A stretch of 64,000 bases of DNA from Bordetella genomosp. 10 (GTDB lineage Bacteria > Pseudomonadota > Gammaproteobacteria > Burkholderiales > Burkholderiaceae_B), in assembly GCF_002261225.1 (NCBI RefSeq), contig NZ_NEVM01000005.1, forward strand, positions 1,612,001 to 1,676,000. Reading direction: 5' to 3'. Position numbers and translations under genes: made by a program. The notes beneath the pieces are model-generated. The model did no database searches and was not told where the DNA came from. It saw only the letters and a list, made by a program, of their open reading frames with translations. This document shows positions 1-64,000 of this stretch, one piece after another (the stretch's first letter is position 1; each line of letters starts with the position of its first letter).

Positions 1-25
1 TCTCTACTCACTTACATAACAACCA

Positions 26-1951
<1,926 letters not shown>

Positions 1952-2052
1952 GATGGATTACCTTGAAAAATTATGTTCTGAAAAATGGAAAGGAAAAATT
2001 CGTTCCAGGACTAAGTAGTGGCTACCGCTGACTTTTCAAGCTTTTCAGGCAT

Positions 2053-2466
2053 TTATTGCGTCGATGCCGCCGCCGGCGGCGCGGACGGCTCGGTCCGCAG
2101 GCGCTGAACCGCGCCGGCGAATTGCGGCAGGCCGGGCCAGCCGGAAATCCGCCCCAGGCGCTTGCCGCGCCGGAACATCATGAAAGCCGGCACGCCATGC
2201 AGCGAAAACCGCTGCCCCAGCGCCACGTCGTCGTACACGTTGCATTCGAACCAGGTGAGGCCCAGCTCCAGCAGGGCGTCCTTGTGCAGCATGGCGGTCT
2301 GCTTGAACACGTTGCAGTTGTAGCAGTCGGCGCCCCACAGGAAGACGCAGCGCAGGTCGTCGCCGGGCGCCTGCACGACCTCGCGGTCGAAACTGGCGCT
2401 GTCGACGGCGCGCATGCCGAAGACGGCGAAGATCTGCGTCGGGTCGAAGGCCTGGGAAGCGGACAT
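2053..2466 (-). CDS. Thioredoxin-like protein with CYNC motif, between grpE and dnaK
   Basis: A 137-residue thioredoxin-fold protein with no signal peptide, so cytoplasmic. The redox motif reads WGADCYNCNVFK where thioredoxin has WCGPCK, so it is CxxC but with Tyr-Asn inside. The cis-proline loop is visible as LHGVPAFMMFRRG. It lies only 13 bp after grpE, so it is co-transcribed with the GrpE/DnaK chaperones and should share their heat induction. From the fold and context I infer a redox or co-chaperone role under heat or oxidative stress. Substrates cannot be read from the sequence. Confidence 0.85.
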   Translation of the reverse strand: MSASQAFDPTQIFAVFGMRAVDSASFDREVVQAPGDDLRCVFLWGADCYNCNVFKQTAMLHKDALLELGLTWFECNVYDDVALGQRFSLHGVPAFMMFRRGKRLGRISGWPGLPQFAGAVQRLRTEPSAPPAAASTQ

Positions 2467-2479
2467 GGACGGGGCCCGC

Positions 2480-3040
2480 TCAGCCTTGGCCGGCCGAAAC
2501 CATGACCAGCGCCGGACGCAGCACGCGGTCGGCGATCAGGTAGCCCTTCTGCAGGGTCTGCACCACCGTGTTGGCGGGCTGGTCGGACGGCACGGACGAA
2601 ATCGCCTGGTGCTGGTGGGGGTCGAACTTCTCACCGGCGGCCGGGGCGATTTCGATCAGGCGGTTGCGCTCGAAGGCGCTGCTGAGCTGCTTGAGGGTGC
2701 TTTCCACGCCCTCGCGCATGATTTCCAGGGTCTGCTCCTGCTGAGCAAGGGCGGCTTCCAGGCTGTCCTTGACGGGCACCAGGCTTTCGGCGAAGGACTC
2801 GATGCCGAACTTGTGGGCCTTGGAGACGTCTTCCTGCGCGCGGCGGCGGATGTTTTCCGCCTCGGCGCGGGTGCGCAGCAACTGGTCATAGTGTTCGGTG
2901 GCCTTGGCCTGCGCCTCGGCCAACTGGGCTTGCAGCGCCAGCAGGGGATCGGCGGGCGCGGCGGCGTCGCCGGACGCGGGGGCCTGGCTGGCGGGGTCGA
3001 TCTCGGGCCCTTTATCGGCAGGCTCGTTCTGTGCCGTCAT
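2480..3040 (-). CDS. grpE: Nucleotide exchange factor GrpE
   Basis: Nucleotide exchange factor that releases ADP from DnaK and acts as the thermosensor of the Hsp70 cycle. The 186-residue product has a Pro/Ala-rich acidic N-terminus, a long helical coiled-coil segment ([24 protein letters not shown]), the conserved [14 protein letters not shown] stretch, and a C-terminal beta domain ending in [17 protein letters not shown], which matches the family signature. A clear sigma-32 type promoter lies 40-70 bp upstream (3080-3107). It is the first gene of grpE / thioredoxin-like / dnaK. Confidence 0.97.
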
Positions 3041-3079
3041 AGGAAAGTTCCTCCGGAAACAAATGGCGTTCGCGAACCA

Positions 3080-3107
3080 GTATGGGGGTCAAAGCCCGCG
3101 TTTCAAG
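3080..3107 (-). promoter_or_regulatory. Sigma-32 (RpoH) heat-shock promoter of grpE
   Basis: On the minus strand the -35 element is CTTGAAA (3101-3107) and the -10 element is CCCCATAC (3080-3087), with a 13-base spacer. This is essentially the heat-shock sigma factor consensus (CTTGAAA, 13-ish bases, CCCCATNT). Transcription would begin about 30 bases before the grpE ATG. No CIRCE element, the HrcA operator, is visible here, so this unit looks driven by RpoH. Confidence 0.9.
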
Positions 3108-3449
3108 CGGGGGCATCGCGGAAAATGCGAAAAAAACCAACTATCCGGGGATTTGGTCGGCCGGGTGGAATAAATAATTGATTTTTTTGTATTTTTCCCA
3201 GGGCCGGCGGGAACGAAGGGGGCGGTGTGGCCCCCGCAGGGACCGTGGCACGCGCCGCGCCGGCCAGCGGCGGGCAGTGGCGGGCAGTGGCTCATGGCCG
3301 GGCCACCGGGCCTGATCGGCGCAGCCATCACGGGAACGACAAGACCACGCCGCCGCCCCAGGGGGCAGCGGCGGATTCGGGACACACGACGAGACCGCCC
3401 CGGTCGGCTCGGACGCGCCCGGGCGCCCAAGCCCCGGCGCCCGCTCAGC
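3108..3449. other. Intergenic stretch between grpE and the 60-residue gene
   Basis: Apart from the grpE heat-shock promoter at its left edge I see no gene here. It has an A/T-rich patch (about 3165-3200), then very GC-rich sequence with a 6-bp hairpin (GGGGGC 3218-3223, GCCCCC 3230-3235, six-base loop) that lacks a T-run and so is a poor intrinsic terminator. Open frames in the GC-rich part have Arg/Pro/Gly-rich translations typical of non-coding high-GC DNA. Confidence 0.6.
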
Positions 3450-3632
3450 TTAGGAACGGCGCCGCGGTTCCGGATCGACGGCGATAGGATCGCTGGCCGG
3501 GAAGGTTTCCTCCAGCGCCTCGTCCAGGTCGCGTTCCACGACCGGCTCGCGGGCGGGCTTTCCGGCGGGGGGCTTGCCCACGGGCGGCTTGGCCGGCTTG
3601 CGGGGTTCGGGGGTATGCGCAGGCTTGCTCAT
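3450..3632 (-). CDS. Small conserved-type protein with EETFPASDP motif
   Basis: A 60-residue protein: a basic Pro/Lys-rich N-terminal half (repeated KPPxGKP) and an acidic end containing DLDEALEETFPASDPIAVDP. The ETFPASDP block recurs in many short proteobacterial proteins of unknown function, which supports a real gene. I start it at the ATG at 3632, where GGGAG sits at normal spacing, rather than at the in-frame ATG 12 codons upstream. It lies 51 bp after hemH on the same strand and may be its last co-transcribed gene. Confidence 0.6.
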   Translation of the reverse strand: MSKPAHTPEPRKPAKPPVGKPPAGKPAREPVVERDLDEALEETFPASDPIAVDPEPRRRS

Positions 3633-3683
3633 GATCGGCTCCCAGTGCGAAAGACAGGACACGACCATGGTAACGCCGGGCGG

Positions 3684-4772
3684 CTACTTCAAGGCGGGCC
3701 ACCCCTGCAGATTGCGCTGCACCAGGTCGGCCAGCGCGCCGATCCAGACCGAGTCGTCGTTCACGGCCGGGATGTAACGGAAGCGCGTGCCCCCCTCCTG
3801 AAGAAAGGCGTCGCGGCACTCCTGGCCGATTTCCTCCAGCGTTTCCAGGCAGTCCGCCAGGAAGCCCGGGCAGACGACGTCCACCTCTTTCACGCCCTGG
3901 CGCGCCAGTTCGCGCAGCGTCGGCTCGGTATAGGGCTCCAGCCAGCGCGCGGCCCCGAAACGGCTCTGGAACGTCACCTCGACCTGTTCCGGCATCAGGC
4001 CGAGCCGCTCGCGCAGCAGCCGCCCTGTGCGCAGGCAGTCCTGGTAATAGGGATCGCCCAGCTCGATCGAATAATGCGGCAGGCCATGGAAGCTCATCAC
4101 CAGCTTCTGCGGCCGCCCGTGGTCGCGCCAATAGGACTCGATGCGCGAGACCAGGGCCTCCAGGTAGCCGGCATCGTCATGGAAACGCTTGATGAACCGC
4201 AGTTCCGGCTGGTTGCGCAGCCGCGCGGCGTGGCGCGTGACGGCATCGACCACCGTGGCCGTGGTGCTGGCGGCGTACTGGGGATACAGGGGCACCACCA
4301 GGATGCGCTCGCAGCCGGCGGCGCGCAGCCGGTCGATGGCGGACGGAATGGAGGGATTGCCGTAGCGCATGCCCAACTCGACCTCGACCTGCAGGCCATG
4401 CCGCGCCAGCAGGCCGGCCAGCCCTTCGGCCTGGCGCCGGCTGTACACCAGCAGCGGCGATCCGCCGTCCATCCAGATGCCGCGGTAGCGCGGCACCAGC
4501 TTCTTGGGCCTGGCGCGCAGCACCATTCCATGCAGGATGGGCTTCCAGAGATAGCGGGGTATCTCGATCACCCGCGGATCGGACAGGAATTCGGCCAGGT
4601 AGCGCCGGATGGCCGGCGCCGTGGGTTCGTCCGGCGTGCCCAGGTTGACCAGCAGGACGCCGGTTTTCCCGGGACCGGCCGGCGTCTGCTCCGCGAAAGG
4701 GTCTTTCTGCTCGGCTTCCGGCAGGAAACGTTCCGGCCAGATGTATTTGAACGCGCGCAAGAACACTGTCAC
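3684..4772 (-). CDS. hemH: Ferrochelatase HemH
   Basis: Inserts Fe2+ into protoporphyrin IX, the last step of heme synthesis. The 362-residue product has the N-terminal GVLLVNLGTPDEPT signature, the conserved catalytic His in MSFHGLP, and the downstream Glu-containing FGAARWLEPYTEPTL segment, all in family order. There is no transmembrane tail. It lies 51 bp after hrcA on the same strand, so a heme enzyme sits inside the heat-shock gene neighbourhood and may be read through from hrcA. Confidence 0.96.
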   Translation of the reverse strand: MTVFLRAFKYIWPERFLPEAEQKDPFAEQTPAGPGKTGVLLVNLGTPDEPTAPAIRRYLAEFLSDPRVIEIPRYLWKPILHGMVLRARPKKLVPRYRGIWMDGGSPLLVYSRRQAEGLAGLLARHGLQVEVELGMRYGNPSIPSAIDRLRAAGCERILVVPLYPQYAASTTATVVDAVTRHAARLRNQPELRFIKRFHDDAGYLEALVSRIESYWRDHGRPQKLVMSFHGLPHYSIELGDPYYQDCLRTGRLLRERLGLMPEQVEVTFQSRFGAARWLEPYTEPTLRELARQGVKEVDVVCPGFLADCLETLEEIGQECRDAFLQEGGTRFRYIPAVNDDSVWIGALADLVQRNLQGWPALK

Positions 4773-4823
4773 CTCGTTGTGAACGCGGCGCCGGCGCCCC
4801 GCGCGCCGGCGCTGACGCGGGTG

Positions 4824-5828
4824 TTATTGGTTATGGCTCAAGGCGTTGGACAGCAGGCGGGCCGTAATGTCGACGATGGGGATGACCCGCTCGTAGGCCA
4901 TGCGCGTCGGACCGATGACCCCCAGCGTGCCCACCACCTTGCCGTCGACGCCGTAGGGCGCGGTGATAACCGAAACCTCTTCGACGGGCATCAACTGCGA
5001 ATCGCCGCCTATATATATCTGCACGCCCTGGGCCCGGCTGGACACGTCCAGCAACTGCAACAGGTCCGTCTTCTTCTCGAACAGGGAGAACATCTTGCGC
5101 AGGCGATCCATGTCGGAAGCGATGTCCGTCACTTCCAGCAGCTTGCGCTCGCCCGAGATCACGACCGAATCGCCCTCTTCCACCGCCTCGGCGCCGGCCT
5201 CGGCCGCCGCCTGCATCAGGCGCGTGATGTCCTCGCGCAGTTGCGCCAGTTCCGTCGACAGGGTGCGGCGCACCGCGTCGAAGGACTTGCCGGCGAAGTG
5301 GACGTTGAAGAAATTGGCCGCCTCGACCAGCTCGTGCTCCGCATAATCGCGCTGCACGAAGAGGATGCGGTTCTGCACGTCGCCGTCGGGCGTGACGATG
5401 ATCAGCAGCACGCGCTTGTCCGACAGGCGGATGAACTCGATCTGGCGGAACACCTGGGTGCGCTTGGGCGTCAGCACCACGCCGGCGAACTGCGTCAGGT
5501 TCGACAGCAGCGCCGCCGCCGCGTTGACCGCCCGCGAGGGTTCGGCCGCCGTCAGCATCTCGCCCATATGGGCCGGCTGCATCTCGTAGCCGCGCACCGC
5601 CAGCAGCGAATCGACGAACAGGCGGTAGCCGCGCGGCGTCGGCACGCGGCCGGACGAGGTATGGGGGCTGTGGATCAGGCCGCTCTCCTCCAGGTCCGCC
5701 ATGACGTTGCGTATGGTGGCCGGAGACAGGTCGAAGACCTTGGACAGCGTGCGCGAGCCGACGGGCTGTCCATCGGCGATATAGCGTTCAATCAACGCCT
5801 TCAGTAGTGCGCGTGCGCGGTCGTCCAT
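4824..5828 (-). CDS. hrcA: Heat-inducible transcription repressor HrcA
   Basis: Repressor of chaperone operons that binds CIRCE elements, with activity set by GroEL. The 334-residue product has an N-terminal winged helix ([28 protein letters not shown]) followed by the HrcA motif [21 protein letters not shown], then the GAF-like core and the C-terminal motif [18 protein letters not shown]. Its ATG faces nadK across a 118-bp divergent region. No CIRCE sequence is visible in this window, so its targets (probably groESL) lie elsewhere. Confidence 0.97.
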
Positions 5829-5872
5829 GGCGCTATTCTAAGGAATCTTTTTGCAACGGTGCCAATTTTGTC

Positions 5873-5901
5873 CTGCAAAGGGAAATATGGCCCCATATAA
5901 T
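5873..5901 (+). promoter_or_regulatory. Candidate promoter for nadK
   Basis: The divergent hrcA-nadK gap has a perfect TATAAT (5896-5901), with only a weak -35 match (TGCAAA) at 17-bp spacing. The same stretch overlaps CTGCAAA (5873-5879) and CCCCATAT (5891-5898), an imperfect heat-shock type arrangement with an 11-bp spacer. Either reading places a start site about 40 bases before the nadK ATG. Which sigma factor is used is uncertain. Confidence 0.4.
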
Positions 5902-5946
5902 CGACTCGACATAGTATTGAATTTTGATCCCCATCGGCGCCAGACC

Positions 5947-6846
5947 ATGCATTTTCCCACCGTCGCTCTGATCGGCAGGCACCAGGACACCGGGCTGGAC
6001 GCGCCTTTGCGTTCGCTCGCCCATATGCTGACGCAGGCCGGCCGCGCGGTGCTGATCGAAGCGGACACCGCCCGCAATACCGGCCTGGGCGAATACCCGG
6101 TCGCCACCCTGGACGAGATCGGCAAGCAGGCCTCCCTGGCCATCGTCATGGGCGGCGACGGCACCATGCTGGGCGCCGCGCGCTACCTGGCGCCGTTCGG
6201 CGTGCCGCTGGTCGGCGTCAACCATGGCCGCCTGGGCTTCATCACCGACGTTCCGCTGCAGGATGCGCAGAACGCGCTGGCGCGCGTGCTGGAAGGCAAT
6301 TTCGTCGCCGAGGACCGCATGCTGCTGCAGGGCAACATCTGGCGCGGCGACAAGGAAATGTACTCGGCCTCGGCGCTGAACGACGTGGTGCTCAACCGCG
6401 CCGGCCGCGGCGGGATGATCGAGGTGCGCGTCGAGCTCGACGGCGTTTTCATGTACACCCTGCGCGCCGACGGCCTGATCGTCGCCACGCCGACCGGCTC
6501 CACCGCCTACGCGCTGTCGGCCAACGGCCCCATCCTGCATCCGGGCATCGCCGCCATGCTGCTGGTGCCGGTGGCGCCGCAAACCCTGTCCAACCGCCCC
6601 ATCGCCCTGCCGGTCACCAGCGAGCTGAGCATGACCGTCACCGCCATGGGCCGGGTCGAAAGCGGCGCGTCCTGTCACTTCGACATGCAGACCTGGTCCG
6701 ACCTTCAACCCGGCGACCGCATCGCCGTTCGCCGCGCGCCGCACACCATCCGCTTCCTGCATCCCGAGGGCTACAGCTTCTTCACCACGCTGCGCCGCAA
6801 GCTGCACTGGAACCTGATGCCCCAAGGGACCGAGACGCCCGAATAA
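5947..6846 (+). CDS. nadK: NAD kinase
   Basis: Phosphorylates NAD+ to NADP+ in the cytoplasm. The 299-residue product has the GGDG motif (VMGGDGTMLGAAR), the NHGRLGFITD segment and the substrate loop TPTGSTAYALSANGPI, the three hallmark regions of the family. I start at MHFPTVALIG; an upstream in-frame ATG would add 32 residues with no family resemblance. recN follows after 12 bp, so nadK-recN is probably one transcript, an arrangement common in beta-proteobacteria. Confidence 0.96.
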   Translation: MHFPTVALIGRHQDTGLDAPLRSLAHMLTQAGRAVLIEADTARNTGLGEYPVATLDEIGKQASLAIVMGGDGTMLGAARYLAPFGVPLVGVNHGRLGFITDVPLQDAQNALARVLEGNFVAEDRMLLQGNIWRGDKEMYSASALNDVVLNRAGRGGMIEVRVELDGVFMYTLRADGLIVATPTGSTAYALSANGPILHPGIAAMLLVPVAPQTLSNRPIALPVTSELSMTVTAMGRVESGASCHFDMQTWSDLQPGDRIAVRRAPHTIRFLHPEGYSFFTTLRRKLHWNLMPQGTETPE

Positions 6847-6858
6847 CGCCCCTCGAAC

Positions 6859-8502
6859 ATGCTGCGCACCCTGCATATCCGGGATTTTGTCATCGTCGAC
6901 CAGGCCGATATCCATTTCGGCCCGGGCTTCACGGTTTTCTCCGGCGAAACCGGCGCCGGAAAATCGATTCTGATCGACGCCCTGGCGTTGACGCTGGGCG
7001 GCCGCGCCGATGCCGGCGTGCTGCGCGAGGGCGCGGCGCGCGCGGACGTCAGCGCGGTATTCGACACCCCGGAACACCTGCGCGCCTGGCTGGCCGAGCG
7101 CGAAATCGAAGCCGAGGAAGAACTGGTCCTGCGCCGCGTGGTCGACCCGCAGGGCCGCAGCCGGGCCTTCATCAACGGCGTGCCCGCCACCGTCGCGCAA
7201 CTGCGCGAACTGGGCGACAGCCTGGTCGACATCCACGGCCAGCACGCGCACCAGAGCCTGATGCGCGCCGACGCGCAGCGCGACCTGCTGGACACCCACG
7301 GCGGCCACGGCGACCTGCGCGGCGCGGTGGCCCAGGCATGGAAGACCTGGCGCGAACGCCTCAAGCAACTGGAGGCGGCCGAGCGCGACAGCGCGTCCCG
7401 CGAGGCCGAGCGCGAGCGCCTGGCCTGGCAGGCCGGCGAGCTGGAGCGCCTGGCGCCGCAGCCGGGCGAATGGGAAACCTTGCAGACCGAGCACAGCCGC
7501 CTGTCGCATGCGCAGTCGCTGCTGGACGGCGCCGCCCAGGCCATCGAGGCGCTGGATGGAGAGGACGATTCGGCGAGCAACCGGGTCAACGCCGCCCTGC
7601 ACCTGCTGCAACAGCAATTGCGCCACGATCCGGCGCTGCGCGGGGTCTGCGAAGAGCTGGAATCGGCCAGCATCGCCATCACCGAAGCCGTGTCCGACCT
7701 CAACAACTACGTCAGCAAGGTCGAGCTGGACCCGGCGCGCCTGGCCCAGGCCGAGCAGCGCCTGAGCGACGTCTTCGAGACCGCCCGCAAGTTCAAGGTG
7801 GAACCGGAAACCCTGCCGCAACTGAGCGCGGACCTGCGCCGGCAACTGGACGCCTTGCAGGCAGCCGGCGACGTCGGCACGCTGCGCAAACAGACCGAGT
7901 CGGCGCAGGCCGACTACGCCAAGGCCGCCGCCAAATTGACGGCGGCGCGCCGCAAGACCGCCAAGGACCTGGGCAAGCTGGTGACGCAGGCCATGCAGAC
8001 CCTGGCGATGCAAGGCGGCCGCTTCGAGGTGGAAGTGGGGGCCGGCGCGCCCTCGGCGCAGGGCGACGACGTCGTCGAATTCCAGGTGGCGGGGCACGCC
8101 GGCGTGACGCCGCGCCCCCTGGCCAAGGTGGCGTCGGGCGGCGAACTGTCGCGGATTTCGCTGGCGCTTTCGGTCATCGCCAGCAGCGCGGCGCGCGTCC
8201 CCACCCTGATCTTCGACGAGGTCGACAGCGGGGTGGGCGGCGCGGTCGCGGAAGTGGTCGGCCGCCTGCTGGGCGAACTGGGCCAGCGCCACCAGGTCCT
8301 GTGCGTGACCCACCTGCCCCAGGTGGCGGCGCGCGGCGGCGCCCACTACCGCGTCAGCAAGGCCGAAAGCAAGGGGACGACGCAGTCACGCATCACCGAG
8401 CTGGACGCCTCGGACCGCGTGGAGGAAATCGCCCGCATGCTGGGCGGCATCCGGATTACGGACACCACCCGCAAGCATGCGCGGGAGATGCTGGCGACCT
8501 GA
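6859..8502 (+). CDS. recN: DNA repair protein RecN
   Basis: SMC-like ATPase of double-strand break repair that tethers DNA ends. The 547-residue product (E. coli RecN is about 553) has Walker A GETGAGKSI near residue 30, a long central helical region rich in Glu/Arg/Ala that would form the coiled coil, the ABC signature VASGGELSRISLAL, and Walker B TLIFDEVDSGVGG. It is probably co-transcribed with nadK and converges on fur, leaving only 26 bp between the two stops. Confidence 0.97.
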   Translation: MLRTLHIRDFVIVDQADIHFGPGFTVFSGETGAGKSILIDALALTLGGRADAGVLREGAARADVSAVFDTPEHLRAWLAEREIEAEEELVLRRVVDPQGRSRAFINGVPATVAQLRELGDSLVDIHGQHAHQSLMRADAQRDLLDTHGGHGDLRGAVAQAWKTWRERLKQLEAAERDSASREAERERLAWQAGELERLAPQPGEWETLQTEHSRLSHAQSLLDGAAQAIEALDGEDDSASNRVNAALHLLQQQLRHDPALRGVCEELESASIAITEAVSDLNNYVSKVELDPARLAQAEQRLSDVFETARKFKVEPETLPQLSADLRRQLDALQAAGDVGTLRKQTESAQADYAKAAAKLTAARRKTAKDLGKLVTQAMQTLAMQGGRFEVEVGAGAPSAQGDDVVEFQVAGHAGVTPRPLAKVASGGELSRISLALSVIASSAARVPTLIFDEVDSGVGGAVAEVVGRLLGELGQRHQVLCVTHLPQVAARGGAHYRVSKAESKGTTQSRITELDASDRVEEIARMLGGIRITDTTRKHAREMLAT

Positions 8503-8528
8503 CTATTGGCGGCCTGACGGCAGCCGAA

Positions 8529-8948
8529 TCAGCGCTTGCCGCTGCAGTCGCTGCAGACGCCGTAGAGCACCATGGCGTGCGATTCCAGCGTGAAGCCGTT
8601 GTCCTTGGCCACCTTGTGCTGGCGCTTTTCGATGTCCGTATCGGAAAATTCCACGACTTTTCCGCAGTTGGTGCAGATCAGGTGGTCGTGGTGGTCGCCG
8701 TCGTTCAACTCGAAAACGGCCTTGCCGCTGTCGAACTGGCTGCGCGCCAGGATGCCGGCCTGTTCGAACTGGGTCAGCACCCGGTAGACGGTGGCCAGGC
8801 CGATTTCCACGTTCTCGTTGATGAGGGCGCGGTAGACGTCTTCCGCGCTAAGATGGCGCTGCTCCGCCTTGCGGAAAATGTCCAGGATCTTCAGGCGAGG
8901 AAACGTCGCCTTCAAACCCATGGTCTTCAATTCGCTTTGATCGGTCAT
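8529..8948 (-). CDS. fur: Ferric uptake regulator Fur
   Basis: Iron-sensing repressor that binds Fe2+ and closes iron-uptake promoters. The 139-residue product has the winged helix ([12 protein letters not shown] ... [17 protein letters not shown]), the His-rich metal site [10 protein letters not shown] with the CTNCGK CxxC pair, and a second CSDC pair near the C-terminus. It is divergent from bamE, the classic fur-omlA arrangement. Two likely Fur operators are present downstream (17271-17309 and 29839-29857), so this gene probably controls units inside the same window. Confidence 0.97.
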
Positions 8949-9104
8949 GGTGTGTTAATTTCCGCTGCGCCGACGCCGGAGGGCAGCCGTAGCCGGCCCG
9001 CCGCCGACGGGCACGCCGGGCAGAGCCTGTCCGCCGTCAGCACTGGATTTGATTTAAACCTTTATGATACCGGTTTTGCCAGTATCCATTACGGGGGCCC
9101 GTTA

Positions 9105-9659
9105 GTGTCCACCATCGTCCGCATCTCTTCGCGCCGCCTGCAGGCGGGTTTTGCCGCCGCAACCATCGTTTTTGCGCTGGCCGGCTGCGCATCCGGAAAA
9201 TGGGGGTTCCCCTATAAGGCTCCGGTCCAGCAAGGCAACTGGGTGACCAGCGAGCAGGTCGCCCTGCTGCAAGTCGGCATGACCCGCGAGCAAGTCCGCT
9301 TCGCGCTCGGCAGTCCCACCCTCACCAGCGTGCTGCACGCCGACCGCTGGGATTTCCCGTACTACTACAAGCCCGGCTACGGCAAGCCGCAGGAACGCAA
9401 GTTCACCGTCTGGTTCCAGGATGACAAGCTGGTGCGTTGGCAGGGGGACGAACAGCCCGACCTGCAACCTTTCCAGTTGGCCAACCAGGACGTCAAGCGC
9501 GCCGACGCGGAGAACCGCCAGACGCTGGAAGACGCCCAGCGCGCCAAGGACGCCGACAAGTCGCACGGCAACGTGACGATCTCGCCGCCCACGCCGACCG
9601 ACTCCACGACGCCGGGCGCCGTCCCCACCCCGGGCATGAGCTCGCCGCAGCCGCTGTAA
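9105..9659 (+). CDS. bamE: Outer membrane assembly lipoprotein BamE (SmpA/OmlA)
   Basis: Small lipoprotein of the BAM complex that folds outer-membrane beta-barrels. I start at the GTG at 9105; the product begins [12 protein letters not shown], then has a hydrophobic stretch and the lipobox LAGC with Cys at residue 28, so it is lipidated after export. The SmpA/OmlA core is recognised from [18 protein letters not shown] and the [12 protein letters not shown] segment. The 184-residue length is longer than in E. coli because of a Pro/Thr/Ser-rich tail of about 50 residues, common in beta-proteobacteria. Confidence 0.92.
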
Positions 9660-9684
9660 AACCATCGATTCGAAGGACTTCATT

Positions 9685-10476
9685 ATGCGCATCGCAATCG
9701 CCGGCGCGAGCGGCCGCATGGGCCGCATGCTCGTCGAAGCCGTGCTCGGCGCCCCGGGCATGGAATTGGCCGTGGCGCTGGACCGCCAGGGAAGCGCCGG
9801 CATCGGCACGGACGCCGGGGCCTTCCTGGGCCGCGATACCGGCGTGCGCATCACCGACGACCTGGACGCGCTGGCCCAGGCCGACTGCCTGATCGACTTC
9901 ACGCGTCCCGAAGGCACGCTGACGCACCTGGACGCCTGCGTGCGCCACAAGGTGAAGATGGTGATCGGCACCACCGGCTTCGACGAGGCCGGCCGCGCCG
10001 CCATCCAGCGCGCCAGCCAGGACATCGCCATCGTGTTCGCGCCGAACATGAGCATCGGCGTCAACGCGACGTTGAAGGTGCTGGACCTCGCCGCACGCAT
10101 ACTCAATTCCGGCTACGACGTCGAGGTTTTCGAGGCGCACCATCGCAACAAGGTGGACGCGCCGTCGGGCACCGCGTTGAAAATGGGTGAAACCGTGGCG
10201 AAGGCTTGGGGCGTCGAGCTTCCCGACGTGGCCACCTGGACGCGGCATGGCGAAACGGGCGTGCGCGAACCGGGCACGATAGGTTTCTCCGTGGTGCGCG
10301 GCGGCGATATCGTCGGCGACCATACGGTGTATTTCTGCGGGCCGGGCGAGCGTCTCGAAATCACGCACCGCAGCAGCAGCCGCGCGACCTATGCGCAAGG
10401 CAGCGTGCGCGCGGCGGCCTTCCTGGCGGACAAGACGAGCGGCCTGTACGACATGTCGGCGGTGCTGGGGCTGTAG
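9685..10476 (+). CDS. dapB: 4-hydroxy-tetrahydrodipicolinate reductase
   Basis: NAD(P)H-dependent reductase of the lysine/diaminopimelate pathway. The 263-residue product has the N-terminal dinucleotide motif AGASGRMGR, the [11 protein letters not shown] and APNMSIGVN segments, and the catalytic signature [18 protein letters not shown], followed by [14 protein letters not shown]. It starts 25 bp after bamE on the same strand and may share its transcript. Its stop codon falls in the first copy of a 16-bp tandem duplication. Confidence 0.97.
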
Positions 10477-10501
10477 TCCTATCAGGCTGTAGTCCTATCA
10501 G
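10470..10501. repeat. Perfect 16-bp tandem duplication across the dapB/murB junction
   Basis: The 16-mer GCTGTAGTCCTATCAG occurs twice back to back (10470-10485 and 10486-10501). The first copy contains the dapB stop (TAG, 10474-10476) and the second contains the convergent murB stop (TCA, 10498-10500). With one copy the two stops would sit 5 bp apart; the duplication separates them without altering either protein. It looks like a recent replication-slippage product. Confidence 0.9.
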
Positions 10502-11712
10502 CCTCCTACGACGACCGGCTCCGCCTCCAGGGCGACGCCGAAGCGCGCCTGGACGTCGGCCTGGATGGCGCGCGCCAGCGCCAGGATGTCGGCGGCCTGG
10601 GCGCCCCCCCGATTGACCAGCACCAGGGCCTGCCGTTCGTGCACGCCCGCCGCGCCCAGGCTTCTCCCCTTCCAACCGCATTGATCGATCAGCCAGCCGG
10701 CGGCCAGCTTGTAGCGGCCGTCGGGCTGCGCGTAGGAAACCAGGCCGGGGAAGCGCGCGGCCAACGCCTCGCGCTGCGCGGCATCCACGATGGGATTCTT
10801 GAAGAAGCTGCCGGCGTTGCCGATGCGGGCGGGGTCGGGCAGCTTGGCGCGGCGGATGTCGCAGACGGCGTCGGCGATCGAGCGGGCCGACAGGCGGGCG
10901 GGCGCGCCGGCGGCCGTGGCTTCGGCAAGTCCGGCATGGCGTTGCAGGTCCGGATAGTCCAGCACCGGCCGCCACGGCCGCGGCAAGGCGAAGCGCACCG
11001 CCACGATGATCCAGCGGCCGGCGGCCTCGTGCTTGAAGCGGCTATCGCGGTAGGCGAACTGGCAGTCCGCGCGGTCCATGTGCACCCATTCGCGCTTCGT
11101 CACGTCCCAGGCCGTCAGGCTTTCGAAACGGCTGTCCAGCTCGACGCCGTACGCGCCGATGTTCTGCACCGGCGCGGCGCCCACCGTGCCGGGAATCAGC
11201 GACAGGTTTTCCAGGCCGTCCCAGCCTTGCGCCAGGCAGGATTGGACGAAATCGTGCCAGACCTCGCCGCCGGCGGCCTCGACGATCCAGGCGTCGGCGC
11301 GCTGCTCGATCAGGCGCACGCCGCGCAAGGCCATGTGGACCACCAGGCCGTCCACTTCAGACGGCAGGACCATGTTGCTGCCGCCCCCGAGCACCAGCAG
11401 CCGTCCATGACGCGCGGCCAGCGCCGACAAGGCGGGCAACTGCGCGAGATCGTCGATGCGCACATAGTGCTCGGCGCGCGACCGGAGGCCGAGGGTGTTG
11501 AACGGCGTGAGATCGGCGGGGGCCGGCGTCAAGGTGGATATCGGCGTGCCAGGAGCGGGGAACGTCCCGGGCATGGCGGCGGCACCGTTGGACGCAAACT
11601 GCGACGTCGGCATGGACGAGTTGCCCCCGGACGCGGTATCCGATGGCGACGCGGATGCGGTGTTGCGGGAGGGAGACTGGGCGGTGCCGGACGAAGCCGG
11701 GGTATTTGACAT
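10498..11712 (-). CDS. murB: UDP-N-acetylenolpyruvoylglucosamine reductase MurB
   Basis: FAD-dependent reductase making UDP-N-acetylmuramate for peptidoglycan. Recognised from the FAD loop [10 protein letters not shown], the [22 protein letters not shown] segment and the active-site region [12 protein letters not shown]; the spacing fits type I MurB. The catalytic part begins about residue 65 (LTPFNTLGL). Before it is a Ser/Ala/Thr/Pro-rich extension of about 60 residues that does not look like MurB. Later in-frame ATGs (MPTSQF, MPGTFP) give shorter products, so the true start is uncertain. The start codon at 11712 overlaps the probable -35 box of the tRNA promoter. Confidence 0.93.
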
Positions 11713-11736
11713 GTACGGGGTCACCTGTGCTATAGT
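11706..11736 (+). promoter_or_regulatory. Probable promoter of tRNA-Gly
   Basis: A perfect TTGACA (11706-11711) and a TATAGT (11731-11736) face the tRNA gene. The spacer is 19 bp, a little longer than the ideal 17. Transcription would start about 20 bp before the mature tRNA. The -35 box overlaps the ATG region of the opposite murB gene, so the two transcription units start face-to-back over the same bases. Confidence 0.5.
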
Positions 11737-11764
11737 TTCTTTCTTCGCTGATTTTACGCGATGC

Positions 11765-11840
11765 GCGGGAATAGCTCAGTTGGTAGAGCGCAACCTTGCC
11801 AAGGTTGAGGTCGCGAGTTCGAGACTCGTTTCCCGCTCCA
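11765..11840 (+). tRNA. tRNA-Gly (anticodon GCC)
   Basis: A 76-nt cloverleaf with encoded CCA. The acceptor stem is GCGGGAA (11765-11771) with TTCCCGC (11830-11836), then discriminator T and CCA. The D-arm contains AGCTCAGTTGGTAGAGC, the anticodon stem is CAACC/GGTTG with loop TTGCCAA giving GCC at 11798-11800, and the T-loop contains GTTCGAGAC. It decodes GGC/GGU. Sequence after it differs in character from the core genes before it, which fits a tRNA used as an integration site. Confidence 0.97.
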
Positions 11841-11849
11841 GGATTTTGT

Positions 11850-11875
11850 CCATGGACGTCCACCAACGTCCATGG
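11850..11875. repeat. Perfect 10-bp inverted repeat just after the tRNA
   Basis: CCATGGACGT (11850-11859) and ACGTCCATGG (11866-11875) flank a six-base spacer CCACCA. There is no T-run after it, so it is separate from the terminator that follows. Its place directly downstream of a tRNA could mean a processing signal or a recombination site; the sequence alone does not decide. Confidence 0.6.
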
Positions 11876-11882
11876 ATGATTG

Positions 11883-11920
11883 AAAAAAGGCCGAAAACTT
11901 TGTTTTTCGGCCTTTTTTTT
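11883..11920 (+). terminator. Intrinsic terminator after tRNA-Gly
   Basis: AAGGCCGAAAA (from 11887) pairs with TTTTCGGCCTT on the other side of a short CTTTGT-type loop, followed by an eight-T run ending at 11920. The A-rich left flank (AAAAAA) also makes it a possible terminator for leftward transcription. Confidence 0.9.
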
Positions 11921-12122
11921 CGTTCAGCGACGTTCATTGACGTCCGCGTACAGCCACGCGATTCAAGGCCATTTTTTAGCTCATTTTCTGAGTCGCACTC
12001 GCGGCTGATGGACTGGCTCTCAGGCGTCCGATCCGCGCAAACGTTTCAATCCAGGCCTTTGCTCTGGATGGCCGCATATCCAGGTCAACTTCCTACGGAA
12101 AAACGATTTGATTGATTCGGGC

Positions 12123-13094
12123 TTAGGGCTGGCTCACCGCTCGGTTGTGCACGAACGTTGAAATCGCTTCGAGAACATGGTCTGCCAGAGGTAGGTCTGG
12201 GTCCGAGTAAGCGGCGAGATTTTCATTCCGGTCTGCTGTGTGAACGGACTTGAGAACGTGGTTTGCATCGGCGCTCAGCACAAGTTCGGCTCGGGGATAT
12301 GCCTGCTTGAGTCGTTGCGCATCGTGGGGGCTGACTTGCAGATCCCGCAGCCCCTGAATAATGAGCGCTGGTTTGGTGTAATCGGCCAGAAGGGTTGCTG
12401 GATCAAGTGTCAATTCACCCATGAGAAAGCGCTGCACCTGCGGCCGGAACAACGGCATAAGGCGCGGATCGATCTTTGTCGCGTCCACGGTTCTCCCGGC
12501 CTCGAGGGCGTCGAGTACCGACATGGCATTGTCCAAGATGGGGGCGTTCGCAGAATTAGAGCGCAGTTGTTCTCTCAATACTTCTCCGAGCGGGCGTCCT
12601 GCCGTGGATAACAAAATCAAGCCGCAAATGTCGGGCGTACGCTGTGCGGCTATCAGCGCCACCAATCCGCCTTCGCTATGGCCCAAGAGCCACACACAGG
12701 AAACGCCTGTGTGTTTTCGGATACTCGCCACCCACGAGTGAACATCCGCCGCGTAGTCGTCCAGCGTGACGTCATCCGCGTCAGGTATCGCCGACGCGCT
12801 ACCATACATGCCCCTCTTGTCGATTCGAACCGACGCGATGCCGTGACGTAGAAGCCCCTCGGCGAGCAGCCGGTACGTCGAAGCCCGAAGGCCGTCTGGG
12901 CTGTTGCCGTTCCGGTCGGTTGGGCCCGAACCCGGTACGATCAGGACCACCGGGACGTCTTGGTTGGCAGGCGAAGACAGTGTGCCTTGCAGGGGCCCCG
13001 CGGGACCGGGTGCGACGATGTCCGCCTGCACTGTCTGCAATGGAGTTCCTGACTGGATAGCAGCAGTCATTGCGATAGCGGCGAGAATAGCCAT
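12123..13094 (-). CDS. Secreted alpha/beta hydrolase
   Basis: A 323-residue serine hydrolase with a short hydrophobic N-terminus compatible with a signal peptide (MAILAAIAMTAAIQSG). The fold is shown by VVLIVPGSGPTDRNGNS (oxyanion region), the nucleophile elbow GHSEGG, a late Asp in LIIQGLRDLQVS and the final His in SADANHVLK, so the Ser-Asp-His triad is complete. Family members are esterases or peptidases; the substrate cannot be named. The gene and its flanks have lower GC than the core genes, in line with acquired DNA after the tRNA. Confidence 0.75.
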   Translation of the reverse strand: MAILAAIAMTAAIQSGTPLQTVQADIVAPGPAGPLQGTLSSPANQDVPVVLIVPGSGPTDRNGNSPDGLRASTYRLLAEGLLRHGIASVRIDKRGMYGSASAIPDADDVTLDDYAADVHSWVASIRKHTGVSCVWLLGHSEGGLVALIAAQRTPDICGLILLSTAGRPLGEVLREQLRSNSANAPILDNAMSVLDALEAGRTVDATKIDPRLMPLFRPQVQRFLMGELTLDPATLLADYTKPALIIQGLRDLQVSPHDAQRLKQAYPRAELVLSADANHVLKSVHTADRNENLAAYSDPDLPLADHVLEAISTFVHNRAVSQP

Positions 13095-13244
13095 TCGAGT
13101 CCCCGACGTCCGTGTAGAGCGAGCATAAAGCGGCGATCATTGTCGACGATGTAGATTGCCTCGTCGAGTGCCGAATTGCCAGTGCCGAATCCAGTACGGG
13201 CTCCAGGGCGTTGGGTTTGAGGGGCGCTTTTCTGAGCGATTCGC

Positions 13245-13430
13245 GTGCGACGATGTGAGGGAATGTCGCAGATGCGAACATCGCTTCATGCCCGAAGTTG
13301 GGCGACTGTTCATCGTTGGACGAGTTTAGTCTGCGCCGGCTTTCTGTTGATTATCTGCGTCACTGGCTTGCGGCTGGTTTTTTCGGATCAGATCAGCCAG
13401 TGGGAAGAGCCGTACGTAGTCTATTCATAG
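13245..13430 (+). pseudogene. Fragment of a PepSY-associated membrane protein
   Basis: Only 61 codons are open. The sequence WATVHRWTSLVCAGFLLIICVTGLRLVFSDQI is typical of the first transmembrane helix of PepSY-associated TM proteins, which are normally several hundred residues and often sit next to TonB receptors. The frame stops at 13430 and the sequence after it shows no continuation in any frame, so the rest of the gene has been lost. The likely start is MSQMRTS at 13263. Confidence 0.6.
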
Positions 13431-13537
13431 CAAGCGTTTTGAGGGGCCCCAATAAAAGAAGGCCCGCTTGCTCTCGAACCCCTTGCACAGCATACCGTGG
13501 CGGTAGTCCATCGATGATGGTACGGCCAGAAGCCGTG

Positions 13538-14095
13538 TCATCGAGTCCTTATCCAATAGACGGGCAGCGCGATCAACTCTCTTGCCAACGAGTAGAGATC
13601 GCGAGCTTCGAAGTAGTTGGCGTGTGCCGAGAATACAGTTTCAACGCCAGCGCGACGCAGAGCGTAGCGGCTACGGGTGATGTGGAAAAACTGAGTGATG
13701 ACCATCGCGCTCTTGAAGCCATTTTCCTTCATGAGAGCTGCGCTATTCCGAGCGGTGGCCTCTGTCGTGTTGCCGTGTTCGTCGATGAGGATGGCGGCAT
13801 GTGGAATTGACTGCCGGCCAACCAGATAGCTGGCCATGACCTGGGCTTCACTAAAGCCCTCGTCTCCTGTGCCTCCGCTGACGATGATGCGCTTGAACAT
13901 GCCCTGCCGATAAAGTTCGGCCGCCTTGTCGAGTCGAGCGCGCAGGCGATCTGATGGTGTGCCGTCTGACATCACCTTTGAACCGAGCACCACTCCGACA
14001 TCGCTCACCTGGACTTCGTCACGCAAGCCGTCAACTACGATGCCGATGATGCCGATCAGCGCCACGGCTATCACGATGATAATGAATCGCTTCAT
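13538..14095 (-). CDS. YdcF/SanA family (DUF218) membrane-anchored protein
   Basis: A 185-residue protein with one N-terminal transmembrane helix (FIIIVIAVALIGIIGIVV), then a DUF218 domain: DVGVVLGSKV, LDKAAELYRQG, IIVSGGTGDEGFSEAQVM, NTTEATARNSAALM and VITQFFHITRS are the typical blocks. Relatives such as SanA and ElyC are linked to envelope integrity and cell-wall precursor handling. It is the third gene of a coupled trio, its ATG overlapping the stop of the gene before it by 4 nt (14092-14095). Confidence 0.8.
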   Translation of the reverse strand: MKRFIIIVIAVALIGIIGIVVDGLRDEVQVSDVGVVLGSKVMSDGTPSDRLRARLDKAAELYRQGMFKRIIVSGGTGDEGFSEAQVMASYLVGRQSIPHAAILIDEHGNTTEATARNSAALMKENGFKSAMVITQFFHITRSRYALRRAGVETVFSAHANYFEARDLYSLARELIALPVYWIRTR

Positions 14096-14433
14096 TGGGC
14101 GGGCCCAGGTCTGGCTAGCCGCTCAGTCGCCATACGCTGCTTTTCCTCGAATATGGCGTAGCAGGGCCTCACCTGGTCAAGTCCAAAGCGTGCAGCGCAG
14201 TAGTCTGCGAAACGACTTTGGTCATTCTGACTCATCAATGCCCAGGGACGCAGATCGCATTCGCCGCACTGGGCTGTGTTCTCGAATAGCACCTTGAAGC
14301 TGGGAGCCTGCTTGGCGAACAGCTCGTAGTCGATCTCGCCGTGTTCACGAGCGATGCGCTCAACCCCCGTGAAAAGCCATAAGAGAAGGACCAGGCCGCC
14401 AGCAAACCAGAAAGCGAGGGCTCGTCTTGTCAT
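14092..14433 (-). CDS. Small single-pass membrane protein of unknown function
   Basis: A 113-residue protein with an N-terminal hydrophobic helix (ALAFWFAGGLVLLLWLFTGV) followed by a charged domain with four Cys, including AQCGECD. I do not recognise a family. ATGA overlaps on both sides (14430-14433 with the amidase, 14092-14095 with the YdcF gene) show it is translated as part of a tight three-gene unit, so it probably acts with an exported peptidoglycan amidase, perhaps as a partner or protective protein. Confidence 0.7.
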   Translation of the reverse strand: MTRRALAFWFAGGLVLLLWLFTGVERIAREHGEIDYELFAKQAPSFKVLFENTAQCGECDLRPWALMSQNDQSRFADYCAARFGLDQVRPCYAIFEEKQRMATERLARPGPAQ

Positions 14434-15176
14434 TTCTTGGGCTCCCCGAGTTTATATTCCCGCCGGAGCATGTCCACAAGAATCATCCCGTAAGCGCCAG
14501 GGCAAGCCCGTCCATCCCCCGTGGAGAGCTTTTGATACTCACGATGCCCGCCAAGCATGGTGACGGGGAAGAGGCTGCAAAGTACCTTCACCAGTGCAAA
14601 CAGGGCTTTGAACTGCTGCTCGGGTGGCTCGTCGGTTGTAGTGTCGAGCTGATCCGGCAACCAGTTGAAGACGCCTTTGATCTTGCCGAAAAGCGACTTG
14701 TTGGCGTATTCCTCTTTGTAGGCTTCCCCGTGCACACTCAGGTCCGCCAGCATGACGATGCCGATAACACCCGTGTTGCCAGAGGCGATGTGCGCGCCCT
14801 TCTCCCGAATGTCCAGGGCCTCATAGATCGTGCCGTCACACGCAATCGCGTAGTGATAACTGATGTGGCCGAAGCTATTGAGGTCGATCTGCTCGGCTTT
14901 GCGAAGTTGCGTCGCCCCATCGGCATCGCATGAGAAGCTGTTGCCCGCATGGTGCAAGGCGATGCCGTGATAGTCCCAATCAGGCCCGTCAGAGTTCTTG
15001 CCAGGTTGGGCTTTCCAGTCCGAGCGCGTCTCGAAAGTGAATCCTTCACGCCGCAGCGCCACGATGATGGCCTGTCGCGTTGCAGCTTTGTGGTCGACTT
15101 TGACCTGCACCGTCTTGACCTGCCTTGACCAAGCCGGTTTCCAAGTACTCAGCGGTCCGAAAAACAGGCAGCTCAC
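14430..15176 (-). CDS. Amidase_2 / PGRP-type N-acetylmuramoyl-L-alanine amidase
   Basis: A 248-residue zinc amidase that should cut the MurNAc-L-Ala bond of peptidoglycan. Zinc-site residues are visible in IALHHAGN, near the C-terminal GGHREYQ, and at GRACPG; the fold segment HISYHYAIACDGTIYEA is typical. There is no clear signal peptide. The frame opens with GTG at 15176, 21 bp after the TonB-receptor stop, so it could ride on that Fur-controlled transcript. An enzyme without export signal next to a small membrane protein resembles phage endolysin or secreted-effector modules, but no phage or secretion genes are nearby. Confidence 0.78.
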   Translation of the reverse strand: MSCLFFGPLSTWKPAWSRQVKTVQVKVDHKAATRQAIIVALRREGFTFETRSDWKAQPGKNSDGPDWDYHGIALHHAGNSFSCDADGATQLRKAEQIDLNSFGHISYHYAIACDGTIYEALDIREKGAHIASGNTGVIGIVMLADLSVHGEAYKEEYANKSLFGKIKGVFNWLPDQLDTTTDEPPEQQFKALFALVKVLCSLFPVTMLGGHREYQKLSTGDGRACPGAYGMILVDMLRREYKLGEPKK

Positions 15177-15197
15177 CGCGCTGCCTGTCGCCCGGTA

Positions 15198-17246
15198 TCA
15201 CCACTGATACTTTATCTGCATGTCAACGGTACGGCCGCCGCCGTAGTAGCAGTAGAAATCGCAACCGCTGATATAGGTCTTGTCGGTAAGGTTGCGGACG
15301 TTAAGCTGCACCGACCAGTTCCGGTTGATCTCGTACAGGCCCATCAGGTCCACCAGGGTGACGCTGCCGATCTTCTCGTCCGGGTAGTAGGTTTGGTCCA
15401 CGGTAGAACCGTTGTAGCGGACACCGGCGGCCAGCGTCAGGGCCTGTGAATTGGGCAGGAGCAGGCGATGGCTGACCCATGCGCTGAACTGGTTCTCCGG
15501 GATCAAGGGCACCCTCACCGTCTGCGTGGCGCTGACGTCCTGGCGTGCATGGTTGTGCGTATAGGCCAGCTTCAGGTTGGTCGCCTTGCCGATGCGCAGG
15601 TCCGTGGACAACTCGATGCCCTGGTTCGTGCGCTTTCCGATCTGCGTCTGGATGTTGGAAACATCCGCCGCCAAGGCATTCTTCTCCTCCAGGTCGAAAT
15701 ACGCCAAGGTCACGGTGCCGTCGAGCCATTTCGGATCGAATTTCACACCCACTTCGCGCTGCTTGCCTTCGTACGGCTTGTAGCCGCGGCCATAGCCATC
15801 GGAACCCGCCACCGGCTGGAACGACTCGGTGTAATTGAAGTAAGGCGAGACGCCGAAGTCGCTTATGTACATGGCGCCGAAATTCCGGCTGTTGTGGCTG
15901 ACGTCGTAGTCGGAATTCACCCCGGAGACCAGGCTGTCGCCTTCGGCGCGATCGTGACGGATTCCGCCGGTGAACAGCCAGTTGCTCCCCAGTTTTAGCT
16001 GCGAGGAGAAGTAGGCGCCAAGCTGCCGGGTCTTCAGGTTGTAGGGCGTCCCGCTGACGTCGAACGGCACGCCATAGACGGGGTTGAACATATCCAGATT
16101 GGGAACGTAACCGAAGCCGTTGTTGTCCCCGTCCGTCTTGGAATGCAGGTAGTCGAAGCCGATCGTGGGGATCAAGGTGACGTTGCCCCAGTCGATCTTC
16201 CCCTTGATACGGTTGTCGATGTAGTTGTTGTTGGTGGCGCCGTTGGTATAGGTATACCCGCGCAGCGCCTGACGGTTGCCGTCCGAACCGTAGGCGAACA
16301 CGTTCTGCTCGTCCAGGTCGAGACGGGTGAACTTGTAGTTCTGCGTAAATTCCCAGCCGTCGGCGAACTCGTGGCGGAACAACCAGCCCGCGCTGACCTG
16401 CGTGCGACGGAGATAATCGGAATCCGGCTCGCCCAGGTTGGTGCCTCGATGGATGCGGCCATAGGGCGTATCGATGATGGAGCCATAGGCGGGCATGAAA
16501 CCGTTGGTCGGCGTTCCGTTCTCGCGCTGGATGCTCGCCAGCAGCGTAAGAGAGGTACGGTCGCTGAAATCCATCGTGACGCTGGGCGCGAGATAGAACG
16601 TCTGCATGTGGGTGTGACGCTGCAGTCCGTCTTCCTCGCGGGCCAGCCCGACAATGCGGTAGTACACGGAGCCGCTTTCGTTGGCCACACCGTTGTAGTC
16701 GATGCTGAGCCCGCGCTTGTTGTCATCGCCTACTTCGGCCGCCATGCTGAAGGCTTCTTCCTTGTGCGGCCGCTTGGTGACCAGGTTCACGACGCCGCCC
16801 ACCGCCGCGGCGCCGAAAATATTCGAGTTGGCCCCCTTCACGACTTCCACCGATTCGACGCCGAATATCTCGGGCTTCCATACGAAATATCCGTTGGGCG
16901 TCGTAGGCGTGCCGTCGAGCGACGTCGAGGCGTCGAAGCCGCGAATCTTGAACCAATCGACCTTGTTGTCGGCGCCGAAGGGCTCGCTCAACACACCGGC
17001 CTGGTATTGCAAGGCCTGATCGAGCTTGCGCGAACCCTGTTGCTGGAGGGCGTCCTGGTCGACCACGAAGCTCGAGCCGGGCGAGAGAAAGTCCAGGCTT
17101 TGCAGCGCATCCACCGTCCCGACGACGCTCACCGTGCTCATTTCCTGCACCGGGGGCTCAGCCGGGGATTGCTGGGCATGGGCGGCGTAATTCAGGCCAA
17201 AGACGCCAAGAAGAGCCGCATTGATAGTTGTGAGGTATGAGCGCAT
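15198..17246 (-). CDS. TonB-dependent siderophore-type receptor
   Basis: Outer-membrane gated barrel for ferric-siderophore uptake. I start at MRSYLTTINAALLGVFG (682 residues), which gives a signal peptide ending AAHAQQ; the upstream TTG/ATG alternatives add 13 residues. The TonB box region EMSTVSVVG, plug domain (VDWFKIRGFDAST, VESVEVVKGANSNIFG, GGVVNLVTKRP) and the C-terminal barrel strand ending in ...MQIKYQW are all present. There is no STN signalling domain, so it is a simple receptor. Fur-type sites lie directly upstream (17271-17309), so iron limitation should induce it. Confidence 0.92.
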   Translation of the reverse strand: MRSYLTTINAALLGVFGLNYAAHAQQSPAEPPVQEMSTVSVVGTVDALQSLDFLSPGSSFVVDQDALQQQGSRKLDQALQYQAGVLSEPFGADNKVDWFKIRGFDASTSLDGTPTTPNGYFVWKPEIFGVESVEVVKGANSNIFGAAAVGGVVNLVTKRPHKEEAFSMAAEVGDDNKRGLSIDYNGVANESGSVYYRIVGLAREEDGLQRHTHMQTFYLAPSVTMDFSDRTSLTLLASIQRENGTPTNGFMPAYGSIIDTPYGRIHRGTNLGEPDSDYLRRTQVSAGWLFRHEFADGWEFTQNYKFTRLDLDEQNVFAYGSDGNRQALRGYTYTNGATNNNYIDNRIKGKIDWGNVTLIPTIGFDYLHSKTDGDNNGFGYVPNLDMFNPVYGVPFDVSGTPYNLKTRQLGAYFSSQLKLGSNWLFTGGIRHDRAEGDSLVSGVNSDYDVSHNSRNFGAMYISDFGVSPYFNYTESFQPVAGSDGYGRGYKPYEGKQREVGVKFDPKWLDGTVTLAYFDLEEKNALAADVSNIQTQIGKRTNQGIELSTDLRIGKATNLKLAYTHNHARQDVSATQTVRVPLIPENQFSAWVSHRLLLPNSQALTLAAGVRYNGSTVDQTYYPDEKIGSVTLVDLMGLYEINRNWSVQLNVRNLTDKTYISGCDFYCYYGGGRTVDMQIKYQW

Positions 17247-17270
17247 GGAAGCCTGGCCGAGATTAGTAAC

Positions 17271-17309
17271 GAGAATTATTTTCAAAGGATGCTAATGCAA
17301 GTCATTCTC
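17271..17309 (-). promoter_or_regulatory. Fur operator upstream of the TonB receptor
   Basis: Two Fur-type elements sit side by side 25-65 bp before the receptor start. GAGAATTATTTTC (17271-17283) fits the 6-1-6 pattern GATAAT-N-ATTATC. The 19-mer at 17291-17309, read on the minus strand as GAGAATGACTTGCATTAGC, matches the Fur consensus at 13 of 19 positions with both half-sites kept. This supports iron-dependent repression. Confidence 0.75.
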
Positions 17310-17473
17310 AGGCGCAAACATTTGTTTCCAAAATGCCACATTACCGGCTCAACGCGCTTGGATAAGGGCCAGGCAAGACATGCCCGGGGGCCGGGGCCCT
17401 CGGACACCATGCCGTGGTAGCCTTGCCGTCACCCTGATCGGCAGCGGGCCTGTCCTTCGATATCTCGCTTCGC

Positions 17474-18688
17474 ATGAGTCTCCCTACGCCTGATATGAAC
17501 CTCCACACTCCCGGTCGCGGCGCGCTGACGCCACCGATCTATCACGCCACGGTGGTCGACTACCTGTGCCGGCACGAGCCCGAGGTCTGGCGCTGGGCCA
17601 GCGACCGCACGACCCGCGCCGAGCAACTGGAAACCCTGCGTTCGGCCCTGCTGCGCGATACCTACCGCATCGACACCGACGCGCACGCCGACGTGCATGC
17701 CACGCTGCGCCTGGCGATGGAGCGACTGGGCATCGACGCGCCGGCCACGCTCTACCAGACGCCGGGACAGGAAATGAACGCCTCGCTTGTCTACGTGCCG
17801 GGCGAGGTCCATATCCTGCTCCAGGGACCCGTGCTGGAGCGCCTGTCGCAAGACGAGCTGCTGGCGATCTTCGGCCACGAACTTGCGCACTACCTGCTGT
17901 GGTCGCTCGACGGCGGCCGCTTCCTGGTGGCCGATCGCATCCTGAACGACGCGCTGGCCGCGCATGGCGCCAGCAACAGCCACCGCGAGACCTATCGCCG
18001 CTACGCCCTGCACACGGAGCTGTTTGCCGACCGTGGCGGGGCCGTGGCCGCCGGCGCCGTGGCGCCGGCCGTCTCCACGCTGGTAAAGGTGCAGACCGGC
18101 ATCGGCACCGTCGACGCGGCCGCGTACCTGCGCCAGGCCGCCGAGATCGAATCGCACGAAGCCGGCGCCAGCGCTGCCCACAGCCATCCGGAAACCTTTA
18201 TCCGCGCCCGCGCCCTGGCCCTGTGGTGGGATGGCGCGGCCGACCTCGACGCCTGGATCGACGCCCGCCTGCATGGCCCGCTGGCGCTCGAGCGCCTGGA
18301 CCTGCCCGGCCAGATGCGCCTGCAAGGCCTCACGCGCGGGTTCCTCGCCTACTACCTGGCCGGCACGCCGCTGGCAAGCGATGCGGTGCTGGCGCAGGTG
18401 CGCATGCTGTTTCCGGATTGGCGGGACGACGAACCCGCGGTCGGCCTTGACCGTTTCGGCGCCGAAGCGGCGGACGACAGCGTACGCGGCTATCTCAATG
18501 CGCTGATGCTGGACCTGGCGCTGGCCGACGCCGACCAGCAGGACGCGGCGCTGCTGCGCGCCGGGCAGGTTGCGCAGGAGCTCGGAAGCTTCGATGCGCT
18601 ACAGGTGAACCTGAAACGCGATGCCGGCTTCGGCAAGCGCGAGCTGGACCGCTACAAACGCCAGTTGGCCAAGGAGGCCCAGGCATGA
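17474..18688 (+). CDS. M48-like zinc metallopeptidase, partner of the DUF4011 helicase
   Basis: A 404-residue protein with the zinc-peptidase motif HELAH at residues 135-139 and a probable third ligand Glu-182 in HTELFADRGGA, the M48 layout. It has no signal peptide and no transmembrane segments, unlike HtpX or Ste24, so it should be cytosolic. Its stop overlaps the ATG of the following 1838-residue helicase by 4 nt (18685-18688), so the two are translationally coupled and very likely work together. A second start is possible at 17495. The substrate is unknown; a peptidase coupled to a nucleic-acid motor suggests proteolytic activation or effector function. Confidence 0.85.
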   Translation: MSLPTPDMNLHTPGRGALTPPIYHATVVDYLCRHEPEVWRWASDRTTRAEQLETLRSALLRDTYRIDTDAHADVHATLRLAMERLGIDAPATLYQTPGQEMNASLVYVPGEVHILLQGPVLERLSQDELLAIFGHELAHYLLWSLDGGRFLVADRILNDALAAHGASNSHRETYRRYALHTELFADRGGAVAAGAVAPAVSTLVKVQTGIGTVDAAAYLRQAAEIESHEAGASAAHSHPETFIRARALALWWDGAADLDAWIDARLHGPLALERLDLPGQMRLQGLTRGFLAYYLAGTPLASDAVLAQVRMLFPDWRDDEPAVGLDRFGAEAADDSVRGYLNALMLDLALADADQQDAALLRAGQVAQELGSFDALQVNLKRDAGFGKRELDRYKRQLAKEAQA

Positions 18689-21600
18689 GCGACGGCACGA
18701 TCGCCCACCAGGAGCAAACCGCCCCGCGCACCTTGCGCACCCTGATCGCGGCACAGGCCGGCGCCGCGCTGACCACCGATGACGTGCTGGTGCTGATCCT
18801 GCCCCTGTTCCAGCAGGTGGCCGCGCTGCATGCGCAGGGCAAGGTGGCCGCGCTCGATCCCGAGAGCATCCTCGTCGGCGACGACGGCGTCCTAGGCTTG
18901 CGTCGCCCCGAAGGCGAACCGCCCCTCATGGACATCGGCGCCGTGCATCGCGTGCAGCCGCACCCGGCCTCGGGCCTGAACATCGTCGGCACGCTGCAGC
19001 GCAGCCACACGGAGGACGGGCGCCGGGAAGAGTCGGACCTGGCGCTGCAGTTCGATGCCGCCCAGCCCATCGCCCGCCCTGTGTATCTGCCGGGCCCCGC
19101 GAGCTGGGAGCTGCAAGTCGGGCACCATGACGAGATCACCGACGTCTTCCTGCTCGGCATGGCGCTGGCGAGCCTGGCCTGCGGCCTGGACTTTGCCGAC
19201 GAGAACGACTTGCGCGCGTTCGTCCTGCACCGGCGCAATCTGTTCGTGCTGCACGAGCGCCTGCATCCGATCGTCGCGGCGGCCATCGTCGAGATGACCG
19301 AGGCCAACCGGCACGACCGCGCCACCGACGTGGCGGAGCTCGCCACGCGCCTGCGCACCTGGCGCGAGCAACCGCTCGGCCTGGACGTGGCGCGCGCCCT
19401 GGCGGGCGCCACCGGCGCCACCTCGCGTCGCACCGCGGTGCTCGCGCACCTGCGCGACCGCCTGTTCGACCTGTCGCGCCGCAACCGCCTGCTGTATTTC
19501 CGGCCGACGGCCGCCACCGTCAACCTGACCGTGGCCAGCGTGCCGCTGATGCTGCAAATAGAGAGCGTGCGCCCCGAGCACATCTGTACCTGGGGCGGAC
19601 CGTTCGCCGCCGAACTGGTGGCGGGCAAGCCGGTCTCATTGCAGCGCTGGCTGCGCTTTGAGGACCAGCCCTACCTGCCCGCGTCGCTGGACCGCCTGAT
19701 TGCCGAGACGCGCCGCGACCGCGCCGAGTTCGGCTTCAGCAACCTGCGCCTGGTGGTGGGCTTCCTGCGTTGGCACAACCTGAAGGAAGCGCCGGACGAG
19801 CGCATCGTCACGCCGCTGCTGTGGCTGCCGGTGGAACTGGTCAAGCGCAAGGGCGTGCGCGACCAGTACGTGATCCAGGGCAGCGGCGGAGATGCCGAGT
19901 TCAACCCGGTGCTGCGCCATCACCTGAGCCAGCTCTACGACATCCGACTGCCCGAGACGGTGGACCTGGGCAAGACCACCCTGGCGGAGATCCACGCCGA
20001 CATCCTCGCGCAGATCCGCCGCTCCGAACCGGCGGTCGAATTGCGCCTGGTGGACAAGGCGGCCGTCCGCCTGGTGCGGCAGAAGGCGCTACAGCGCATG
20101 CAGCAGTATCAACGCCGCAAGCCGGCGGCCGGGACGCGCGTGCGCGCCGGCGGCGGCGGCCTGCTGCCTCCCTACAGCTATGCGCGGGACGACTACCGCC
20201 CGCTGGGCCGCGCGCTGTTCGAGCATTGGGTACGCCCGAGCGAACTGCCGCAACGCTTCGAGGCCGGCGCCGCGCCCGGCGCCGGCGTACGCCAGCCGCA
20301 CATGGCCGAGCCGGCCGCGGTCACCGAGGAGCGCGAGGGCTACGTATTGCAGGAATCCGAAGGCCACCGCTATGCGTGGGACCTCGATCTCACGCAGGTC
20401 ACGCTGGCCAACTTCAACTACAAGAAGATGTCGCTGGTGCGCGACTACGCGCAACTGCTGGATGCCCCGAGCGCCAACCCGGCGTTCGATCGCGTGTTCT
20501 CGATCGAGCCGCGCGAGGTGGAAACCGCGGTTCCCGCGCCGCTCGCACCGGGCGAGCAATGGAACGTGGTGGCCTCCGACGCCACGCAGAACGCCGCCGT
20601 CGGCCTGGCTCGCGACCAGCGCAGCTTCATCATCCAGGGGCCGCCGGGCACCGGCAAGTCGCAGACCATCACCAACCTCATCGCCGACTACGCCGGGCGC
20701 GGCAAGCGCGTGCTGTTCGTGTGCGAGAAGCGCGCCGCGCTGGACGTGGTGTTCCACCGCCTCAAGCAGAGCGGGCTGGACCCGCTTTGCTGCCTGATCC
20801 ACGATTCGCAGACCGACAAGAAAGCCTTCATCGCCGACCTGAAGGCCTGCTACGAACAGTGGATCGCCCAGCCGGACGACAGCGCCGCCTTGCAGGCGCG
20901 GCGCACGGCGCTGGTGGATGCGCTCACGGTCCACCAGCGGCGGATCGATGCGTTCGAAGCGGCGCTGGCCGCCGCGCCCGATGCCCTGGGCGACAGCGTG
21001 CGCGTATTGCTGCGCCGCATGGCCGCGCTGCCGGCGGCGCCCGGGATCAGCCCGGCCCTGCGCGAGCGCCTGCCGGCGCTGGCCGAATGGGACGGCCAGC
21101 GCGAACTCGTCCAGCGCCTGCACCGCGCGCTGCGCGAGCGTTTCGGCGTGGACAGCCTGGCCGCCCACCCGTTCGCGCGCCTGTCGGCCCGACTGGTGGC
21201 CGATGAACGCGCGTTTGGCCGCGCCGAGCAACTATGCCAGGAGACCGAAGCGCTGTTCGACACGCTGGACCCGCTGCTCGACAGCACGGCCAGCCTGATC
21301 GGTCACGACACCGCGCTGGAACATGCCCGCGCCCTCTCCGCCGACAGCCAGTGGCTGCTCGACACCGGGCTTGCCGCCCATCTGGAACTGCTCGATCCGG
21401 CTTCGTCCGCGCAGGCGGCGTTGCGCCAGGTGCGGACCGACCTGGAGGGGCTTGCCGAAGCGCTGACCGGCGCGCAAGCCGCCACCGCCCACTGGCGGGA
21501 CAAGCTCGACGCCGGCGACACCGAATCCGCGTTGGCCCTGGCCAAGCGCCTGGAGCCCTCCGCCATGCGCTGGCTGCAACCCGCATGGTGGCGCCTGCGC

Positions 21601-24201
21601 GCCGAACTCAAGCGCCGCTACGATTTCACCCGGCACGCCGTGCACCCCGGCTACGGCAAGGTACTCGAACAGTTGGCGGCCGAACACGCCGCGGCCAGCG
21701 CGCTGGCCGCGGCGGATGCCGACAGCCGCAAGCGCTACGGCGTGGGCGAAATGCAGGCCTTCCTGCGCGCCCTGGCCGACCTGGAGCAGCGCCTGCAATC
21801 CGGCGGCGGCCCGCGCGAGCTGGTCGCCTACCTGCGCCAGGCCATCGACCCGGTGGCCGCCGCCCGCGCGCAGGCCGGCGCGCGCGACGCGCTCGACAAG
21901 CTGGACCAGCGCGTGCGCGAGGGGCTGGCGCTCGACGCCGACGCGCGCCTGGCGGACATCGCCGAAGGACTGCGCGACCTGCGCGAGGCGCTCGACGACC
22001 TGCCCGACATGCTGCCGCTGCTGCGCGCCGTGCATGCCGGCGCCCCGGCCTGCGCCGCCACGCTGCAACGGATCGACCATGCGCCGGCGCAGCTTGACGC
22101 GCTCGTCGCCGACGAGGCGCTGCGCCGCCTGGAGCGCGAGAATCCCGTGCTGGCGCGCTTCAACGGCGCGGCGCTGGCCCAGGCCGCGCGTGCGCTGGCA
22201 CAAGGCCAGCGCGAGCTGCTCGCGCTCAACGCCCAGGTGGTGCGCGCCACCCTGCACCGGCAGTTTTCCGAGCACGTCCGGCTATCGGCGCTGTCAGCCA
22301 CGCAACTCGACGCCGACGGCAAGGTTTTCAAGAAGCAATACGCTACCGGCCGCCGCGAGCTGGAGCACGAGTTCGGCAAGAGCATGCGCCACCGGTCCAT
22401 CCGCGACCTGGCCGACGACGAGACCGGCGCCGTCATCAACGACCTCAAGCCGATCTGGCTGATGAGCCCGTTGTCGGTGTCCGACACCCTGCCCTTGTCG
22501 CCGGACCTGTTCGACGTCGTGATCTTCGACGAAGCCAGCCAGATCCCCACCGAAGAAGCCGTGCCCGCGCTGAGCCGCGCGCGCCAGGTGGTGGTGGTCG
22601 GCGACGAGATGCAGTTGCCGCCCACCAGCTTCTTCACCGCCGGCGGCAGCGAGGACGAAGACGAGATCGTGGTGGCGGAAGACGGCGACCGCGTCACCAT
22701 CAACCTCGACGCCGACAGCCTGCTGAACCAGGCCGCGCGCAACCTGCCCGCCACCTTGCTGGCGTGGCACTACCGCAGCCGGCACGAATCGCTCATCAGC
22801 TTCTCCAACGCGGCCTTCTATGATGGGCGGCTGGTCACGATTCCCGATCGCGCGCTGGCGCGGGCCGAGGATGACGATGACGCCGCGCCGCTGCGTTCCG
22901 ACAGGGATGACGCCGGCATCGCCGGCGCGGACCTGCTGCTGGCGCGGCCGATCAGCTTCCACCGGCTGGCTGACGGCGTCTACGTGGAGCGCCGCAACGC
23001 GCCCGAGGCGCGCTACATCGCGCTGACGGTGCGTGAGCTGCTGCGCCGCGAGAGCGGCCTGAGCCTGGGCATCGTGGCATTCTCCGAGGCGCAGCAGAGC
23101 GCCATCGAGGCCGCGCTGGAAGCCCTGGCCGCCGAAGACGCCGACTTCTCCACGCGCCTCGAACGCGAGTACGTGCGCGAGGACGACGACCAGTTCAACG
23201 GCCTGTTCGTGAAGAACCTGGAGAACGTGCAGGGCGACGAGCGTGACGTCATCCTGCTGAGCATCTGCTATGCGCCCGGTCCCGATGGCAAGATGCAGAT
23301 GAACTTCGGCCCGATCAACCAGCGCGGCGGCGAAAAGCGCCTGAACGTGATATTCAGCCGTGCGCGGCATCGCATGGCGGTGGTCTCCACCATCCAGGCC
23401 GAGGCCATCACCAACGTGCACAACGACGGCGCCGCCGCGCTGCGCGCCTTCCTGCAATTCGCGCAGGCCAGCGCGGCCGGCCAGTTCGAGCGCGCGCAAG
23501 CGGTGCTCGGGGCGCTCAACCAGGGCGCGCGCGACGCATTCACGCGGCAGGCGTCGCCCGACAGCATTCGCGATGCGCTGGCGGAGGCGTTGCGTACGCG
23601 CGGCCATCAGGTGCATGCCAACGTCGGCCACTCGCAGTTCCGCTGCGACCTGGCCATCGTCGATACAGCCAGGCAGGACTACGCGCTGGCCATCCTGCTG
23701 GACAACCCGACCGACGCCGTGACCGACACCGCCGAGCGATATGTGTTCCGCCCCGGCATCCTGCGCGGCTTCGGCTGGCGCGTGCTCGACATCCCCGGCA
23801 AGGACTGGCTCGACGATGCCGACGCGGTGATCGCCCGCATCGAGGCCATGCTGGCGAGCGGCGAAGACCGGGCGCTGGATACGGAGATCGAGTTGCTCGT
23901 ATCCGTGCAACCCCCGTCACAGCCGTCAATTGACCCTGACGCCCCTGACGCCCCGGCCGAGCCCGCCGCCACGGCGCCCTCCGAACAGGAACACTCGCGC
24001 TCGCTGCGCTTCGAGCAAGGCAACGCGCGCAAGTTCTGGCGCGCGAACCTGCGCGGCACGGAACTGAGCGTCAGCTATGGCCGCATCGGCGCCGCCGGCC
24101 AGACCAACATCAAGCAATTCGAGACCGCCGAGCGCGCGCGGCGCGAGATGGACAAGCTGGTGGGCGAGAAACTGCGCAAGGGTTACGTCGAGGATGAATA
24201 G
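18685..24201 (+). CDS. Giant DUF4011 SF1 helicase with pseudokinase, PD-(D/E)XK-like and WGR domains
   Basis: An 1838-residue multidomain protein. Residues 1-235 resemble the C-lobe of a protein kinase (HAQGKVAALDPESILV, ITDVFLLGMALASLACGLD) without a clear catalytic set. DUF4011 begins near 256 (LRDRLFDLSRRNRLLYF). The SF1 helicase has Walker A GPPGTGKS at 652-659, a long helical insert, Walker B DEAS at 1282-1285, the GDEMQLPPTSFF motif, and motifs V and VI near 1517 and 1553. Residues about 1625-1725 resemble a Vsr/MTES_1575-type nuclease fold (FRCDLAIVD), but the usual ECDG is ILLDN, so activity is doubtful. A WGR domain ends the protein (1772-1838). Domain kinship with DUF4011 anti-phage helicases suggests defence; this is inference. 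Confidence 0.88.
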   Translation: MSDGTIAHQEQTAPRTLRTLIAAQAGAALTTDDVLVLILPLFQQVAALHAQGKVAALDPESILVGDDGVLGLRRPEGEPPLMDIGAVHRVQPHPASGLNIVGTLQRSHTEDGRREESDLALQFDAAQPIARPVYLPGPASWELQVGHHDEITDVFLLGMALASLACGLDFADENDLRAFVLHRRNLFVLHERLHPIVAAAIVEMTEANRHDRATDVAELATRLRTWREQPLGLDVARALAGATGATSRRTAVLAHLRDRLFDLSRRNRLLYFRPTAATVNLTVASVPLMLQIESVRPEHICTWGGPFAAELVAGKPVSLQRWLRFEDQPYLPASLDRLIAETRRDRAEFGFSNLRLVVGFLRWHNLKEAPDERIVTPLLWLPVELVKRKGVRDQYVIQGSGGDAEFNPVLRHHLSQLYDIRLPETVDLGKTTLAEIHADILAQIRRSEPAVELRLVDKAAVRLVRQKALQRMQQYQRRKPAAGTRVRAGGGGLLPPYSYARDDYRPLGRALFEHWVRPSELPQRFEAGAAPGAGVRQPHMAEPAAVTEEREGYVLQESEGHRYAWDLDLTQVTLANFNYKKMSLVRDYAQLLDAPSANPAFDRVFSIEPREVETAVPAPLAPGEQWNVVASDATQNAAVGLARDQRSFIIQGPPGTGKSQTITNLIADYAGRGKRVLFVCEKRAALDVVFHRLKQSGLDPLCCLIHDSQTDKKAFIADLKACYEQWIAQPDDSAALQARRTALVDALTVHQRRIDAFEAALAAAPDALGDSVRVLLRRMAALPAAPGISPALRERLPALAEWDGQRELVQRLHRALRERFGVDSLAAHPFARLSARLVADERAFGRAEQLCQETEALFDTLDPLLDSTASLIGHDTALEHARALSADSQWLLDTGLAAHLELLDPASSAQAALRQVRTDLEGLAEALTGAQAATAHWRDKLDAGDTESALALAKRLEPSAMRWLQPAWWRLRAELKRRYDFTRHAVHPGYGKVLEQLAAEHAAASALAAADADSRKRYGVGEMQAFLRALADLEQRLQSGGGPRELVAYLRQAIDPVAAARAQAGARDALDKLDQRVREGLALDADARLADIAEGLRDLREALDDLPDMLPLLRAVHAGAPACAATLQRIDHAPAQLDALVADEALRRLERENPVLARFNGAALAQAARALAQGQRELLALNAQVVRATLHRQFSEHVRLSALSATQLDADGKVFKKQYATGRRELEHEFGKSMRHRSIRDLADDETGAVINDLKPIWLMSPLSVSDTLPLSPDLFDVVIFDEASQIPTEEAVPALSRARQVVVVGDEMQLPPTSFFTAGGSEDEDEIVVAEDGDRVTINLDADSLLNQAARNLPATLLAWHYRSRHESLISFSNAAFYDGRLVTIPDRALARAEDDDDAAPLRSDRDDAGIAGADLLLARPISFHRLADGVYVERRNAPEARYIALTVRELLRRESGLSLGIVAFSEAQQSAIEAALEALAAEDADFSTRLEREYVREDDDQFNGLFVKNLENVQGDERDVILLSICYAPGPDGKMQMNFGPINQRGGEKRLNVIFSRARHRMAVVSTIQAEAITNVHNDGAAALRAFLQFAQASAAGQFERAQAVLGALNQGARDAFTRQASPDSIRDALAEALRTRGHQVHANVGHSQFRCDLAIVDTARQDYALAILLDNPTDAVTDTAERYVFRPGILRGFGWRVLDIPGKDWLDDADAVIARIEAMLASGEDRALDTEIELLVSVQPPSQPSIDPDAPDAPAEPAATAPSEQEHSRSLRFEQGNARKFWRANLRGTELSVSYGRIGAAGQTNIKQFETAERARREMDKLVGEKLRKGYVEDE

Positions 24202-24221
24202 ACCGTGGGACAACGCTACCG

Positions 24222-25277
24222 CTAGCGCGTCAGAACCAAGCGGCCGCGGACCACGCCGGCGCGCAGGCGGTTCAGCGCGCCATTCACCTCATCGAACGGA
24301 ACCTGCTCGACAGGCAGCGACTCCACTTTGCCGGCGCGGACCAAGGCTACCAACTCCTTGAGCTCGGACAGGCTACCCACGTATGAGCCCTGCAACGAAA
24401 TCGAGCGTAAAACCAAGGCTGGCAACGGGATCGTGAAATCTCCGCCGAACAGGCCCACGACTACGCACGTGCCGCCCTTGCGGATGACGTTTACGGCGAA
24501 CTGGGTCGTGGTAGTCGCACCGACAAAATCAATGGCTGCCGCAACGCCACCCGCCATCGCGAGAACGCGGCTAGCGGCATCCGCTTCGCGCGGGTCCAGG
24601 ATGAGCTCGGCGCCAAGCTGCCTCGCCAGGTCGCGCTTGCCGGCATCAAGATCGGCCACGGCGATCCGCTTAAAGCCCAGGCCCTTCGCGATCTTCAGCG
24701 CGCTCAGGCCGACACCGCCCAGGCCCACAAGCAGCAGCAAATCGTTTTCCTTGTCGACATCCGTCTTGCGCAGGGCGCTATATGCCGTCACGCCCGAGCA
24801 GCCGAATGTCGCGGCGAGCGTGGGGTCCAACCCCGTGGCATCGATAAGATAATCAGGATGAGGAACAAGGCATTTTTCGGCATAACCGCCAGCGCGGAAC
24901 ACACCGAGACTTGCGGGCTTGGCGCACAAGTTTTCCTGGCCGCGCCGGCACGCTTCGCACTTGCCACACCCCATCCATGGATAAACCAGGAACGTCTTGC
25001 CGATTTCTGCATCGCCAATGGGCGCCTCGGGGCCTTTCGCGACAAGGCGCCCCAGTACTTCGTGGCCCATGACAACGGGCGGCGTTACACCCCGGTCCTT
25101 CAAGTCGATCCGTTTGCCACCACCCGCGTCGTAATAGCCGTCCTGCAGGTGAAGATCGGTATGGCATACGCCGCATCGGATCACCTCGATAAGGACCTCG
25201 GTCCCGCCTGGCACCGGCTCGGGCCGGTCGATGATTTCCAGCGGTTCACAAAAACAGTTTATGGCGTATGCGCGCAT
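24222..25277 (-). CDS. Zinc-dependent alcohol dehydrogenase (MDR family)
   Basis: A 351-residue medium-chain dehydrogenase oxidising alcohols to aldehydes with NAD(P)+. Catalytic zinc residues are in CGVCHTDLH and GHEVLG; the structural zinc lobe is CGKCEACRRGQENLC; the cofactor loop is LLVGLGGVGLSALKIA with an acidic residue after beta-2 (VADLDAG) favouring NAD+. It lies last in the leftward group alkyl-sulfatase / Bug receptor / IclR / this gene. The natural reading is that it oxidises the alcohol released by the sulfatase, but the 178-bp gap to the IclR gene leaves its co-transcription open. Confidence 0.9.
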   Translation of the reverse strand: MRAYAINCFCEPLEIIDRPEPVPGGTEVLIEVIRCGVCHTDLHLQDGYYDAGGGKRIDLKDRGVTPPVVMGHEVLGRLVAKGPEAPIGDAEIGKTFLVYPWMGCGKCEACRRGQENLCAKPASLGVFRAGGYAEKCLVPHPDYLIDATGLDPTLAATFGCSGVTAYSALRKTDVDKENDLLLLVGLGGVGLSALKIAKGLGFKRIAVADLDAGKRDLARQLGAELILDPREADAASRVLAMAGGVAAAIDFVGATTTTQFAVNVIRKGGTCVVVGLFGGDFTIPLPALVLRSISLQGSYVGSLSELKELVALVRAGKVESLPVEQVPFDEVNGALNRLRAGVVRGRLVLTR

Positions 25278-25455
25278 GGCTCGAACTCACAAATTGACTG
25301 GCAGGATGGACCAGGGCAGCCGGGCCGGCAGGATGCCGGTGGGCGCACTTGGACACGTGCCTGGAACGCCCGGAAATCTAACAAAACCAGTGGCGTCGCG
25401 GAACCATCGTTCCGCTCTGTCGAATTTGTTCTCGGAGATACGGAGCCTCTCGTGA

Positions 25456-26349
25456 CTAGCGGAGGCCGAGCATTCCCTCGATGGTTCGCACCATTGATAT
25501 GAGACGAGGCCCTATGTCTCTGGATAATTGATCGTCGCCGAGCAGATAGGTGGGAATGCTGCAATTGAAGACAAGGATCTCGCCGTCCGGCATGGCGCGC
25601 ATTGGCACGGCTACCGCGCAAATCTGCGGCTGCCAGTCACCGAACGATGTACAGTACCCGCGCGCTGGAAAGTTACGCAGTTCCGCCTCGATGGTCGTAT
25701 GGTATTCAGCCCATTGGTCCGGAACCTTTACTCTTAGCTGGTTAAGGAGCGCGGCGCGTTCTTCTGGCGTGTAGGCCGCGATCAAGGCGCGGCCCATTGC
25801 AGTCCTTGCAATGGGGAAACTAAGCCCGACGTCCGCGGGATTAGGAAGATGAGCTGGCCCCTGGCTGGTCTCGATATAGACAACATTCAGCCGGTCGCGC
25901 ATGCCCAGGGCGACTGAGCCCTTTATATGATCCGCAAGCTGCTTCATTAGCGGTCTTGCAATCTGCCTGATATTCAAACTAGACAGCAGGGGATACCCGA
26001 TGGACAGCACCGCTGAACCGAGCTGATATTTTCCGTTGGCACGATTGGCGCGTAGATACCCCATGCGTACCAGCGTATAGGTAAACCTTGAAATGGTCGC
26101 CTTGGCCATTCCCGTCCTGGCCGCCAATTCGGCATTGCTCAATTCCGAATCCCGCGGTGTAAAGCAGTGAAGCACGGCAAGCCCACGTCCCAACGTCATG
26201 GCGAACTGCCGGTCGTCCTCGAACTCGTCAAGAGCCACATATGAGGACGCTAAGATGGGATTCTGGCCGGGCCACCCGGCCGCTTCGGCCTGCCGCCCAC
26301 GCGAGGACGATCTCGCCCGCAGCTTCCCGCTCTTGAATGCTTCCGACAT
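25456..26349 (-). CDS. IclR-family transcriptional regulator
   Basis: A 297-residue regulator. Start chosen at MSEAFKSG because GAGG lies at proper spacing. The winged helix is MTLGRGLAVLHCF ... AELAARTGMAKATISRFTYTLVRMGYL and the effector domain follows with VVYIETSQGP, FPIARTAMGRALIAAYTPEER and ICAVAVPMRA. The first 55 residues are a basic Ser/Arg-rich tail seen in several proteobacterial IclR proteins. It lies between the Bug receptor and the alcohol dehydrogenase genes on the same strand and is the likely local regulator of that group. Confidence 0.9.
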   Translation of the reverse strand: MSEAFKSGKLRARSSSRGRQAEAAGWPGQNPILASSYVALDEFEDDRQFAMTLGRGLAVLHCFTPRDSELSNAELAARTGMAKATISRFTYTLVRMGYLRANRANGKYQLGSAVLSIGYPLLSSLNIRQIARPLMKQLADHIKGSVALGMRDRLNVVYIETSQGPAHLPNPADVGLSFPIARTAMGRALIAAYTPEERAALLNQLRVKVPDQWAEYHTTIEAELRNFPARGYCTSFGDWQPQICAVAVPMRAMPDGEILVFNCSIPTYLLGDDQLSRDIGPRLISMVRTIEGMLGLR

Positions 26350-26504
26350 TCGTGCCTCGCCAGAAAAGGGAAACGGGGACTCATGCACGTTCGGGTTCGG
26401 CAACGCCGAATAGCGATGCCGCCGCACCGAGCGCCTCGCATCTTATCAGGCGGTGGGCAAGCGCCCGGCACCATTCGGCGATGCCGGGCCGATAGCCCAC
26501 CAGT

Positions 26505-27524
26505 TCAATTGAAATCCGTCCCGGTTGCCTTGACCAGATCAGCCCAAATGCGCGTTTCAGCGCGCATCTGGTCCGTGAAAGCAGCACGAGGCGTCCAGTC
26601 GCCACGCATGCCGAATTCGGCCACTTTCGCCTTTACCTCGGGATCCGATGCGGCCTCCTGAGCGGCCTTTTCCAGCAACTCGACAATCGGCTCCGGCGTT
26701 TTTGCGGGCGCGAAGAGGCCGAACCAGATATCAAGTTTAAGCGGCACGCCGGACTCGGCAAATGTCGGGACGTGGGGTAACGCCGGCGAACGTTCCGCAC
26801 CGCTCACGGCGAGCGCGCGCAGCTTACCGGCTTTTATCAACGCCAATGCGGTCGTGGGGTCGGACATGCCCAGAGGCAACACCCCCCCGATGACGTCGGA
26901 CATAAGAGGGCCAGCGCCCTTATAGGGGACGTGCCGCAGCTTGACGTTTGCCGCGACGTTGATGCTGATTCCCGCCAGATGGCCGCCCGAGCCGACTCCC
27001 CAGGAACCATAGGCGAAGTCGCCTCCCGGTTTCTTCGCCAAGGAGATCAGTTCCTCAAGGTTATGCGCCGGGAAGCTCGGGTTCGCGACCAGGATGTTTC
27101 CGCCATACGCAATTCGAGAGATGGCGACGAAGTCTTTCAACGGCACATAGGGTAAATGCGGAAAAGTGGCAGGAGCGATGACCTGTGTACCTGAAACGCC
27201 AACCAGCAGCGTATAGCCATCGGGGGCGGAACGTGCAACCTTGGCTGCGCCAATTGTGCCACTTGCTCCAGCGACGTTCTCCACGACAACGGTTTGCTTC
27301 AAGGCAGTTCCCATTCGTGCCGCGACGATACGTGCCAGAATGTCCGTGCCGCCGCCGGGAGCGAAGGGCACGATCAGGCGAATAGGTTTGTCCGGATACG
27401 CAGCCGCCGAGACGGAGGGTATCGTAGCGGCAAGCACTGACATTGCCGCTGCCGTGGCGGCGCCGAGCCGTACTGCCCTGACGTGGACGATGCAGCTCCG
27501 AAATGCATTAGCAAAACGTTTCAT
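26505..27524 (-). CDS. Bug-family (tripartite tricarboxylate transporter) periplasmic receptor
   Basis: A 339-residue solute-binding protein with a signal peptide ending near SVSAAAYPDKP. The mature part starts PIRLIVPFAPGGGTDILARI, the Bug signature, and has the ligand-loop features VVVENVAGASGTIGA and PYKGAGP. Bug receptors are hugely expanded in Bordetella and bind carboxylates or amides; many have no dedicated TctAB permease nearby, as here. It lies 84 bp after the alkyl-sulfatase gene and probably captures a related substrate. Confidence 0.93.
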   Translation of the reverse strand: MKRFANAFRSCIVHVRAVRLGAATAAAMSVLAATIPSVSAAAYPDKPIRLIVPFAPGGGTDILARIVAARMGTALKQTVVVENVAGASGTIGAAKVARSAPDGYTLLVGVSGTQVIAPATFPHLPYVPLKDFVAISRIAYGGNILVANPSFPAHNLEELISLAKKPGGDFAYGSWGVGSGGHLAGISINVAANVKLRHVPYKGAGPLMSDVIGGVLPLGMSDPTTALALIKAGKLRALAVSGAERSPALPHVPTFAESGVPLKLDIWFGLFAPAKTPEPIVELLEKAAQEAASDPEVKAKVAEFGMRGDWTPRAAFTDQMRAETRIWADLVKATGTDFN

Positions 27525-27608
27525 GGTTATCTCCGGACTCCCTGTCCTCTCGTTATTCGGAAATGACAGCCGGGCCCCGGTCGATGGGGCGAGGCGTGCC
27601 AGATCTCG

Positions 27609-29621
27609 TTAGGGCTCTACTACGGCAAATACAGGATCGAATACGTCGAACCCCGCGAAAATAGTGCGTACCATCGCCACATCTCCCTCCACCTGGAAAT
27701 GTCCCCGATCCAATGCCTTCAGAAGGTCGGCGTCACCCGCCAGCGCCTGGATGAGATCCTTTCGACTGGTTCGGAGCACGGCGTTTGCCTTTCCGCCATG
27801 AGAGCCGGGGCGGTGGTGCAGGGCGCCATTGCTCAGCGTCAGGCTATGCACCGAATCTTCGTCCGTCATTCGCCAGTCGATGAAGCAACTGACCGACGCA
27901 AGCTCGCGGCCCTTGAGGCGAATTGCCAGATAATCCAGGAACAATGCAATGGGAAGCTGTGCGACGAGATCGGCGCTGATGACATTGCCCGACACAGCGT
28001 TGTCGGGTTTCCCCTCGCGCAGTTCACGAGCAGCAACGAGGTAGGAGTTGCGCCAGGTCGCTGACTCGGCCTGATATGCAAGCTGTTCGAAAGCATCGGC
28101 GCCGAGTTCCCGGGCATCTCGATTGGCCGGATCGGCGAAGACAGCGTGATTCATCAACTGCGCGACCCAACGAAAGTCGCCACGCTCAAAATCTTCACGA
28201 GCACGGGGCAAAATTGAATCAATGCCGCCCATATATTCAACGTACTTCGCACCTGCTTCGGACGGCGTCAGCGGATGCAGGTTTGCCGGGTTGCCATCGT
28301 AAGGACCCATGTAGTACGCGTAAATGGCTTGCACATTGTGCGCCACCGCGCCGTAGTAGCCGCGGGTGTGCCATTTCATCGAGATATCATCGGGGAAGAA
28401 CAGCCTCTCGGCGATCTCCCGGGCGGTAAGGCCGTGGCTCATCAGGCGCACTGTCTGATCGTGCAGATAGCGATACAGGTCTCGCTGCTCCGTCAGGAAA
28501 GTGTTGACGCGCTCCTTTCCCGAAATGGGCCAATGGTGTTGTGCATAGACCACTTCGACCTTGTTTGCATAGCGCTCGATCGACTCGTCGAGGTAGCGTG
28601 CCCATGCGAGCGCATCCCGGATCTTTGCACCCCGCAGTGGACAGAGGTTGTGCATCGTATGACAGGCATTCTCCGCCATATTCAGCGCTCGTAGCCCTGG
28701 AAAGAAGAAGTTCATTTCCGACGGAGCTTCCGCGCCCGGTGTTAGCTGGAATTCAATTTCCAGACCGTCGATAATCATCCGCTCGCCGGTCTCCTTGATG
28801 ACGCGTGTCGGCGGGATCAAGCCATACGTGCCGCGCCCTACCGCCTTACCCAGACCGCTGTCCACGTGGGAAAAAATACCGGCGTCCAGGGACGTGCCGA
28901 ACTGGAAAGCGGATCGCCGACGCATGGGCACACCCGCCAGCACGGCTTCGGATACTGCCTCCTCCAGGAATTTGTCGGGCGCGACGATCTGCACGCGTCC
29001 AGACCTGACGTCCTCATCATTGACCACACCGCGCACGCCGCCGTAATGGTCACGATGGCTATGGCTGTAGAAAACTGCCAGGATCTTCCTGTTGCCGCGA
29101 TGCTTGGCATAGAGGGCGAGCGACGCCGCGGCCGACTCTTCGAATGTCAAAGGGTCGATGACGATAAGCCCACTGTCGGTCTCGACGAAGGTTATGTTCG
29201 CAAGGTCGAAACCACGCACCTGATATATCCGGTCGGAGACCTTGAAGAGGCCGTGAATATAGTTCAAGCGTGCAAGCCGCCACAGACTGGGATTCACAGA
29301 CGCCGGCGCATCTTCGTCTTCCAGGAAACCGTACCTCGTCATGTCCCAGACCATCTCGCCTCGCGCATTACGGATGACGGGCTCGTCGAGCGTTCCAATG
29401 AAGCCATGTCTTGCATCCTCGAAGTCCTGCACGTCTTTGAAATTGAGGGCTTCTTTCAAGCTCGCGTTGAGCTTGGCCGTCACGGGGTGCGCGGGCTTGG
29501 GCTGCGCCGCATCGGAGATTTGGGAAGTGCCGGTCATAACGAATAGTCCAAATGCAAAGTAAACGGCGAGAGCGGCGAACTTTAGCGTAGAGAACGGTGG
29601 CTTGGTACGACCGTTTCGCAT
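27609..29621 (-). CDS. Alkyl sulfatase (SdsA1/BDS1 type, metallo-beta-lactamase fold)
   Basis: Zinc hydrolase that releases sulfate from alkyl sulfates, leaving an alcohol. I start at MRNGRTKPPF (670 residues), which gives an N-terminal hydrophobic export segment. The binuclear zinc motif is FYSHSHRDHYGG, further ligands fit MAENACHTMHNL and YAQHHWPISG, and the C-terminal SCP2-like domain (RLKGRELASVSCFIDWRM ... LTLSNGALHHRPG) is typical of the family. The gene is divergent from the FecI sigma-factor gene and leads the leftward catabolic group. Confidence 0.9.
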   Translation of the reverse strand: MRNGRTKPPFSTLKFAALAVYFAFGLFVMTGTSQISDAAQPKPAHPVTAKLNASLKEALNFKDVQDFEDARHGFIGTLDEPVIRNARGEMVWDMTRYGFLEDEDAPASVNPSLWRLARLNYIHGLFKVSDRIYQVRGFDLANITFVETDSGLIVIDPLTFEESAAASLALYAKHRGNRKILAVFYSHSHRDHYGGVRGVVNDEDVRSGRVQIVAPDKFLEEAVSEAVLAGVPMRRRSAFQFGTSLDAGIFSHVDSGLGKAVGRGTYGLIPPTRVIKETGERMIIDGLEIEFQLTPGAEAPSEMNFFFPGLRALNMAENACHTMHNLCPLRGAKIRDALAWARYLDESIERYANKVEVVYAQHHWPISGKERVNTFLTEQRDLYRYLHDQTVRLMSHGLTAREIAERLFFPDDISMKWHTRGYYGAVAHNVQAIYAYYMGPYDGNPANLHPLTPSEAGAKYVEYMGGIDSILPRAREDFERGDFRWVAQLMNHAVFADPANRDARELGADAFEQLAYQAESATWRNSYLVAARELREGKPDNAVSGNVISADLVAQLPIALFLDYLAIRLKGRELASVSCFIDWRMTDEDSVHSLTLSNGALHHRPGSHGGKANAVLRTSRKDLIQALAGDADLLKALDRGHFQVEGDVAMVRTIFAGFDVFDPVFAVVEP

Positions 29622-29838
29622 AGTCGAACCAAGTCGTGAATCGACGGCCGTTGCGGTTCGGTGCGTTGGCCCTTGGCCGCGTTTGCACGGGGCTATCGTT
29701 GCTGTTCGGCCTGCCTGGCGGAAGCATCTCCGTTGCAGCGCCTCGGCCGAATATTGGGCTTTGCATCCTCTCTGGCCGCCCTGCATCCTCCGCAGGGCGG
29801 GTCTTGACTACGGCGGTCAATTTTGTATTATCAGAAAT

Positions 29839-29857
29839 GAATTTGATAATTATTCTC
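29839..29857 (+). promoter_or_regulatory. Fur operator of the fecI-like gene
   Basis: GAATTTGATAATTATTCTC matches the 19-bp Fur consensus at 14 positions and contains the 6-1-6 core GATAAT-T-ATTCTC. It lies 32-50 bp before the sigma-factor ATG, where repression of the promoter would occur. It may also affect the divergent sulfatase gene. Confidence 0.8.
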
Positions 29858-29888
29858 AACCACGTCGATCCCGCGCTCGGTACTTTCC

Positions 29889-30368
29889 ATGCAGACCCTT
29901 TACATCGAGCATCATCGCTGGCTGGAATCCTGGCTGCGCCGGCAGATCGGTTGCCTGCATCAGGCGGCCGACCTGGCGCATGACACGTTCGAGCAGGTGC
30001 TACGCGCGGCCGAGCCGCCTGCCCTGCGGGAGCCGCGCGCCTATCTGGCCGTGATCGCCAAGCGGGTGCTGTTCAATCACTGGCGCCGGCGGGACCTGGA
30101 GCAGGCCTATCTGGAGGCGCTGGCCGCGTTCCGGGCCGACGACTTCGCGCCGTCGGCGGAGGATTGCGCGGCGGTGCTGGAAGCGCTGGCGCGCATCGAT
30201 GCCCTGCTGGAAGGCCTGGGCCCCCGGGTGCGGCAGGTTTTCCTGCTCAACCAACTCGAAGACAAGACCTACCGGGAAATCGGGCAGGAACTGGGCATGC
30301 CCGTCATCAGCGTGCGGCGCGCCATGGCCAAGGCCATCGCCGCCTGCTGCGCGCAACAAGCGGCCTGA
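29889..30368 (+). CDS. FecI-like ECF sigma factor
   Basis: A 159-residue ECF sigma factor of the iron-starvation type. Region 2 is seen in HHRWLESWLRRQIG ... DLAHDTFEQVL and PRAYLAVIAKRVLFNHWRRRDLE; region 4 in RQVFLLNQLEDKTYREIGQELGM followed by the recognition helix. It is followed after 7 bp by a FecR-like gene and then by a transducing TonB receptor, the standard cell-surface signalling unit. A Fur box upstream gives iron control. Confidence 0.95.
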   Translation: MQTLYIEHHRWLESWLRRQIGCLHQAADLAHDTFEQVLRAAEPPALREPRAYLAVIAKRVLFNHWRRRDLEQAYLEALAAFRADDFAPSAEDCAAVLEALARIDALLEGLGPRVRQVFLLNQLEDKTYREIGQELGMPVISVRRAMAKAIAACCAQQAA

Positions 30369-30375
30369 ACCGGCC

Positions 30376-31344
30376 ATGGCTTCCGCGTCCCCCCTGGAGG
30401 CCGCCATCGACTGGATGGTGCTGATGCGTTCGGGCGAAGCCCAGCCCGACGATTGGGAACGGCTGCGCGCGTGGTGCGATGCCGATCCGCGCAACGCCAG
30501 CGCCTGGGCGCAGGTCGGCGAGGCGCTGCAGGCCTCGATGGCGCCGTTGCAGGCCGCACGCTCGCAATCGAGCGCCCAGGGCGCCGCGGTGCAGGCCGCC
30601 TTGCTGCGCCCGGCGCGCCGCCGCTCGTTGCGCAGGCTGGCCGTGCTGGCGGGCTTGGCCGCCGGCACGGGCTGGCTGCTACAGCGCCAGGGCGCGCTGC
30701 CCGCGATGATGGCCGACCTGCGCACCGGCACGGGCGAGCGCCGCAGCTTCACGCTGGAAGATGGCAGCCAAGTGGTGCTCAACGCCTGCTCCGCCGTCGA
30801 CATCGATTTCTCGAGCCAGCAGAGGCTGTTGCGCCTGCGCGCCGGCGCCCTCATCGCTACCGTGATGCCCGACCCGGCGCGTCCTTTCGTGGTGGCCAGC
30901 GCCGAGGGCGCGGTGCGCGCGCTGGGCACGCGCTTCCTGGTGAGCCAGGAAACCGGCCGCACGCAAGTCGCCGTGCTCGAGCACAGCGTGCGCCTGAGCA
31001 CCCGCGCGGGCGCGGAAGAGACGCTGCGCGAAGGCGAGGAGGCCTGGTTCGACGCCACGGCCATCAGCCCGCCCACGCAGGCTCGGCGTGATGCCGCGGC
31101 CTGGGAGCATGGCATGTTGGTCGCCCGGGACGAGCCGCTGGACGGGGTGATCGATGCGCTGCGTCCCTACTACCGCGGATTCATCCGCGTGGCCCCGGAC
31201 GCCGCCCGCCTGCGCGTGCTGGGCGCCTTTCCGCTGGACCGCCCCGAACGGGCGATCGAGTCGCTGGCCCAGACGCTGCCTATCCACGTCGCCCGCTACG
31301 GCGACTGGCTGGTGTGGATCACGCTCCGGCAGCAGCCGGGTTGA
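30376..31344 (+). CDS. FecR-like anti-sigma / signal-relay protein
   Basis: A 322-residue inner-membrane protein that carries the signal from the loaded receptor to the FecI-type sigma factor. The cytoplasmic FecR_N part reads AAIDWMVLMRSGEAQPDDWERLRAWCDADPRNASAWAQV; one membrane helix follows (LAVLAGLAAGTGWLL, around residue 90), and the periplasmic FecR domain includes TGERRSFTLEDGSQVVLNACSAVDI. A late segment (ALRPYYRGFIRVAPDAARLRVLGAFPLD) is the STN-contacting C-terminal type. Start ATG at 30376. Confidence 0.94.
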   Translation: MASASPLEAAIDWMVLMRSGEAQPDDWERLRAWCDADPRNASAWAQVGEALQASMAPLQAARSQSSAQGAAVQAALLRPARRRSLRRLAVLAGLAAGTGWLLQRQGALPAMMADLRTGTGERRSFTLEDGSQVVLNACSAVDIDFSSQQRLLRLRAGALIATVMPDPARPFVVASAEGAVRALGTRFLVSQETGRTQVAVLEHSVRLSTRAGAEETLREGEEAWFDATAISPPTQARRDAAAWEHGMLVARDEPLDGVIDALRPYYRGFIRVAPDAARLRVLGAFPLDRPERAIESLAQTLPIHVARYGDWLVWITLRQQPG

Positions 31345-31488
31345 ATCGGGATCCGCCGCCGGCATAGGGACATGGCTTGCCTCGGCGCGGCCCAGGCAAA
31401 AAAAAAGACCGGACAGGGTGATCACTTTGCGGTCCGTCGTTCCACCTACATGGGAACGCTCTCTTCGCATCGCCAAGGACCCGCCCTC

Positions 31489-33972
31489 ATGGCCCATTTC
31501 CGCCTACGTCCCGTGACGCTCGCCGCGCGCGAGCCCGCATCCTGCCTCCTGCTTGCCGCCGCCGCCGTGGCGGCCCTGGCCTGCCCACCGGCGCAGGCCC
31601 AATCCACCCCCTCGGCCCCCGCCCCGCTGCACGCCCCCAACGAGACATGGTCCTGGGACCTTCCCGCCGGCCCGCTCGACGCCACCCTGCTTCGGATTGC
31701 CCAGCGCAGCGGCCAGCCGATTTCCGTTCCGCCCGAGCTGGTGCGCGGCCGCCAGGCGCCGGCCATATCCGGGCGGCTCACGGCCGAGGGCGCGGCGCGC
31801 AGCGCCATCGCCGGCCAGCCCCTGGCGCTGATACGCACGGCCAATGGCACCCTGACGCTGCGCAGCCGTCCGGAAGGGATCGGCGGCGCCGTCACGCTCG
31901 ACACGGTGAACGTCACCGCCAACAGCGCCCAGGAAACCGCCACCGGTCCGGTGCCCGGCTACGTGGCCAGGCGCAGCGCCACCGGGACCAAGACCGACAC
32001 CCCCTTGATCGAGACCCCGCAGTCCGTTTCCGTCGTCACGCGCGACCAGATGGACGCCCAGGGCGCGCAGACGGTGACCGACGCCCTGCATTACACAGCG
32101 GGCGTGCTGGCCGGCTCCAATGGCGGGCAGACCCGCTTCGACAGCGTATTCGTGCGCGGATTCGGCGGCCTGTCCGACAATGCCACCTATACCCAGTACA
32201 TCGACGGGTTGGGATGGCCGCACATCACCCGCACCGCGGTGCAGATGGACCCCTATGCGCTGGAGCGCGTGGAGGTGCTGCGGGGTCCGTCGTCCGTGCT
32301 CTACGGACAGGCCGAGCCCGGCGGCTTCGTCAACATGATCAGCAAGAGCCCGACCACGGAGCCCCTGCACGAACTGATGCTGCAATACGGCAACCACGAC
32401 AACAAGGCCGTGGGCGTGGACCTGGGCGGCGCGCTGAACGACTCGGGCACGCTGAGCTACCGCCTCGCGGGGCTGGTGCGCGATTCGAGCACCGGCGTGG
32501 ATTACCAGAAGGACGAGCGCCAGTTCGTCGCGCCGTCGATCCGCTGGGCGCCCGACGCCGACACGTCGCTGACCCTGCGCGCCTTTTTCCAGCACGATCC
32601 GCGCCAGCCGGATACGAGCTTCGTGCCATACGAATATGCCGGGGTGGGCAGCACGACCAGCCCCTACGGCAAGCTGCCGAAGCACTATTTCCAGGGCGAT
32701 CCCGACTACGACAGCTTCAGCCGCACCATCAAGACGATAGGATGGGAGTTCGAGCACCGCTTCAACGATACGTGGAAGGTCCGCCAGAACTTCCGGGCCG
32801 GCTGGTTCAACAGCGACACCCGCCAACTGAGCAACAACGAAGTCTCGGCCGACTACCTGTCCGTGTCCCGCTACGCGATACGTCACCTGGCCGACGTCAA
32901 CACCGTGGAAATGGACAACCAGGTGGAGGCACGCTTCGACACGGGCGCGGTCGAACATACCGTATTGATCGGGCTGGACTGGCGCCACACCGATTCCCAC
33001 CTGGACTACGGCTACAGCTACGACGTGCCGGATCAAACCGTCTATCACCCCACATACGGATACCGCATCGGGCTACCCGCCTTCCTCCAACACACCGGCT
33101 CCGAAGCACAGCAGACCGGCCTGTATGTGCAGGACCAGATGCGCGCAGGCCGGTGGAGCCTGCTCGCCGGCTTGCGGCGGGACCACGCCACCGACGACAT
33201 CGACGTCACGCGCCTGTCCACGGGCGCGGTCTCCTCGACCCGCACGTCCGACGACGCCACCACCGGGCGCGTGGGCGCGGTCTACCAGGCGGACAACGGC
33301 ATCGCGCCCTATGTCAGCTACTCCACCTCGTTCGATCCCGTGGTCGGCTCCACGGATCGCCAGGGCGAGCCCTTCAGGCCCACCAAGGGCAAGCAACTGG
33401 AAGCCGGGGTGCGCTGGCAGCCGCCGGGGACCCGCTCGATGTACACCGTTTCGGTCTACGAGATCAAGCAGCGCAACGTGCTCAGCGCGGATCCCGTCGA
33501 CAGCGACTACAGCGTGCAGACAGGCGAGATCCGCTCGCGCGGGATCGAGTTCGAAGGCAAGATGCAGTTGACGCGCGACCTCAACCTGCTCGCCAACTAT
33601 TCCTACAGCGCGGTGAAGGTCACCGAGAGCACCACCGCGGGGGCACGGGGCAAGCGCCCCGTCGCCACGCCCTCCACCCTCGCCTCGGCCTGGCTGGATT
33701 ACCGCCTCGCCGGACTGGGCTTGCCGAATCTGACGGTAGGCGCGGGCGTGCGTTACGTCGGGCATACCTACGCCGACGAGGCGAATACCGTGCGCGTGCC
33801 GAGCTATACCCTGGTCGACGCCATGGCGCGCTATGACATCAACAAGTCGCTGTCGCTCGCCGTCAATGCGCTCAATCTCGCCAACAGGCAGTATGTCGCG
33901 GCGTGCTCCTACGGGACATGCTGGCAGGGATCGGGTCGCAGCGTGGTGGCCACGATGAAATACCGTTGGTAA
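31489..33972 (+). CDS. Transducing TonB-dependent siderophore receptor (FpvA/FecA type)
   Basis: An 827-residue outer-membrane receptor. I start at MAHFRLRPVT, which has AAGGA-like spacing and gives a signal peptide ending PAQAQS; an ATG at 31450 is possible. The mature protein begins with an STN signalling domain (DLPAGPLDATLLRIAQRSGQ ... TLRSRP), then a TonB-box region, plug (ETPQSVSVVTRDQMD, FDSVFVRGFGG, VEVLRGPSSVLYGQAEPGG) and a barrel ending ...VATMKYRW. The STN domain makes it the sensor for the FecI/FecR pair just upstream, so the substrate induces its own uptake. Confidence 0.95.
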   Translation: MAHFRLRPVTLAAREPASCLLLAAAAVAALACPPAQAQSTPSAPAPLHAPNETWSWDLPAGPLDATLLRIAQRSGQPISVPPELVRGRQAPAISGRLTAEGAARSAIAGQPLALIRTANGTLTLRSRPEGIGGAVTLDTVNVTANSAQETATGPVPGYVARRSATGTKTDTPLIETPQSVSVVTRDQMDAQGAQTVTDALHYTAGVLAGSNGGQTRFDSVFVRGFGGLSDNATYTQYIDGLGWPHITRTAVQMDPYALERVEVLRGPSSVLYGQAEPGGFVNMISKSPTTEPLHELMLQYGNHDNKAVGVDLGGALNDSGTLSYRLAGLVRDSSTGVDYQKDERQFVAPSIRWAPDADTSLTLRAFFQHDPRQPDTSFVPYEYAGVGSTTSPYGKLPKHYFQGDPDYDSFSRTIKTIGWEFEHRFNDTWKVRQNFRAGWFNSDTRQLSNNEVSADYLSVSRYAIRHLADVNTVEMDNQVEARFDTGAVEHTVLIGLDWRHTDSHLDYGYSYDVPDQTVYHPTYGYRIGLPAFLQHTGSEAQQTGLYVQDQMRAGRWSLLAGLRRDHATDDIDVTRLSTGAVSSTRTSDDATTGRVGAVYQADNGIAPYVSYSTSFDPVVGSTDRQGEPFRPTKGKQLEAGVRWQPPGTRSMYTVSVYEIKQRNVLSADPVDSDYSVQTGEIRSRGIEFEGKMQLTRDLNLLANYSYSAVKVTESTTAGARGKRPVATPSTLASAWLDYRLAGLGLPNLTVGAGVRYVGHTYADEANTVRVPSYTLVDAMARYDINKSLSLAVNALNLANRQYVAACSYGTCWQGSGRSVVATMKYRW

Positions 33973-33974
33973 GC

Positions 33975-33993
33975 CGAGGCCCCCAAGGCCTCG
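33975..33993. terminator. Hairpin between convergent genes
   Basis: CGAGGCC (33975-33981) and GGCCTCG (33987-33993) form a 7-bp stem with loop CCCAA, right after the receptor stop and before the convergent aldolase stop. It lacks a T-run, so its role as a terminator is only likely from position. Confidence 0.35.
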
Positions 33994-34046
33994 ACAAGCC
34001 GAAGCGGGAAACAACGGGCCGGACCGAGGCCACGGACCGCGATGCG

Positions 34047-34862
34047 TCATGCCCCCTGCACCGCTCGCTTCACCGCATCGAGCTGCCGCGCGGCGCCGGC
34101 GGCGAGGAAGCCGAGATCGGTGCCGGTGGAGATGAAGCGCACGCCGAGATCGAAGACGCGGCGCATCGCTGCGGGGCGGTTCGCGATGCCGCCGGCGCCG
34201 ACGAATTTCCCATGCGGGCGGGCGGCCGCGACAACCTTGGCGAAAGCGTCGACGACGGCGTCATCGTCGGCGCCCGCCCAGCCCAGCTCCGCGCCGAGAT
34301 CGCCGGCGCCGACGAACAGCATGTCCACACCCGCCACGGCGGCGATGGCGTCGGCCGCGGCGAGGCCGGCCGCGCTTTCCACCATCACCGCGATGAAGAT
34401 GGTCTCGTTCAACGCGGCACAAGCCTGCGCGGCCGGAAAGCTTCGATAGTGCAACAACGCCTGGCCCGTGCCCATGGACCGCGTCCCTCGCGGCGGATAC
34501 AGCGCGGCCGATACGGCGGCGCGCGCCTGGGCGGCGTCCTCGATGTGGGGCAGGATCAGCCCCATGGCGCCGCCATCCAGCACCCTGCCGATCAAGGAAC
34601 TATCGAGGCCGGGCAGGCGCACCAGGGGGACGACGCCCGCCTCGCGCGCCGCGTGGCACAACTTCGCGGCGGTCTCCAGCGACAGGACGCTGTGTTCGAG
34701 GTCGACGTATAGCGCGTCGAAGCCCGCGCTGGCCGCGATGCGCCCGATTTCATGGCTGCGCGACATGCGCAGGCTCATGGACGTGGCCAGCTCGCCGCGC
34801 GCGAGCCGCTCTCTCAGGGGATTGCGGGTCAAGGTGGACAGGTCGTCGGTCGGCATGGCCAT
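34047..34862 (-). CDS. HpcH/HpaI-family class II aldolase
   Basis: A 271-residue metal-dependent aldolase that cleaves 2-keto-3-deoxy acids to pyruvate and an aldehyde. Hallmarks: GFDALYVDLEHSVLS, VPLVRLPG, GAMGLILPHIEDAAQA, the metal-binding Glu in VMVESAAGL and Asp in VGAGDLGAELG. It is last in a six-gene leftward unit and starts 7 bp after the NIPSNAP gene, so it should perform the final carbon-carbon cleavage of that pathway. Confidence 0.93.
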   Translation of the reverse strand: MAMPTDDLSTLTRNPLRERLARGELATSMSLRMSRSHEIGRIAASAGFDALYVDLEHSVLSLETAAKLCHAAREAGVVPLVRLPGLDSSLIGRVLDGGAMGLILPHIEDAAQARAAVSAALYPPRGTRSMGTGQALLHYRSFPAAQACAALNETIFIAVMVESAAGLAAADAIAAVAGVDMLFVGAGDLGAELGWAGADDDAVVDAFAKVVAAARPHGKFVGAGGIANRPAAMRRVFDLGVRFISTGTDLGFLAAGAARQLDAVKRAVQGA

Positions 34863-34869
34863 CGCGCGC

Positions 34870-35187
34870 TCAGATATGGATGGGACAGAACGGCGCGGGG
34901 GTCATGATCTTGACCTCCTGCGCCACGAAGGTGCCGCGGTTTCCGGCCTTGAAGTCGTGCCAGGCGGGATCCTCATCCAGGGCCCGGCGCCGCGTTTCCC
35001 GGTCGGCCAGGCTGTCGTAGACCCAGATGTGGACCACCTGGTTGAGCGGACCGATGTCGCTGACGAAGAAGCCCAGCAGCCTGCCGAGATGCTTGCGTTG
35101 CAGCGGCAAGGCATCCCGCTCGTAGCGGACCAGGTAGTCGTCCATGCGGCCATGGGCCACCGTGTAGGTGCGTTGTTCGAAGATCAT
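34870..35187 (-). CDS. NIPSNAP family protein
   Basis: A 105-residue cytoplasmic protein of the dimeric alpha/beta-barrel NIPSNAP family (MIFEQRTYTVAHGRMDDYLVRY, LLGFFVSDIGPLNQVVHIWVYDS, DEDPAWHDF). The biochemical role of such proteins is poorly known, but they frequently occur in catabolic operons of Bordetella-like bacteria. It is 9 bp after the Bug receptor and 7 bp before the aldolase. Confidence 0.9.
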   Translation of the reverse strand: MIFEQRTYTVAHGRMDDYLVRYERDALPLQRKHLGRLLGFFVSDIGPLNQVVHIWVYDSLADRETRRRALDEDPAWHDFKAGNRGTFVAQEVKIMTPAPFCPIHI

Positions 35188-35196
35188 GCGGCGATC

Positions 35197-36156
35197 CTAT
35201 TCCGTGCGGATGCCGGCCTGTTTCAGCCAAGGCACCCAGCGGGCGAAATCCGCGTCCAGGCGTTTCTGGAAGGCGGCAGTGTCCTGCGGATTGCTGAAGC
35301 CGGCATCGGCCAGCTTCGCCGCCGCCGCCGGCTGCTTCACCGTCCGCGCCAGCGCGTCGGCCAGCGCCTGCTTCGTCTTCGCCGGCACGCCCGCCGGCAC
35401 GAAGACGCCGTACCAGTTGGTCATCAGCAACTGGGGCATGCCGGCCTCCTGCGCGGTCGGGATGTCCGGCAGCAGGGGCGAGCGCCGGGTGTCGAAGATC
35501 ACCAGCCCCTTCAACCTGCCGTCCTGGATGTAGGGCTTGAGCACGGGCACGTCGGCGTTCACCAGGTCGATGGTGCCCGCCATGAGATCCACCAGCGCCG
35601 GCGCCGCGCCGCGGTAGGGGATGTGCACGAGCGGCACCTTGGCGGCGCGGGCATAGAGTTCGGCGCCGATCTGCATGGTGCTGCCCACGCCCGTCGACCC
35701 GTAATTGAGCTTCGTTCGCGCCGCCTTCGCGGTCAACTCTTTCAGCGTATCCACGCCCAGGCCCGGCCTTACCGCCAGCATGGTCTGCACCTCGCCCAGC
35801 AGGTAGACCGGTTCCAAGTCCTTGCGTGGATCGTAGGGCAGCCGGGGCGTGGTGCCGGCGCTCATCACCAGGCTGGAGGTGGTCAGCAGCAGGGTCGCGC
35901 CGTCGGCGGGCGCCTTGGACGCATAGGCCGCGCCTACCGTCCCGCCCGCGCCGCCGCGGTTCTCCACGATGACGGACTTGCCGAGCGCCTGGCTCAGGCC
36001 GGGCGCGACGATGCGCGCGATCTGGTCGGCCGGTCCGCCGGGCGCGAAGGGAACGACGATCTTGACGACTTCGGTCGCGGCGACCGGCGCGGCCACGCAG
36101 CAGCCGGCCGCGACAAGGACGGCGCACGCAAGGCGCCTGCGGGTCTGGATGAACAC
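35197..36156 (-). CDS. Bug-family periplasmic receptor of the sugar-acid type operon
   Basis: A 319-residue periplasmic binding protein with signal peptide (MFIQTRRRLACAVLVAAGCC ... AAPVAATEVV) and the Bug opening VVKIVVPFAPGGPADQIARIV. Also seen: VIVENRGGAGGTVGA and IPYRGAAPALVDL. It sits between the lactonase-like and NIPSNAP genes, so the ligand is probably the sugar acid or lactone handled by the operon. No transporter membrane genes accompany it. Confidence 0.93.
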   Translation of the reverse strand: MFIQTRRRLACAVLVAAGCCVAAPVAATEVVKIVVPFAPGGPADQIARIVAPGLSQALGKSVIVENRGGAGGTVGAAYASKAPADGATLLLTTSSLVMSAGTTPRLPYDPRKDLEPVYLLGEVQTMLAVRPGLGVDTLKELTAKAARTKLNYGSTGVGSTMQIGAELYARAAKVPLVHIPYRGAAPALVDLMAGTIDLVNADVPVLKPYIQDGRLKGLVIFDTRRSPLLPDIPTAQEAGMPQLLMTNWYGVFVPAGVPAKTKQALADALARTVKQPAAAAKLADAGFSNPQDTAAFQKRLDADFARWVPWLKQAGIRTE

Positions 36157-36218
36157 GGCGTTGTCTCCTCGAGCTCGACGGCTCGTTTTTCATGGGCGCC
36201 GGCGGCGGCCGCCGGCTG

Positions 36219-37127
36219 TCAGTGGCCGGCCCGCGCCGTCCCGAAGCGAGGTTCGGGCAGCCCGCGCACGCCGACGTCCAGCGCCAGCAGCGCGCCGGCC
36301 AGCGGCTCCGCGGCCTGCTCCTGCGGCGTGAACCGCTGGGAATGACTGGTGATGTACAAGGTTGCCAACCCCTCCCCGCCGAAAGCCGGGCAGGTGGGAT
36401 TGGTGACGGGCAACTGGATCACCCGGTCGACGCGGCCATCGGGCGCCAGCCGGACGAGCTGTCCCGACGCCACCATGCAGTTCCAGACGTAGCCCTGCGC
36501 GTCCACCGTGGCGCCGTCGGGCCGGCCCTTCTGGTGCGTCCAGTCCTTGAACACGCGCCGGTTCGACAGCGCGCCCGCCGCGATGTCGTAATCGAAGGCC
36601 CAGATGACCTGGTTGTGCGTATCGGCGAAGTACATGGTGCGGTCGTCCGGACTGAAGCAGATCGCGTTCGGCAGCACGAAGCCGTCCAGCATGGCGGTGC
36701 AACGTCCATCCGGCTCCACGCGATACAGGGTGCCCAACGGCTCCCGGCGGGTGTCGTGCATGCTGCCGACCCAGAAGCGTCCGCGCCGGTCGCACTTGCC
36801 GTCATTCAGGCGCATGCCGGCCGCGCCCTGTAGCGGATCGGCGATGCGGCGGGCCGCCTCGCCGGTCGCGGGATCGAAGACGAACAGGCCGCCCGGCGCC
36901 GCGAGCAGGAAACCGCCCTCCTCCCGCAACGCGATGGAGCCGGTGATCAAGTCCGGATGCAGGCGCTGCGCGGCATGGCGGCCGGTGGCCGGATCGAAGG
37001 ACTGCAGGGCCGGCCGGCGCACGTCCACCCACCACAGGCGCTGCGTGCGCTCGCACCACAGCGGCACCTCGCCCAGGATGTCGGCGCTTTGCGCCGCTAC
37101 GGTAATCGGCAGATCGGTCTCTATCAT
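36219..37127 (-). CDS. SMP-30/gluconolactonase family lactonase
   Basis: A 302-residue six-bladed propeller hydrolase that opens sugar lactones. Metal-site regions: the Glu in ILGEVPLWCERTQRLWWVD, RLNDGKCDRRGRFWVGSM, and PNAICFSPDDRTMYFADT; TVDAQGYVWNCMVASGQLVR and FGGEGLATLYITS close the propeller. Start chosen at MIETDLPIT (37127). It follows the RraA-like gene by 32 bp. Confidence 0.92.
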   Translation of the reverse strand: MIETDLPITVAAQSADILGEVPLWCERTQRLWWVDVRRPALQSFDPATGRHAAQRLHPDLITGSIALREEGGFLLAAPGGLFVFDPATGEAARRIADPLQGAAGMRLNDGKCDRRGRFWVGSMHDTRREPLGTLYRVEPDGRCTAMLDGFVLPNAICFSPDDRTMYFADTHNQVIWAFDYDIAAGALSNRRVFKDWTHQKGRPDGATVDAQGYVWNCMVASGQLVRLAPDGRVDRVIQLPVTNPTCPAFGGEGLATLYITSHSQRFTPQEQAAEPLAGALLALDVGVRGLPEPRFGTARAGH

Positions 37128-37159
37128 CGTTCGCTCCTCGCGCTTGTCTTTTGTGCTTG

Positions 37160-37891
37160 TCATTTGTATTTGGTGGCGGCCAAGGTGGCCAGGTCGATGC
37201 CCGCGGCGATGTCGGCCTTCTGACGGTTGTCGCCCGCGTCGATCTTCTCGGCCTGCGCCAGCACCGCCGTGGCGTGCGCATAGGGCACGAAAACCACGCC
37301 CGCCTCGTCCGCCAGCACCAGGTCGCCCGCGTCGACGGCCACACCGGCGATGCGGACGCGGCCGTTGATCTCTATGGTCTGCAAGCGCCACTTGCCGGTG
37401 ATGGGCGTCACGCCGCGCGACCAGATCGGGAAGCCGCGCTCGCGGCTGCTGTCGGGGTCGCGGAAGGAACCGTCGATGACCGCCCCCGCGCAGCCGGCGC
37501 GATGGGCCACGGCGGCAGACTGCCCGCCCATGTTGGACACGCCCGCCAGGCCCTCGATGACCACCACGTCGCCGGGCAGCGCCTGGTTATAGGCCTCGTG
37601 CTCGCCCATCATGCCCTTGCCGCTGGCCGCGGCGACGGAAGGGTTCACGCCCCGCTCGACGTTGCGCACGGTGACGGCCTGGCCGACCATGCGGCGCGCG
37701 CCCAGCGTGGGCGCGAGCACGGACGCGGGAATCGCGCCCGACAGCCCCAGGTTGTCCATCGCGTCGGACACGGTGCCCGTCAGGTCTTCGAGCGCGGCGT
37801 AGCGCGCCAGCACGTCGGGCGGCAGCCGCGGCAGCTCGGCGCGGCGGATGGCTTCGGGCGGCACGCGGCCGGTAAGGGGTTTGCTGGTCAT
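37160..37891 (-). CDS. RraA-like protein (possible 4-hydroxy-4-methyl-2-oxoglutarate aldolase family)
   Basis: A 243-residue RraA-fold protein. The conserved parts are TGTVSDAMDNLGL, PTLGARRMVGQAVTV, LPGDVVVIEGLAG, the Arg-Asp metal pair in AVIDGSFRDPDS and VAVDAGDLVLADEAGVVFVP. In catabolic operons such proteins act as divalent-metal aldolases or decarboxylases rather than as RNase E inhibitors. It lies second in the operon, 38 bp after the dehydrogenase gene. Confidence 0.9.
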   Translation of the reverse strand: MTSKPLTGRVPPEAIRRAELPRLPPDVLARYAALEDLTGTVSDAMDNLGLSGAIPASVLAPTLGARRMVGQAVTVRNVERGVNPSVAAASGKGMMGEHEAYNQALPGDVVVIEGLAGVSNMGGQSAAVAHRAGCAGAVIDGSFRDPDSSRERGFPIWSRGVTPITGKWRLQTIEINGRVRIAGVAVDAGDLVLADEAGVVFVPYAHATAVLAQAEKIDAGDNRQKADIAAGIDLATLAATKYK

Positions 37892-37929
37892 GGCGATTCG
37901 GGGTCCAGGGAGTTTGCGTCCGAGCGTCT

Positions 37930-38928
37930 TCAGCCCGGCAGCGTTGAAGCGGCGGCCGGCGCGCGCAGGACGATGTCCGCTTCCGCGAGGGGCAGGCCGC
38001 GCGCATGACGGTCGATGTTTCCCAGCACGTGGCCCGCGATGTTCGGCACGTTGTCGATGACGCTGCCCGCCGAATGCGGCGTGACGACGACATTGTCCAG
38101 CCCCAGCAGCGGATTGCCCGCCGGCGCCGGTTCCTGCGCGAACGTGTCCAGTCCTGCGCCGCCGAGATGGCCCGACCGCAGCGCTTCCAGCAGGGCCGCC
38201 TCATCCACGATCTCGCCGCGCGCGGTGTTGATCAGGACGGCGCCCGGCTTCATGGCGCGCAGGGCATCCGCTCCCATCATCCCGCGGCTGGCGTCGGTCA
38301 GCGGCAGGTGCAGGCTGAGGATGTCGGCCTGGGCGAGCAGTTCATCGAAGCCGGCGTAGCGCGCGCCGAACGCCCGCTCCGTGACCGCGTCGGCGCGCCG
38401 CACGTCGTGATAGAGGATGGTCGCGTCGAAGCCGCGCAGGCGATGCGCCAGCGTCCGCGCGATGTTGCCGAAGCCCAGCAGGCCGACGGTGCGCCCGGCG
38501 ATCTGGCGGCATACGCCGCGCAGGCGGGCGGGCTCCCAGATGCCGGCCCGCACCTGGCGATCGGCCAGGGGCAGGCGGCGGTAGACCGCCAGCATCAGCG
38601 CCAGGGCATGTTCCGCAACGGGCCCCGCGCTGGCGCCCGCCGTGATCGCCACGGGCAGGCCGCGGGCACGGGCGGCCTCCAGGTCGATCTTGTCCACCCC
38701 GATGCCCCACTTCTGGATGAAGCGCAGCTTCGGCGCCGCCGCGATCAGGTCCGCCGTCACCCAGGACCCCGCCGACACGATCACGTCGGCGTCGCTTACG
38801 AGGCGGCGATGCGTCTCCGGATCCGTCGTCTCGGAGAACCGGAGCTGCTGGCCGGCGTGCGCGCAGCCGCGCACCACCTCGCGCACCTCGGGCGTCATGG
38901 GGGTAAGGAAAACGATGTTCAGCGTCAT
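37930..38928 (-). CDS. D-2-hydroxyacid dehydrogenase
   Basis: A 332-residue NAD-dependent dehydrogenase of the D-3-phosphoglycerate dehydrogenase superfamily. The cofactor loop is GRTVGLLGFGNIARTLAHRL, catalytic Arg is in LINTARGEIVDEAALLEAL and the catalytic His in VVTPHSAGSVIDN. It is the first gene of the leftward catabolic operon, 117 bp from the divergent IclR regulator, and probably interconverts a 2-hydroxy and 2-keto acid of that pathway. Confidence 0.93.
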   Translation of the reverse strand: MTLNIVFLTPMTPEVREVVRGCAHAGQQLRFSETTDPETHRRLVSDADVIVSAGSWVTADLIAAAPKLRFIQKWGIGVDKIDLEAARARGLPVAITAGASAGPVAEHALALMLAVYRRLPLADRQVRAGIWEPARLRGVCRQIAGRTVGLLGFGNIARTLAHRLRGFDATILYHDVRRADAVTERAFGARYAGFDELLAQADILSLHLPLTDASRGMMGADALRAMKPGAVLINTARGEIVDEAALLEALRSGHLGGAGLDTFAQEPAPAGNPLLGLDNVVVTPHSAGSVIDNVPNIAGHVLGNIDRHARGLPLAEADIVLRAPAAASTLPG

Positions 38929-39045
38929 GGTGTCTCCTCGGTCCAGCGAAAGATAACGACACCCCCCGCCATCCGCGAAGATTCCAAATACTGCGACTTT
39001 TTCCTTTTCCCGCTACTCGTCCGAGGCTTGCGCTATGCTTGGCCG

Positions 39046-40029
39046 GTGAAACGCGCCAAGACCAACAGCACCGCGGAAGATCCCGGCACCAGCCTGGGCC
39101 GGGCATTCGCTGTCCTTGAACTTTTCACCCTCGGCCACCCGGTGGTCGCCGTCGACTACGTCACCGCGCAATTGGGCTATACGCGGTCGACCGCCTACCG
39201 GTACCTGCGGGAATTGTGCAGTGCGGGACTCATCACGCAGGCCGCGCCCGGCGTCTACAGCCTGGGGCCGCGCATCATCGAACTCGAGCGCTTGATGGCC
39301 CTCACCGACCCGCTGTACCGGGCCGGGCAGGCGGTCCTGGCGCGGGAGCCGCAAGACAATACGGCGCTGCTGCTGCACAACCTGTACGAAGACAAGGTCT
39401 TGTGCATTCTCAAGGCCGGCCCGGACGTGCTGGAATGCGGCGGGCAGCGGATCACCATCCGCCGCGCCCGCGGCATTCCCTTCCCGCTGTTTCATGGCGC
39501 GGCGTCGCTGGCCCTGTTGCCATGGCTACCGGCGCAGCGGATCCTGCAGACCTATCTGCAAAGCCCCAAGGCGATCGCCGGCGCGGGCCTGGGCAACGAT
39601 TGGGAAGGGTTTCGCCACGCCATGGCCGCCGTGCGTCGGACCGGCTATGCCACCAGCAGCGGCACCATCACCCCGCTGCTCAGCGGCGTGGCGGTGCCCA
39701 TCCTGTCGCCCAGCGGCAGGCTGCTGGGCAGCCTCGCGCGCACCATGCCGACCGAGACCTTGACCCCTGGCGCGGAAGCCGAACACGCCAGGACCCTGCG
39801 CGTCCTCGCCCAACTGGTGGCGCACGCCTGCTGCGATGCCTCCGCGGCCAGGCGCGGAGATGCCGAAATGGCCTCTCCCCAGCGCTCAGCCTCCCGCAAG
39901 CGGCCGTTGCATCCACAAGACGAATGCCCAAACGAGAAGCAGCAGGACGAACGCACTCCCGGCGATACGGGCATAGGCCGCGGACGTCGTGGATGGCGCG
40001 GGAACATACCGGATCCAGGTCACCGCTAG
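39046..40029 (+). CDS. IclR-family regulator with C-terminal extension
   Basis: Regulator of the divergent sugar-acid type operon. It has no ATG in a suitable place; GTG at 39046 gives MKRAKTNSTAEDPGTSLGRAFAVLELF, winged helix VDYVTAQLGYTRSTAYRYLRELCSAGLI, and an effector domain with IPFPLFHGAASLALLPWLP and VAVPILSPSGRLLGSLA. The IclR core ends near residue 265; about 60 further Arg/Pro/Gln-rich residues follow and overlap, antisense, the end of the membrane-protein gene at 39886-40254. The tail does not look like IclR and may reflect a lost stop codon. Confidence 0.88.
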   Translation: MKRAKTNSTAEDPGTSLGRAFAVLELFTLGHPVVAVDYVTAQLGYTRSTAYRYLRELCSAGLITQAAPGVYSLGPRIIELERLMALTDPLYRAGQAVLAREPQDNTALLLHNLYEDKVLCILKAGPDVLECGGQRITIRRARGIPFPLFHGAASLALLPWLPAQRILQTYLQSPKAIAGAGLGNDWEGFRHAMAAVRRTGYATSSGTITPLLSGVAVPILSPSGRLLGSLARTMPTETLTPGAEAEHARTLRVLAQLVAHACCDASAARRGDAEMASPQRSASRKRPLHPQDECPNEKQQDERTPGDTGIGRGRRGWRGNIPDPGHR

Positions 40030-40254
40030 CCATAGCGGCACGAGAATGGCAGCGCCAAGGCCGATGAACCATCCGAACTGTACGAGCCGTTCGTGCCACG
40101 TCTCGCCAGCGCCTGCGCGATATTCGAGAAATAGCGCCAGGCAGACGCAGCATCCCAGGAGGTGGCTCCGGCATGCCCCGGGATGATGCCGGACAAGTGC
40201 AATAGAATATTCGACTATCACAAGAACAACGACAGTTGACACGGAGATATGCAT
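39886..40254 (-). CDS. Small multi-pass membrane protein of unknown function
   Basis: A 122-residue hydrophobic protein with about four transmembrane helices (STVVVLVIVEYSIALV, LLGCCVCLALFL, FGWFIGLGAAILVPLWLAVTWI, IAGSAFVLLLLVWAFVLWM). No family recognised. Its proposed ATG (40252-40254) overlaps by two bases the ATG of the divergent gene at 40253, and its 3' end overlaps the tail of the IclR gene by 144 bp, so exact limits are uncertain. The membrane pattern supports real coding. Confidence 0.55.
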   Translation of the reverse strand: MHISVSTVVVLVIVEYSIALVRHHPGACRSHLLGCCVCLALFLEYRAGAGETWHERLVQFGWFIGLGAAILVPLWLAVTWIRYVPAPSTTSAAYARIAGSAFVLLLLVWAFVLWMQRPLAGG

Positions 40255-41275
40255 GCGCAAGGTCAAGAAGTGCCTGGCGATCGTCCTGTATACCTTGGGG
40301 CCGGCCTTTTTCCTGTGCATGTTCTTCTCGCCGCGGTTTTCCTATCAATTGCTGGATCGCGCATTCAGCTCGTATGTCACCGTGCAGGCCACGCCCCGCG
40401 ACTGCGCGCTGGTGCGCCGGGGGAACGCGCACGAAGACGGGATAGTCTGCACGCTGGACTATGCCGCGAACGGCAAGGCGGCGTCCGTCAAGGCCGTGGC
40501 GTGGGAGTCCGAGAGCATTTTCAATACGCAGGCGGCGCTGCATCGCCGGCTCGCGGCCTTTGTCCAGGGGCAGCCGGTCGATATCGACATCGATCCGGAC
40601 CATGATTTCAAGCGTCCGCAAGTGGTGCCCCAGGACTGGTTCCAGGCCTCGGCGGCCGGCCTGAACCTGCTGGTCTTTGTCGGCCTGTTCGCGGGCGTCG
40701 GCTACGCCTGCACCGCCCTGAATGACGCGCCCGGGCGTCGCGCCGACTACGACTATGACGCGCATGGCGAACTGGTTCGTAAACGCGGCGCGGGCGTCGC
40801 CGGCGGCGTGAAACTGCTCCTGGCATGGCTGCTGTGGTGTTTGTTATTGCTCGCCATGTGCTATCTCTGGACCAACCGGCCGGCAAACCACCGGCTGCTT
40901 CTCGGCCGCGAACTGGCGCCGACGCCCGCCATCCTGACCCATTGCGAGTCGGCCTATACCGGCTACAAGGGGCATGACCAGATCGAATGCGACACCGCCT
41001 ATTGGTGGCAGGGCCGGAAATTGCGCGGACAGGCCGAGGCCATCGATTTTCGCTTCTTTCCCACCGACGCCCGGCTCGACCGCGCGGTAGAAGCCGCCGA
41101 GGGACGCCACGTCCAGGCTTATGTCGATCCCGCCCAACCCAGCTATGCGATCGCTTTCGTCAATGACGATATCTTCGTGCCGTCGACCCAGGGCCTGGGG
41201 AATATCATGTGGACCGTCATTTTCTGCGCGCTGACCCTGGGCTTGATCTTCACGAGCCGCTATCGTTCGCGCTAG
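40253..41275 (+). CDS. Membrane protein with an internally repeated extracytoplasmic domain (DUF3592-like)
   Basis: A 340-residue protein with helices near residues 8-27, 132-152, 183-206 and 316-333. Two soluble segments resemble each other: one near residues 43-125 (DCALVRRG ... GIVCTLDY ... VDIDIDPDHDFKRPQVV) and one near 222-310 (HCESAYTGYKG ... IECDTAYW ... VQAYVDPAQPSYAI). Each has a Cys pair about 20 residues apart and ends in a DP-containing strand, the DUF3592-like layout. RBS ACGGAG precedes the ATG. The next gene (41306) follows by 30 bp and also encodes a membrane-anchored protein. Function unknown. Confidence 0.75.
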   Translation: MRKVKKCLAIVLYTLGPAFFLCMFFSPRFSYQLLDRAFSSYVTVQATPRDCALVRRGNAHEDGIVCTLDYAANGKAASVKAVAWESESIFNTQAALHRRLAAFVQGQPVDIDIDPDHDFKRPQVVPQDWFQASAAGLNLLVFVGLFAGVGYACTALNDAPGRRADYDYDAHGELVRKRGAGVAGGVKLLLAWLLWCLLLLAMCYLWTNRPANHRLLLGRELAPTPAILTHCESAYTGYKGHDQIECDTAYWWQGRKLRGQAEAIDFRFFPTDARLDRAVEAAEGRHVQAYVDPAQPSYAIAFVNDDIFVPSTQGLGNIMWTVIFCALTLGLIFTSRYRSR

Positions 41276-41305
41276 CGCCATGGCAACGCACTGGAAAACA
41301 ATTGC

Positions 41306-42832
41306 ATGACGGCGATGACCTTGCTCAAACTGCCGATAGTCGTGTGCTTGCTGGCGCTGCTGGCCCTCCTGCTATTGCTGGTCAAGCGCTCGCGCATGTC
41401 CCGGGGCCAGGAAGGCAGCGCGGCGGGCCGCGCGGGCATCAAGCCATGGCTGCTTGCGCCGGCATTCCTGGCCGTGGCGGCGGCGTTCACCGTTTCCATC
41501 CTGCTGAGCCGGTCGACCGGACAGGATGCCGCGAGCAACGGCGAAAGCCTGGGGCCGGGCATCTACGCGCGCTATCAAGGCCGCATCTACATGAACATCG
41601 GCGGCCAGGGCGAGTACCTCCTGCCGGACGCCGATGCCGCCAGCTTCGGCCCGTTCCCAGACCACGAACTGGATTCCAGGAATATCGGCAGGGACCGGAA
41701 TGCCGTTTATTGCGGCTCCCAGGCCATCGTGCAGCTTCGTCCCGAACAGGTTCGCTTCGTCGGCCACGGCTACGTCAGCGACGGCAACCGTGCGTGGTAC
41801 TGCACCTGGGAAAAGGACAACGCGTCCTACCACTGGTGGCAGGACATCCTGAACAGCCGCGATGAAGACAGCCCGGAAAAACCTCGTTTCAGAGACTATG
41901 TGCTCGTACCGCTGGAGCCGGTGCATGCCGCGGACTTGAAGATCGTGAATGCCGCCTATGCGCAGGATGGCGTGCATGCCTATTACGAAGGCCGCCTGAT
42001 CGCCGGCGCGGATGGCGCGTCGCTGCAGACGGTCAAGGTCACATCGGGCCAGGACCATCCGGAGGGATATACCGACGATCACTACGTGCGCGACGGCCGC
42101 CATGTGTATTTCGACGGCGTGCCCTTGCCCGAGGCCCATCCGGCGGCGTTCCTCGCCTTCATGCCCGACAGCGACCAATGGAACACCCGCTATGGGCTGG
42201 ACAAGGCCACCGGGCAGTTCTATGCGGGCGCAACGCCGTTTCCCGCCAAGGTCGACGGCGTGGACAGCAGCGCGCTGCATCTGCTGGTCGCCGACCGGGA
42301 CCGCGCCAACCACGAACTCTTCTACAACGCCTCGGGCATCTGGTTCTGGGATTATCAGGACCAGGCGCTCAAGCGCGGCTGCGCGTATCCCTTTGCAGGG
42401 ACTCCGACCATGCTTTCGTCCGGCATATGGATCGATGGCCGCAATGCCTTCTTCAGCCGGACCATCGACGACTGGCGAAACGGCAGAAACGATAAATCCC
42501 TGGCGGCCCGCAAGACGCAGTTGTGGATGCTGCCCGACGCAGAATTGACCAAGGTGGCCGACCTGCCCGGCAAGAACGGCCACGTGCGGGGAACCCTGTG
42601 GAAGGGAGGCGCCCAACTGTATTTCGCGCCCAGCATCGGCCAGAATTATTTCCTGCACGATGCCTTGTATCTCGTCAGGAACGAGGAAGGACTGAAACGC
42701 GACCTCCTGACGGACCACTATTACGTGACGATCTTCAAATCCGAGGACGTCGAGCGGCTGGATTCATCGGACAGCACGGTCGTCTGCCGGATGTCGTCGG
42801 ATTACCCGTCCATGTGGGCATTCTGGAAATGA
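41306..42832 (+). CDS. Membrane-anchored DKNYY-family protein
   Basis: A 508-residue protein with two N-terminal transmembrane segments (LLKLPIVVCLLALLALLLLLV and WLLAPAFLAVAAAFTVSILL), then a large outside domain with DKNYY-type repeats: DRNAVYCGSQAIV, DGNRAWYC, AQDGVHAYYEGRLIAGADGASL, VRDGRHVYFDGVPLPEAHPAAF, DGRNAFFS. Such repeats occur in lipoproteins and surface proteins of unknown role. It follows the DUF3592-like gene by 30 bp, so the two probably work at the same envelope site. Confidence 0.78.
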   Translation: MTAMTLLKLPIVVCLLALLALLLLLVKRSRMSRGQEGSAAGRAGIKPWLLAPAFLAVAAAFTVSILLSRSTGQDAASNGESLGPGIYARYQGRIYMNIGGQGEYLLPDADAASFGPFPDHELDSRNIGRDRNAVYCGSQAIVQLRPEQVRFVGHGYVSDGNRAWYCTWEKDNASYHWWQDILNSRDEDSPEKPRFRDYVLVPLEPVHAADLKIVNAAYAQDGVHAYYEGRLIAGADGASLQTVKVTSGQDHPEGYTDDHYVRDGRHVYFDGVPLPEAHPAAFLAFMPDSDQWNTRYGLDKATGQFYAGATPFPAKVDGVDSSALHLLVADRDRANHELFYNASGIWFWDYQDQALKRGCAYPFAGTPTMLSSGIWIDGRNAFFSRTIDDWRNGRNDKSLAARKTQLWMLPDAELTKVADLPGKNGHVRGTLWKGGAQLYFAPSIGQNYFLHDALYLVRNEEGLKRDLLTDHYYVTIFKSEDVERLDSSDSTVVCRMSSDYPSMWAFWK

Positions 42833-42871
42833 TGCGGCGCCTGGCCATTCAGGCGCGGAAGGACCCACCTG

Positions 42872-43852
42872 TCAAGCCTCGTCCGGCACCCGCGCCGCGA
42901 CGTCCTTCTGCAATTGCTCCTTCGCCAGGCAGCGAATCGCCGCGATCAGCTTCTGGCAGGCGACCGACGGCGGCGTCAGGTTCGAATGGCTGGCCCAGAT
43001 GCCGATGCGCGGATCCTCGTCCAGCGGCCGGATGATGGTTCGCTCGCGAATCTCGGGCGGCAGGCTGGCCGCGTTGACGATGGCCGAACCCAGGCCGTTC
43101 TTGGCATAGGCGGAGGCCGCCACGGGCGTGTCCGCCTCGATGGCACAGACCGCATCGGCGTGCGAGCCCAGGAAGCGGCGCAAGGTTTTTCCCAGCGGCG
43201 CTTGCGGCGGGTAGCCGATCCATGGATGCGACAGGAAGTCCTCGGCGCGTATCACTGCCTTGTACCGCAGCGGCGAGGTGCGCGGCATCACGCAGACCAC
43301 CTTGTCCTCGCCGACCTGCTGGGTCGCCAGGCGCGGATGCTCGATCGGCGTCAGGGAAATGCCCAGGTCCACATTGCCGCTCAATAGTTCATGCGCGACT
43401 TCGGCCGCCTTGAAGGTGCGCGTCAGGGCGCGAAGGTTGCGCACGTGCGATTGCAGGCTGGTCAGGGCCAGCGGCAGCAAGGTCTGCTCGAAACAGGAAC
43501 TGGTGGCGATCTTCAGCACGGCCATGCTGCCCTGGGCGAGATTGGCGGCCAGGCTGTTGATGCCGCGCATGCGCTCGTAGACGTCCTCGATCTCGGCGTA
43601 CAGGCGCCGCGCCTCGGGCGTGGGCACCAGGCGGCGCTTGGTGCGTTCGAACAGCGGATAGCCCAGGCGCGATTCGGCCAGCGCCAGCGTGCGGCTCAGG
43701 GCGGGTTGCGAGACGTGCAGTATCTTGCCGGCGCTGCATATCGAGCCGGACAGCATGATGGCCCGGAAGATTTCGATATGACGCAGGTTCAGCGGACGCT
43801 GGTCCGTGGATGCGCCAACTTCGGCGGTATGGGACAAGAGGGCTTGCTCCAT
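42872..43852 (-). CDS. LysR-family transcriptional regulator
   Basis: A 326-residue regulator. I start at MEQALLSH (43852), which has GGAGG six bases upstream. The helix-turn-helix is LRHIEIFRAIMLSGSICSAGKILHVSQPALSRTLALAESRLGYPLFERTKRRLVPT; the effector domain follows (VAHELLSGNVDLGISLTPIEHPRL, KNGLGSAIVN). It is divergent from the ABC transporter / D-amino-acid operon and is its likely activator. Confidence 0.93.
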   Translation of the reverse strand: MEQALLSHTAEVGASTDQRPLNLRHIEIFRAIMLSGSICSAGKILHVSQPALSRTLALAESRLGYPLFERTKRRLVPTPEARRLYAEIEDVYERMRGINSLAANLAQGSMAVLKIATSSCFEQTLLPLALTSLQSHVRNLRALTRTFKAAEVAHELLSGNVDLGISLTPIEHPRLATQQVGEDKVVCVMPRTSPLRYKAVIRAEDFLSHPWIGYPPQAPLGKTLRRFLGSHADAVCAIEADTPVAASAYAKNGLGSAIVNAASLPPEIRERTIIRPLDEDPRIGIWASHSNLTPPSVACQKLIAAIRCLAKEQLQKDVAARVPDEA

Positions 43853-44323
43853 CGAGGCCTCCATGTTGACGAAACGACGCGATGCCGCGGCTTCGTTGCG
43901 AGTGGATAAGAAAACGATGCAATAACCATGCCAAATCGTGGCGTGCCGAGGGGCCTTGCCCTTGCTCGGGCAGCTTGGCCATTGGCGCATGGCGGTGACC
44001 GAACGCCGTCGGCATGCCCGCGCCCCGTCTTGGTGCGCCGGATAAGGACTATCCCTGTGTGCCGGCGCGCGGCGGGCCGTCCACGACCATTCCCAAAAAA
44101 CAAAAACCGAAATCCCATACTCATAAACGCACAAATGTTAGGTATTCGTACCAACAGGATCCAAGTATCAAATAATAAAAATCCAACGCCACGCGATTTG
44201 AGCCATCGTGGTGCGCAAATGCGTTCATAACCCTGCCGGATGACTCATGCATGTTTTGGCATGACGGCGATGCGGCCTGCCCTCGGTAACCTGAAAAAAC
44301 AGGACACGCCAAGGAGCCATATC
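43853..44323. other. 470-bp divergent regulatory region between LysR and the ABC operon
   Basis: No gene seen. The part near 44100-44200 is distinctly AT-rich compared with its surroundings and holds the operator-like palindrome at 44138-44155. A good ribosome site (AAGGAG, 44311-44316) marks the ABC operon start. The region before 44100 is GC-rich and open in the LysR frame, but its translation (Trp/Arg/Pro-rich) does not resemble LysR. Confidence 0.5.
44138..44155. promoter_or_regulatory. Candidate LysR operator
   Basis: TTAGGTA (44138-44144) and TACCAAC (44149-44155) form an inverted repeat with spacer TTCG; the inner GGTA/TACC pairing is perfect and a T-N11-A frame is present. It lies about 170 bp before the ABC operon start and about 290 bp before lysR. 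Position and symmetry fit a LysR-type site but there is no experimental anchor. Confidence 0.35.
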
Positions 44324-45922
44324 GTGGAACGTCGAGAGTTCTTGAAGAGCGCCGCCGCGGGCGGCCTGATCGCCGCCGCCGGCGGATTGCCGTCGCTGTC
44401 CGCGGCACAATCGTCGAAGAAGACCCTGCGTTTCGTGCCCCAATCCGACCTCGCCAATTTCGATCCCATCTGGGGCACGCAGTACGTGGTGCGCAATGCG
44501 TCGATCATGGTGTGGGACATGCTGTACGGCATCGACGCGAACATGAAGTCGCAACGCCAGATGGTCGAGTCCGAGGAAGTTTCCAGCGACGGGCTGACGT
44601 GGACGTTCACGCTGCGCAAAGGCCTGAAGTTCCATGACGGCCAGCCGGTGCTCACCAAGGACGTGATCGCCAGCCTGAAGCGTTGGCAGCAGCGCAATTC
44701 CATGGGGCTGATGATCCGCGACATCCAGGCCGAGATCACGCCCATCGACGATATGCGGTTCAAGTGGGTATTGAAGAAACCCTTCCCGAAGATGCTCGAC
44801 GCGCTGGGCACGCTGGGCACCCCCTGCCCCTTCATCATGCCGGAGCGCATCGCCCAGACCGATCCGTTCAAGCAGATCACCGAATACGTCGGCTCCGGCC
44901 CGATGCGCTTCGTCCGCAACGAGTGGGTGCCCGGTGCGAAGGCCGTATTCGAGCGCTTCGCGGACTACGTGCCGCGCGCGGAGCCCGCCTCCTGGATGGC
45001 GGGCGGCAAGAAGGTGCTGGTGGACCGCGTCGAGTGGATCATCATGCCCGATCCGGCCACCGCGTCGGCGGCCCTGCAGAACGGCGAAATCGACTGGTGG
45101 GAGAACCCCATCGCCGACCTGATCCCGGTGCTCAAGTCCGGTTCGGGCATCGTCACCGAGATCGCCGATCCCCTGGGCAACGTCGGCTCCTTCCGCATGA
45201 ATCACCTGTATCCGCCGTTCAACGACGTCAAGGCCCGCCGCGCCGTGCTGATGGCGATGAGCCAGCAGGATTACATGCAGGCCATCGTCGGCGAGAATCC
45301 CGAACTGTGGAAACCCATGGCGGGCTTCTTCACGCCCGGCACGCCGGCCTATACGGAAGTGGGCGGCGACATTTTCAAGGGGCCGCGCGACATGGACGCG
45401 GCGAAGAAACTGCTGGCCGAAAGCGGCTACAAGGGCGAGCCCGTCACCTGCCTGGTGGCGCAGAACCAATCCATTACCAAGGCCATGGGCGACGTGACCG
45501 CCGACCTGCTCAAGCGCCTGGGCATGAACGTGGATTTCGTCGCCACCGATTGGGGCACGGTGGGCACCCGCCGCGCCAGCAAGGCCCCGCCCGCCCAGGG
45601 CGGCTGGAACATGTTCCACTCCTGGCACGTGGGCGCGGATTGCGCGAATCCGGCCGGCTACATCGCCTTGCGCGCCAATGGCGACAAGGCATGGTTCGGC
45701 TGGCCCAAGGACGACAAGATCGAAACCGACGTGCTGGCCTGGTACAACGCGTCCGGTCCGGCGCAGGAGAAGTCGGTCATCGAAGCCCTGAACAAGGAGG
45801 CCACCGACTTCGTGGTGTATGCCCCGACCGGTTTCTTTCTCCAGTACACGGCGTGGCGCAGCAACGTCACGGGCATCTCCAAGGGGCCGATGCCTTTCAT
45901 ATGGGGCGTGGACAAGGCCTGA
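44324..45922 (+). CDS. ABC transporter substrate-binding protein (dipeptide/SBP_bac_5 family), Tat-type signal
   Basis: A 532-residue periplasmic receptor. GTG at 44324 is chosen because AAGGAG lies 7 bases before it and because the product then starts MERREFLKSAAAGGLIAAAGG, a twin-arginine signal. The SBP_bac_5 core is shown by LRFVPQSDLANFDPIW, WTFTLRKGLKFHDGQPVLTKDVIASLKRW and MNHLYPPFNDVKARRAVLMAM. It leads a six-gene operon with DppBCDF-type components and two D-amino-acid amidohydrolases, so N-substituted amino acids or peptides are the likely cargo. Confidence 0.93.
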   Translation: MERREFLKSAAAGGLIAAAGGLPSLSAAQSSKKTLRFVPQSDLANFDPIWGTQYVVRNASIMVWDMLYGIDANMKSQRQMVESEEVSSDGLTWTFTLRKGLKFHDGQPVLTKDVIASLKRWQQRNSMGLMIRDIQAEITPIDDMRFKWVLKKPFPKMLDALGTLGTPCPFIMPERIAQTDPFKQITEYVGSGPMRFVRNEWVPGAKAVFERFADYVPRAEPASWMAGGKKVLVDRVEWIIMPDPATASAALQNGEIDWWENPIADLIPVLKSGSGIVTEIADPLGNVGSFRMNHLYPPFNDVKARRAVLMAMSQQDYMQAIVGENPELWKPMAGFFTPGTPAYTEVGGDIFKGPRDMDAAKKLLAESGYKGEPVTCLVAQNQSITKAMGDVTADLLKRLGMNVDFVATDWGTVGTRRASKAPPAQGGWNMFHSWHVGADCANPAGYIALRANGDKAWFGWPKDDKIETDVLAWYNASGPAQEKSVIEALNKEATDFVVYAPTGFFLQYTAWRSNVTGISKGPMPFIWGVDKA

Positions 45923-45936
45923 CCGGAACGGCATCG

Positions 45937-46878
45937 ATGTACGCCTATATATTGAAACGGATCGGCGCCACCGTGCCCGTGCTGGCGATGGTGGGGGTCT
46001 TCGTGTTCGGCCTGCTGTTCGTGGCGCCCGGCGACCCCGCCGCCATCGTGGCGGGGGACCAGGCCAGCCCGGCGGACATCGCGCGCATCCGGGCGGCGAT
46101 GGGCCTGGACCGCCCTTTCCTGGTGCAACTGGGCGAGTGGTTCTGGAACATCCTGCACGGCGACCTGGGCAAGTCCATCTTCAATTCCCTGCCGGTGGCG
46201 CAGTTGATCCATACGCGGCTGGGGCCGACGCTGTCGCTGATGACCGTCACCCTCATTATCTCCATCGTCATCGCCGTGCCGCTGGGCGTGCTGGCCGCGT
46301 GGAAGGCCGGCACCTGGATAGACCGCGGCATCATGGCGCTGGCGGTGCTGGGCTTTTCCACGCCGGTCTTCGTGCTGGGCTACGTGCTGTCGTTCTCGGT
46401 CTCGCTGAAACTGGGCTGGCTGCCGGTGCAGGGCTACACCACGCTGGACCATGGCGTATGGCCGTGGCTGCGCAACCTGCTGCTGCCGTCGATCTCGCTG
46501 GGCTTCATCTACATCGCCCTGATCGCGCGGGTGACGCGCGCCACCATGCTCGAAGTGCTGCAACAGGACTACATCCGCACCGCCGCGGCCAAGGGCCTGG
46601 GGCAGCAGGCCATTCTCTACGTCCACGCATTGAAGAATGCGTCCGTGCCCATCGCCACCGCCATCGGCATCGGCGTGGCCCTGCTGATAGGCGGCGCCGT
46701 CGTCACCGAAAGCGTCTTCGCGATTCCCGGCCTGGGCCGGCTGACCGTCGACGCCATCCTGCAACGGGACTACCCCGTCATCCAGGGCGTGGTGCTGGTG
46801 TGCAGCTTCGCCTACGTGCTGGTCAACCTGCTGATCGACGTCCTGTATAGCGTCCTGGATCCGAGGATACGATATTGA
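45937..46878 (+). CDS. ABC transporter permease, DppB type
   Basis: A 313-residue inner-membrane permease with about six helices. It starts MYAYILKRIGATVPVLAMVG and carries the DppB features FVAPGDPA, MGLDRPFLVQ and the EAA-type loop DYIRTAAAKGLGQQAILYVHALKNASVP that contacts the ATPase. It follows the receptor gene by 14 bp and overlaps the next permease by 4 nt. Confidence 0.95.
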   Translation: MYAYILKRIGATVPVLAMVGVFVFGLLFVAPGDPAAIVAGDQASPADIARIRAAMGLDRPFLVQLGEWFWNILHGDLGKSIFNSLPVAQLIHTRLGPTLSLMTVTLIISIVIAVPLGVLAAWKAGTWIDRGIMALAVLGFSTPVFVLGYVLSFSVSLKLGWLPVQGYTTLDHGVWPWLRNLLLPSISLGFIYIALIARVTRATMLEVLQQDYIRTAAAKGLGQQAILYVHALKNASVPIATAIGIGVALLIGGAVVTESVFAIPGLGRLTVDAILQRDYPVIQGVVLVCSFAYVLVNLLIDVLYSVLDPRIRY

Positions 46879-47804
46879 GCCCGCCCGATTCCACCGCCGC
46901 TTCCTATGCCGCCGGCGGCAGCTATCGCGCCGCCAAGGCCATGCCGGACCTGTTTCCCGCGCGGAAGAAACGCGGCCGCCTGGCGCAACTGTTCTCGCGC
47001 CACGCCGCCGTCGCGATCGGCGGCGGCATCCTGCTCCTGCTGATACTGATGGCGATCTTCGCGCCGCTGCTGTTCACCGTCGATCCCACGGCGCTGGCGA
47101 TCTCGCAGCGGCTGCGCGCGCCTTCGGCCCTGCACTGGTTCGGCACCGACATGCAGGGACGCGACCTGTATTCGCGGGTCATCTACGGCGCCCGCATCTC
47201 GCTCATCACGGGTTTCTCGGTGGCGCTGCTGGCCTCGGCCATCGGCTTGCTGATCGGCATGGTGGCGGGCTTCGTCCGCATGGTCGACGGCGTGCTCATG
47301 CGGGCCATGGACAGCGTCATGTCCATTCCCTCGGTGCTGCTCGCGATCGCCCTGATGGCCATGACGCGCGGCAGCGTCATCAACGTGATCGTCGCCATTA
47401 CGGTGGCGGAAATCCCCCGCGTCGCGCGCCTGGTCCGCAGCGTGGCGCTGTCCCTGCGCGAACAGCCTTATGTCGACGGCGCGATCGCCTCCGGGTCGGG
47501 CACCGCGCGGATCATTTTCCGGCACATCATGCCGAACACCTTCGCGCCGCTGATCGTGCAGGCCACCTATATCTGCGCCAGCGCCATGATCACCGAGTCG
47601 ATTCTCTCCTTCATCGGCGCGGGCACGCCGCCCTCCATTCCGTCCTGGGGCAACATCATGGCCGACGGCCGCATGCTCTGGCAGGCCAAGTTCTACATCA
47701 TCGCCTTTCCGGCGGCCTTCCTCTCCTTGACCGTGCTGGCCGTGAACCTGCTGGGCGATGGCCTGCGCGACGCGCTGGATCCCCGGCTGAACAAGGAGAA
47801 ATGA
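46875..47804 (+). CDS. ABC transporter permease, DppC type
   Basis: A 309-residue permease. The start is TTG at 46875, overlapping the previous TGA as TTGA; the first later ATG would cut 24 residues of the soluble N-terminus. It has the DppC features [22 protein letters not shown], the EAA-like loop [35 protein letters not shown], and [19 protein letters not shown]. It pairs with the DppB-type permease. Confidence 0.94.
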
Positions 47805-47805
47805 C

Positions 47806-48792
47806 GTGGCCCTGCTGGAAGTCGACGACCTGCAAGTGCATTTCCGCGGCCGCGACGGCGTCAACCGCGCGGTCGACGGCCTGTCGTTCCATGTGGAGCA
47901 AGGCGAGACGCTGGCCATCGTCGGCGAATCGGGCTGCGGCAAATCGGTGACGTCGATGTCGATCCTGCGCCTGCTGCCCAGGCGCAGCGGACGCATCGCC
48001 GGCAGCATACGCTACGGCGGCAAGGACTTGCTGAGCGCCAGCGACCGCGAGTTGCGGCGCATACGCGGCAACGAGATCTCGATGATCTTCCAGGAGCCCA
48101 TGACCAGCCTCAATCCGGTGCTGACCATAGGCCGCCAGATCGGCGAGACCTTGCGCCTGCACCAAGGCATGGACCGGCAGGCCGCGCGCGCCCGCGCGGT
48201 GGAGATGCTGGCGCGGGTCGGCATCCCGGAGCCGGCGCGGCGCGTGGGCGAATATCCGCACCAGCTTTCAGGCGGAATGCGGCAGCGCGTGATGATCGCC
48301 ATCGCGCTGGCGTGCAAGCCCATGCTGCTGATCGCCGACGAGCCCACCACGGCGCTGGACGTGACGATACAGGCCCAGATCCTGGGCCTGATGCACGACC
48401 TCAAGCAGGACACCGGCACGTCCATCATCCTGATCACCCATGACCTGGGCGTGGTTGCCGAAAGCGCGCAGCGCGTCATGGTCATGTATGCGGGACGCAA
48501 GGTCGAGGAGGCGCCCGTGCGCGATCTGTTCGCCCACCCGCTGCATCCGTACACCCGCGGCCTGCTGGGCGCCGTCCCCCGGCTGGGCTCGTCCCTGCGG
48601 GGCGAGGCCACGCGGCTGGCCGAAATTCCCGGGCAGGTGCCCAGCTTGCGCCAGCCCATCGTCGGCTGTGCTTTCGCGGGGCGCTGTCCGCAAGCCGTCG
48701 ACGTGTGCAGGCGGATCGCGCCCGCCATGGAAGCCAAGCGTCCCGGGCACGTCGCCGCCTGCCATATGCAGCCCAGCGAGGTGGCATCGTGA
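47806..48792 (+). CDS. ABC transporter ATPase, DppD type
   Basis: A 328-residue ATP-binding subunit starting at GTG. Walker A is GESGCGKS, signature is LSGGMRQR, Walker B with its D-loop is [12 protein letters not shown], and the C-terminal oligopeptide-transporter extension contains [16 protein letters not shown], the Cys-rich segment of this subfamily. It overlaps dppF by 4 nt (GTGA). Confidence 0.95.
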
Positions 48793-49793
48793 ATCGGCCC
48801 CTGCTGGAAGTGAACGACCTGGTCAAGCATTACCCCGTCCGCGCCGGCTGGTTCGGGCGCCAGCGGCAGGTCGTGCATGCCGTGGACGGCGTGTCGTTCC
48901 AGATCGCGCGCGGCGAAACCCTGGCGCTGGTGGGCGAATCGGGATGCGGCAAGTCCACCGTGGGCCGTTGCGTGCTGCGCCTGACGCCGGTGACGGCGGG
49001 CCAGGTGGTGCTGGACGGCTTGCGCATCGACGACATGACCGACGCCACGCTATTGCCGCAACGCCGGCGCCTGCAGGTGGTGTTCCAGGACCCGTTCTCC
49101 AGCCTCAATCCGCGCATGCGCGTGCGCGACATCCTGGCCGAACCGATACGGAATTTCGGCCTGGCGGCCGATGCCGGCGCATTACGCGCCATGCTGGAAA
49201 GCCTGATGGACCGGGTGGGCCTGCCCGCCGAGGGACTGGACCGCTTCCCGCACGAGTTCTCCGGCGGGCAGCGCCAGCGCATCGGCATCGCCAAGGCGCT
49301 GGCGGCTCAACCCGAGCTGATCGTCTGCGACGAAGCGGTGTCGGCGCTGGACGTGTCGGTCAAGGCGCAGATCGTCAACCTTCTGCAGGACCTGCAGAAG
49401 GAATTGAAACTGGCGCTGCTGTTCATCAGCCACGACCTGGCCATCGTCGAACACATGACGCATCGGGTCATCGTCATGTACCTGGGCACCATCGTCGAGG
49501 TGGCTACCAAGACGCAATTGTTCGGCAATGCCCTGCACCCCTATACGCGCGCCCTGCTGTCGGCGGTGCCCGATCCCGACCCCGAGCGAACCACCCGGCG
49601 GATCGTGCTGCACGGGGATATTCCCAGCCCCATCGACCCGCCTTCCGGCTGCCGCTTTCACACGCGCTGTCCGCAGGCGCAGGCGCTTTGCCGCCAGGCG
49701 GCGCCCCCATTGAAGCAATACGCCCCCGGCCACCAGGCCGCATGCCACTTCATCGATGCGGCGGCCGATTCCCTCACCGGAGAAACCGCATGA
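48789..49793 (+). CDS. ABC transporter ATPase, DppF type
   Basis: A 334-residue ATP-binding subunit starting at GTG 48789. It has the DppF opening [20 protein letters not shown], Walker [10 protein letters not shown], signature FSGGQRQR, Walker [13 protein letters not shown] and the C-terminal segment [17 protein letters not shown]. It overlaps the following amidohydrolase gene by 4 nt (ATGA), which ties transport directly to catabolism. Confidence 0.95.
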
Positions 49794-50728
49794 CCTCAGC
49801 GCGCAAGATGGGCCTGGCAGTGGCCCAGATGGGACCCGTGAATTCCACCGATTCCCGCGCCGGCACCCTCAAGCGCCTGCTGGACATGCTGCGCGAGGCC
49901 AAGGGCCGGGGCGCGGAACTGGCGGTCTTTCCGGAACTGGCCTTCACCACTTTCTTCCCGCGCTACTGGATGGACCAGTCCGAGGCGGTCGCCAGGTATT
50001 TCGAGGCGGCGATGCCCAATCCCGACGTTCAGCCCTTGTTCGACGAGGCGAGGAAACTGGGCATCGGTTTTCATATCGGTTATGCCGAGGCCACGCCGGA
50101 CGGGCATTTCTTCAACACGGCCATCCTGGTCGACAAGCACGCCCATATCGTCGGCAAGTACCGCAAGGTGCATCTCCCGGGCCATGCCGATCACCGGCCC
50201 AGCTATCCCTTCCAGCATCTGGAAAAGAAATACTTCGAAGTAGGCGACCTGGGTTTCAAGACCTGGGACTTCCTGAATACACGGGTCGGCATGTGCATCT
50301 GCAACGACCGCCGCTGGCCCGAGACCTATCGCGTGATGGGGCTGCAAGGCGCCGAGCTGGTCATGCTCGGCTACAACACGCCTTCGCGCAACAACAGTTA
50401 TCACGAGGCGCCGCATCTGCCGGATTTCCACCATTTGCTGAGCATCCAGGCCGGTGCCTACCAGAACGCGATGTGGGTGGCGGCGGCCGGCAAGGTAGGA
50501 TACGAAGACGGCATACACATGATAGGCGGATCGGCCATCGTGGCGCCCGACGGCGAAATCGTCGCCAAGGCGGCCGGCGACACCGACGACGAGGTGATTT
50601 TCTTCAACGTCGATTTCGCCCGCTGCGACGGGCCGCGGGAATACATGTTCAACTTCGCCAAGCATCGCCGCACCGAGCATTACGGACTGATCGTCGAACA
50701 AACGGGCATGGCGGAAAGAATCGCCTGA
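49790..50728 (+). CDS. N-carbamoyl-D-amino-acid hydrolase-like nitrilase superfamily enzyme
   Basis: A 312-residue carbon-nitrogen hydrolase. The Glu-Lys-Cys triad is visible as PELAFTTFF, GKYRKVHLPG and GMCICNDRRWPE. The overall sequence (MGLAVAQMGPVNSTDSRAGTLKRLL, NTPSRNNSYHEAPHLP, FNFAKHRRTEHY) is that of D-carbamoylase, which yields free D-amino acids, CO2 and ammonia. Coupling to the ABC genes and to the next deacylase supports use of N-blocked D-amino acids. Confidence 0.88.
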   Translation: MTSARKMGLAVAQMGPVNSTDSRAGTLKRLLDMLREAKGRGAELAVFPELAFTTFFPRYWMDQSEAVARYFEAAMPNPDVQPLFDEARKLGIGFHIGYAEATPDGHFFNTAILVDKHAHIVGKYRKVHLPGHADHRPSYPFQHLEKKYFEVGDLGFKTWDFLNTRVGMCICNDRRWPETYRVMGLQGAELVMLGYNTPSRNNSYHEAPHLPDFHHLLSIQAGAYQNAMWVAAAGKVGYEDGIHMIGGSAIVAPDGEIVAKAAGDTDDEVIFFNVDFARCDGPREYMFNFAKHRRTEHYGLIVEQTGMAERIA

Positions 50729-50825
50729 CCCCGCAAGCGATCCCGAAAACGACCCCGCAAGCGCGGCCGGCGTTTTCGGCCGGTAGCCGGACAAGGCCCA
50801 TGGCGAGACACAGCAGGAGCAAGGC

Positions 50826-52301
50826 ATGGAATTCGATATCGTGATCAAGGGCGCCAAGGTGGTCGACGGCCTGGGCGGCCCGCCGGTGGCCGCCGACATT
50901 GCCATCCTCGGCGAACGCATCGCGCGGATCGGCGACGGCGCGCAATGGACGGCCCGCGAAACCATCGATGCGGGGGGCAAGGTGGCGGCGCCCGGCTTCA
51001 TCGACTGCCACACCCACGACGACCGCCTGCTGCTGAGCAGCCCGCTGATGCGCCCCAAGGTGAGCCAGGGGGTTACGACCGTCATCACCGGCAACTGCGG
51101 CATCAGCCTGGCGCCGGTCAGCGTGGCGGGCGATGCCATCGTTCCTCCGCTGAACCTGATCGCCAAGCAGCGCGGCGACCTGTTCGGCACCATGCGCGAG
51201 TATGCGGCGGCGCTGGCCGACAGTCCCGCCGCCGTCAACAGCGCGGCGCTGGTGGGGCATTCCAGCCTGCGCGTCTCCGCCATGGACCGGCTCGACCGCC
51301 CGGCCGACAAGGCCGAAATCGCCGCCATGCGCCGGGCGCTGGATATTGCCCTGGGCCACGGCGCCATCGGGCTGTCCACGGGCTTGTACTACCCGACCGC
51401 GGTGCACTCCAGCACCGAGGAAGTCATCGGCGTGGCCGCGCCGCTGGCCCGCTGGAACGGCGTGTACACCACGCACCTGCGCGACGAAGGCGACCACATC
51501 TGCGACGCGATGGAGGAGGCCTTCACCATCGGCCGCGCCGCCGACGTGCCGGCCATTCTTTCGCACCACAAGGTCATGGGCAAGCACAACCATGGCCGCT
51601 CGACCGAAACGCTGGCGCTATACGACAAGGCTCGCAGGAACCAGCCGCTGGGCATGGATCTCTATCCCTATGCGGCGTCTTCGACCGTGCTGGATACGCG
51701 GCGGCTGGCCGACAGCGACAAGGTGCTGATCACCTGGTCGGAGGCGCGCCCCGACGTGCAAGGCCAGGACCTGTTCGAGCTGGCCGGGCGCGAGGGCAAG
51801 GATCCGGTCGTATTGGCCGGGGAACTGCAACCGGCGGGCGCGATCTATTTTTCGATGGACGAAGGCGACGTCAAGCGCATCATGGCCTACGACCAGGTGA
51901 TGATAGGTTCCGACGGGCTGCCGCACGACACCTCGCCGCACCCCCGGCTATGGGGGGCGTTTTCGCGGGTGCTGGGCAAGTATTCGCGCGAGCAGCATGT
52001 GCTGGGCATGGAAGAGGCGGTGCGCCGGATGACCAGCCTGACCGCCGCAAAGTTCGGCTTGAAGGACCGCGGCGTGCTGAAGGCCGGCTGCTTCGCCGAT
52101 ATCGTGATGTTCGATCCGGAGACGGTGGCCGATGCCGCAACCTTCCTGAGTCCGTTGCAGCCTTCGGTGGGGATCGCGTGCGTGATGGTCAACGGCGCCG
52201 TGGTCGAAAGCGACGGCGTGCCGACCGGGGCGCGGCCGGGACGTTTCCTGGGCAACGAAGACCGCGGCGCGCCCGGCCTGGACGTGCCGGCCTGGGCGTA
52301 G
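50826..52301 (+). CDS. N-acyl-D-amino-acid deacylase (D-aminoacylase family)
   Basis: A 491-residue amidohydrolase removing acyl groups from N-acyl-D-amino acids. It has the HxH metal motif FIDCHTHDDRLLL, the NCGISLAP loop (D-aminoacylase Cys ligand), GLSTGLYYPT, LSHHKVMGKHNHGRS, and the catalytic Asp in MIGSDGLPHDTSPHPR. It is last in the operon, 97 bp after the carbamoylase-like gene. Together the two enzymes would release D-amino acids from carbamoyl and acyl forms. Confidence 0.9.
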   Translation: MEFDIVIKGAKVVDGLGGPPVAADIAILGERIARIGDGAQWTARETIDAGGKVAAPGFIDCHTHDDRLLLSSPLMRPKVSQGVTTVITGNCGISLAPVSVAGDAIVPPLNLIAKQRGDLFGTMREYAAALADSPAAVNSAALVGHSSLRVSAMDRLDRPADKAEIAAMRRALDIALGHGAIGLSTGLYYPTAVHSSTEEVIGVAAPLARWNGVYTTHLRDEGDHICDAMEEAFTIGRAADVPAILSHHKVMGKHNHGRSTETLALYDKARRNQPLGMDLYPYAASSTVLDTRRLADSDKVLITWSEARPDVQGQDLFELAGREGKDPVVLAGELQPAGAIYFSMDEGDVKRIMAYDQVMIGSDGLPHDTSPHPRLWGAFSRVLGKYSREQHVLGMEEAVRRMTSLTAAKFGLKDRGVLKAGCFADIVMFDPETVADAATFLSPLQPSVGIACVMVNGAVVESDGVPTGARPGRFLGNEDRGAPGLDVPAWA

Positions 52302-52399
52302 CAAGTAACCGGCAGCCCTGCGAACTGATGGGCTTGCGCACGGGTAGGAAATGGACGACGGCGATATGCTGGTCTCCCGATCGATACCGCTCATGGCTT

Positions 52400-52650
52400 G
52401 ACCAGCCGGAACGGAAGTCAGTCTGGTACTGGATCGGCAGCGCCCCTTTCAGTTCTTCTGCCCGCTTGATCGACGCCTAGGCAATGTCAACGCCAAGCGC
52501 CTTTCGAAAGGGGCGTATTGCATGGAGGTGACGAAGAAATCCACCCTGGTTGCACCCAAAGTCCAACACCGTCTTCGTCGATAGGTCATGCTCAGGCGTC
52601 AAGGCAATCATGTGCCGCCAGAGTCCGTGGACGCCAACGCGGGAGGCGGC
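52400..52650 (-). pseudogene. Broken SAM-dependent methyltransferase remnant
   Basis: Read leftward, the sequence gives RVGVHGLWRHMIALTPEH, then the SAM-binding motif KTVLDFGCNQGGFLRHLHAI and KALGVDIA, then an in-frame TAG (52477-52479), followed in the same frame by ASIKRAEELKGALPIQYQTDF, a natural continuation. The 5' part is missing because hisI ends at 52655, and the 3' limit is uncertain. It is therefore a nonsense-mutated fragment. Together with its flanks it fills the 353-bp space between the deacylase and hisI. Confidence 0.7.
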
Positions 52651-52654
52651 AAGT

Positions 52655-53194
52655 TCACAGGATGGTGGGATTCGGCGCGTCGCCGTACACCAGCTTCGGG
52701 TCGAAGATTTTTTCCGATTCCGTGAAAAGAAGCGAATCGCCTTGCGTACGCGCCCGCCCGATCGGCACGCTGCGGTAGAAGCAGGAGCGATAGCCGACGT
52801 GGCAACTTGCGGCAGAGCCGGCGACCCGTACACGCAGCCAGACGGCATCCTGGTCATCGTCGATGCGAAGTTCTTCGACCGTCTGCACCAGACCGCTGGT
52901 GGCGCCTTTGTGCCACACGACCTGACGCGATCGACTCCAGTAATGGGCCTCGCCAGTCTGGATGGTTCTACGCAACGCCTCTTCATTCATATAGCCCAGC
53001 ATCAGCACCTCGCCAAGCTCGGCATCGGTCGTCACGCAAGGAATCAGGCCGTCGCGGTCGAATTTTGGCGCCAGTTCGTCGCCTTCCTCGATCTGCTCGA
53101 TCGATGTTCTCGGCGAAAATCGGGGAAGCGGCAATACGGTGCCTATGCGCGTCGCATCAACACCGGGTTGAACGGTTTCGTCTTGGGTGTTCAT
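52655..53194 (-). CDS. hisI: Phosphoribosyl-AMP cyclohydrolase paralogue (HisI-like) lacking one zinc Cys
   Basis: Opens the purine ring of PR-AMP in histidine synthesis. The 179-residue product has [35 protein letters not shown] and the C-terminal [10 protein letters not shown]. In known HisI the zinc is held by three Cys, one in a DCDxD loop and two in the C-terminal CH..G..SCF segment. Here the loop reads DDDQD (residues 112-116), so the first Cys is Asp-113 while Cys-131 and Cys-138 remain. It is longer than usual, with N- and C-terminal additions. It is last in the zinc-starvation type operon, 103 bp after pyrC, without the other his genes. Confidence 0.9.
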
Positions 53195-53297
53195 CCTGCT
53201 GTCCTTGTTGTCATTTCCACATGCTGCCGGCGATCGCGGTCAGACTTCGTATAGTGTCCGTACATCGCCGGCCGGTAGGCGGCGCTGCTCGGTGGTT

Positions 53298-54677
53298 TCA
53301 AAAATCTACAGGATTCGCCGTCGCCTCCAGGAACTCAATAGGTTGCCCCACGGGCTCGCCGATGAGCGCGGCATCTTTCGCCACCACATGGCCCCGGACC
53401 ACGGTGGCCATGGGCCACCCCGTGACGCTCTTTCCGTGATAGGGCGTCCAGGCCGCGACACTCGCCATCCAACGGTTGGTAATCTCCCGCCGGGCACGGA
53501 GGTCCACCAGCGTCAGGTCCGCGTCATAGCCGACGGCAATGCGGCCCTTGCCGGCGAGGCCGAAGAGACGGGCCGGTCCGGCACTCGTCAGGTCCACCAA
53601 CCGTTCCAGGGTCAGGCGGCCCGCGTGGACGTGGTCCAACATGATGGGCAACAGCGTCTGTACGCCCGTCATGCCGCTGGGCGAGGTCGGATAGGGTTGC
53701 TGCTTTTCGTCGAGCGTATGCGGCGCATGGTCACTGCCCAGGACATCCACGATGCCGTCACGGATCGCCCGCCACAGCGCATCCTGATGATGCTGCTCGC
53801 GCACGGGCGGGTTCATCTGTGCCAACGTGCCCAGCCGTTCATAGCATTCCGGCGCCGCAAGGGTCAGGTGGTGAGGCGTGACCTCGACGCTGACACGGCG
53901 CTTGTGGTGGGCCAGGAAAGCCATTTCCTCTGCGGTGGACACGTGCAAGACGTGCAGCCTGCGGCCGGCCTCGGCAGCCAGGCCGACGATCCGCTGTGTC
54001 GCCGTCAGCGCGCTGGTGACATCGCGCCAGACAGGATGGTCGCGCACGTCGCCGCTAGCCTGGGCCAGCGCCTTGCGCTCGCGCAAGCGCGCCTCGTCCT
54101 CGGCATGCACCGCCATGCGCCGCGTGCCATGGCGCACGATACGCCGCAGCACGTCCTCGTCGTCGGCCAACAGGTCGCCGAAAGAACTGCCCATGAACAC
54201 CTTGACGCCGGCGCAGCCCGGCAGGCGCTCCAACTCGGCCAACTGCTCCGCGTTCACCGCCGATCCGCCCATGTAGAAGGCATAGTCGCACCAGGCGCGC
54301 CCGTGCGCGCGGTCCAGCTTGGCTTGCAGGTCCGCCGCGGTCAAGGTCAGCGGATTGGTGTTGGGCATCTCGAAGACGGCCGTCACCCCGCCCAACACCG
54401 CGCCGCGGGTGCCGGTTTCCAGGTTTTCCTTGTGTGTCAGCCCCGGCTCGCGGAAATGCACCTGGCTGTCGATCACCCCAGGCAGCACATGCAGGCCCAG
54501 GGCATGGAGGGTGGTCCGTGCCGTCCAGCCCGTCGCATCCAGGGCCACGATCTTGCCGCCCAGGCAAACAATGTCGCAGGGGGTATAGCCGCTGGGCGTC
54601 ACCACGGTACCGCCCGTCACGCACAGGTCTGCGTGCCGGCGTGCCAGCCGGCGCGCAATGTCCCGATCATCATTCAC
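53298..54677 (-). CDS. pyrC: Dihydroorotase-like amidohydrolase (pyrC paralogue)
   Basis: Cyclises carbamoyl-aspartate in pyrimidine synthesis. I start at GTG 54677 because AAGGAG lies 7 bases upstream (459 residues); an ATG at 54692 is possible. Class I features: VIDSQVHFREPG, HKENLETGTRGAVLGGVT, MPNTNP, VLHVSTAEE, EVTPHHLTL, LGSDHAPHT. The usual metal-binding HxH reads Gln72-Val-His74, so one zinc ligand is changed. PyrC paralogues are classic members of Zur operons (for example in Pseudomonas). It overlaps the SagB-type gene by 8 nt. Confidence 0.9.
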   Translation of the reverse strand: MNDDRDIARRLARRHADLCVTGGTVVTPSGYTPCDIVCLGGKIVALDATGWTARTTLHALGLHVLPGVIDSQVHFREPGLTHKENLETGTRGAVLGGVTAVFEMPNTNPLTLTAADLQAKLDRAHGRAWCDYAFYMGGSAVNAEQLAELERLPGCAGVKVFMGSSFGDLLADDEDVLRRIVRHGTRRMAVHAEDEARLRERKALAQASGDVRDHPVWRDVTSALTATQRIVGLAAEAGRRLHVLHVSTAEEMAFLAHHKRRVSVEVTPHHLTLAAPECYERLGTLAQMNPPVREQHHQDALWRAIRDGIVDVLGSDHAPHTLDEKQQPYPTSPSGMTGVQTLLPIMLDHVHAGRLTLERLVDLTSAGPARLFGLAGKGRIAVGYDADLTLVDLRARREITNRWMASVAAWTPYHGKSVTGWPMATVVRGHVVAKDAALIGEPVGQPIEFLEATANPVDF

Positions 54678-56322
54678 GATGCGCTCCTTCATAGGCGGGC
54701 TCGGTCTGGATGCGCGAATCGTGCCTGGCCCCTCCGACCGTGAAGCCATAGAGGCTCTGGAACGTCATTCCCGATAGTCCGAATGCATCGTGAATCACAT
54801 CATCAAAAAAACAACCTATTCCCGTGCCGCGCAACCCCACTGCCTCCGCCTCCAAATAAAGCACTTGTCCCACCATGCCGGCCTCCCAGAAGAGGCGCCG
54901 GTAGCTCCACGGGCCTTCTTGTTGCAGCGTGCGCTCGAAGTCGGCCAACATGGCAACCGAGAACACACCGTTGGCCGCAATGGCCTGGTGGCAGTTGCTG
55001 CCGGCGGCGAATCGCCGCGTATCGCCCACGCCGAGCCGGACCAGCCGTGCGTTACCCGGAAGGCCCGCGATCGGCTCCCATTCCGAGAATCCGGTCAACG
55101 CCTCGCGCAGCCGCGATTCCTGGCCGGGCTCGCGGACCAGCAGGTAGATGCCGCGCTCCAGGCCGATGACCCGGTGGACCAGAAAAACAGGGTGAATGGC
55201 GCTTGCCCACGGCCACGCAGCCCACGGCGTGGCCGTCGCCGGCAGCAGCCGCGCCAGGAGTCGTCCAAAGTCACCTTTGAGCAGACCGGCCTGACCGTCC
55301 ATCTCGACGGCACTGCGCCGGGTACGGAACAGCCGGCGTGCCGCCAAGCCCGGGCGGCTTCCCACCACGGCGGCGCGCCGCGTCGTCGGCGCCGCGGCGA
55401 CCAGACTGCCTGCCTGCCGTTCCCGCCGCGTCGCGGCAGCAACCCGGTCGATTTCCGGCCATGGCCGGTGGCTCGGGCTCAGGCGATTGGGCACGCCTTT
55501 GAACGGCGGGCGGTCGCGTGCCGTGGTCCACGCGCAGGGGGGCACCCACGCCGCCGCCACGTCGGGGGCCGCGGCCTGCGGCGACGCGGCCAACAAGACG
55601 TCCGGATGCTCCCCGTCTTCGCCCACCTGGGCCGAGATACCCGCGAGCAGCGCGATGTCATCGTCGCTGACGGCAGACAGCGGCCGGACGTGCCAGCCCA
55701 GCGCCGCGGCGGCATAGGACAGCTGCGCGATCGCATGTCCCACGTCGTGCTGGCAATAGCGGTAGGCGCGCTCACCGTACTTCCAGGCTTCCCGCCAGTG
55801 GATGGACGTGAGCGCGACCAGGAAGGTAGACGGGGGCAACGCCGCCATCGCGCCGTCCCACTGGCTCGTCTTCCAGACGGTGCGCCGTTCCAATGCGTGA
55901 TCGAGCGGTCGATAGTGGTATAGCGCCGGGGCCTGACCGAGGCCGTCGATCGCGGGCAGCAACAGGTGCGCTTCGGTCGGATGCAGGTTGCCACTGGAAG
56001 GATTGCAGCGCACGGCCCAGCGATCGCCGCCTGCGACCTTCCAGGCCGAGATGGCCAGAGCGTCGTAGAGAAGTTGCGAGACCAGGTTGAACGACAGCTC
56101 GGCGGGGTCAACCGCACCCGCGGCCACTGTGTCGAAATCCGGGCCATCGGCTGCCGGCTCCGGCCGTGCAAGCGCGACCTGTTCCGCGCCCTCATAAGTA
56201 CGAAAGGGATCGGGCTGCGTGGCCCAATCCAGCCCATCGGGCCCGGGCGCGTAAGCGTCCAGCCGGTGTTTCGTGCGGGCGTGGAAGGCCAGGACGGTTT
56301 CGAGGCGATTTTCGGCCTTCAT
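54670..56322 (-). CDS. SagB-type double nitroreductase-family dehydrogenase
   Basis: A 550-residue flavoprotein of the nitroreductase superfamily with two related halves, about residues 80-260 ([41 protein letters not shown]) and 390-540 ([50 protein letters not shown]). SagB proteins oxidise azolines in peptide modification, but no YcaO or peptide gene is nearby. It overlaps thrS by 4 nt (56319-56322) and pyrC by 8 nt, so it is a true member of this operon. Its role in zinc limitation is not known to me. Confidence 0.82.
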
Positions 56323-58232
56323 GCGCGGACCTGCTGATCGGGCGGCCGCGCGGCCTCTTGCAGGCGCTGCGCGGCCTCGGCCAGTACCATCGTGCCGAGG
56401 TCTTCGCCGGCGCGGCTGCGCAGCGCCACCGTGCTACCCTCGGCTTCCTTGGCCCCGACCACGAGCAGATACGGCACCCGCTGCAGGGTGTGCTCGCGGA
56501 TCTTGTAGCCGATTTTCTCGTTGCGCACGTCGGCGGCGCTTCGGACGCCGGCCCGGCGCAATGCGTCGGACACACCCCGGGCATAATCGGCGTGGGACTC
56601 GGTAATGGACAGCACGGTTGCCTGTATCGGCGCGAGCCAGGCCGGCAGATGGCCGGCATGGTGCTCCAGAAGTATGCCGATGAAACGCTCCAACGAGCCG
56701 AACAAGGCGCGATGCAGCATGACGGGACGCCTGCGCTGGCCATCCTCGGCCACGTAGTCGATATCGAACCGCTCGGGCAGGTTCATGTCCACCTGTAGCG
56801 TGCCGCACTGCCAATCGCGGCCGATGGCATCGCGCAGCACGAATTCGAGCTTCGGGCCGTAGAATGCCCCTTCCCCCGGATTGACCGCATAGGACAAGCC
56901 CAGGCCATCGAGCGCCTGTACCAGCGCATGCTCCAGGCGGTCCCAGGTGGCGTCGTCGCCCATCCGGTGCTCGGGCCGGGTCGAGAGCTTGATCGCCACG
57001 TCCTCGAAGCCGAACTGGCGGTAGATGTCCAGCACCAACGCGACCACGTCCCGGCACTCGGCGTCCATCTGCTCAGGCGTGCAGAAGATGTGCGCGTCAT
57101 CCTGGGTGAAATGGCGCACCCGCATCAGGCCGTGCAGCGCGCCCGAGGGCTCGTAGCGGTGCACCTTGCCGAACTCGGCCATGCGGATAGGCAGGTCGCG
57201 GTAGCTGCGCAGCCCGTGCTTGAAGAGCGAGACGCCACCCGGGCAATTCATGGGCTTGAGCGCGAAGACCCGTTCATCCTCGGTGGTCGTGGTGAACATG
57301 TGCTCGCGATAGTTGGCCCAGTGCCCCGAGCGCTCCCACAGGCTGCGGTCCATGACGTCGGGCGTATTGACCTCGACGTAGCCGGCCGCTTCCTGGCGGC
57401 GGCGCATGTAGTCGACCAGCACCCGAAAGACCGTCCAGCCCTTGGGGTGCCAGAAGACGGCGCCGGGGGCATCTTCCTGGAAATGGAACAGGTCCAGTTC
57501 CCGGCCCAGGCGGCGATGGTCGCGTCTTTCCGCCTCCTCCAGGCGGGTCAGGTAGGCGTCCAACGCCTCGCGGCTCGCCCAGGCCGTGCCGTAGATGCGC
57601 TGCAACTGCTCGTTCCTGGCGTCGCCTCGCCAATAGGCGCCGGCCAGCTTGGTCAGCTTGAAGTGCTTCAGAAAGCGCGTATTGGGCACGTGCGGGCCGC
57701 GGCACATGTCCACGTATTCCTCGTGGAAATACAGGCCCAGCGTCGCCTCGTCGGGCATGTCCTCGATCAGCCGCAGCTTGTAGGCCTCGCCGCGCGCCTG
57801 GAAGACGTGGATGGCTTCCTCACGCGGCACCAGCCGCTTGATGACCGGATAGTGCTTGGCAATCAGCACGCGCATACGCGCCTCTATCGCCGCCAGATCT
57901 TCTTGCGTAAACGGCCGCTCGAACGCGATGTCGTAGTAAAAGCCATCCTCGATCACCGGGCCGATGACCATCTCGGCCGTCGGATAAAGCTGCTTGACGG
58001 CATGTCCCACCAGATGCGCGCACGAGTGCCGAATGACGGCCAGGCCATCCGGGCTGTCGGCCGCCACGGGCTGGACGTCGGCGTGTGGATCAACCGGGTC
58101 GGACAGATCCCGCAAGATGCCATCGACACGCGCCGCCACGGCAGTCCTCAACTGTTCGGGCGCCGCAGCCTTGAGAACCTGGAGGGCCGTGGCCACAGGC
58201 ACCGCCGCAGGACTTTCCGTCATTGCGCTCAT
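56319..58232 (-). CDS. thrS: Threonyl-tRNA synthetase paralogue
   Basis: Charges tRNA-Thr. The 637-residue product starts at MSAMTESP (58232), overlapping the previous stop as ATGA. The N-terminal TGS region is weak, the editing domain has [13 protein letters not shown] and [12 protein letters not shown], and the catalytic core has [22 protein letters not shown] and DDAHIFC. Cys-330, His-381 and His-507 correspond at a constant offset to the zinc ligands of E. coli ThrRS, so zinc binding is kept. The usual PGH after the Cys is PGG here. Second thrS genes are known in zinc-starvation regulons. Confidence 0.93.
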
Positions 58233-58960
58233 AGCGTCTCCACGACCTCGGGGGTCAGGCGCATATACCCCTCGGCGTACTCGATGTTGCGCGAGGCGGT
58301 GATGCCGATGTTGCGCTTGGCCTGCACCCCGCGCTGCAAGGCCATGCGCGTGTAGTATTCCCACAGGTGTTCCTGGCCGGCCATGCATTCGATGGCACGG
58401 CGCTTGACCTCCCACACGTCGGTGATGTCGAGGAAGGTGTTGGGCATCCACTCGCACTGTTCGGTCTGGTGCGGCTCGAAGGCATAGACGGGTGGTGCGC
58501 CGAGGATCTTCTGGCCGGGATTGTGCCCTTCGGCCTGGGCCGTGACCCGTGCCTCCTGGGTCAGGTGCATGGCCAGGGGATGGTCGAAGTTGTAGGGATC
58601 TTTCACCGAATGGCTCAACACGAAGGCCGGCTGCAGTTCGCGGTAGAGGTCGACCAGCCGGAACAGCGTGTCGTCGGTGACCCGCATCGGGTAATCGCCG
58701 ATGTCCCAGAATTCGACCTCCGCACCGAGAATGTCGGCCGCACGCTGGGCTTCGTCGCGGCGGGCGATCTTGACCTGCTCCAGCGTCATACCGGGGCGGC
58801 GCCAGAGCTTGGCGGATTCGCCACGCTCGCCAAACGACAGACAGACGATCTTGACCTGCCAGCCCTGGCGGGCGTGATAGGCGATGGCACCGCCCGCACG
58901 CCACACGAAATCGGCCGAATGGGCGCTCACGACGAGCGCCGTCTTGTTCTTGGAGGTCAT
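58229..58960 (-). CDS. PIG-L family protein, GalB-like (possible 4-oxalomesaconate hydratase)
   Basis: A 243-residue PIG-L/LmbE-fold protein starting at [11 protein letters not shown] (58960). The zinc motif, AHPDD in deacetylases, reads AHSAD: His-14 and Asp-17 are kept but the catalytic Asp is Ala-16. The second motif DHPLAMH and [12 protein letters not shown] are present. This AHSAD form and the flanking FVWRAGGAI and [10 protein letters not shown] segments resemble GalB-type hydratases of gallate catabolism rather than deacetylases. Why such an enzyme lies in this operon is unclear; an upstream TTG at 59008 would extend it by 16 residues. Confidence 0.78.
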
Positions 58961-59004
58961 GCTGCGGGTTCCCCTTGCGGAATCGGATGTTGCATAGCGG
59001 TTAT

Positions 59005-59565
59005 TCAAAGCTCGTTCTGGATGGCCTTGTAGCCCTGCACGAGGCCATTGTTCGTGCGCGCCACGTCCTCGGAGAATTCACTGGCGTCGGCCGTGATCCG
59101 CGGCAGCGTAGCGAGGTCCGTGGCCGCACCGATGCGTTCGGTCGAAGGTACGTAGAAGCCGGAGGGCAGATGGCAGCCATCGACCACGGCGTTGTAGCGG
59201 ACCACGCAGCCGTCTTCGACCGTACAGTTGAAGAGCACGCTGTTAAAACCAATGAAAACGCCGTCGCCGACCTGGCAGGGCCCGTGGACAATGGCGCGGT
59301 GCGCGATCGACGTGCGCTGGCCGATCGTCACGGGCGAACCAGACTTGGCGTGGATGACTACGCCGTCCTGGATGTTGGAATGCGCGCCGATGACGATGGG
59401 CGAGAGTTCGCCATCGCCATCGGTTTCATCGGCCCGAATGACGGCATACGGCCCGATGAAGACGTTTTCCTCGACCACGACCTTGCCGCACAGGATCGCG
59501 GTCGGGTCCACGAAGGCACTGGGATGAATGCGCGGCAGGTCGCCGCGGGGGTTCTTGCGGATCAT
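59005..59565 (-). CDS. Gamma-class carbonic anhydrase-like protein
   Basis: A 186-residue left-handed beta-helix protein of hexapeptide repeats (VVEENVFIGPYAVIRAD, IVIGAHSNIQDGVVIHA, TIGQRTSIAHRAIVHG). The three metal His are in place at residues 72, 89 and 94. Gamma-carbonic anhydrases can work with iron or cobalt instead of zinc, which explains their presence in Zur operons (Pseudomonas has one next to pyrC and folE2 paralogues). Its start overlaps the stop of the upstream fusion gene by 4 nt. Confidence 0.9.
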   Translation of the reverse strand: MIRKNPRGDLPRIHPSAFVDPTAILCGKVVVEENVFIGPYAVIRADETDGDGELSPIVIGAHSNIQDGVVIHAKSGSPVTIGQRTSIAHRAIVHGPCQVGDGVFIGFNSVLFNCTVEDGCVVRYNAVVDGCHLPSGFYVPSTERIGAATDLATLPRITADASEFSEDVARTNNGLVQGYKAIQNEL

Positions 59566-60161
59566 GAATGTTCAACAGAGGGTTGTAGGGACAAGGTGGC
59601 GCGCTGCCGTTGGCTGAGCAATACCCGTTGCAGCACCGTCAGGTGCGGAAACTCCACCAACATGCCGATGACCAGCGCAGCATAGACCAGCGGCTGGCCG
59701 GGCAGCGCGGCCATCGTCACCGCCAGCATCAATGGTGCATTCCGGGCCGCGATGTTCATGGTGAGCAGCGCGTGCTCGGGATAGCCCAGCAGCAGCTGCG
59801 CCACCATGTTGATGGGAATCAGCGCCGTGCCCAGGGCAGCGTTGCCGCGCGCCAGCCGCGTAAAGCCCAGAAACCAGTCCGTGCATGGCGACATGAAATA
59901 GATCATGAGGCCGATCATGAAGAGGGGCTGCGTCGCCAACAACGCCGAGGCGATGCCATAGCCGATGGCGGGCACGAACAGGTAATTGGCGAGCAGAATC
60001 AGCCCGATCACGCGCACACCGCCGCGCAACTGCGCGACGGCCTCGAAGCGGACACCGAAGAACAGCACGCCGAACCGCAGCCCGGGCACCTTCTGCAGCG
60101 CCAGCGCCATGCCGATCCCGGCGGCGCCCGCGCCCACGACAGCCACATCCAGTCGATGCAT
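59562..60161 (-). CDS. Fusion remnant: oxidoreductase N-terminus joined to an ACR3/bile-acid-symporter-type transporter
   Basis: A 199-residue frame made of two unlike parts. Residues 1-33 ([19 protein letters not shown] ... LRFGVL) are the dinucleotide-binding start of an FAD/NAD(P) oxidoreductase. From about residue 34 it continues as the middle and C-terminal part of an ACR3-like (bile acid:sodium symporter superfamily) membrane protein (LILLANYLFVPAIGYGIA, FMIGLMIYFMSPCTDWFLGF, ALIPINMVAQLLLGYP). The junction is near 60060. Start and stop both overlap neighbours (TAATG with rpmJ, ATGA with the carbonic anhydrase). I infer an in-frame deletion that merged two operon genes; the product is probably not functional. 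Confidence 0.72.
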   Translation of the reverse strand: MHRLDVAVVGAGAAGIGMALALQKVPGLRFGVLFFGVRFEAVAQLRGGVRVIGLILLANYLFVPAIGYGIASALLATQPLFMIGLMIYFMSPCTDWFLGFTRLARGNAALGTALIPINMVAQLLLGYPEHALLTMNIAARNAPLMLAVTMAALPGQPLVYAALVIGMLVEFPHLTVLQRVLLSQRQRATLSLQPSVEHS

Positions 60162-60307
60162 TACGACTTCCTGCTCTTGGCGCCACCCTGTCGGGCCTTG
60201 AAGCGCGGATTCGACTTGCAGATCACGTAGATACGGCCACGCCGGCGCACGACCTGGCAGTCACGGTGGCGCGTCTTGGCGTCTTTGAGCGAGGAGAGAA
60301 CTTTCAT
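60161..60307 (-). CDS. rpmJ: Ribosomal protein L36 paralogue, zinc-free type
   Basis: A 48-residue L36. It starts [20 protein letters not shown] and ends [13 protein letters not shown], very close to E. coli YkgO, the L36 form lacking the zinc ribbon (the standard form has CxxC plus a Cys and His). YkgO-type L36 replaces the zinc form when zinc is scarce so that ribosomes keep working while zinc is released. Its stop overlaps the next start (TAATG). RBS GGAG-like sequence (AAAGGAGCCCCC) precedes the ATG. Confidence 0.95.
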
Positions 60308-60347
60308 GGGGGCTCCTTTCGAGCAAGAAATAGTCAACAGGAGGCGT

Positions 60348-60953
60348 TCATGTGATTGCGGCGTCCGATATCGATTCATGGGATGCAGGCGCCCGCAATT
60401 TTCCCAACTTGAGCCGCTCGAACAGGTCAGGGTCGCCCCACTCCCGGCTGATGGCGGCCGAGAATGTGATATCCCGCAAGTCGATGGTGCCCATGTACGG
60501 ATTCTCGACGTCTTCGCGGAAACACTGCGCGTAGCCGGTCTCGGTCTCGTGCACGATGACCGAATGCAGCCCCACGTCTGCTTCCCCATTGGCCATGTCC
60601 GTCTGCGCCAGCACGGCGTCCACCAGCCGGAAGATCACCCGCGAAAACTGTTCGGCGCTGGGCGATACCGGAAGGACGATCCATCGTTCGGAATGCTGCT
60701 GCATGGCGGCTACATAGGCGGGATCGTCCTCGGACCAGAGGGTGACGGCGTGATCGAAAGCGTCGATCAGGTCGCGCGCGCCACGCTTGAGCAGGCCAAA
60801 GTCATAGACCATCTGGCCACGATCCAGTGCGTGCGCTTCGAGCAGAAGCTCGACCTTGTAGGAATGTCCGTGGACCGAATGGGAACAACGCCGCGTGCTG
60901 CAACCCCGCACGATATGGGCGTTCTCGAACTTGAACAGCTTGCGAATCAGCAT
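60348..60953 (-). CDS. 6-pyruvoyl-tetrahydropterin synthase / QueD-like protein
   Basis: A 201-residue T-fold enzyme. The metal His are His-13 (KFENAHIV) and His-28/His-30 ([10 protein letters not shown]), with Cys residues at 18 and 23 in front, and the conserved [25 protein letters not shown] block follows. QueD makes carboxy-tetrahydropterin for queuosine and uses the product of GTP cyclohydrolase; folE2 in the same operon supplies that precursor. It is longer than E. coli QueD by about 80 C-terminal residues. It overlaps yidD by 7 nt. Confidence 0.88.
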
Positions 60954-61192
60954 GTGCGCCTCCTCGCATCGGAAGCAGGCGGAACGGGGTCATAACCGCC
61001 GGGATGCCAGGGATGGCAGCGACCGATCCGGCGCAAACCTAACCACACCCCGCAAAGGACACCATGCTGCTGCACGGCCTCGATGGCGTACTGGGAGCAC
61101 GATGGCGAGAATCGGCAATTCCTGCCCAGCCAGGGGCTGAGCCCGAGCTGGTATGCGCGAATCAGCAAGATGACCATGCGAGCAAGGCTCAT
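60947..61192 (-). CDS. yidD: Membrane protein insertion efficiency factor YidD paralogue
   Basis: An 81-residue protein with an amphipathic N-terminus ([20 protein letters not shown]) and the YidD signature [20 protein letters not shown] plus [15 protein letters not shown]. YidD normally sits between rnpA and yidC near the origin, so this copy in an operon of metal-related paralogues is out of place. The family has conserved Cys and His residues in the signature, which could bind metal. It starts at 61192, overlapping the cysS stop as ATGA. Confidence 0.92.
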
Positions 61193-62604
61193 AACGTCGC
61201 CTCCGCGCCCACACGCCAGGCCGTCCCTTGCGCCGTGTCCTCCAGGACGATGCCCGCGTCCTCCAGGGTGCGCCGCAAGGCGTCGGCGCGCGCATAGTCC
61301 CGTTGGGTACGCGCTTGCGCACGTTCCGCGATCAAGCGCTCTACCCATACCGCGTCGATGATGTCGGAAGCTGGACTGGCATGAAATCCCTGCAGCGCCG
61401 CCACCATCTGCGCGGCATCCTGCTGCACCAGGCCCAGCAATGCGCCGGAAGCCAGAAATTGAGCCTTCGCGTACATGCGTGCGCCGTTGGACTGCGCGCG
61501 ATCCAGCTCCGCGGCTAACTGGTGAAGACGGGCCAGCGCCGCGGGCGTATTCAGGTCATTGGCCAAGGCCGCCACCACGCCCTCGTCAGGCCCGATGCCC
61601 TGGGCTACCTCCGATTGGGCGACTCGGTCCAGGGCACGGTAGAAGCGGTGCAGCGTGCGGCAAGCCTGTGCCAGCCGGTCGTCGGTCCAGTCCAGGGGGT
61701 GGCGGTAGTGCGTGGAGAGCAGCGCCAGGCGTATCGCTTCCCCGGGCGCGAGCTTCAATAGATCGCGCACCAGCAGCACGTTGCCCAGCGACTTGGACAT
61801 CTTCTGCCCGTCGACCGTCACGAAGCTGTTGTGGACCCAGGTTCTGCAATACACCGTGCCGTGCGCGCAGGAGCCCTGGGCGATCTCGTTTTCGTGATGC
61901 GGAAAGATCAGATCCTGGCCTCCCCCGTGAATATCCACCGTCTGGCCCAGGTGCTGGCCGATCATGGCCGAACACTCAATGTGCCAGCCGGGCCGCCCGC
62001 GCCCCCACGGGCTATCCCAGCCGGGCAGCTCGGGCGTCGACGGCTTCCAGAGGACGAAGTCCAGCGGGTTACGCTTATAGGGCGCCACCTCGACACGCGC
62101 CCCGGCCAGCATGTCCTGCGGCCGGCGCCCGGACAGGCGGCCATATTCGGGGAAGGACGACACATCGAACAGGACGTGCCCCTGGGCTTCGTAGGCGTGC
62201 CCGCGGGCGATCAGGGTCCGGATCAGGGCAATGATGGCCGGGACGTGTTCCGTCACCCGGGGTTCAAGGTCCGGCGGCAGGACGCCCAGGGCCTGCATGT
62301 CCTCGTGATAGGCGTCGATGTAGCGCGCCGTGATCGTGCCGATCGGCACACCAGATGCCGCCGCTGCCGCATTGATCTTGTCGTCGACGTCGGTGAAGTT
62401 GCGCGCGTACACCACGCGGGGGTAGACATGGCGCAGCAAGCGCGCCAACACGTCGAAGACCACGGCGGGACGGGCGTTGCCGAGGTGAGCGTAGTTATAG
62501 ACCGTCGGGCCGCAGACATACATCGTGACCCGGTCTGGCTGTTCCGGCTGCAACGCTTCCTTTGCGTGGGCCAGGGTGTTGTAAAGGCGGATTTCCGTGT
62601 TCAT
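61189..62604 (-). CDS. cysS: Cysteinyl-tRNA synthetase paralogue
   Basis: Charges tRNA-Cys. The 471-residue product starts at [10 protein letters not shown] (62604). It has the HIGH-type region [21 protein letters not shown], and KMSKSLGN. The zinc ligands of E. coli CysRS appear conserved: Cys-31 (YVCGPTV), Cys-211 (HIECSAM), His-236 and Glu-240 (FPHHENE). So the enzyme should still need zinc, and its role as a starvation paralogue may rest on expression or affinity. It overlaps the COG0523 remnant by 4 nt. Confidence 0.95.
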
Positions 62605-63065
62605 CCCACCGCCTCCCACGCCTTGGGTAGCGCATGGCTGAACGCCCGGAACGAATCCTCGATCACGTCTCGCCCCACATCCCGAGTGATGAATACCAAG
62701 CGGGAACGTTTGTCATCGCTGGGCCAGGCGGGCAGCGTGACCGGCGGATGGAAAATATGCTGGACGCCGTGAATGACGACGGGCCGGTCACTGCCCTCGA
62801 TATTCAAAATACCTTTGACGCGCAGGATGTCGGCGCCCACGAAGCTCATCGACACCTCCAACCACGCCGCAAACACCTCCTCCGGGATGGGAACATCCAC
62901 GGAAAAGCAGAATGCGCGGATGTGGTCATCATGGCGATTGACGTCATGGTGATGGGGCAGTTCCGGCTGCTGCACCAGATGGTTCAGCACCGTGGTCTTG
63001 CCGCTGCCCAGAAATCCCGTCAGCAGCGTGACCGGAATCAGTTCGACAGGGGTGCTCATACTCAT
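62601..63065 (-). CDS. Internally deleted COG0523 (CobW/ZNG-type) GTPase
   Basis: A 154-residue frame. Residues 1-36 are a perfect COG0523 start with Walker [22 protein letters not shown]. The sequence then jumps to the late region [60 protein letters not shown] and the C-terminal domain. Complete relatives are around 330-400 residues. The missing part holds the metal-binding CxCC, Walker B and NKxD motifs, so the protein cannot act as a normal GTPase. The frame and both ATGA overlaps are intact. I infer an in-frame deletion near 62955. Confidence 0.82.
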
Positions 63066-63976
63066 AGGGCCTCGCTTGCCGGGTTTTCGGCCCAGGCGGC
63101 AGCGTCATGCGGATGCAGGCTCTCCAGATGCCGCACGTGCACGCGCGGCTGATCGAAGCGGCCGCGCAGCGCTGCCTGAATGCGGCGCGCGGCATCCTCG
63201 ACGAACATCAGGTTGCCGCCATTGAGCGCGGCGAAGGCCTGCTCGTCGGCACGCTTGACCGCGGTCTGCACGGGGGTACTCAGCGCTTGCTCGATGCAGT
63301 CGATCAGGGGAAGCAACCCCAGGTTTGGCGCAACAGGTGCCACGCAGACCGTCACGCAGGCCTGGCTGCGCTGGCTGTGGGGCGTGGCGAGCGTGGCATT
63401 CTGGCGCAACCAGGCAGCCACCGTGGCTGGCGCCAAGCGGTCCCGACCCGAAAAAGTGTCAAGAAAGGCCTGCTCCACCAATTGCCGCGACAAGGCCGCC
63501 GAACATGGGCACGTCGAGGAATATGCCACGGTGACCTGGGCTTCGAGCGCGTAATGCCCCTGCCGCAAGGTCGCGCGGATCTCCACCGGATATGCCTTCC
63601 ACCCGGCCAGGTCCTCCGATACGAGGGCCGGCCGGCGTACCAGCAGGTCGAAAGACAGGGTCAGCCGTGCGCTGCGGCTCTCGCAATCGTGGTGACTCAC
63701 CACCATCGCGCGCAGCACCTCGTGAATCGAGACCGGCGTGAGGTCGGTCCGATCGGCCAAACCATCCAGCAGGCGGTATAGGCGGGACATGTGAATGCCC
63801 TTGACGTGCGGCGCGGGCAGGTCCACCTGTACGTCGGCGCGTGCGTGCAGCGCGCGCCGGTAGCCGGGCTCGGCCACCGTGACAGGCAGATCGATACCCT
63901 GCATCCCGACCCATTCCAGGGCGCTCAGGCTGGGCGAAAGCTCGGTGGTCGAAACGTCGGGTAGAACGGTATCCAC
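63062..63976 (-). CDS. folE2: GTP cyclohydrolase FolE2 (type IB)
   Basis: Converts GTP to dihydroneopterin triphosphate, the first step to folate and queuosine, using metals other than zinc. The 304-residue frame has [17 protein letters not shown]-like [28 protein letters not shown] with the active-site Cys (Cys-156 or Cys-158), and the late [17 protein letters not shown] and [16 protein letters not shown] at 63976 is only one possible start: the frame stays open to the window edge (…SNTIPSIN before it), so the true start may lie beyond. FolE2 is the classic Zur-controlled substitute for zinc-dependent FolE. Confidence 0.93.
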
Positions 63977-64000
63977 ATTGATGCTCGGAATCGTGTTGGA

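What the first reader, a model, noticed from the sequence alone, without database searches (positions are those of the whole stretch)
52655..63976. Broad zinc-starvation operon of about thirteen overlapping genes
Seen: folE2, COG0523, cysS, yidD, queD-like, zinc-free rpmJ, ACR3-like fusion, gamma-carbonic anhydrase, GalB-like PIG-L, thrS, SagB-type, pyrC and hisI all on one strand, most with start-stop overlaps. Known: FolE2, YkgO-type L36, PyrC, ThrS, CysS and gamma-CA paralogues next to COG0523 proteins are a hallmark of Zur regulons. Inference: this operon replaces or backs up a large set of zinc enzymes in translation, nucleotide, folate/queuosine and histidine metabolism. The inclusion of yidD, SagB-type and GalB-like genes appears to widen the known gene set.
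Basis: partly seen in the sequence, partly recalled or inferred. Interest (0 to 1): 0.9.

Follow-up and report, generated by a model that had tools for sequence, protein, structure and literature searches.

The report
Zinc-starvation spare-enzyme operon, partly eroded
This looks like a bacterial operon of spare copies of zinc-using enzymes for times of zinc shortage, a known kind of system; two of its thirteen genes have been cut down in frame, and one spare enzyme has lost a residue described as part of a conserved zinc site.

Summary
The thirteen genes are there, on one strand, and 9 of 12 junctions overlap. The operon is a large member of a known kind: Zur-type back-up operons with FolE2, COG0523 and paralogues of CysS, ThrS, QueD, gamma-CA, PyrC and HisI (PMC2770081 passages). 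The window ends 24 bases before folE2, so its own Zur box cannot be seen; 32 of 38 related loci have one before folE2 or before the cobW-like gene ahead of it. No whole genome is held for the window.

Four points go beyond the finding. (1) The COG0523 gene and the "ACR3 fusion" are in-frame deletion remnants; similar scars occur in related operons. (2) HisI2 has DDDQD where housekeeping HisI has DCDxD: one of three catalytic zinc cysteines is Asp. In four small genomes it is the only HisI found. (3) yidD recurs: genomes with an operonic yidD have two copies (5 of 5), those without have one (4 of 4). (4) GalB (PIG-L) and SagB were seen in no other such operon examined.

New variant of a known kind. 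Zur control here, metal use and any function of the scars are inferred.

The parts
63062..63976 (-). folE2, GTG start; first gene of the operon; window ends 24 bases upstream
   Evidence: PF02649 1.9e-69, NF010200 1.3e-93; GTG lines up with the ATG of L002 folE2
62601..63065 (-). mini-CobW: COG0523 remnant with in-frame internal deletion (P-loop peptide + CobW_C domain)
   Evidence: PF07683 1-93/94 and PF02492 1-24/180; matches 7-34 and 238-351 of full-length L212 CobW
61189..62604 (-). cysS paralogue, zinc-ligand motifs kept (motifs recalled)
   Evidence: TIGR00435 3.1e-147; motifs
60947..61192 (-). yidD paralogue, three Cys and CHP kept
   Evidence: TIGR00278; alignment A1
60348..60953 (-). 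queD-like, 201 aa, His/Cys motif kept
   Evidence: PF01242 1.6e-21; TIGR03367 below its cut-off; 68-78% identical to queD in related zinc loci
60161..60307 (-). rpmJ of the Cys-poor YkgO-like type
   Evidence: 89% identical to L225 rpmJ, which lies between folE2 and gamma-CA
59562..60161 (-). FAD-oxidoreductase N-terminus fused in frame to an internally deleted ACR3-like carrier (deletion scar)
59005..59565 (-). gamma-carbonic anhydrase, three His kept
   Evidence: 82-84% identical in six related loci, 68-72% in five more
58229..58960 (-). galB-like PIG-L (4-oxalomesaconate hydratase); a TTG start at 59008 would overlap gamma-CA
   Evidence: 5cgz 2.3e-123 over residues 6-243
56319..58232 (-). 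thrS paralogue, zinc-ligand motifs kept (motifs recalled)
   Evidence: 72-74% identical to the nearer thrS of 9 genomes; motifs
54670..56322 (-). SagB-type double nitroreductase-domain protein
   Evidence: TIGR03605 4.7e-31, two stretches; 3eo7 5.4e-23
53298..54692 (-). pyrC paralogue (start ATG 54692 or GTG 54677), HxH changed to QxH
   Evidence: NF006559 9.3e-221; motif DSQVHF; starts read
52655..53194 (-). hisI2, DDDQD type, one catalytic zinc Cys replaced by Asp; 103 bases after pyrC

Best explanation
A Zur-repressed zinc-starvation operon. When zinc falls, Zur releases the promoter upstream of folE2 and one translationally coupled message supplies spares. FolE2 is of the metal-promiscuous kind; L36, PyrC (QxH) and HisI (Asp for Cys) are altered at a zinc site; CysS, ThrS, QueD, gamma-CA and YidD keep their motifs and would add copies or take another metal. 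GalB and SagB are lineage-specific recruits. The operon is also losing genes: CobW and an oxidoreductase-ACR3 pair have been cut by in-frame deletions that keep both ends and the start-stop overlaps, so translation still passes to the next gene. Shown: gene content, overlaps, truncations, motif changes, and Zur boxes and copy numbers in relatives. Inferred: Zur control here, zinc independence, and selection for coupling as the cause of in-frame scars.
For: Gene content matches the published set; FolE2 kind as metal-promiscuous from PMC11340326 passages. Related operons with the same backbone: L212 folE2-cobW-cysS-yidD-FADox-acr3-gCA-thrS-pyrC-hisI, and L002. Zur box of 10 or more of 12 fixed bases: 20 of 38 chosen heads, L001 when taken at folE2, and 11 of the remaining 17 when taken before the cobW-like gene ahead of folE2; 32 of 38 in all. 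Copy number: HisI 2 in 8 genomes with such an operon, ThrS 2 in 9 of 9, YidD 2 in 5 of 5 with and 1 in 4 of 4 without operonic yidD, L36 2 in 2 of 5. HisI: DDDQD in 5 of 5 operon copies, DCDxD in 5 of 5 housekeeping copies of the same genomes. Scars in the window, L002, L222, L242 and L226; by hand 9 of 10 junctions are in frame (P 3.6e-4 against 1/3); with only BLAST-backed pieces 7 of 8 (P 0.0026).
Against: No Zur box can be seen for the window itself. Six of 38 loci gave none: L145 and L146 (9 of 12), L225, L226, L227, and L235 (no sequence to scan). The choice of heads was widened after the first scan. DCD-type HisI also occurs in or beside zinc loci: L003, and the copies near folE2 in L231, L237 and L242; Haas et al. 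state that zinc residues are conserved in HisI paralogues. L226 has an out-of-frame, stop-ridden acr3 remnant. Junction counting was post hoc, on few and related loci; the N-terminal residues of the L002 scar and the middle piece of the L242 scar were matched by eye. Some operons lost genes with no scar (L215, L216).
Confidence: 0.82

Rival explanations
1. The two shortened genes are assembly or sequencing artefacts in an otherwise intact operon.
For: No raw reads are available; among the 120 proteins listed the ACR3 fusion appears once, as the window's own (P0241).
Against: The mini-CobW cluster counts 2 member sequences and is listed with an 81,478-base contig, while the window's HisI and ACR3 are listed with a 3,379,911-base contig; this suggests two records, but the tables do not say that they are independent. 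All three junctions keep frame and the overlaps with neighbours. Similar scars occur in other genomes.
Confidence: 0.07
2. The remnants are functional mini-proteins under selection: mini-CobW as a stand-alone CobW_C domain that binds zinc or a client enzyme, the fusion as a small membrane protein.
For: CobW_C part 68% identical to L212; AlphaFold2 gives block means of 81-95 for residues 51-140 and 45-49 for residues 1-40, from a 14-sequence alignment. Four other database proteins (P0012, P0022, P0032, P0033) join a P-loop N-terminus to CobW_C sequence with different deletion points. The C-terminal ACR3 part is 84-91% identical to P0242, P0243 and P0245.
Against: The CxCC stretch and the rest of the GTPase core seen in L212 are gone. 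The ACR3 remnant lacks about half the carrier. High identity also fits recent deletion. The four database cases were found as open frames, so they are in frame by selection of the sample, and I looked at 13 of the 120 proteins listed.
Confidence: 0.2
3. The operon answers another signal (general metal or oxidative stress, or aromatic catabolism via GalB), not zinc.
For: The closest solved relative of PIG-L is 4-oxalomesaconate hydratase, an enzyme of gallate/protocatechuate breakdown (recalled). A SagB relative sits in a Polaromonas plasmid run with lipA, moaA, fdxA and ilvBN.
Against: No other aromatic-pathway family among the 28 window proteins scanned with Pfam; not all window ORFs were scanned. 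Zur boxes head most related loci.
Confidence: 0.06

Closest known systems
Cupriavidus metallidurans cobW1 operon Op0317f_1 (PMC10882993, PMC11340326, PMC2770081; passages read)
   Same: Metal-promiscuous FolE_IB2, COG0523, CysS2, QueD, PyrC/AllB-type amidohydrolase and carbonic anhydrase in one Zur-repressed operon
   Different: No ThrS, HisI, YidD, L36, GalB or SagB named in the passages read; nothing there says that CobW1 is shortened
Pseudomonas Zur-regulated clusters (P. protegens, P. aeruginosa; PMC6103462, PMC10393844; passages read)
   Same: folE2, gamma-CA, pyrC2, hisI2 (P. protegens), yciC, rpmJ in the Zur regulon or zinc-limitation response
   Different: Several units in P. aeruginosa; no yidD, GalB or SagB named in the passages; amiA/amiC and dksA are not among the window's thirteen genes
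   Same: Same backbone and order, Zur box before folE2
   Different: Full-length CobW and ACR3; no GalB, SagB or rpmJ found in the locus; L212 lacks queD there and has the intact FAD oxidoreductase, L002 a 66-aa scar of it
PRA-CH / HisI (1zps; MtHISN2 in PMC8102479, passages read)
   Same: 1zps 7.5e-34; Asp triad, two of three zinc Cys and the His after the second Cys kept
   Different: The cysteine of D-C-D-x-D, one of three ligands of the catalytic zinc, is Asp

Membership tests
Zur-regulated zinc-starvation (back-up paralogue) operon | FolE2 and paralogues of several zinc enzymes in one operon with a COG0523 gene | tested here: met
   the COG0523 gene is truncated
Zur-regulated zinc-starvation (back-up paralogue) operon | Zur box at the operon's own promoter | not testable with these tools
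   Window ends 24 bases upstream of folE2; no genome held. Related loci: 32 of 38
Zur-regulated zinc-starvation (back-up paralogue) operon | Housekeeping copies elsewhere in the same genome | not testable with these tools
   No genome for the window. In relatives: second copies of HisI, ThrS and YidD
COG0523 / G3E GTPase (window 62601-63065) | Complete GTPase domain with P-loop and CxCC stretch | tested here: not met
   Only 24 of 180 GTPase-domain positions matched; sequence compared with L212
ACR3 family transporter (window 59562-60161) | Full-length carrier of about 330 aa | tested here: not met
   199 aa, TIGR00832 32.6 bits against cut-off 282.8; 119 other listed hits 291-348 aa
HisI / PRA-CH | Three-cysteine catalytic zinc site (Cys126, Cys142, Cys149 of MtHISN2) | tested here: not met
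   First Cys is Asp; ligand roles from PMC8102479 passages
HisI / PRA-CH | Sequence similarity over the PRA-CH domain and Asp triad | tested here: met
   Motif DDDQD...CHVGYRSC; 1zps 7.5e-34 over residues 47-172
GalB 4-oxalomesaconate hydratase | Full-length similarity to GalB with the [12 protein letters not shown] stretch | tested here: met
   5cgz 2.3e-123
YkgO-type (Cys-poor) L36 | Loss of zinc-ribbon ligands | tested here: met
   By eye against L272-L274: first Cys and the His lost, two Cys kept; ligand positions recalled

The most novel reading that the evidence does not exclude
Three linked readings are not excluded. (a) The DDDQD HisI clade is a zinc-sparing PR-AMP cyclohydrolase whose Asp-Cys2 site works with another metal or far less zinc; some small-genome bacteria rely on it alone. 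(b) YidD, whose role in membrane protein insertion is poorly understood, is itself a zinc protein, which is why Zur operons carry a spare. (c) Tight translational coupling makes such operons lose genes mainly through in-frame deletions, leaving bridging scar ORFs such as mini-CobW that pass ribosomes on.
Probability: 0.35. Interest if true: 0.72.

Novelty: new variant of a known kind. Interest (0 to 1): 0.55.

Why it matters
The operon type is known, but it gives direct handles on open questions. A HisI subfamily breaks a residue described as universally conserved in cyclohydrolases (PMC8102479 passage), so its metal use can be assayed at once. A doubled yidD in zinc operons suggests a zinc requirement for a protein of unclear mechanism. 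The in-frame scars give a testable rule for how coupled operons lose genes without silencing their neighbours. They also warn annotators: the 'COG0523' and 'ACR3' labels here name remnants.

Tried and rejected
Own-genome checks: not possible. Zur-box scan of the window: 2 weak matches against 2.76 expected, neither near the operon. QueD as operon marker in Burkholderiales: 31 of 399 genomes matched; I took 20 of those 31 regions and only L147 held other relatives of the window's genes. SagB as marker: 54 of 399 genomes matched; of the 30 loci returned (about 1.5 kb flanks) 29 held only sagB among the window's genes and one also a cobW-like stretch. GalB in 10 zinc-operon genomes: 0 of 10 at 1e-20, without a positive control. 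PDB sequence relatives of YidD: none convincing, best E 0.68. YidD model too weak (pLDDT 69.9, pTM 0.57) and without coordinates, so a metal site could not be judged. Calling the fusion a new transporter was rejected. Literature, in this open-licence library only: for yidD with Zur and zinc, 4 papers hold the three words and 3 are listed; in the two bacterial ones the passages on yidD are gene-table rows with no link to zinc, the third is about frog retroviruses and was not opened; one search was seen as a listing. For an altered HisI zinc site, searches are listings, with passages read in PMC2770081, PMC6103462, PMC10242683 and PMC8102479; none described one. For in-frame remnants in coupled operons, one search listed two papers, not opened.
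Full report
What is there. Thirteen genes run in one direction from folE2 (63976) to hisI (52655). Junctions: six overlaps of 4 bases, one of 7, one of 1, and sagB/pyrC overlapping with either possible pyrC start; gaps of 40 (queD-rpmJ), 44 (gamma-CA-pigL) and 103 bases (pyrC-hisI). GC and third-position GC are even across the genes (0.60-0.68 and 0.69-0.86), so GalB and SagB do not stand out. The window's HisI and ACR3 remnant are listed with a 3,379,911-base contig. The first named relatives are Castellaniella hirudinis for HisI and Achromobacter for ACR3, with Castellaniella, Burkholderia multivorans and Pusillimonas next for ACR3, and Pseudomonas next for HisI; a host in Burkholderiales is a guess that horizontal transfer could spoil.

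Known kind. Haas et al. 2009 (PMC2770081, passages) list paralogues of HisI, PyrC, gamma-CA, CysRS, ThrRS and QueD, with FolE2 and COG0523, in Zur regulons of beta- and gammaproteobacteria, and a Cupriavidus metallidurans cluster of YciC, FolE2, CysS, QueD, Cam and PyrC. That operon has two Zur boxes and is expressed only under zinc starvation or without Zur (PMC10882993, passages). So the backbone is not new.

Relatives. I worked with 38 loci: L001 and L002 (from a ThrS search), L145-L147 (from QueD searches) and 33 around FolE2 hits. FolE2 hits were 86 of 150 genomes in the family of G001 at 1e-60, 3 of 399 in the Burkholderiales sample at 1e-80, 29 of 218 in the family of G002 at 1e-85 and 1 of 369 in the class sample at 1e-85. 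From I used only G001 (as L001) and G523; all hits (G002 as L002). The closest operons are L212 (folE2-cobW-cysS-yidD-FAD oxidoreductase-acr3-gCA-thrS-pyrC-hisI) and L002. Many other loci hold only folE2, or folE2 behind a cobW-like gene.

Zur boxes. Twenty of 38 heads, as first chosen, match at least 10 of 12 fixed bases of TGTTATNNNATAACA within 350 bases. L001 has a 12 of 12 match when folE2 is taken as head. The 17 others each have a cobW-like gene ahead of folE2 on the same strand; upstream of that gene 11 of 17 reach 10 or more. In all 32 of 38. The six without: L145 and L146 (9 of 12), L225, L226, L227 and L235 (one base to scan). The head was thus moved after the first scan.

Copy numbers. 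HisI: two copies in G001-G003 and one in the other nine genomes; two in G571, G747, G715, G129 and G523 and one in G1139-G1142. All eight with two carry a zinc locus with hisI. At least one single-copy genome (G005, locus L006) has a zinc locus without hisI. ThrS: two in 9 of 9. YidD: two in G001, G002, G571, G701 and G772, which have operonic yidD; one in G747, G715, G129 and G523, which do not. L36: two in G145 and G002, one in the other three searched; in G002 neither copy lies on the operon contig. These are relatives, not the window's genome.

YidD. In 5 of 38 loci yidD follows cysS. The window copy and 14 others, housekeeping and operonic, share C24, C30, H41, C57 and H58 without exception. 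A zinc role is inference from this and from the company it keeps.

HisI2. Against 1zps the cysteine of D-C-D-x-D is Asp in the window. PMC8102479 (passages) describes a zinc held by Cys126, Cys142 and Cys149 and reports these residues as universally conserved. Copies in the operons of five genomes: DDDQD in 5 of 5; their other copies: DCDxD in 5 of 5; the only HisI found in four small genomes (G1139-G1142, 1.1-1.5 Mb, alphaproteobacterial by record title): DDDQD in 4 of 4. Those four may be incomplete, so a missed second copy is possible. L001 and L002 also have DDDQD, but the hisI of L003 and those near folE2 in L231, L237 and L242 are DCD, which may be what Haas et al. saw. Of 7,999 proteins scored I looked at the 120 listed: 119 matched my pattern, all DDDQD, and the other shows DDDQD in the printed stretch. 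Zinc independence is not shown.

Other ligands. CysS, ThrS, QueD and gamma-CA keep the motifs I looked for; PyrC has QxH for HxH, as does its best PDB match 2gwn.

Scars. Mini-CobW joins residues 7-34 to 238-351 of the L212 protein. The 199-aa gene joins FAD oxidoreductase residues 3 to about 33 to ACR3 and later skips about 115 residues, between two spots that both read YP in four of five relatives aligned (P0242, P0243, P0248, P0250; not P0245), which suggests deletion at short repeats. The nearest HisI (88%) and nearest ACR3 (89-91%) in the database are listed with contigs of the same length, 200,094, and that ACR3 has 335 aa. Elsewhere: L002 has a 66-aa oxidoreductase scar (61 C-terminal residues by BLAST, the start by eye), L222 a 123-aa thrS scar, L242 a 55-aa cysS-gCA scar that overlaps the folE2 stop (a middle cysS piece matched by eye), and L226 a cobW-acr3 join followed by an out-of-frame, stop-containing stretch. 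By hand (window 3, L002 1, L222 2, L242 2, L226 2) 9 of 10 junctions keep frame, P 3.6e-4 if each had one chance in three; with BLAST-backed pieces only, 7 of 8, P 0.0026. The counts are post hoc. All 38 loci were scanned by ORF; chosen gaps of the window and 20 loci in every frame. A possible 17-residue gCA remnant in L223 is left out. AlphaFold2 folds the CobW_C part well and the P-loop remnant poorly (block means 45-49).

Recruits. PigL is a GalB by full-length match to 5cgz and gave no match in 10 operon-bearing genomes. SagB relatives are common in Burkholderiales (54 of 399) but were in no zinc locus examined. GalB's zinc need and pathway are recalled, apart from the PDB molecule name.

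Verdict. A large, partly eroded zinc-starvation operon: a new variant of a known kind. The HisI subfamily, the yidD spare and the in-frame scars are the points worth testing.

Noticed in passing
L279 1-11969 (Polaromonas sp. E3S plasmid pE3SP1): One-strand run folE-fdxA-lipA-rhodanese-P-loop NTPase-NifU-SelO-SagB-moaA-VIT-ilvB-ilvN on a plasmid, with a SagB 44% identical to the window's; looks like a spare set of Fe-S and other metal enzymes.
   Followed up: no
L033, L034, L036, L053: Small alphaproteobacterial genomes (marine single cells, by recall of the AG- names) with cysS, thrS and hisI close together and a single HisI of the DDDQD type.
   Followed up: partly
P0012, P0022, P0032, P0033: Other database proteins that join a P-loop N-terminus to CobW_C sequence with much of the GTPase core missing, each with a different deletion point.
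   Followed up: partly
   Followed up: no
window 26-8948: dnaK, grpE, hemH, hrcA and a fur-family gene on the - strand, with two ORFs without a Pfam match between them; order recalled as usual for Burkholderiales.
   Followed up: no
window 18685-24201: 1838-aa protein with DUF4011, AAA_11/AAA_12, REase_MTES_1575 and WGR domains, possibly a defence helicase-nuclease (role recalled).
   Followed up: no
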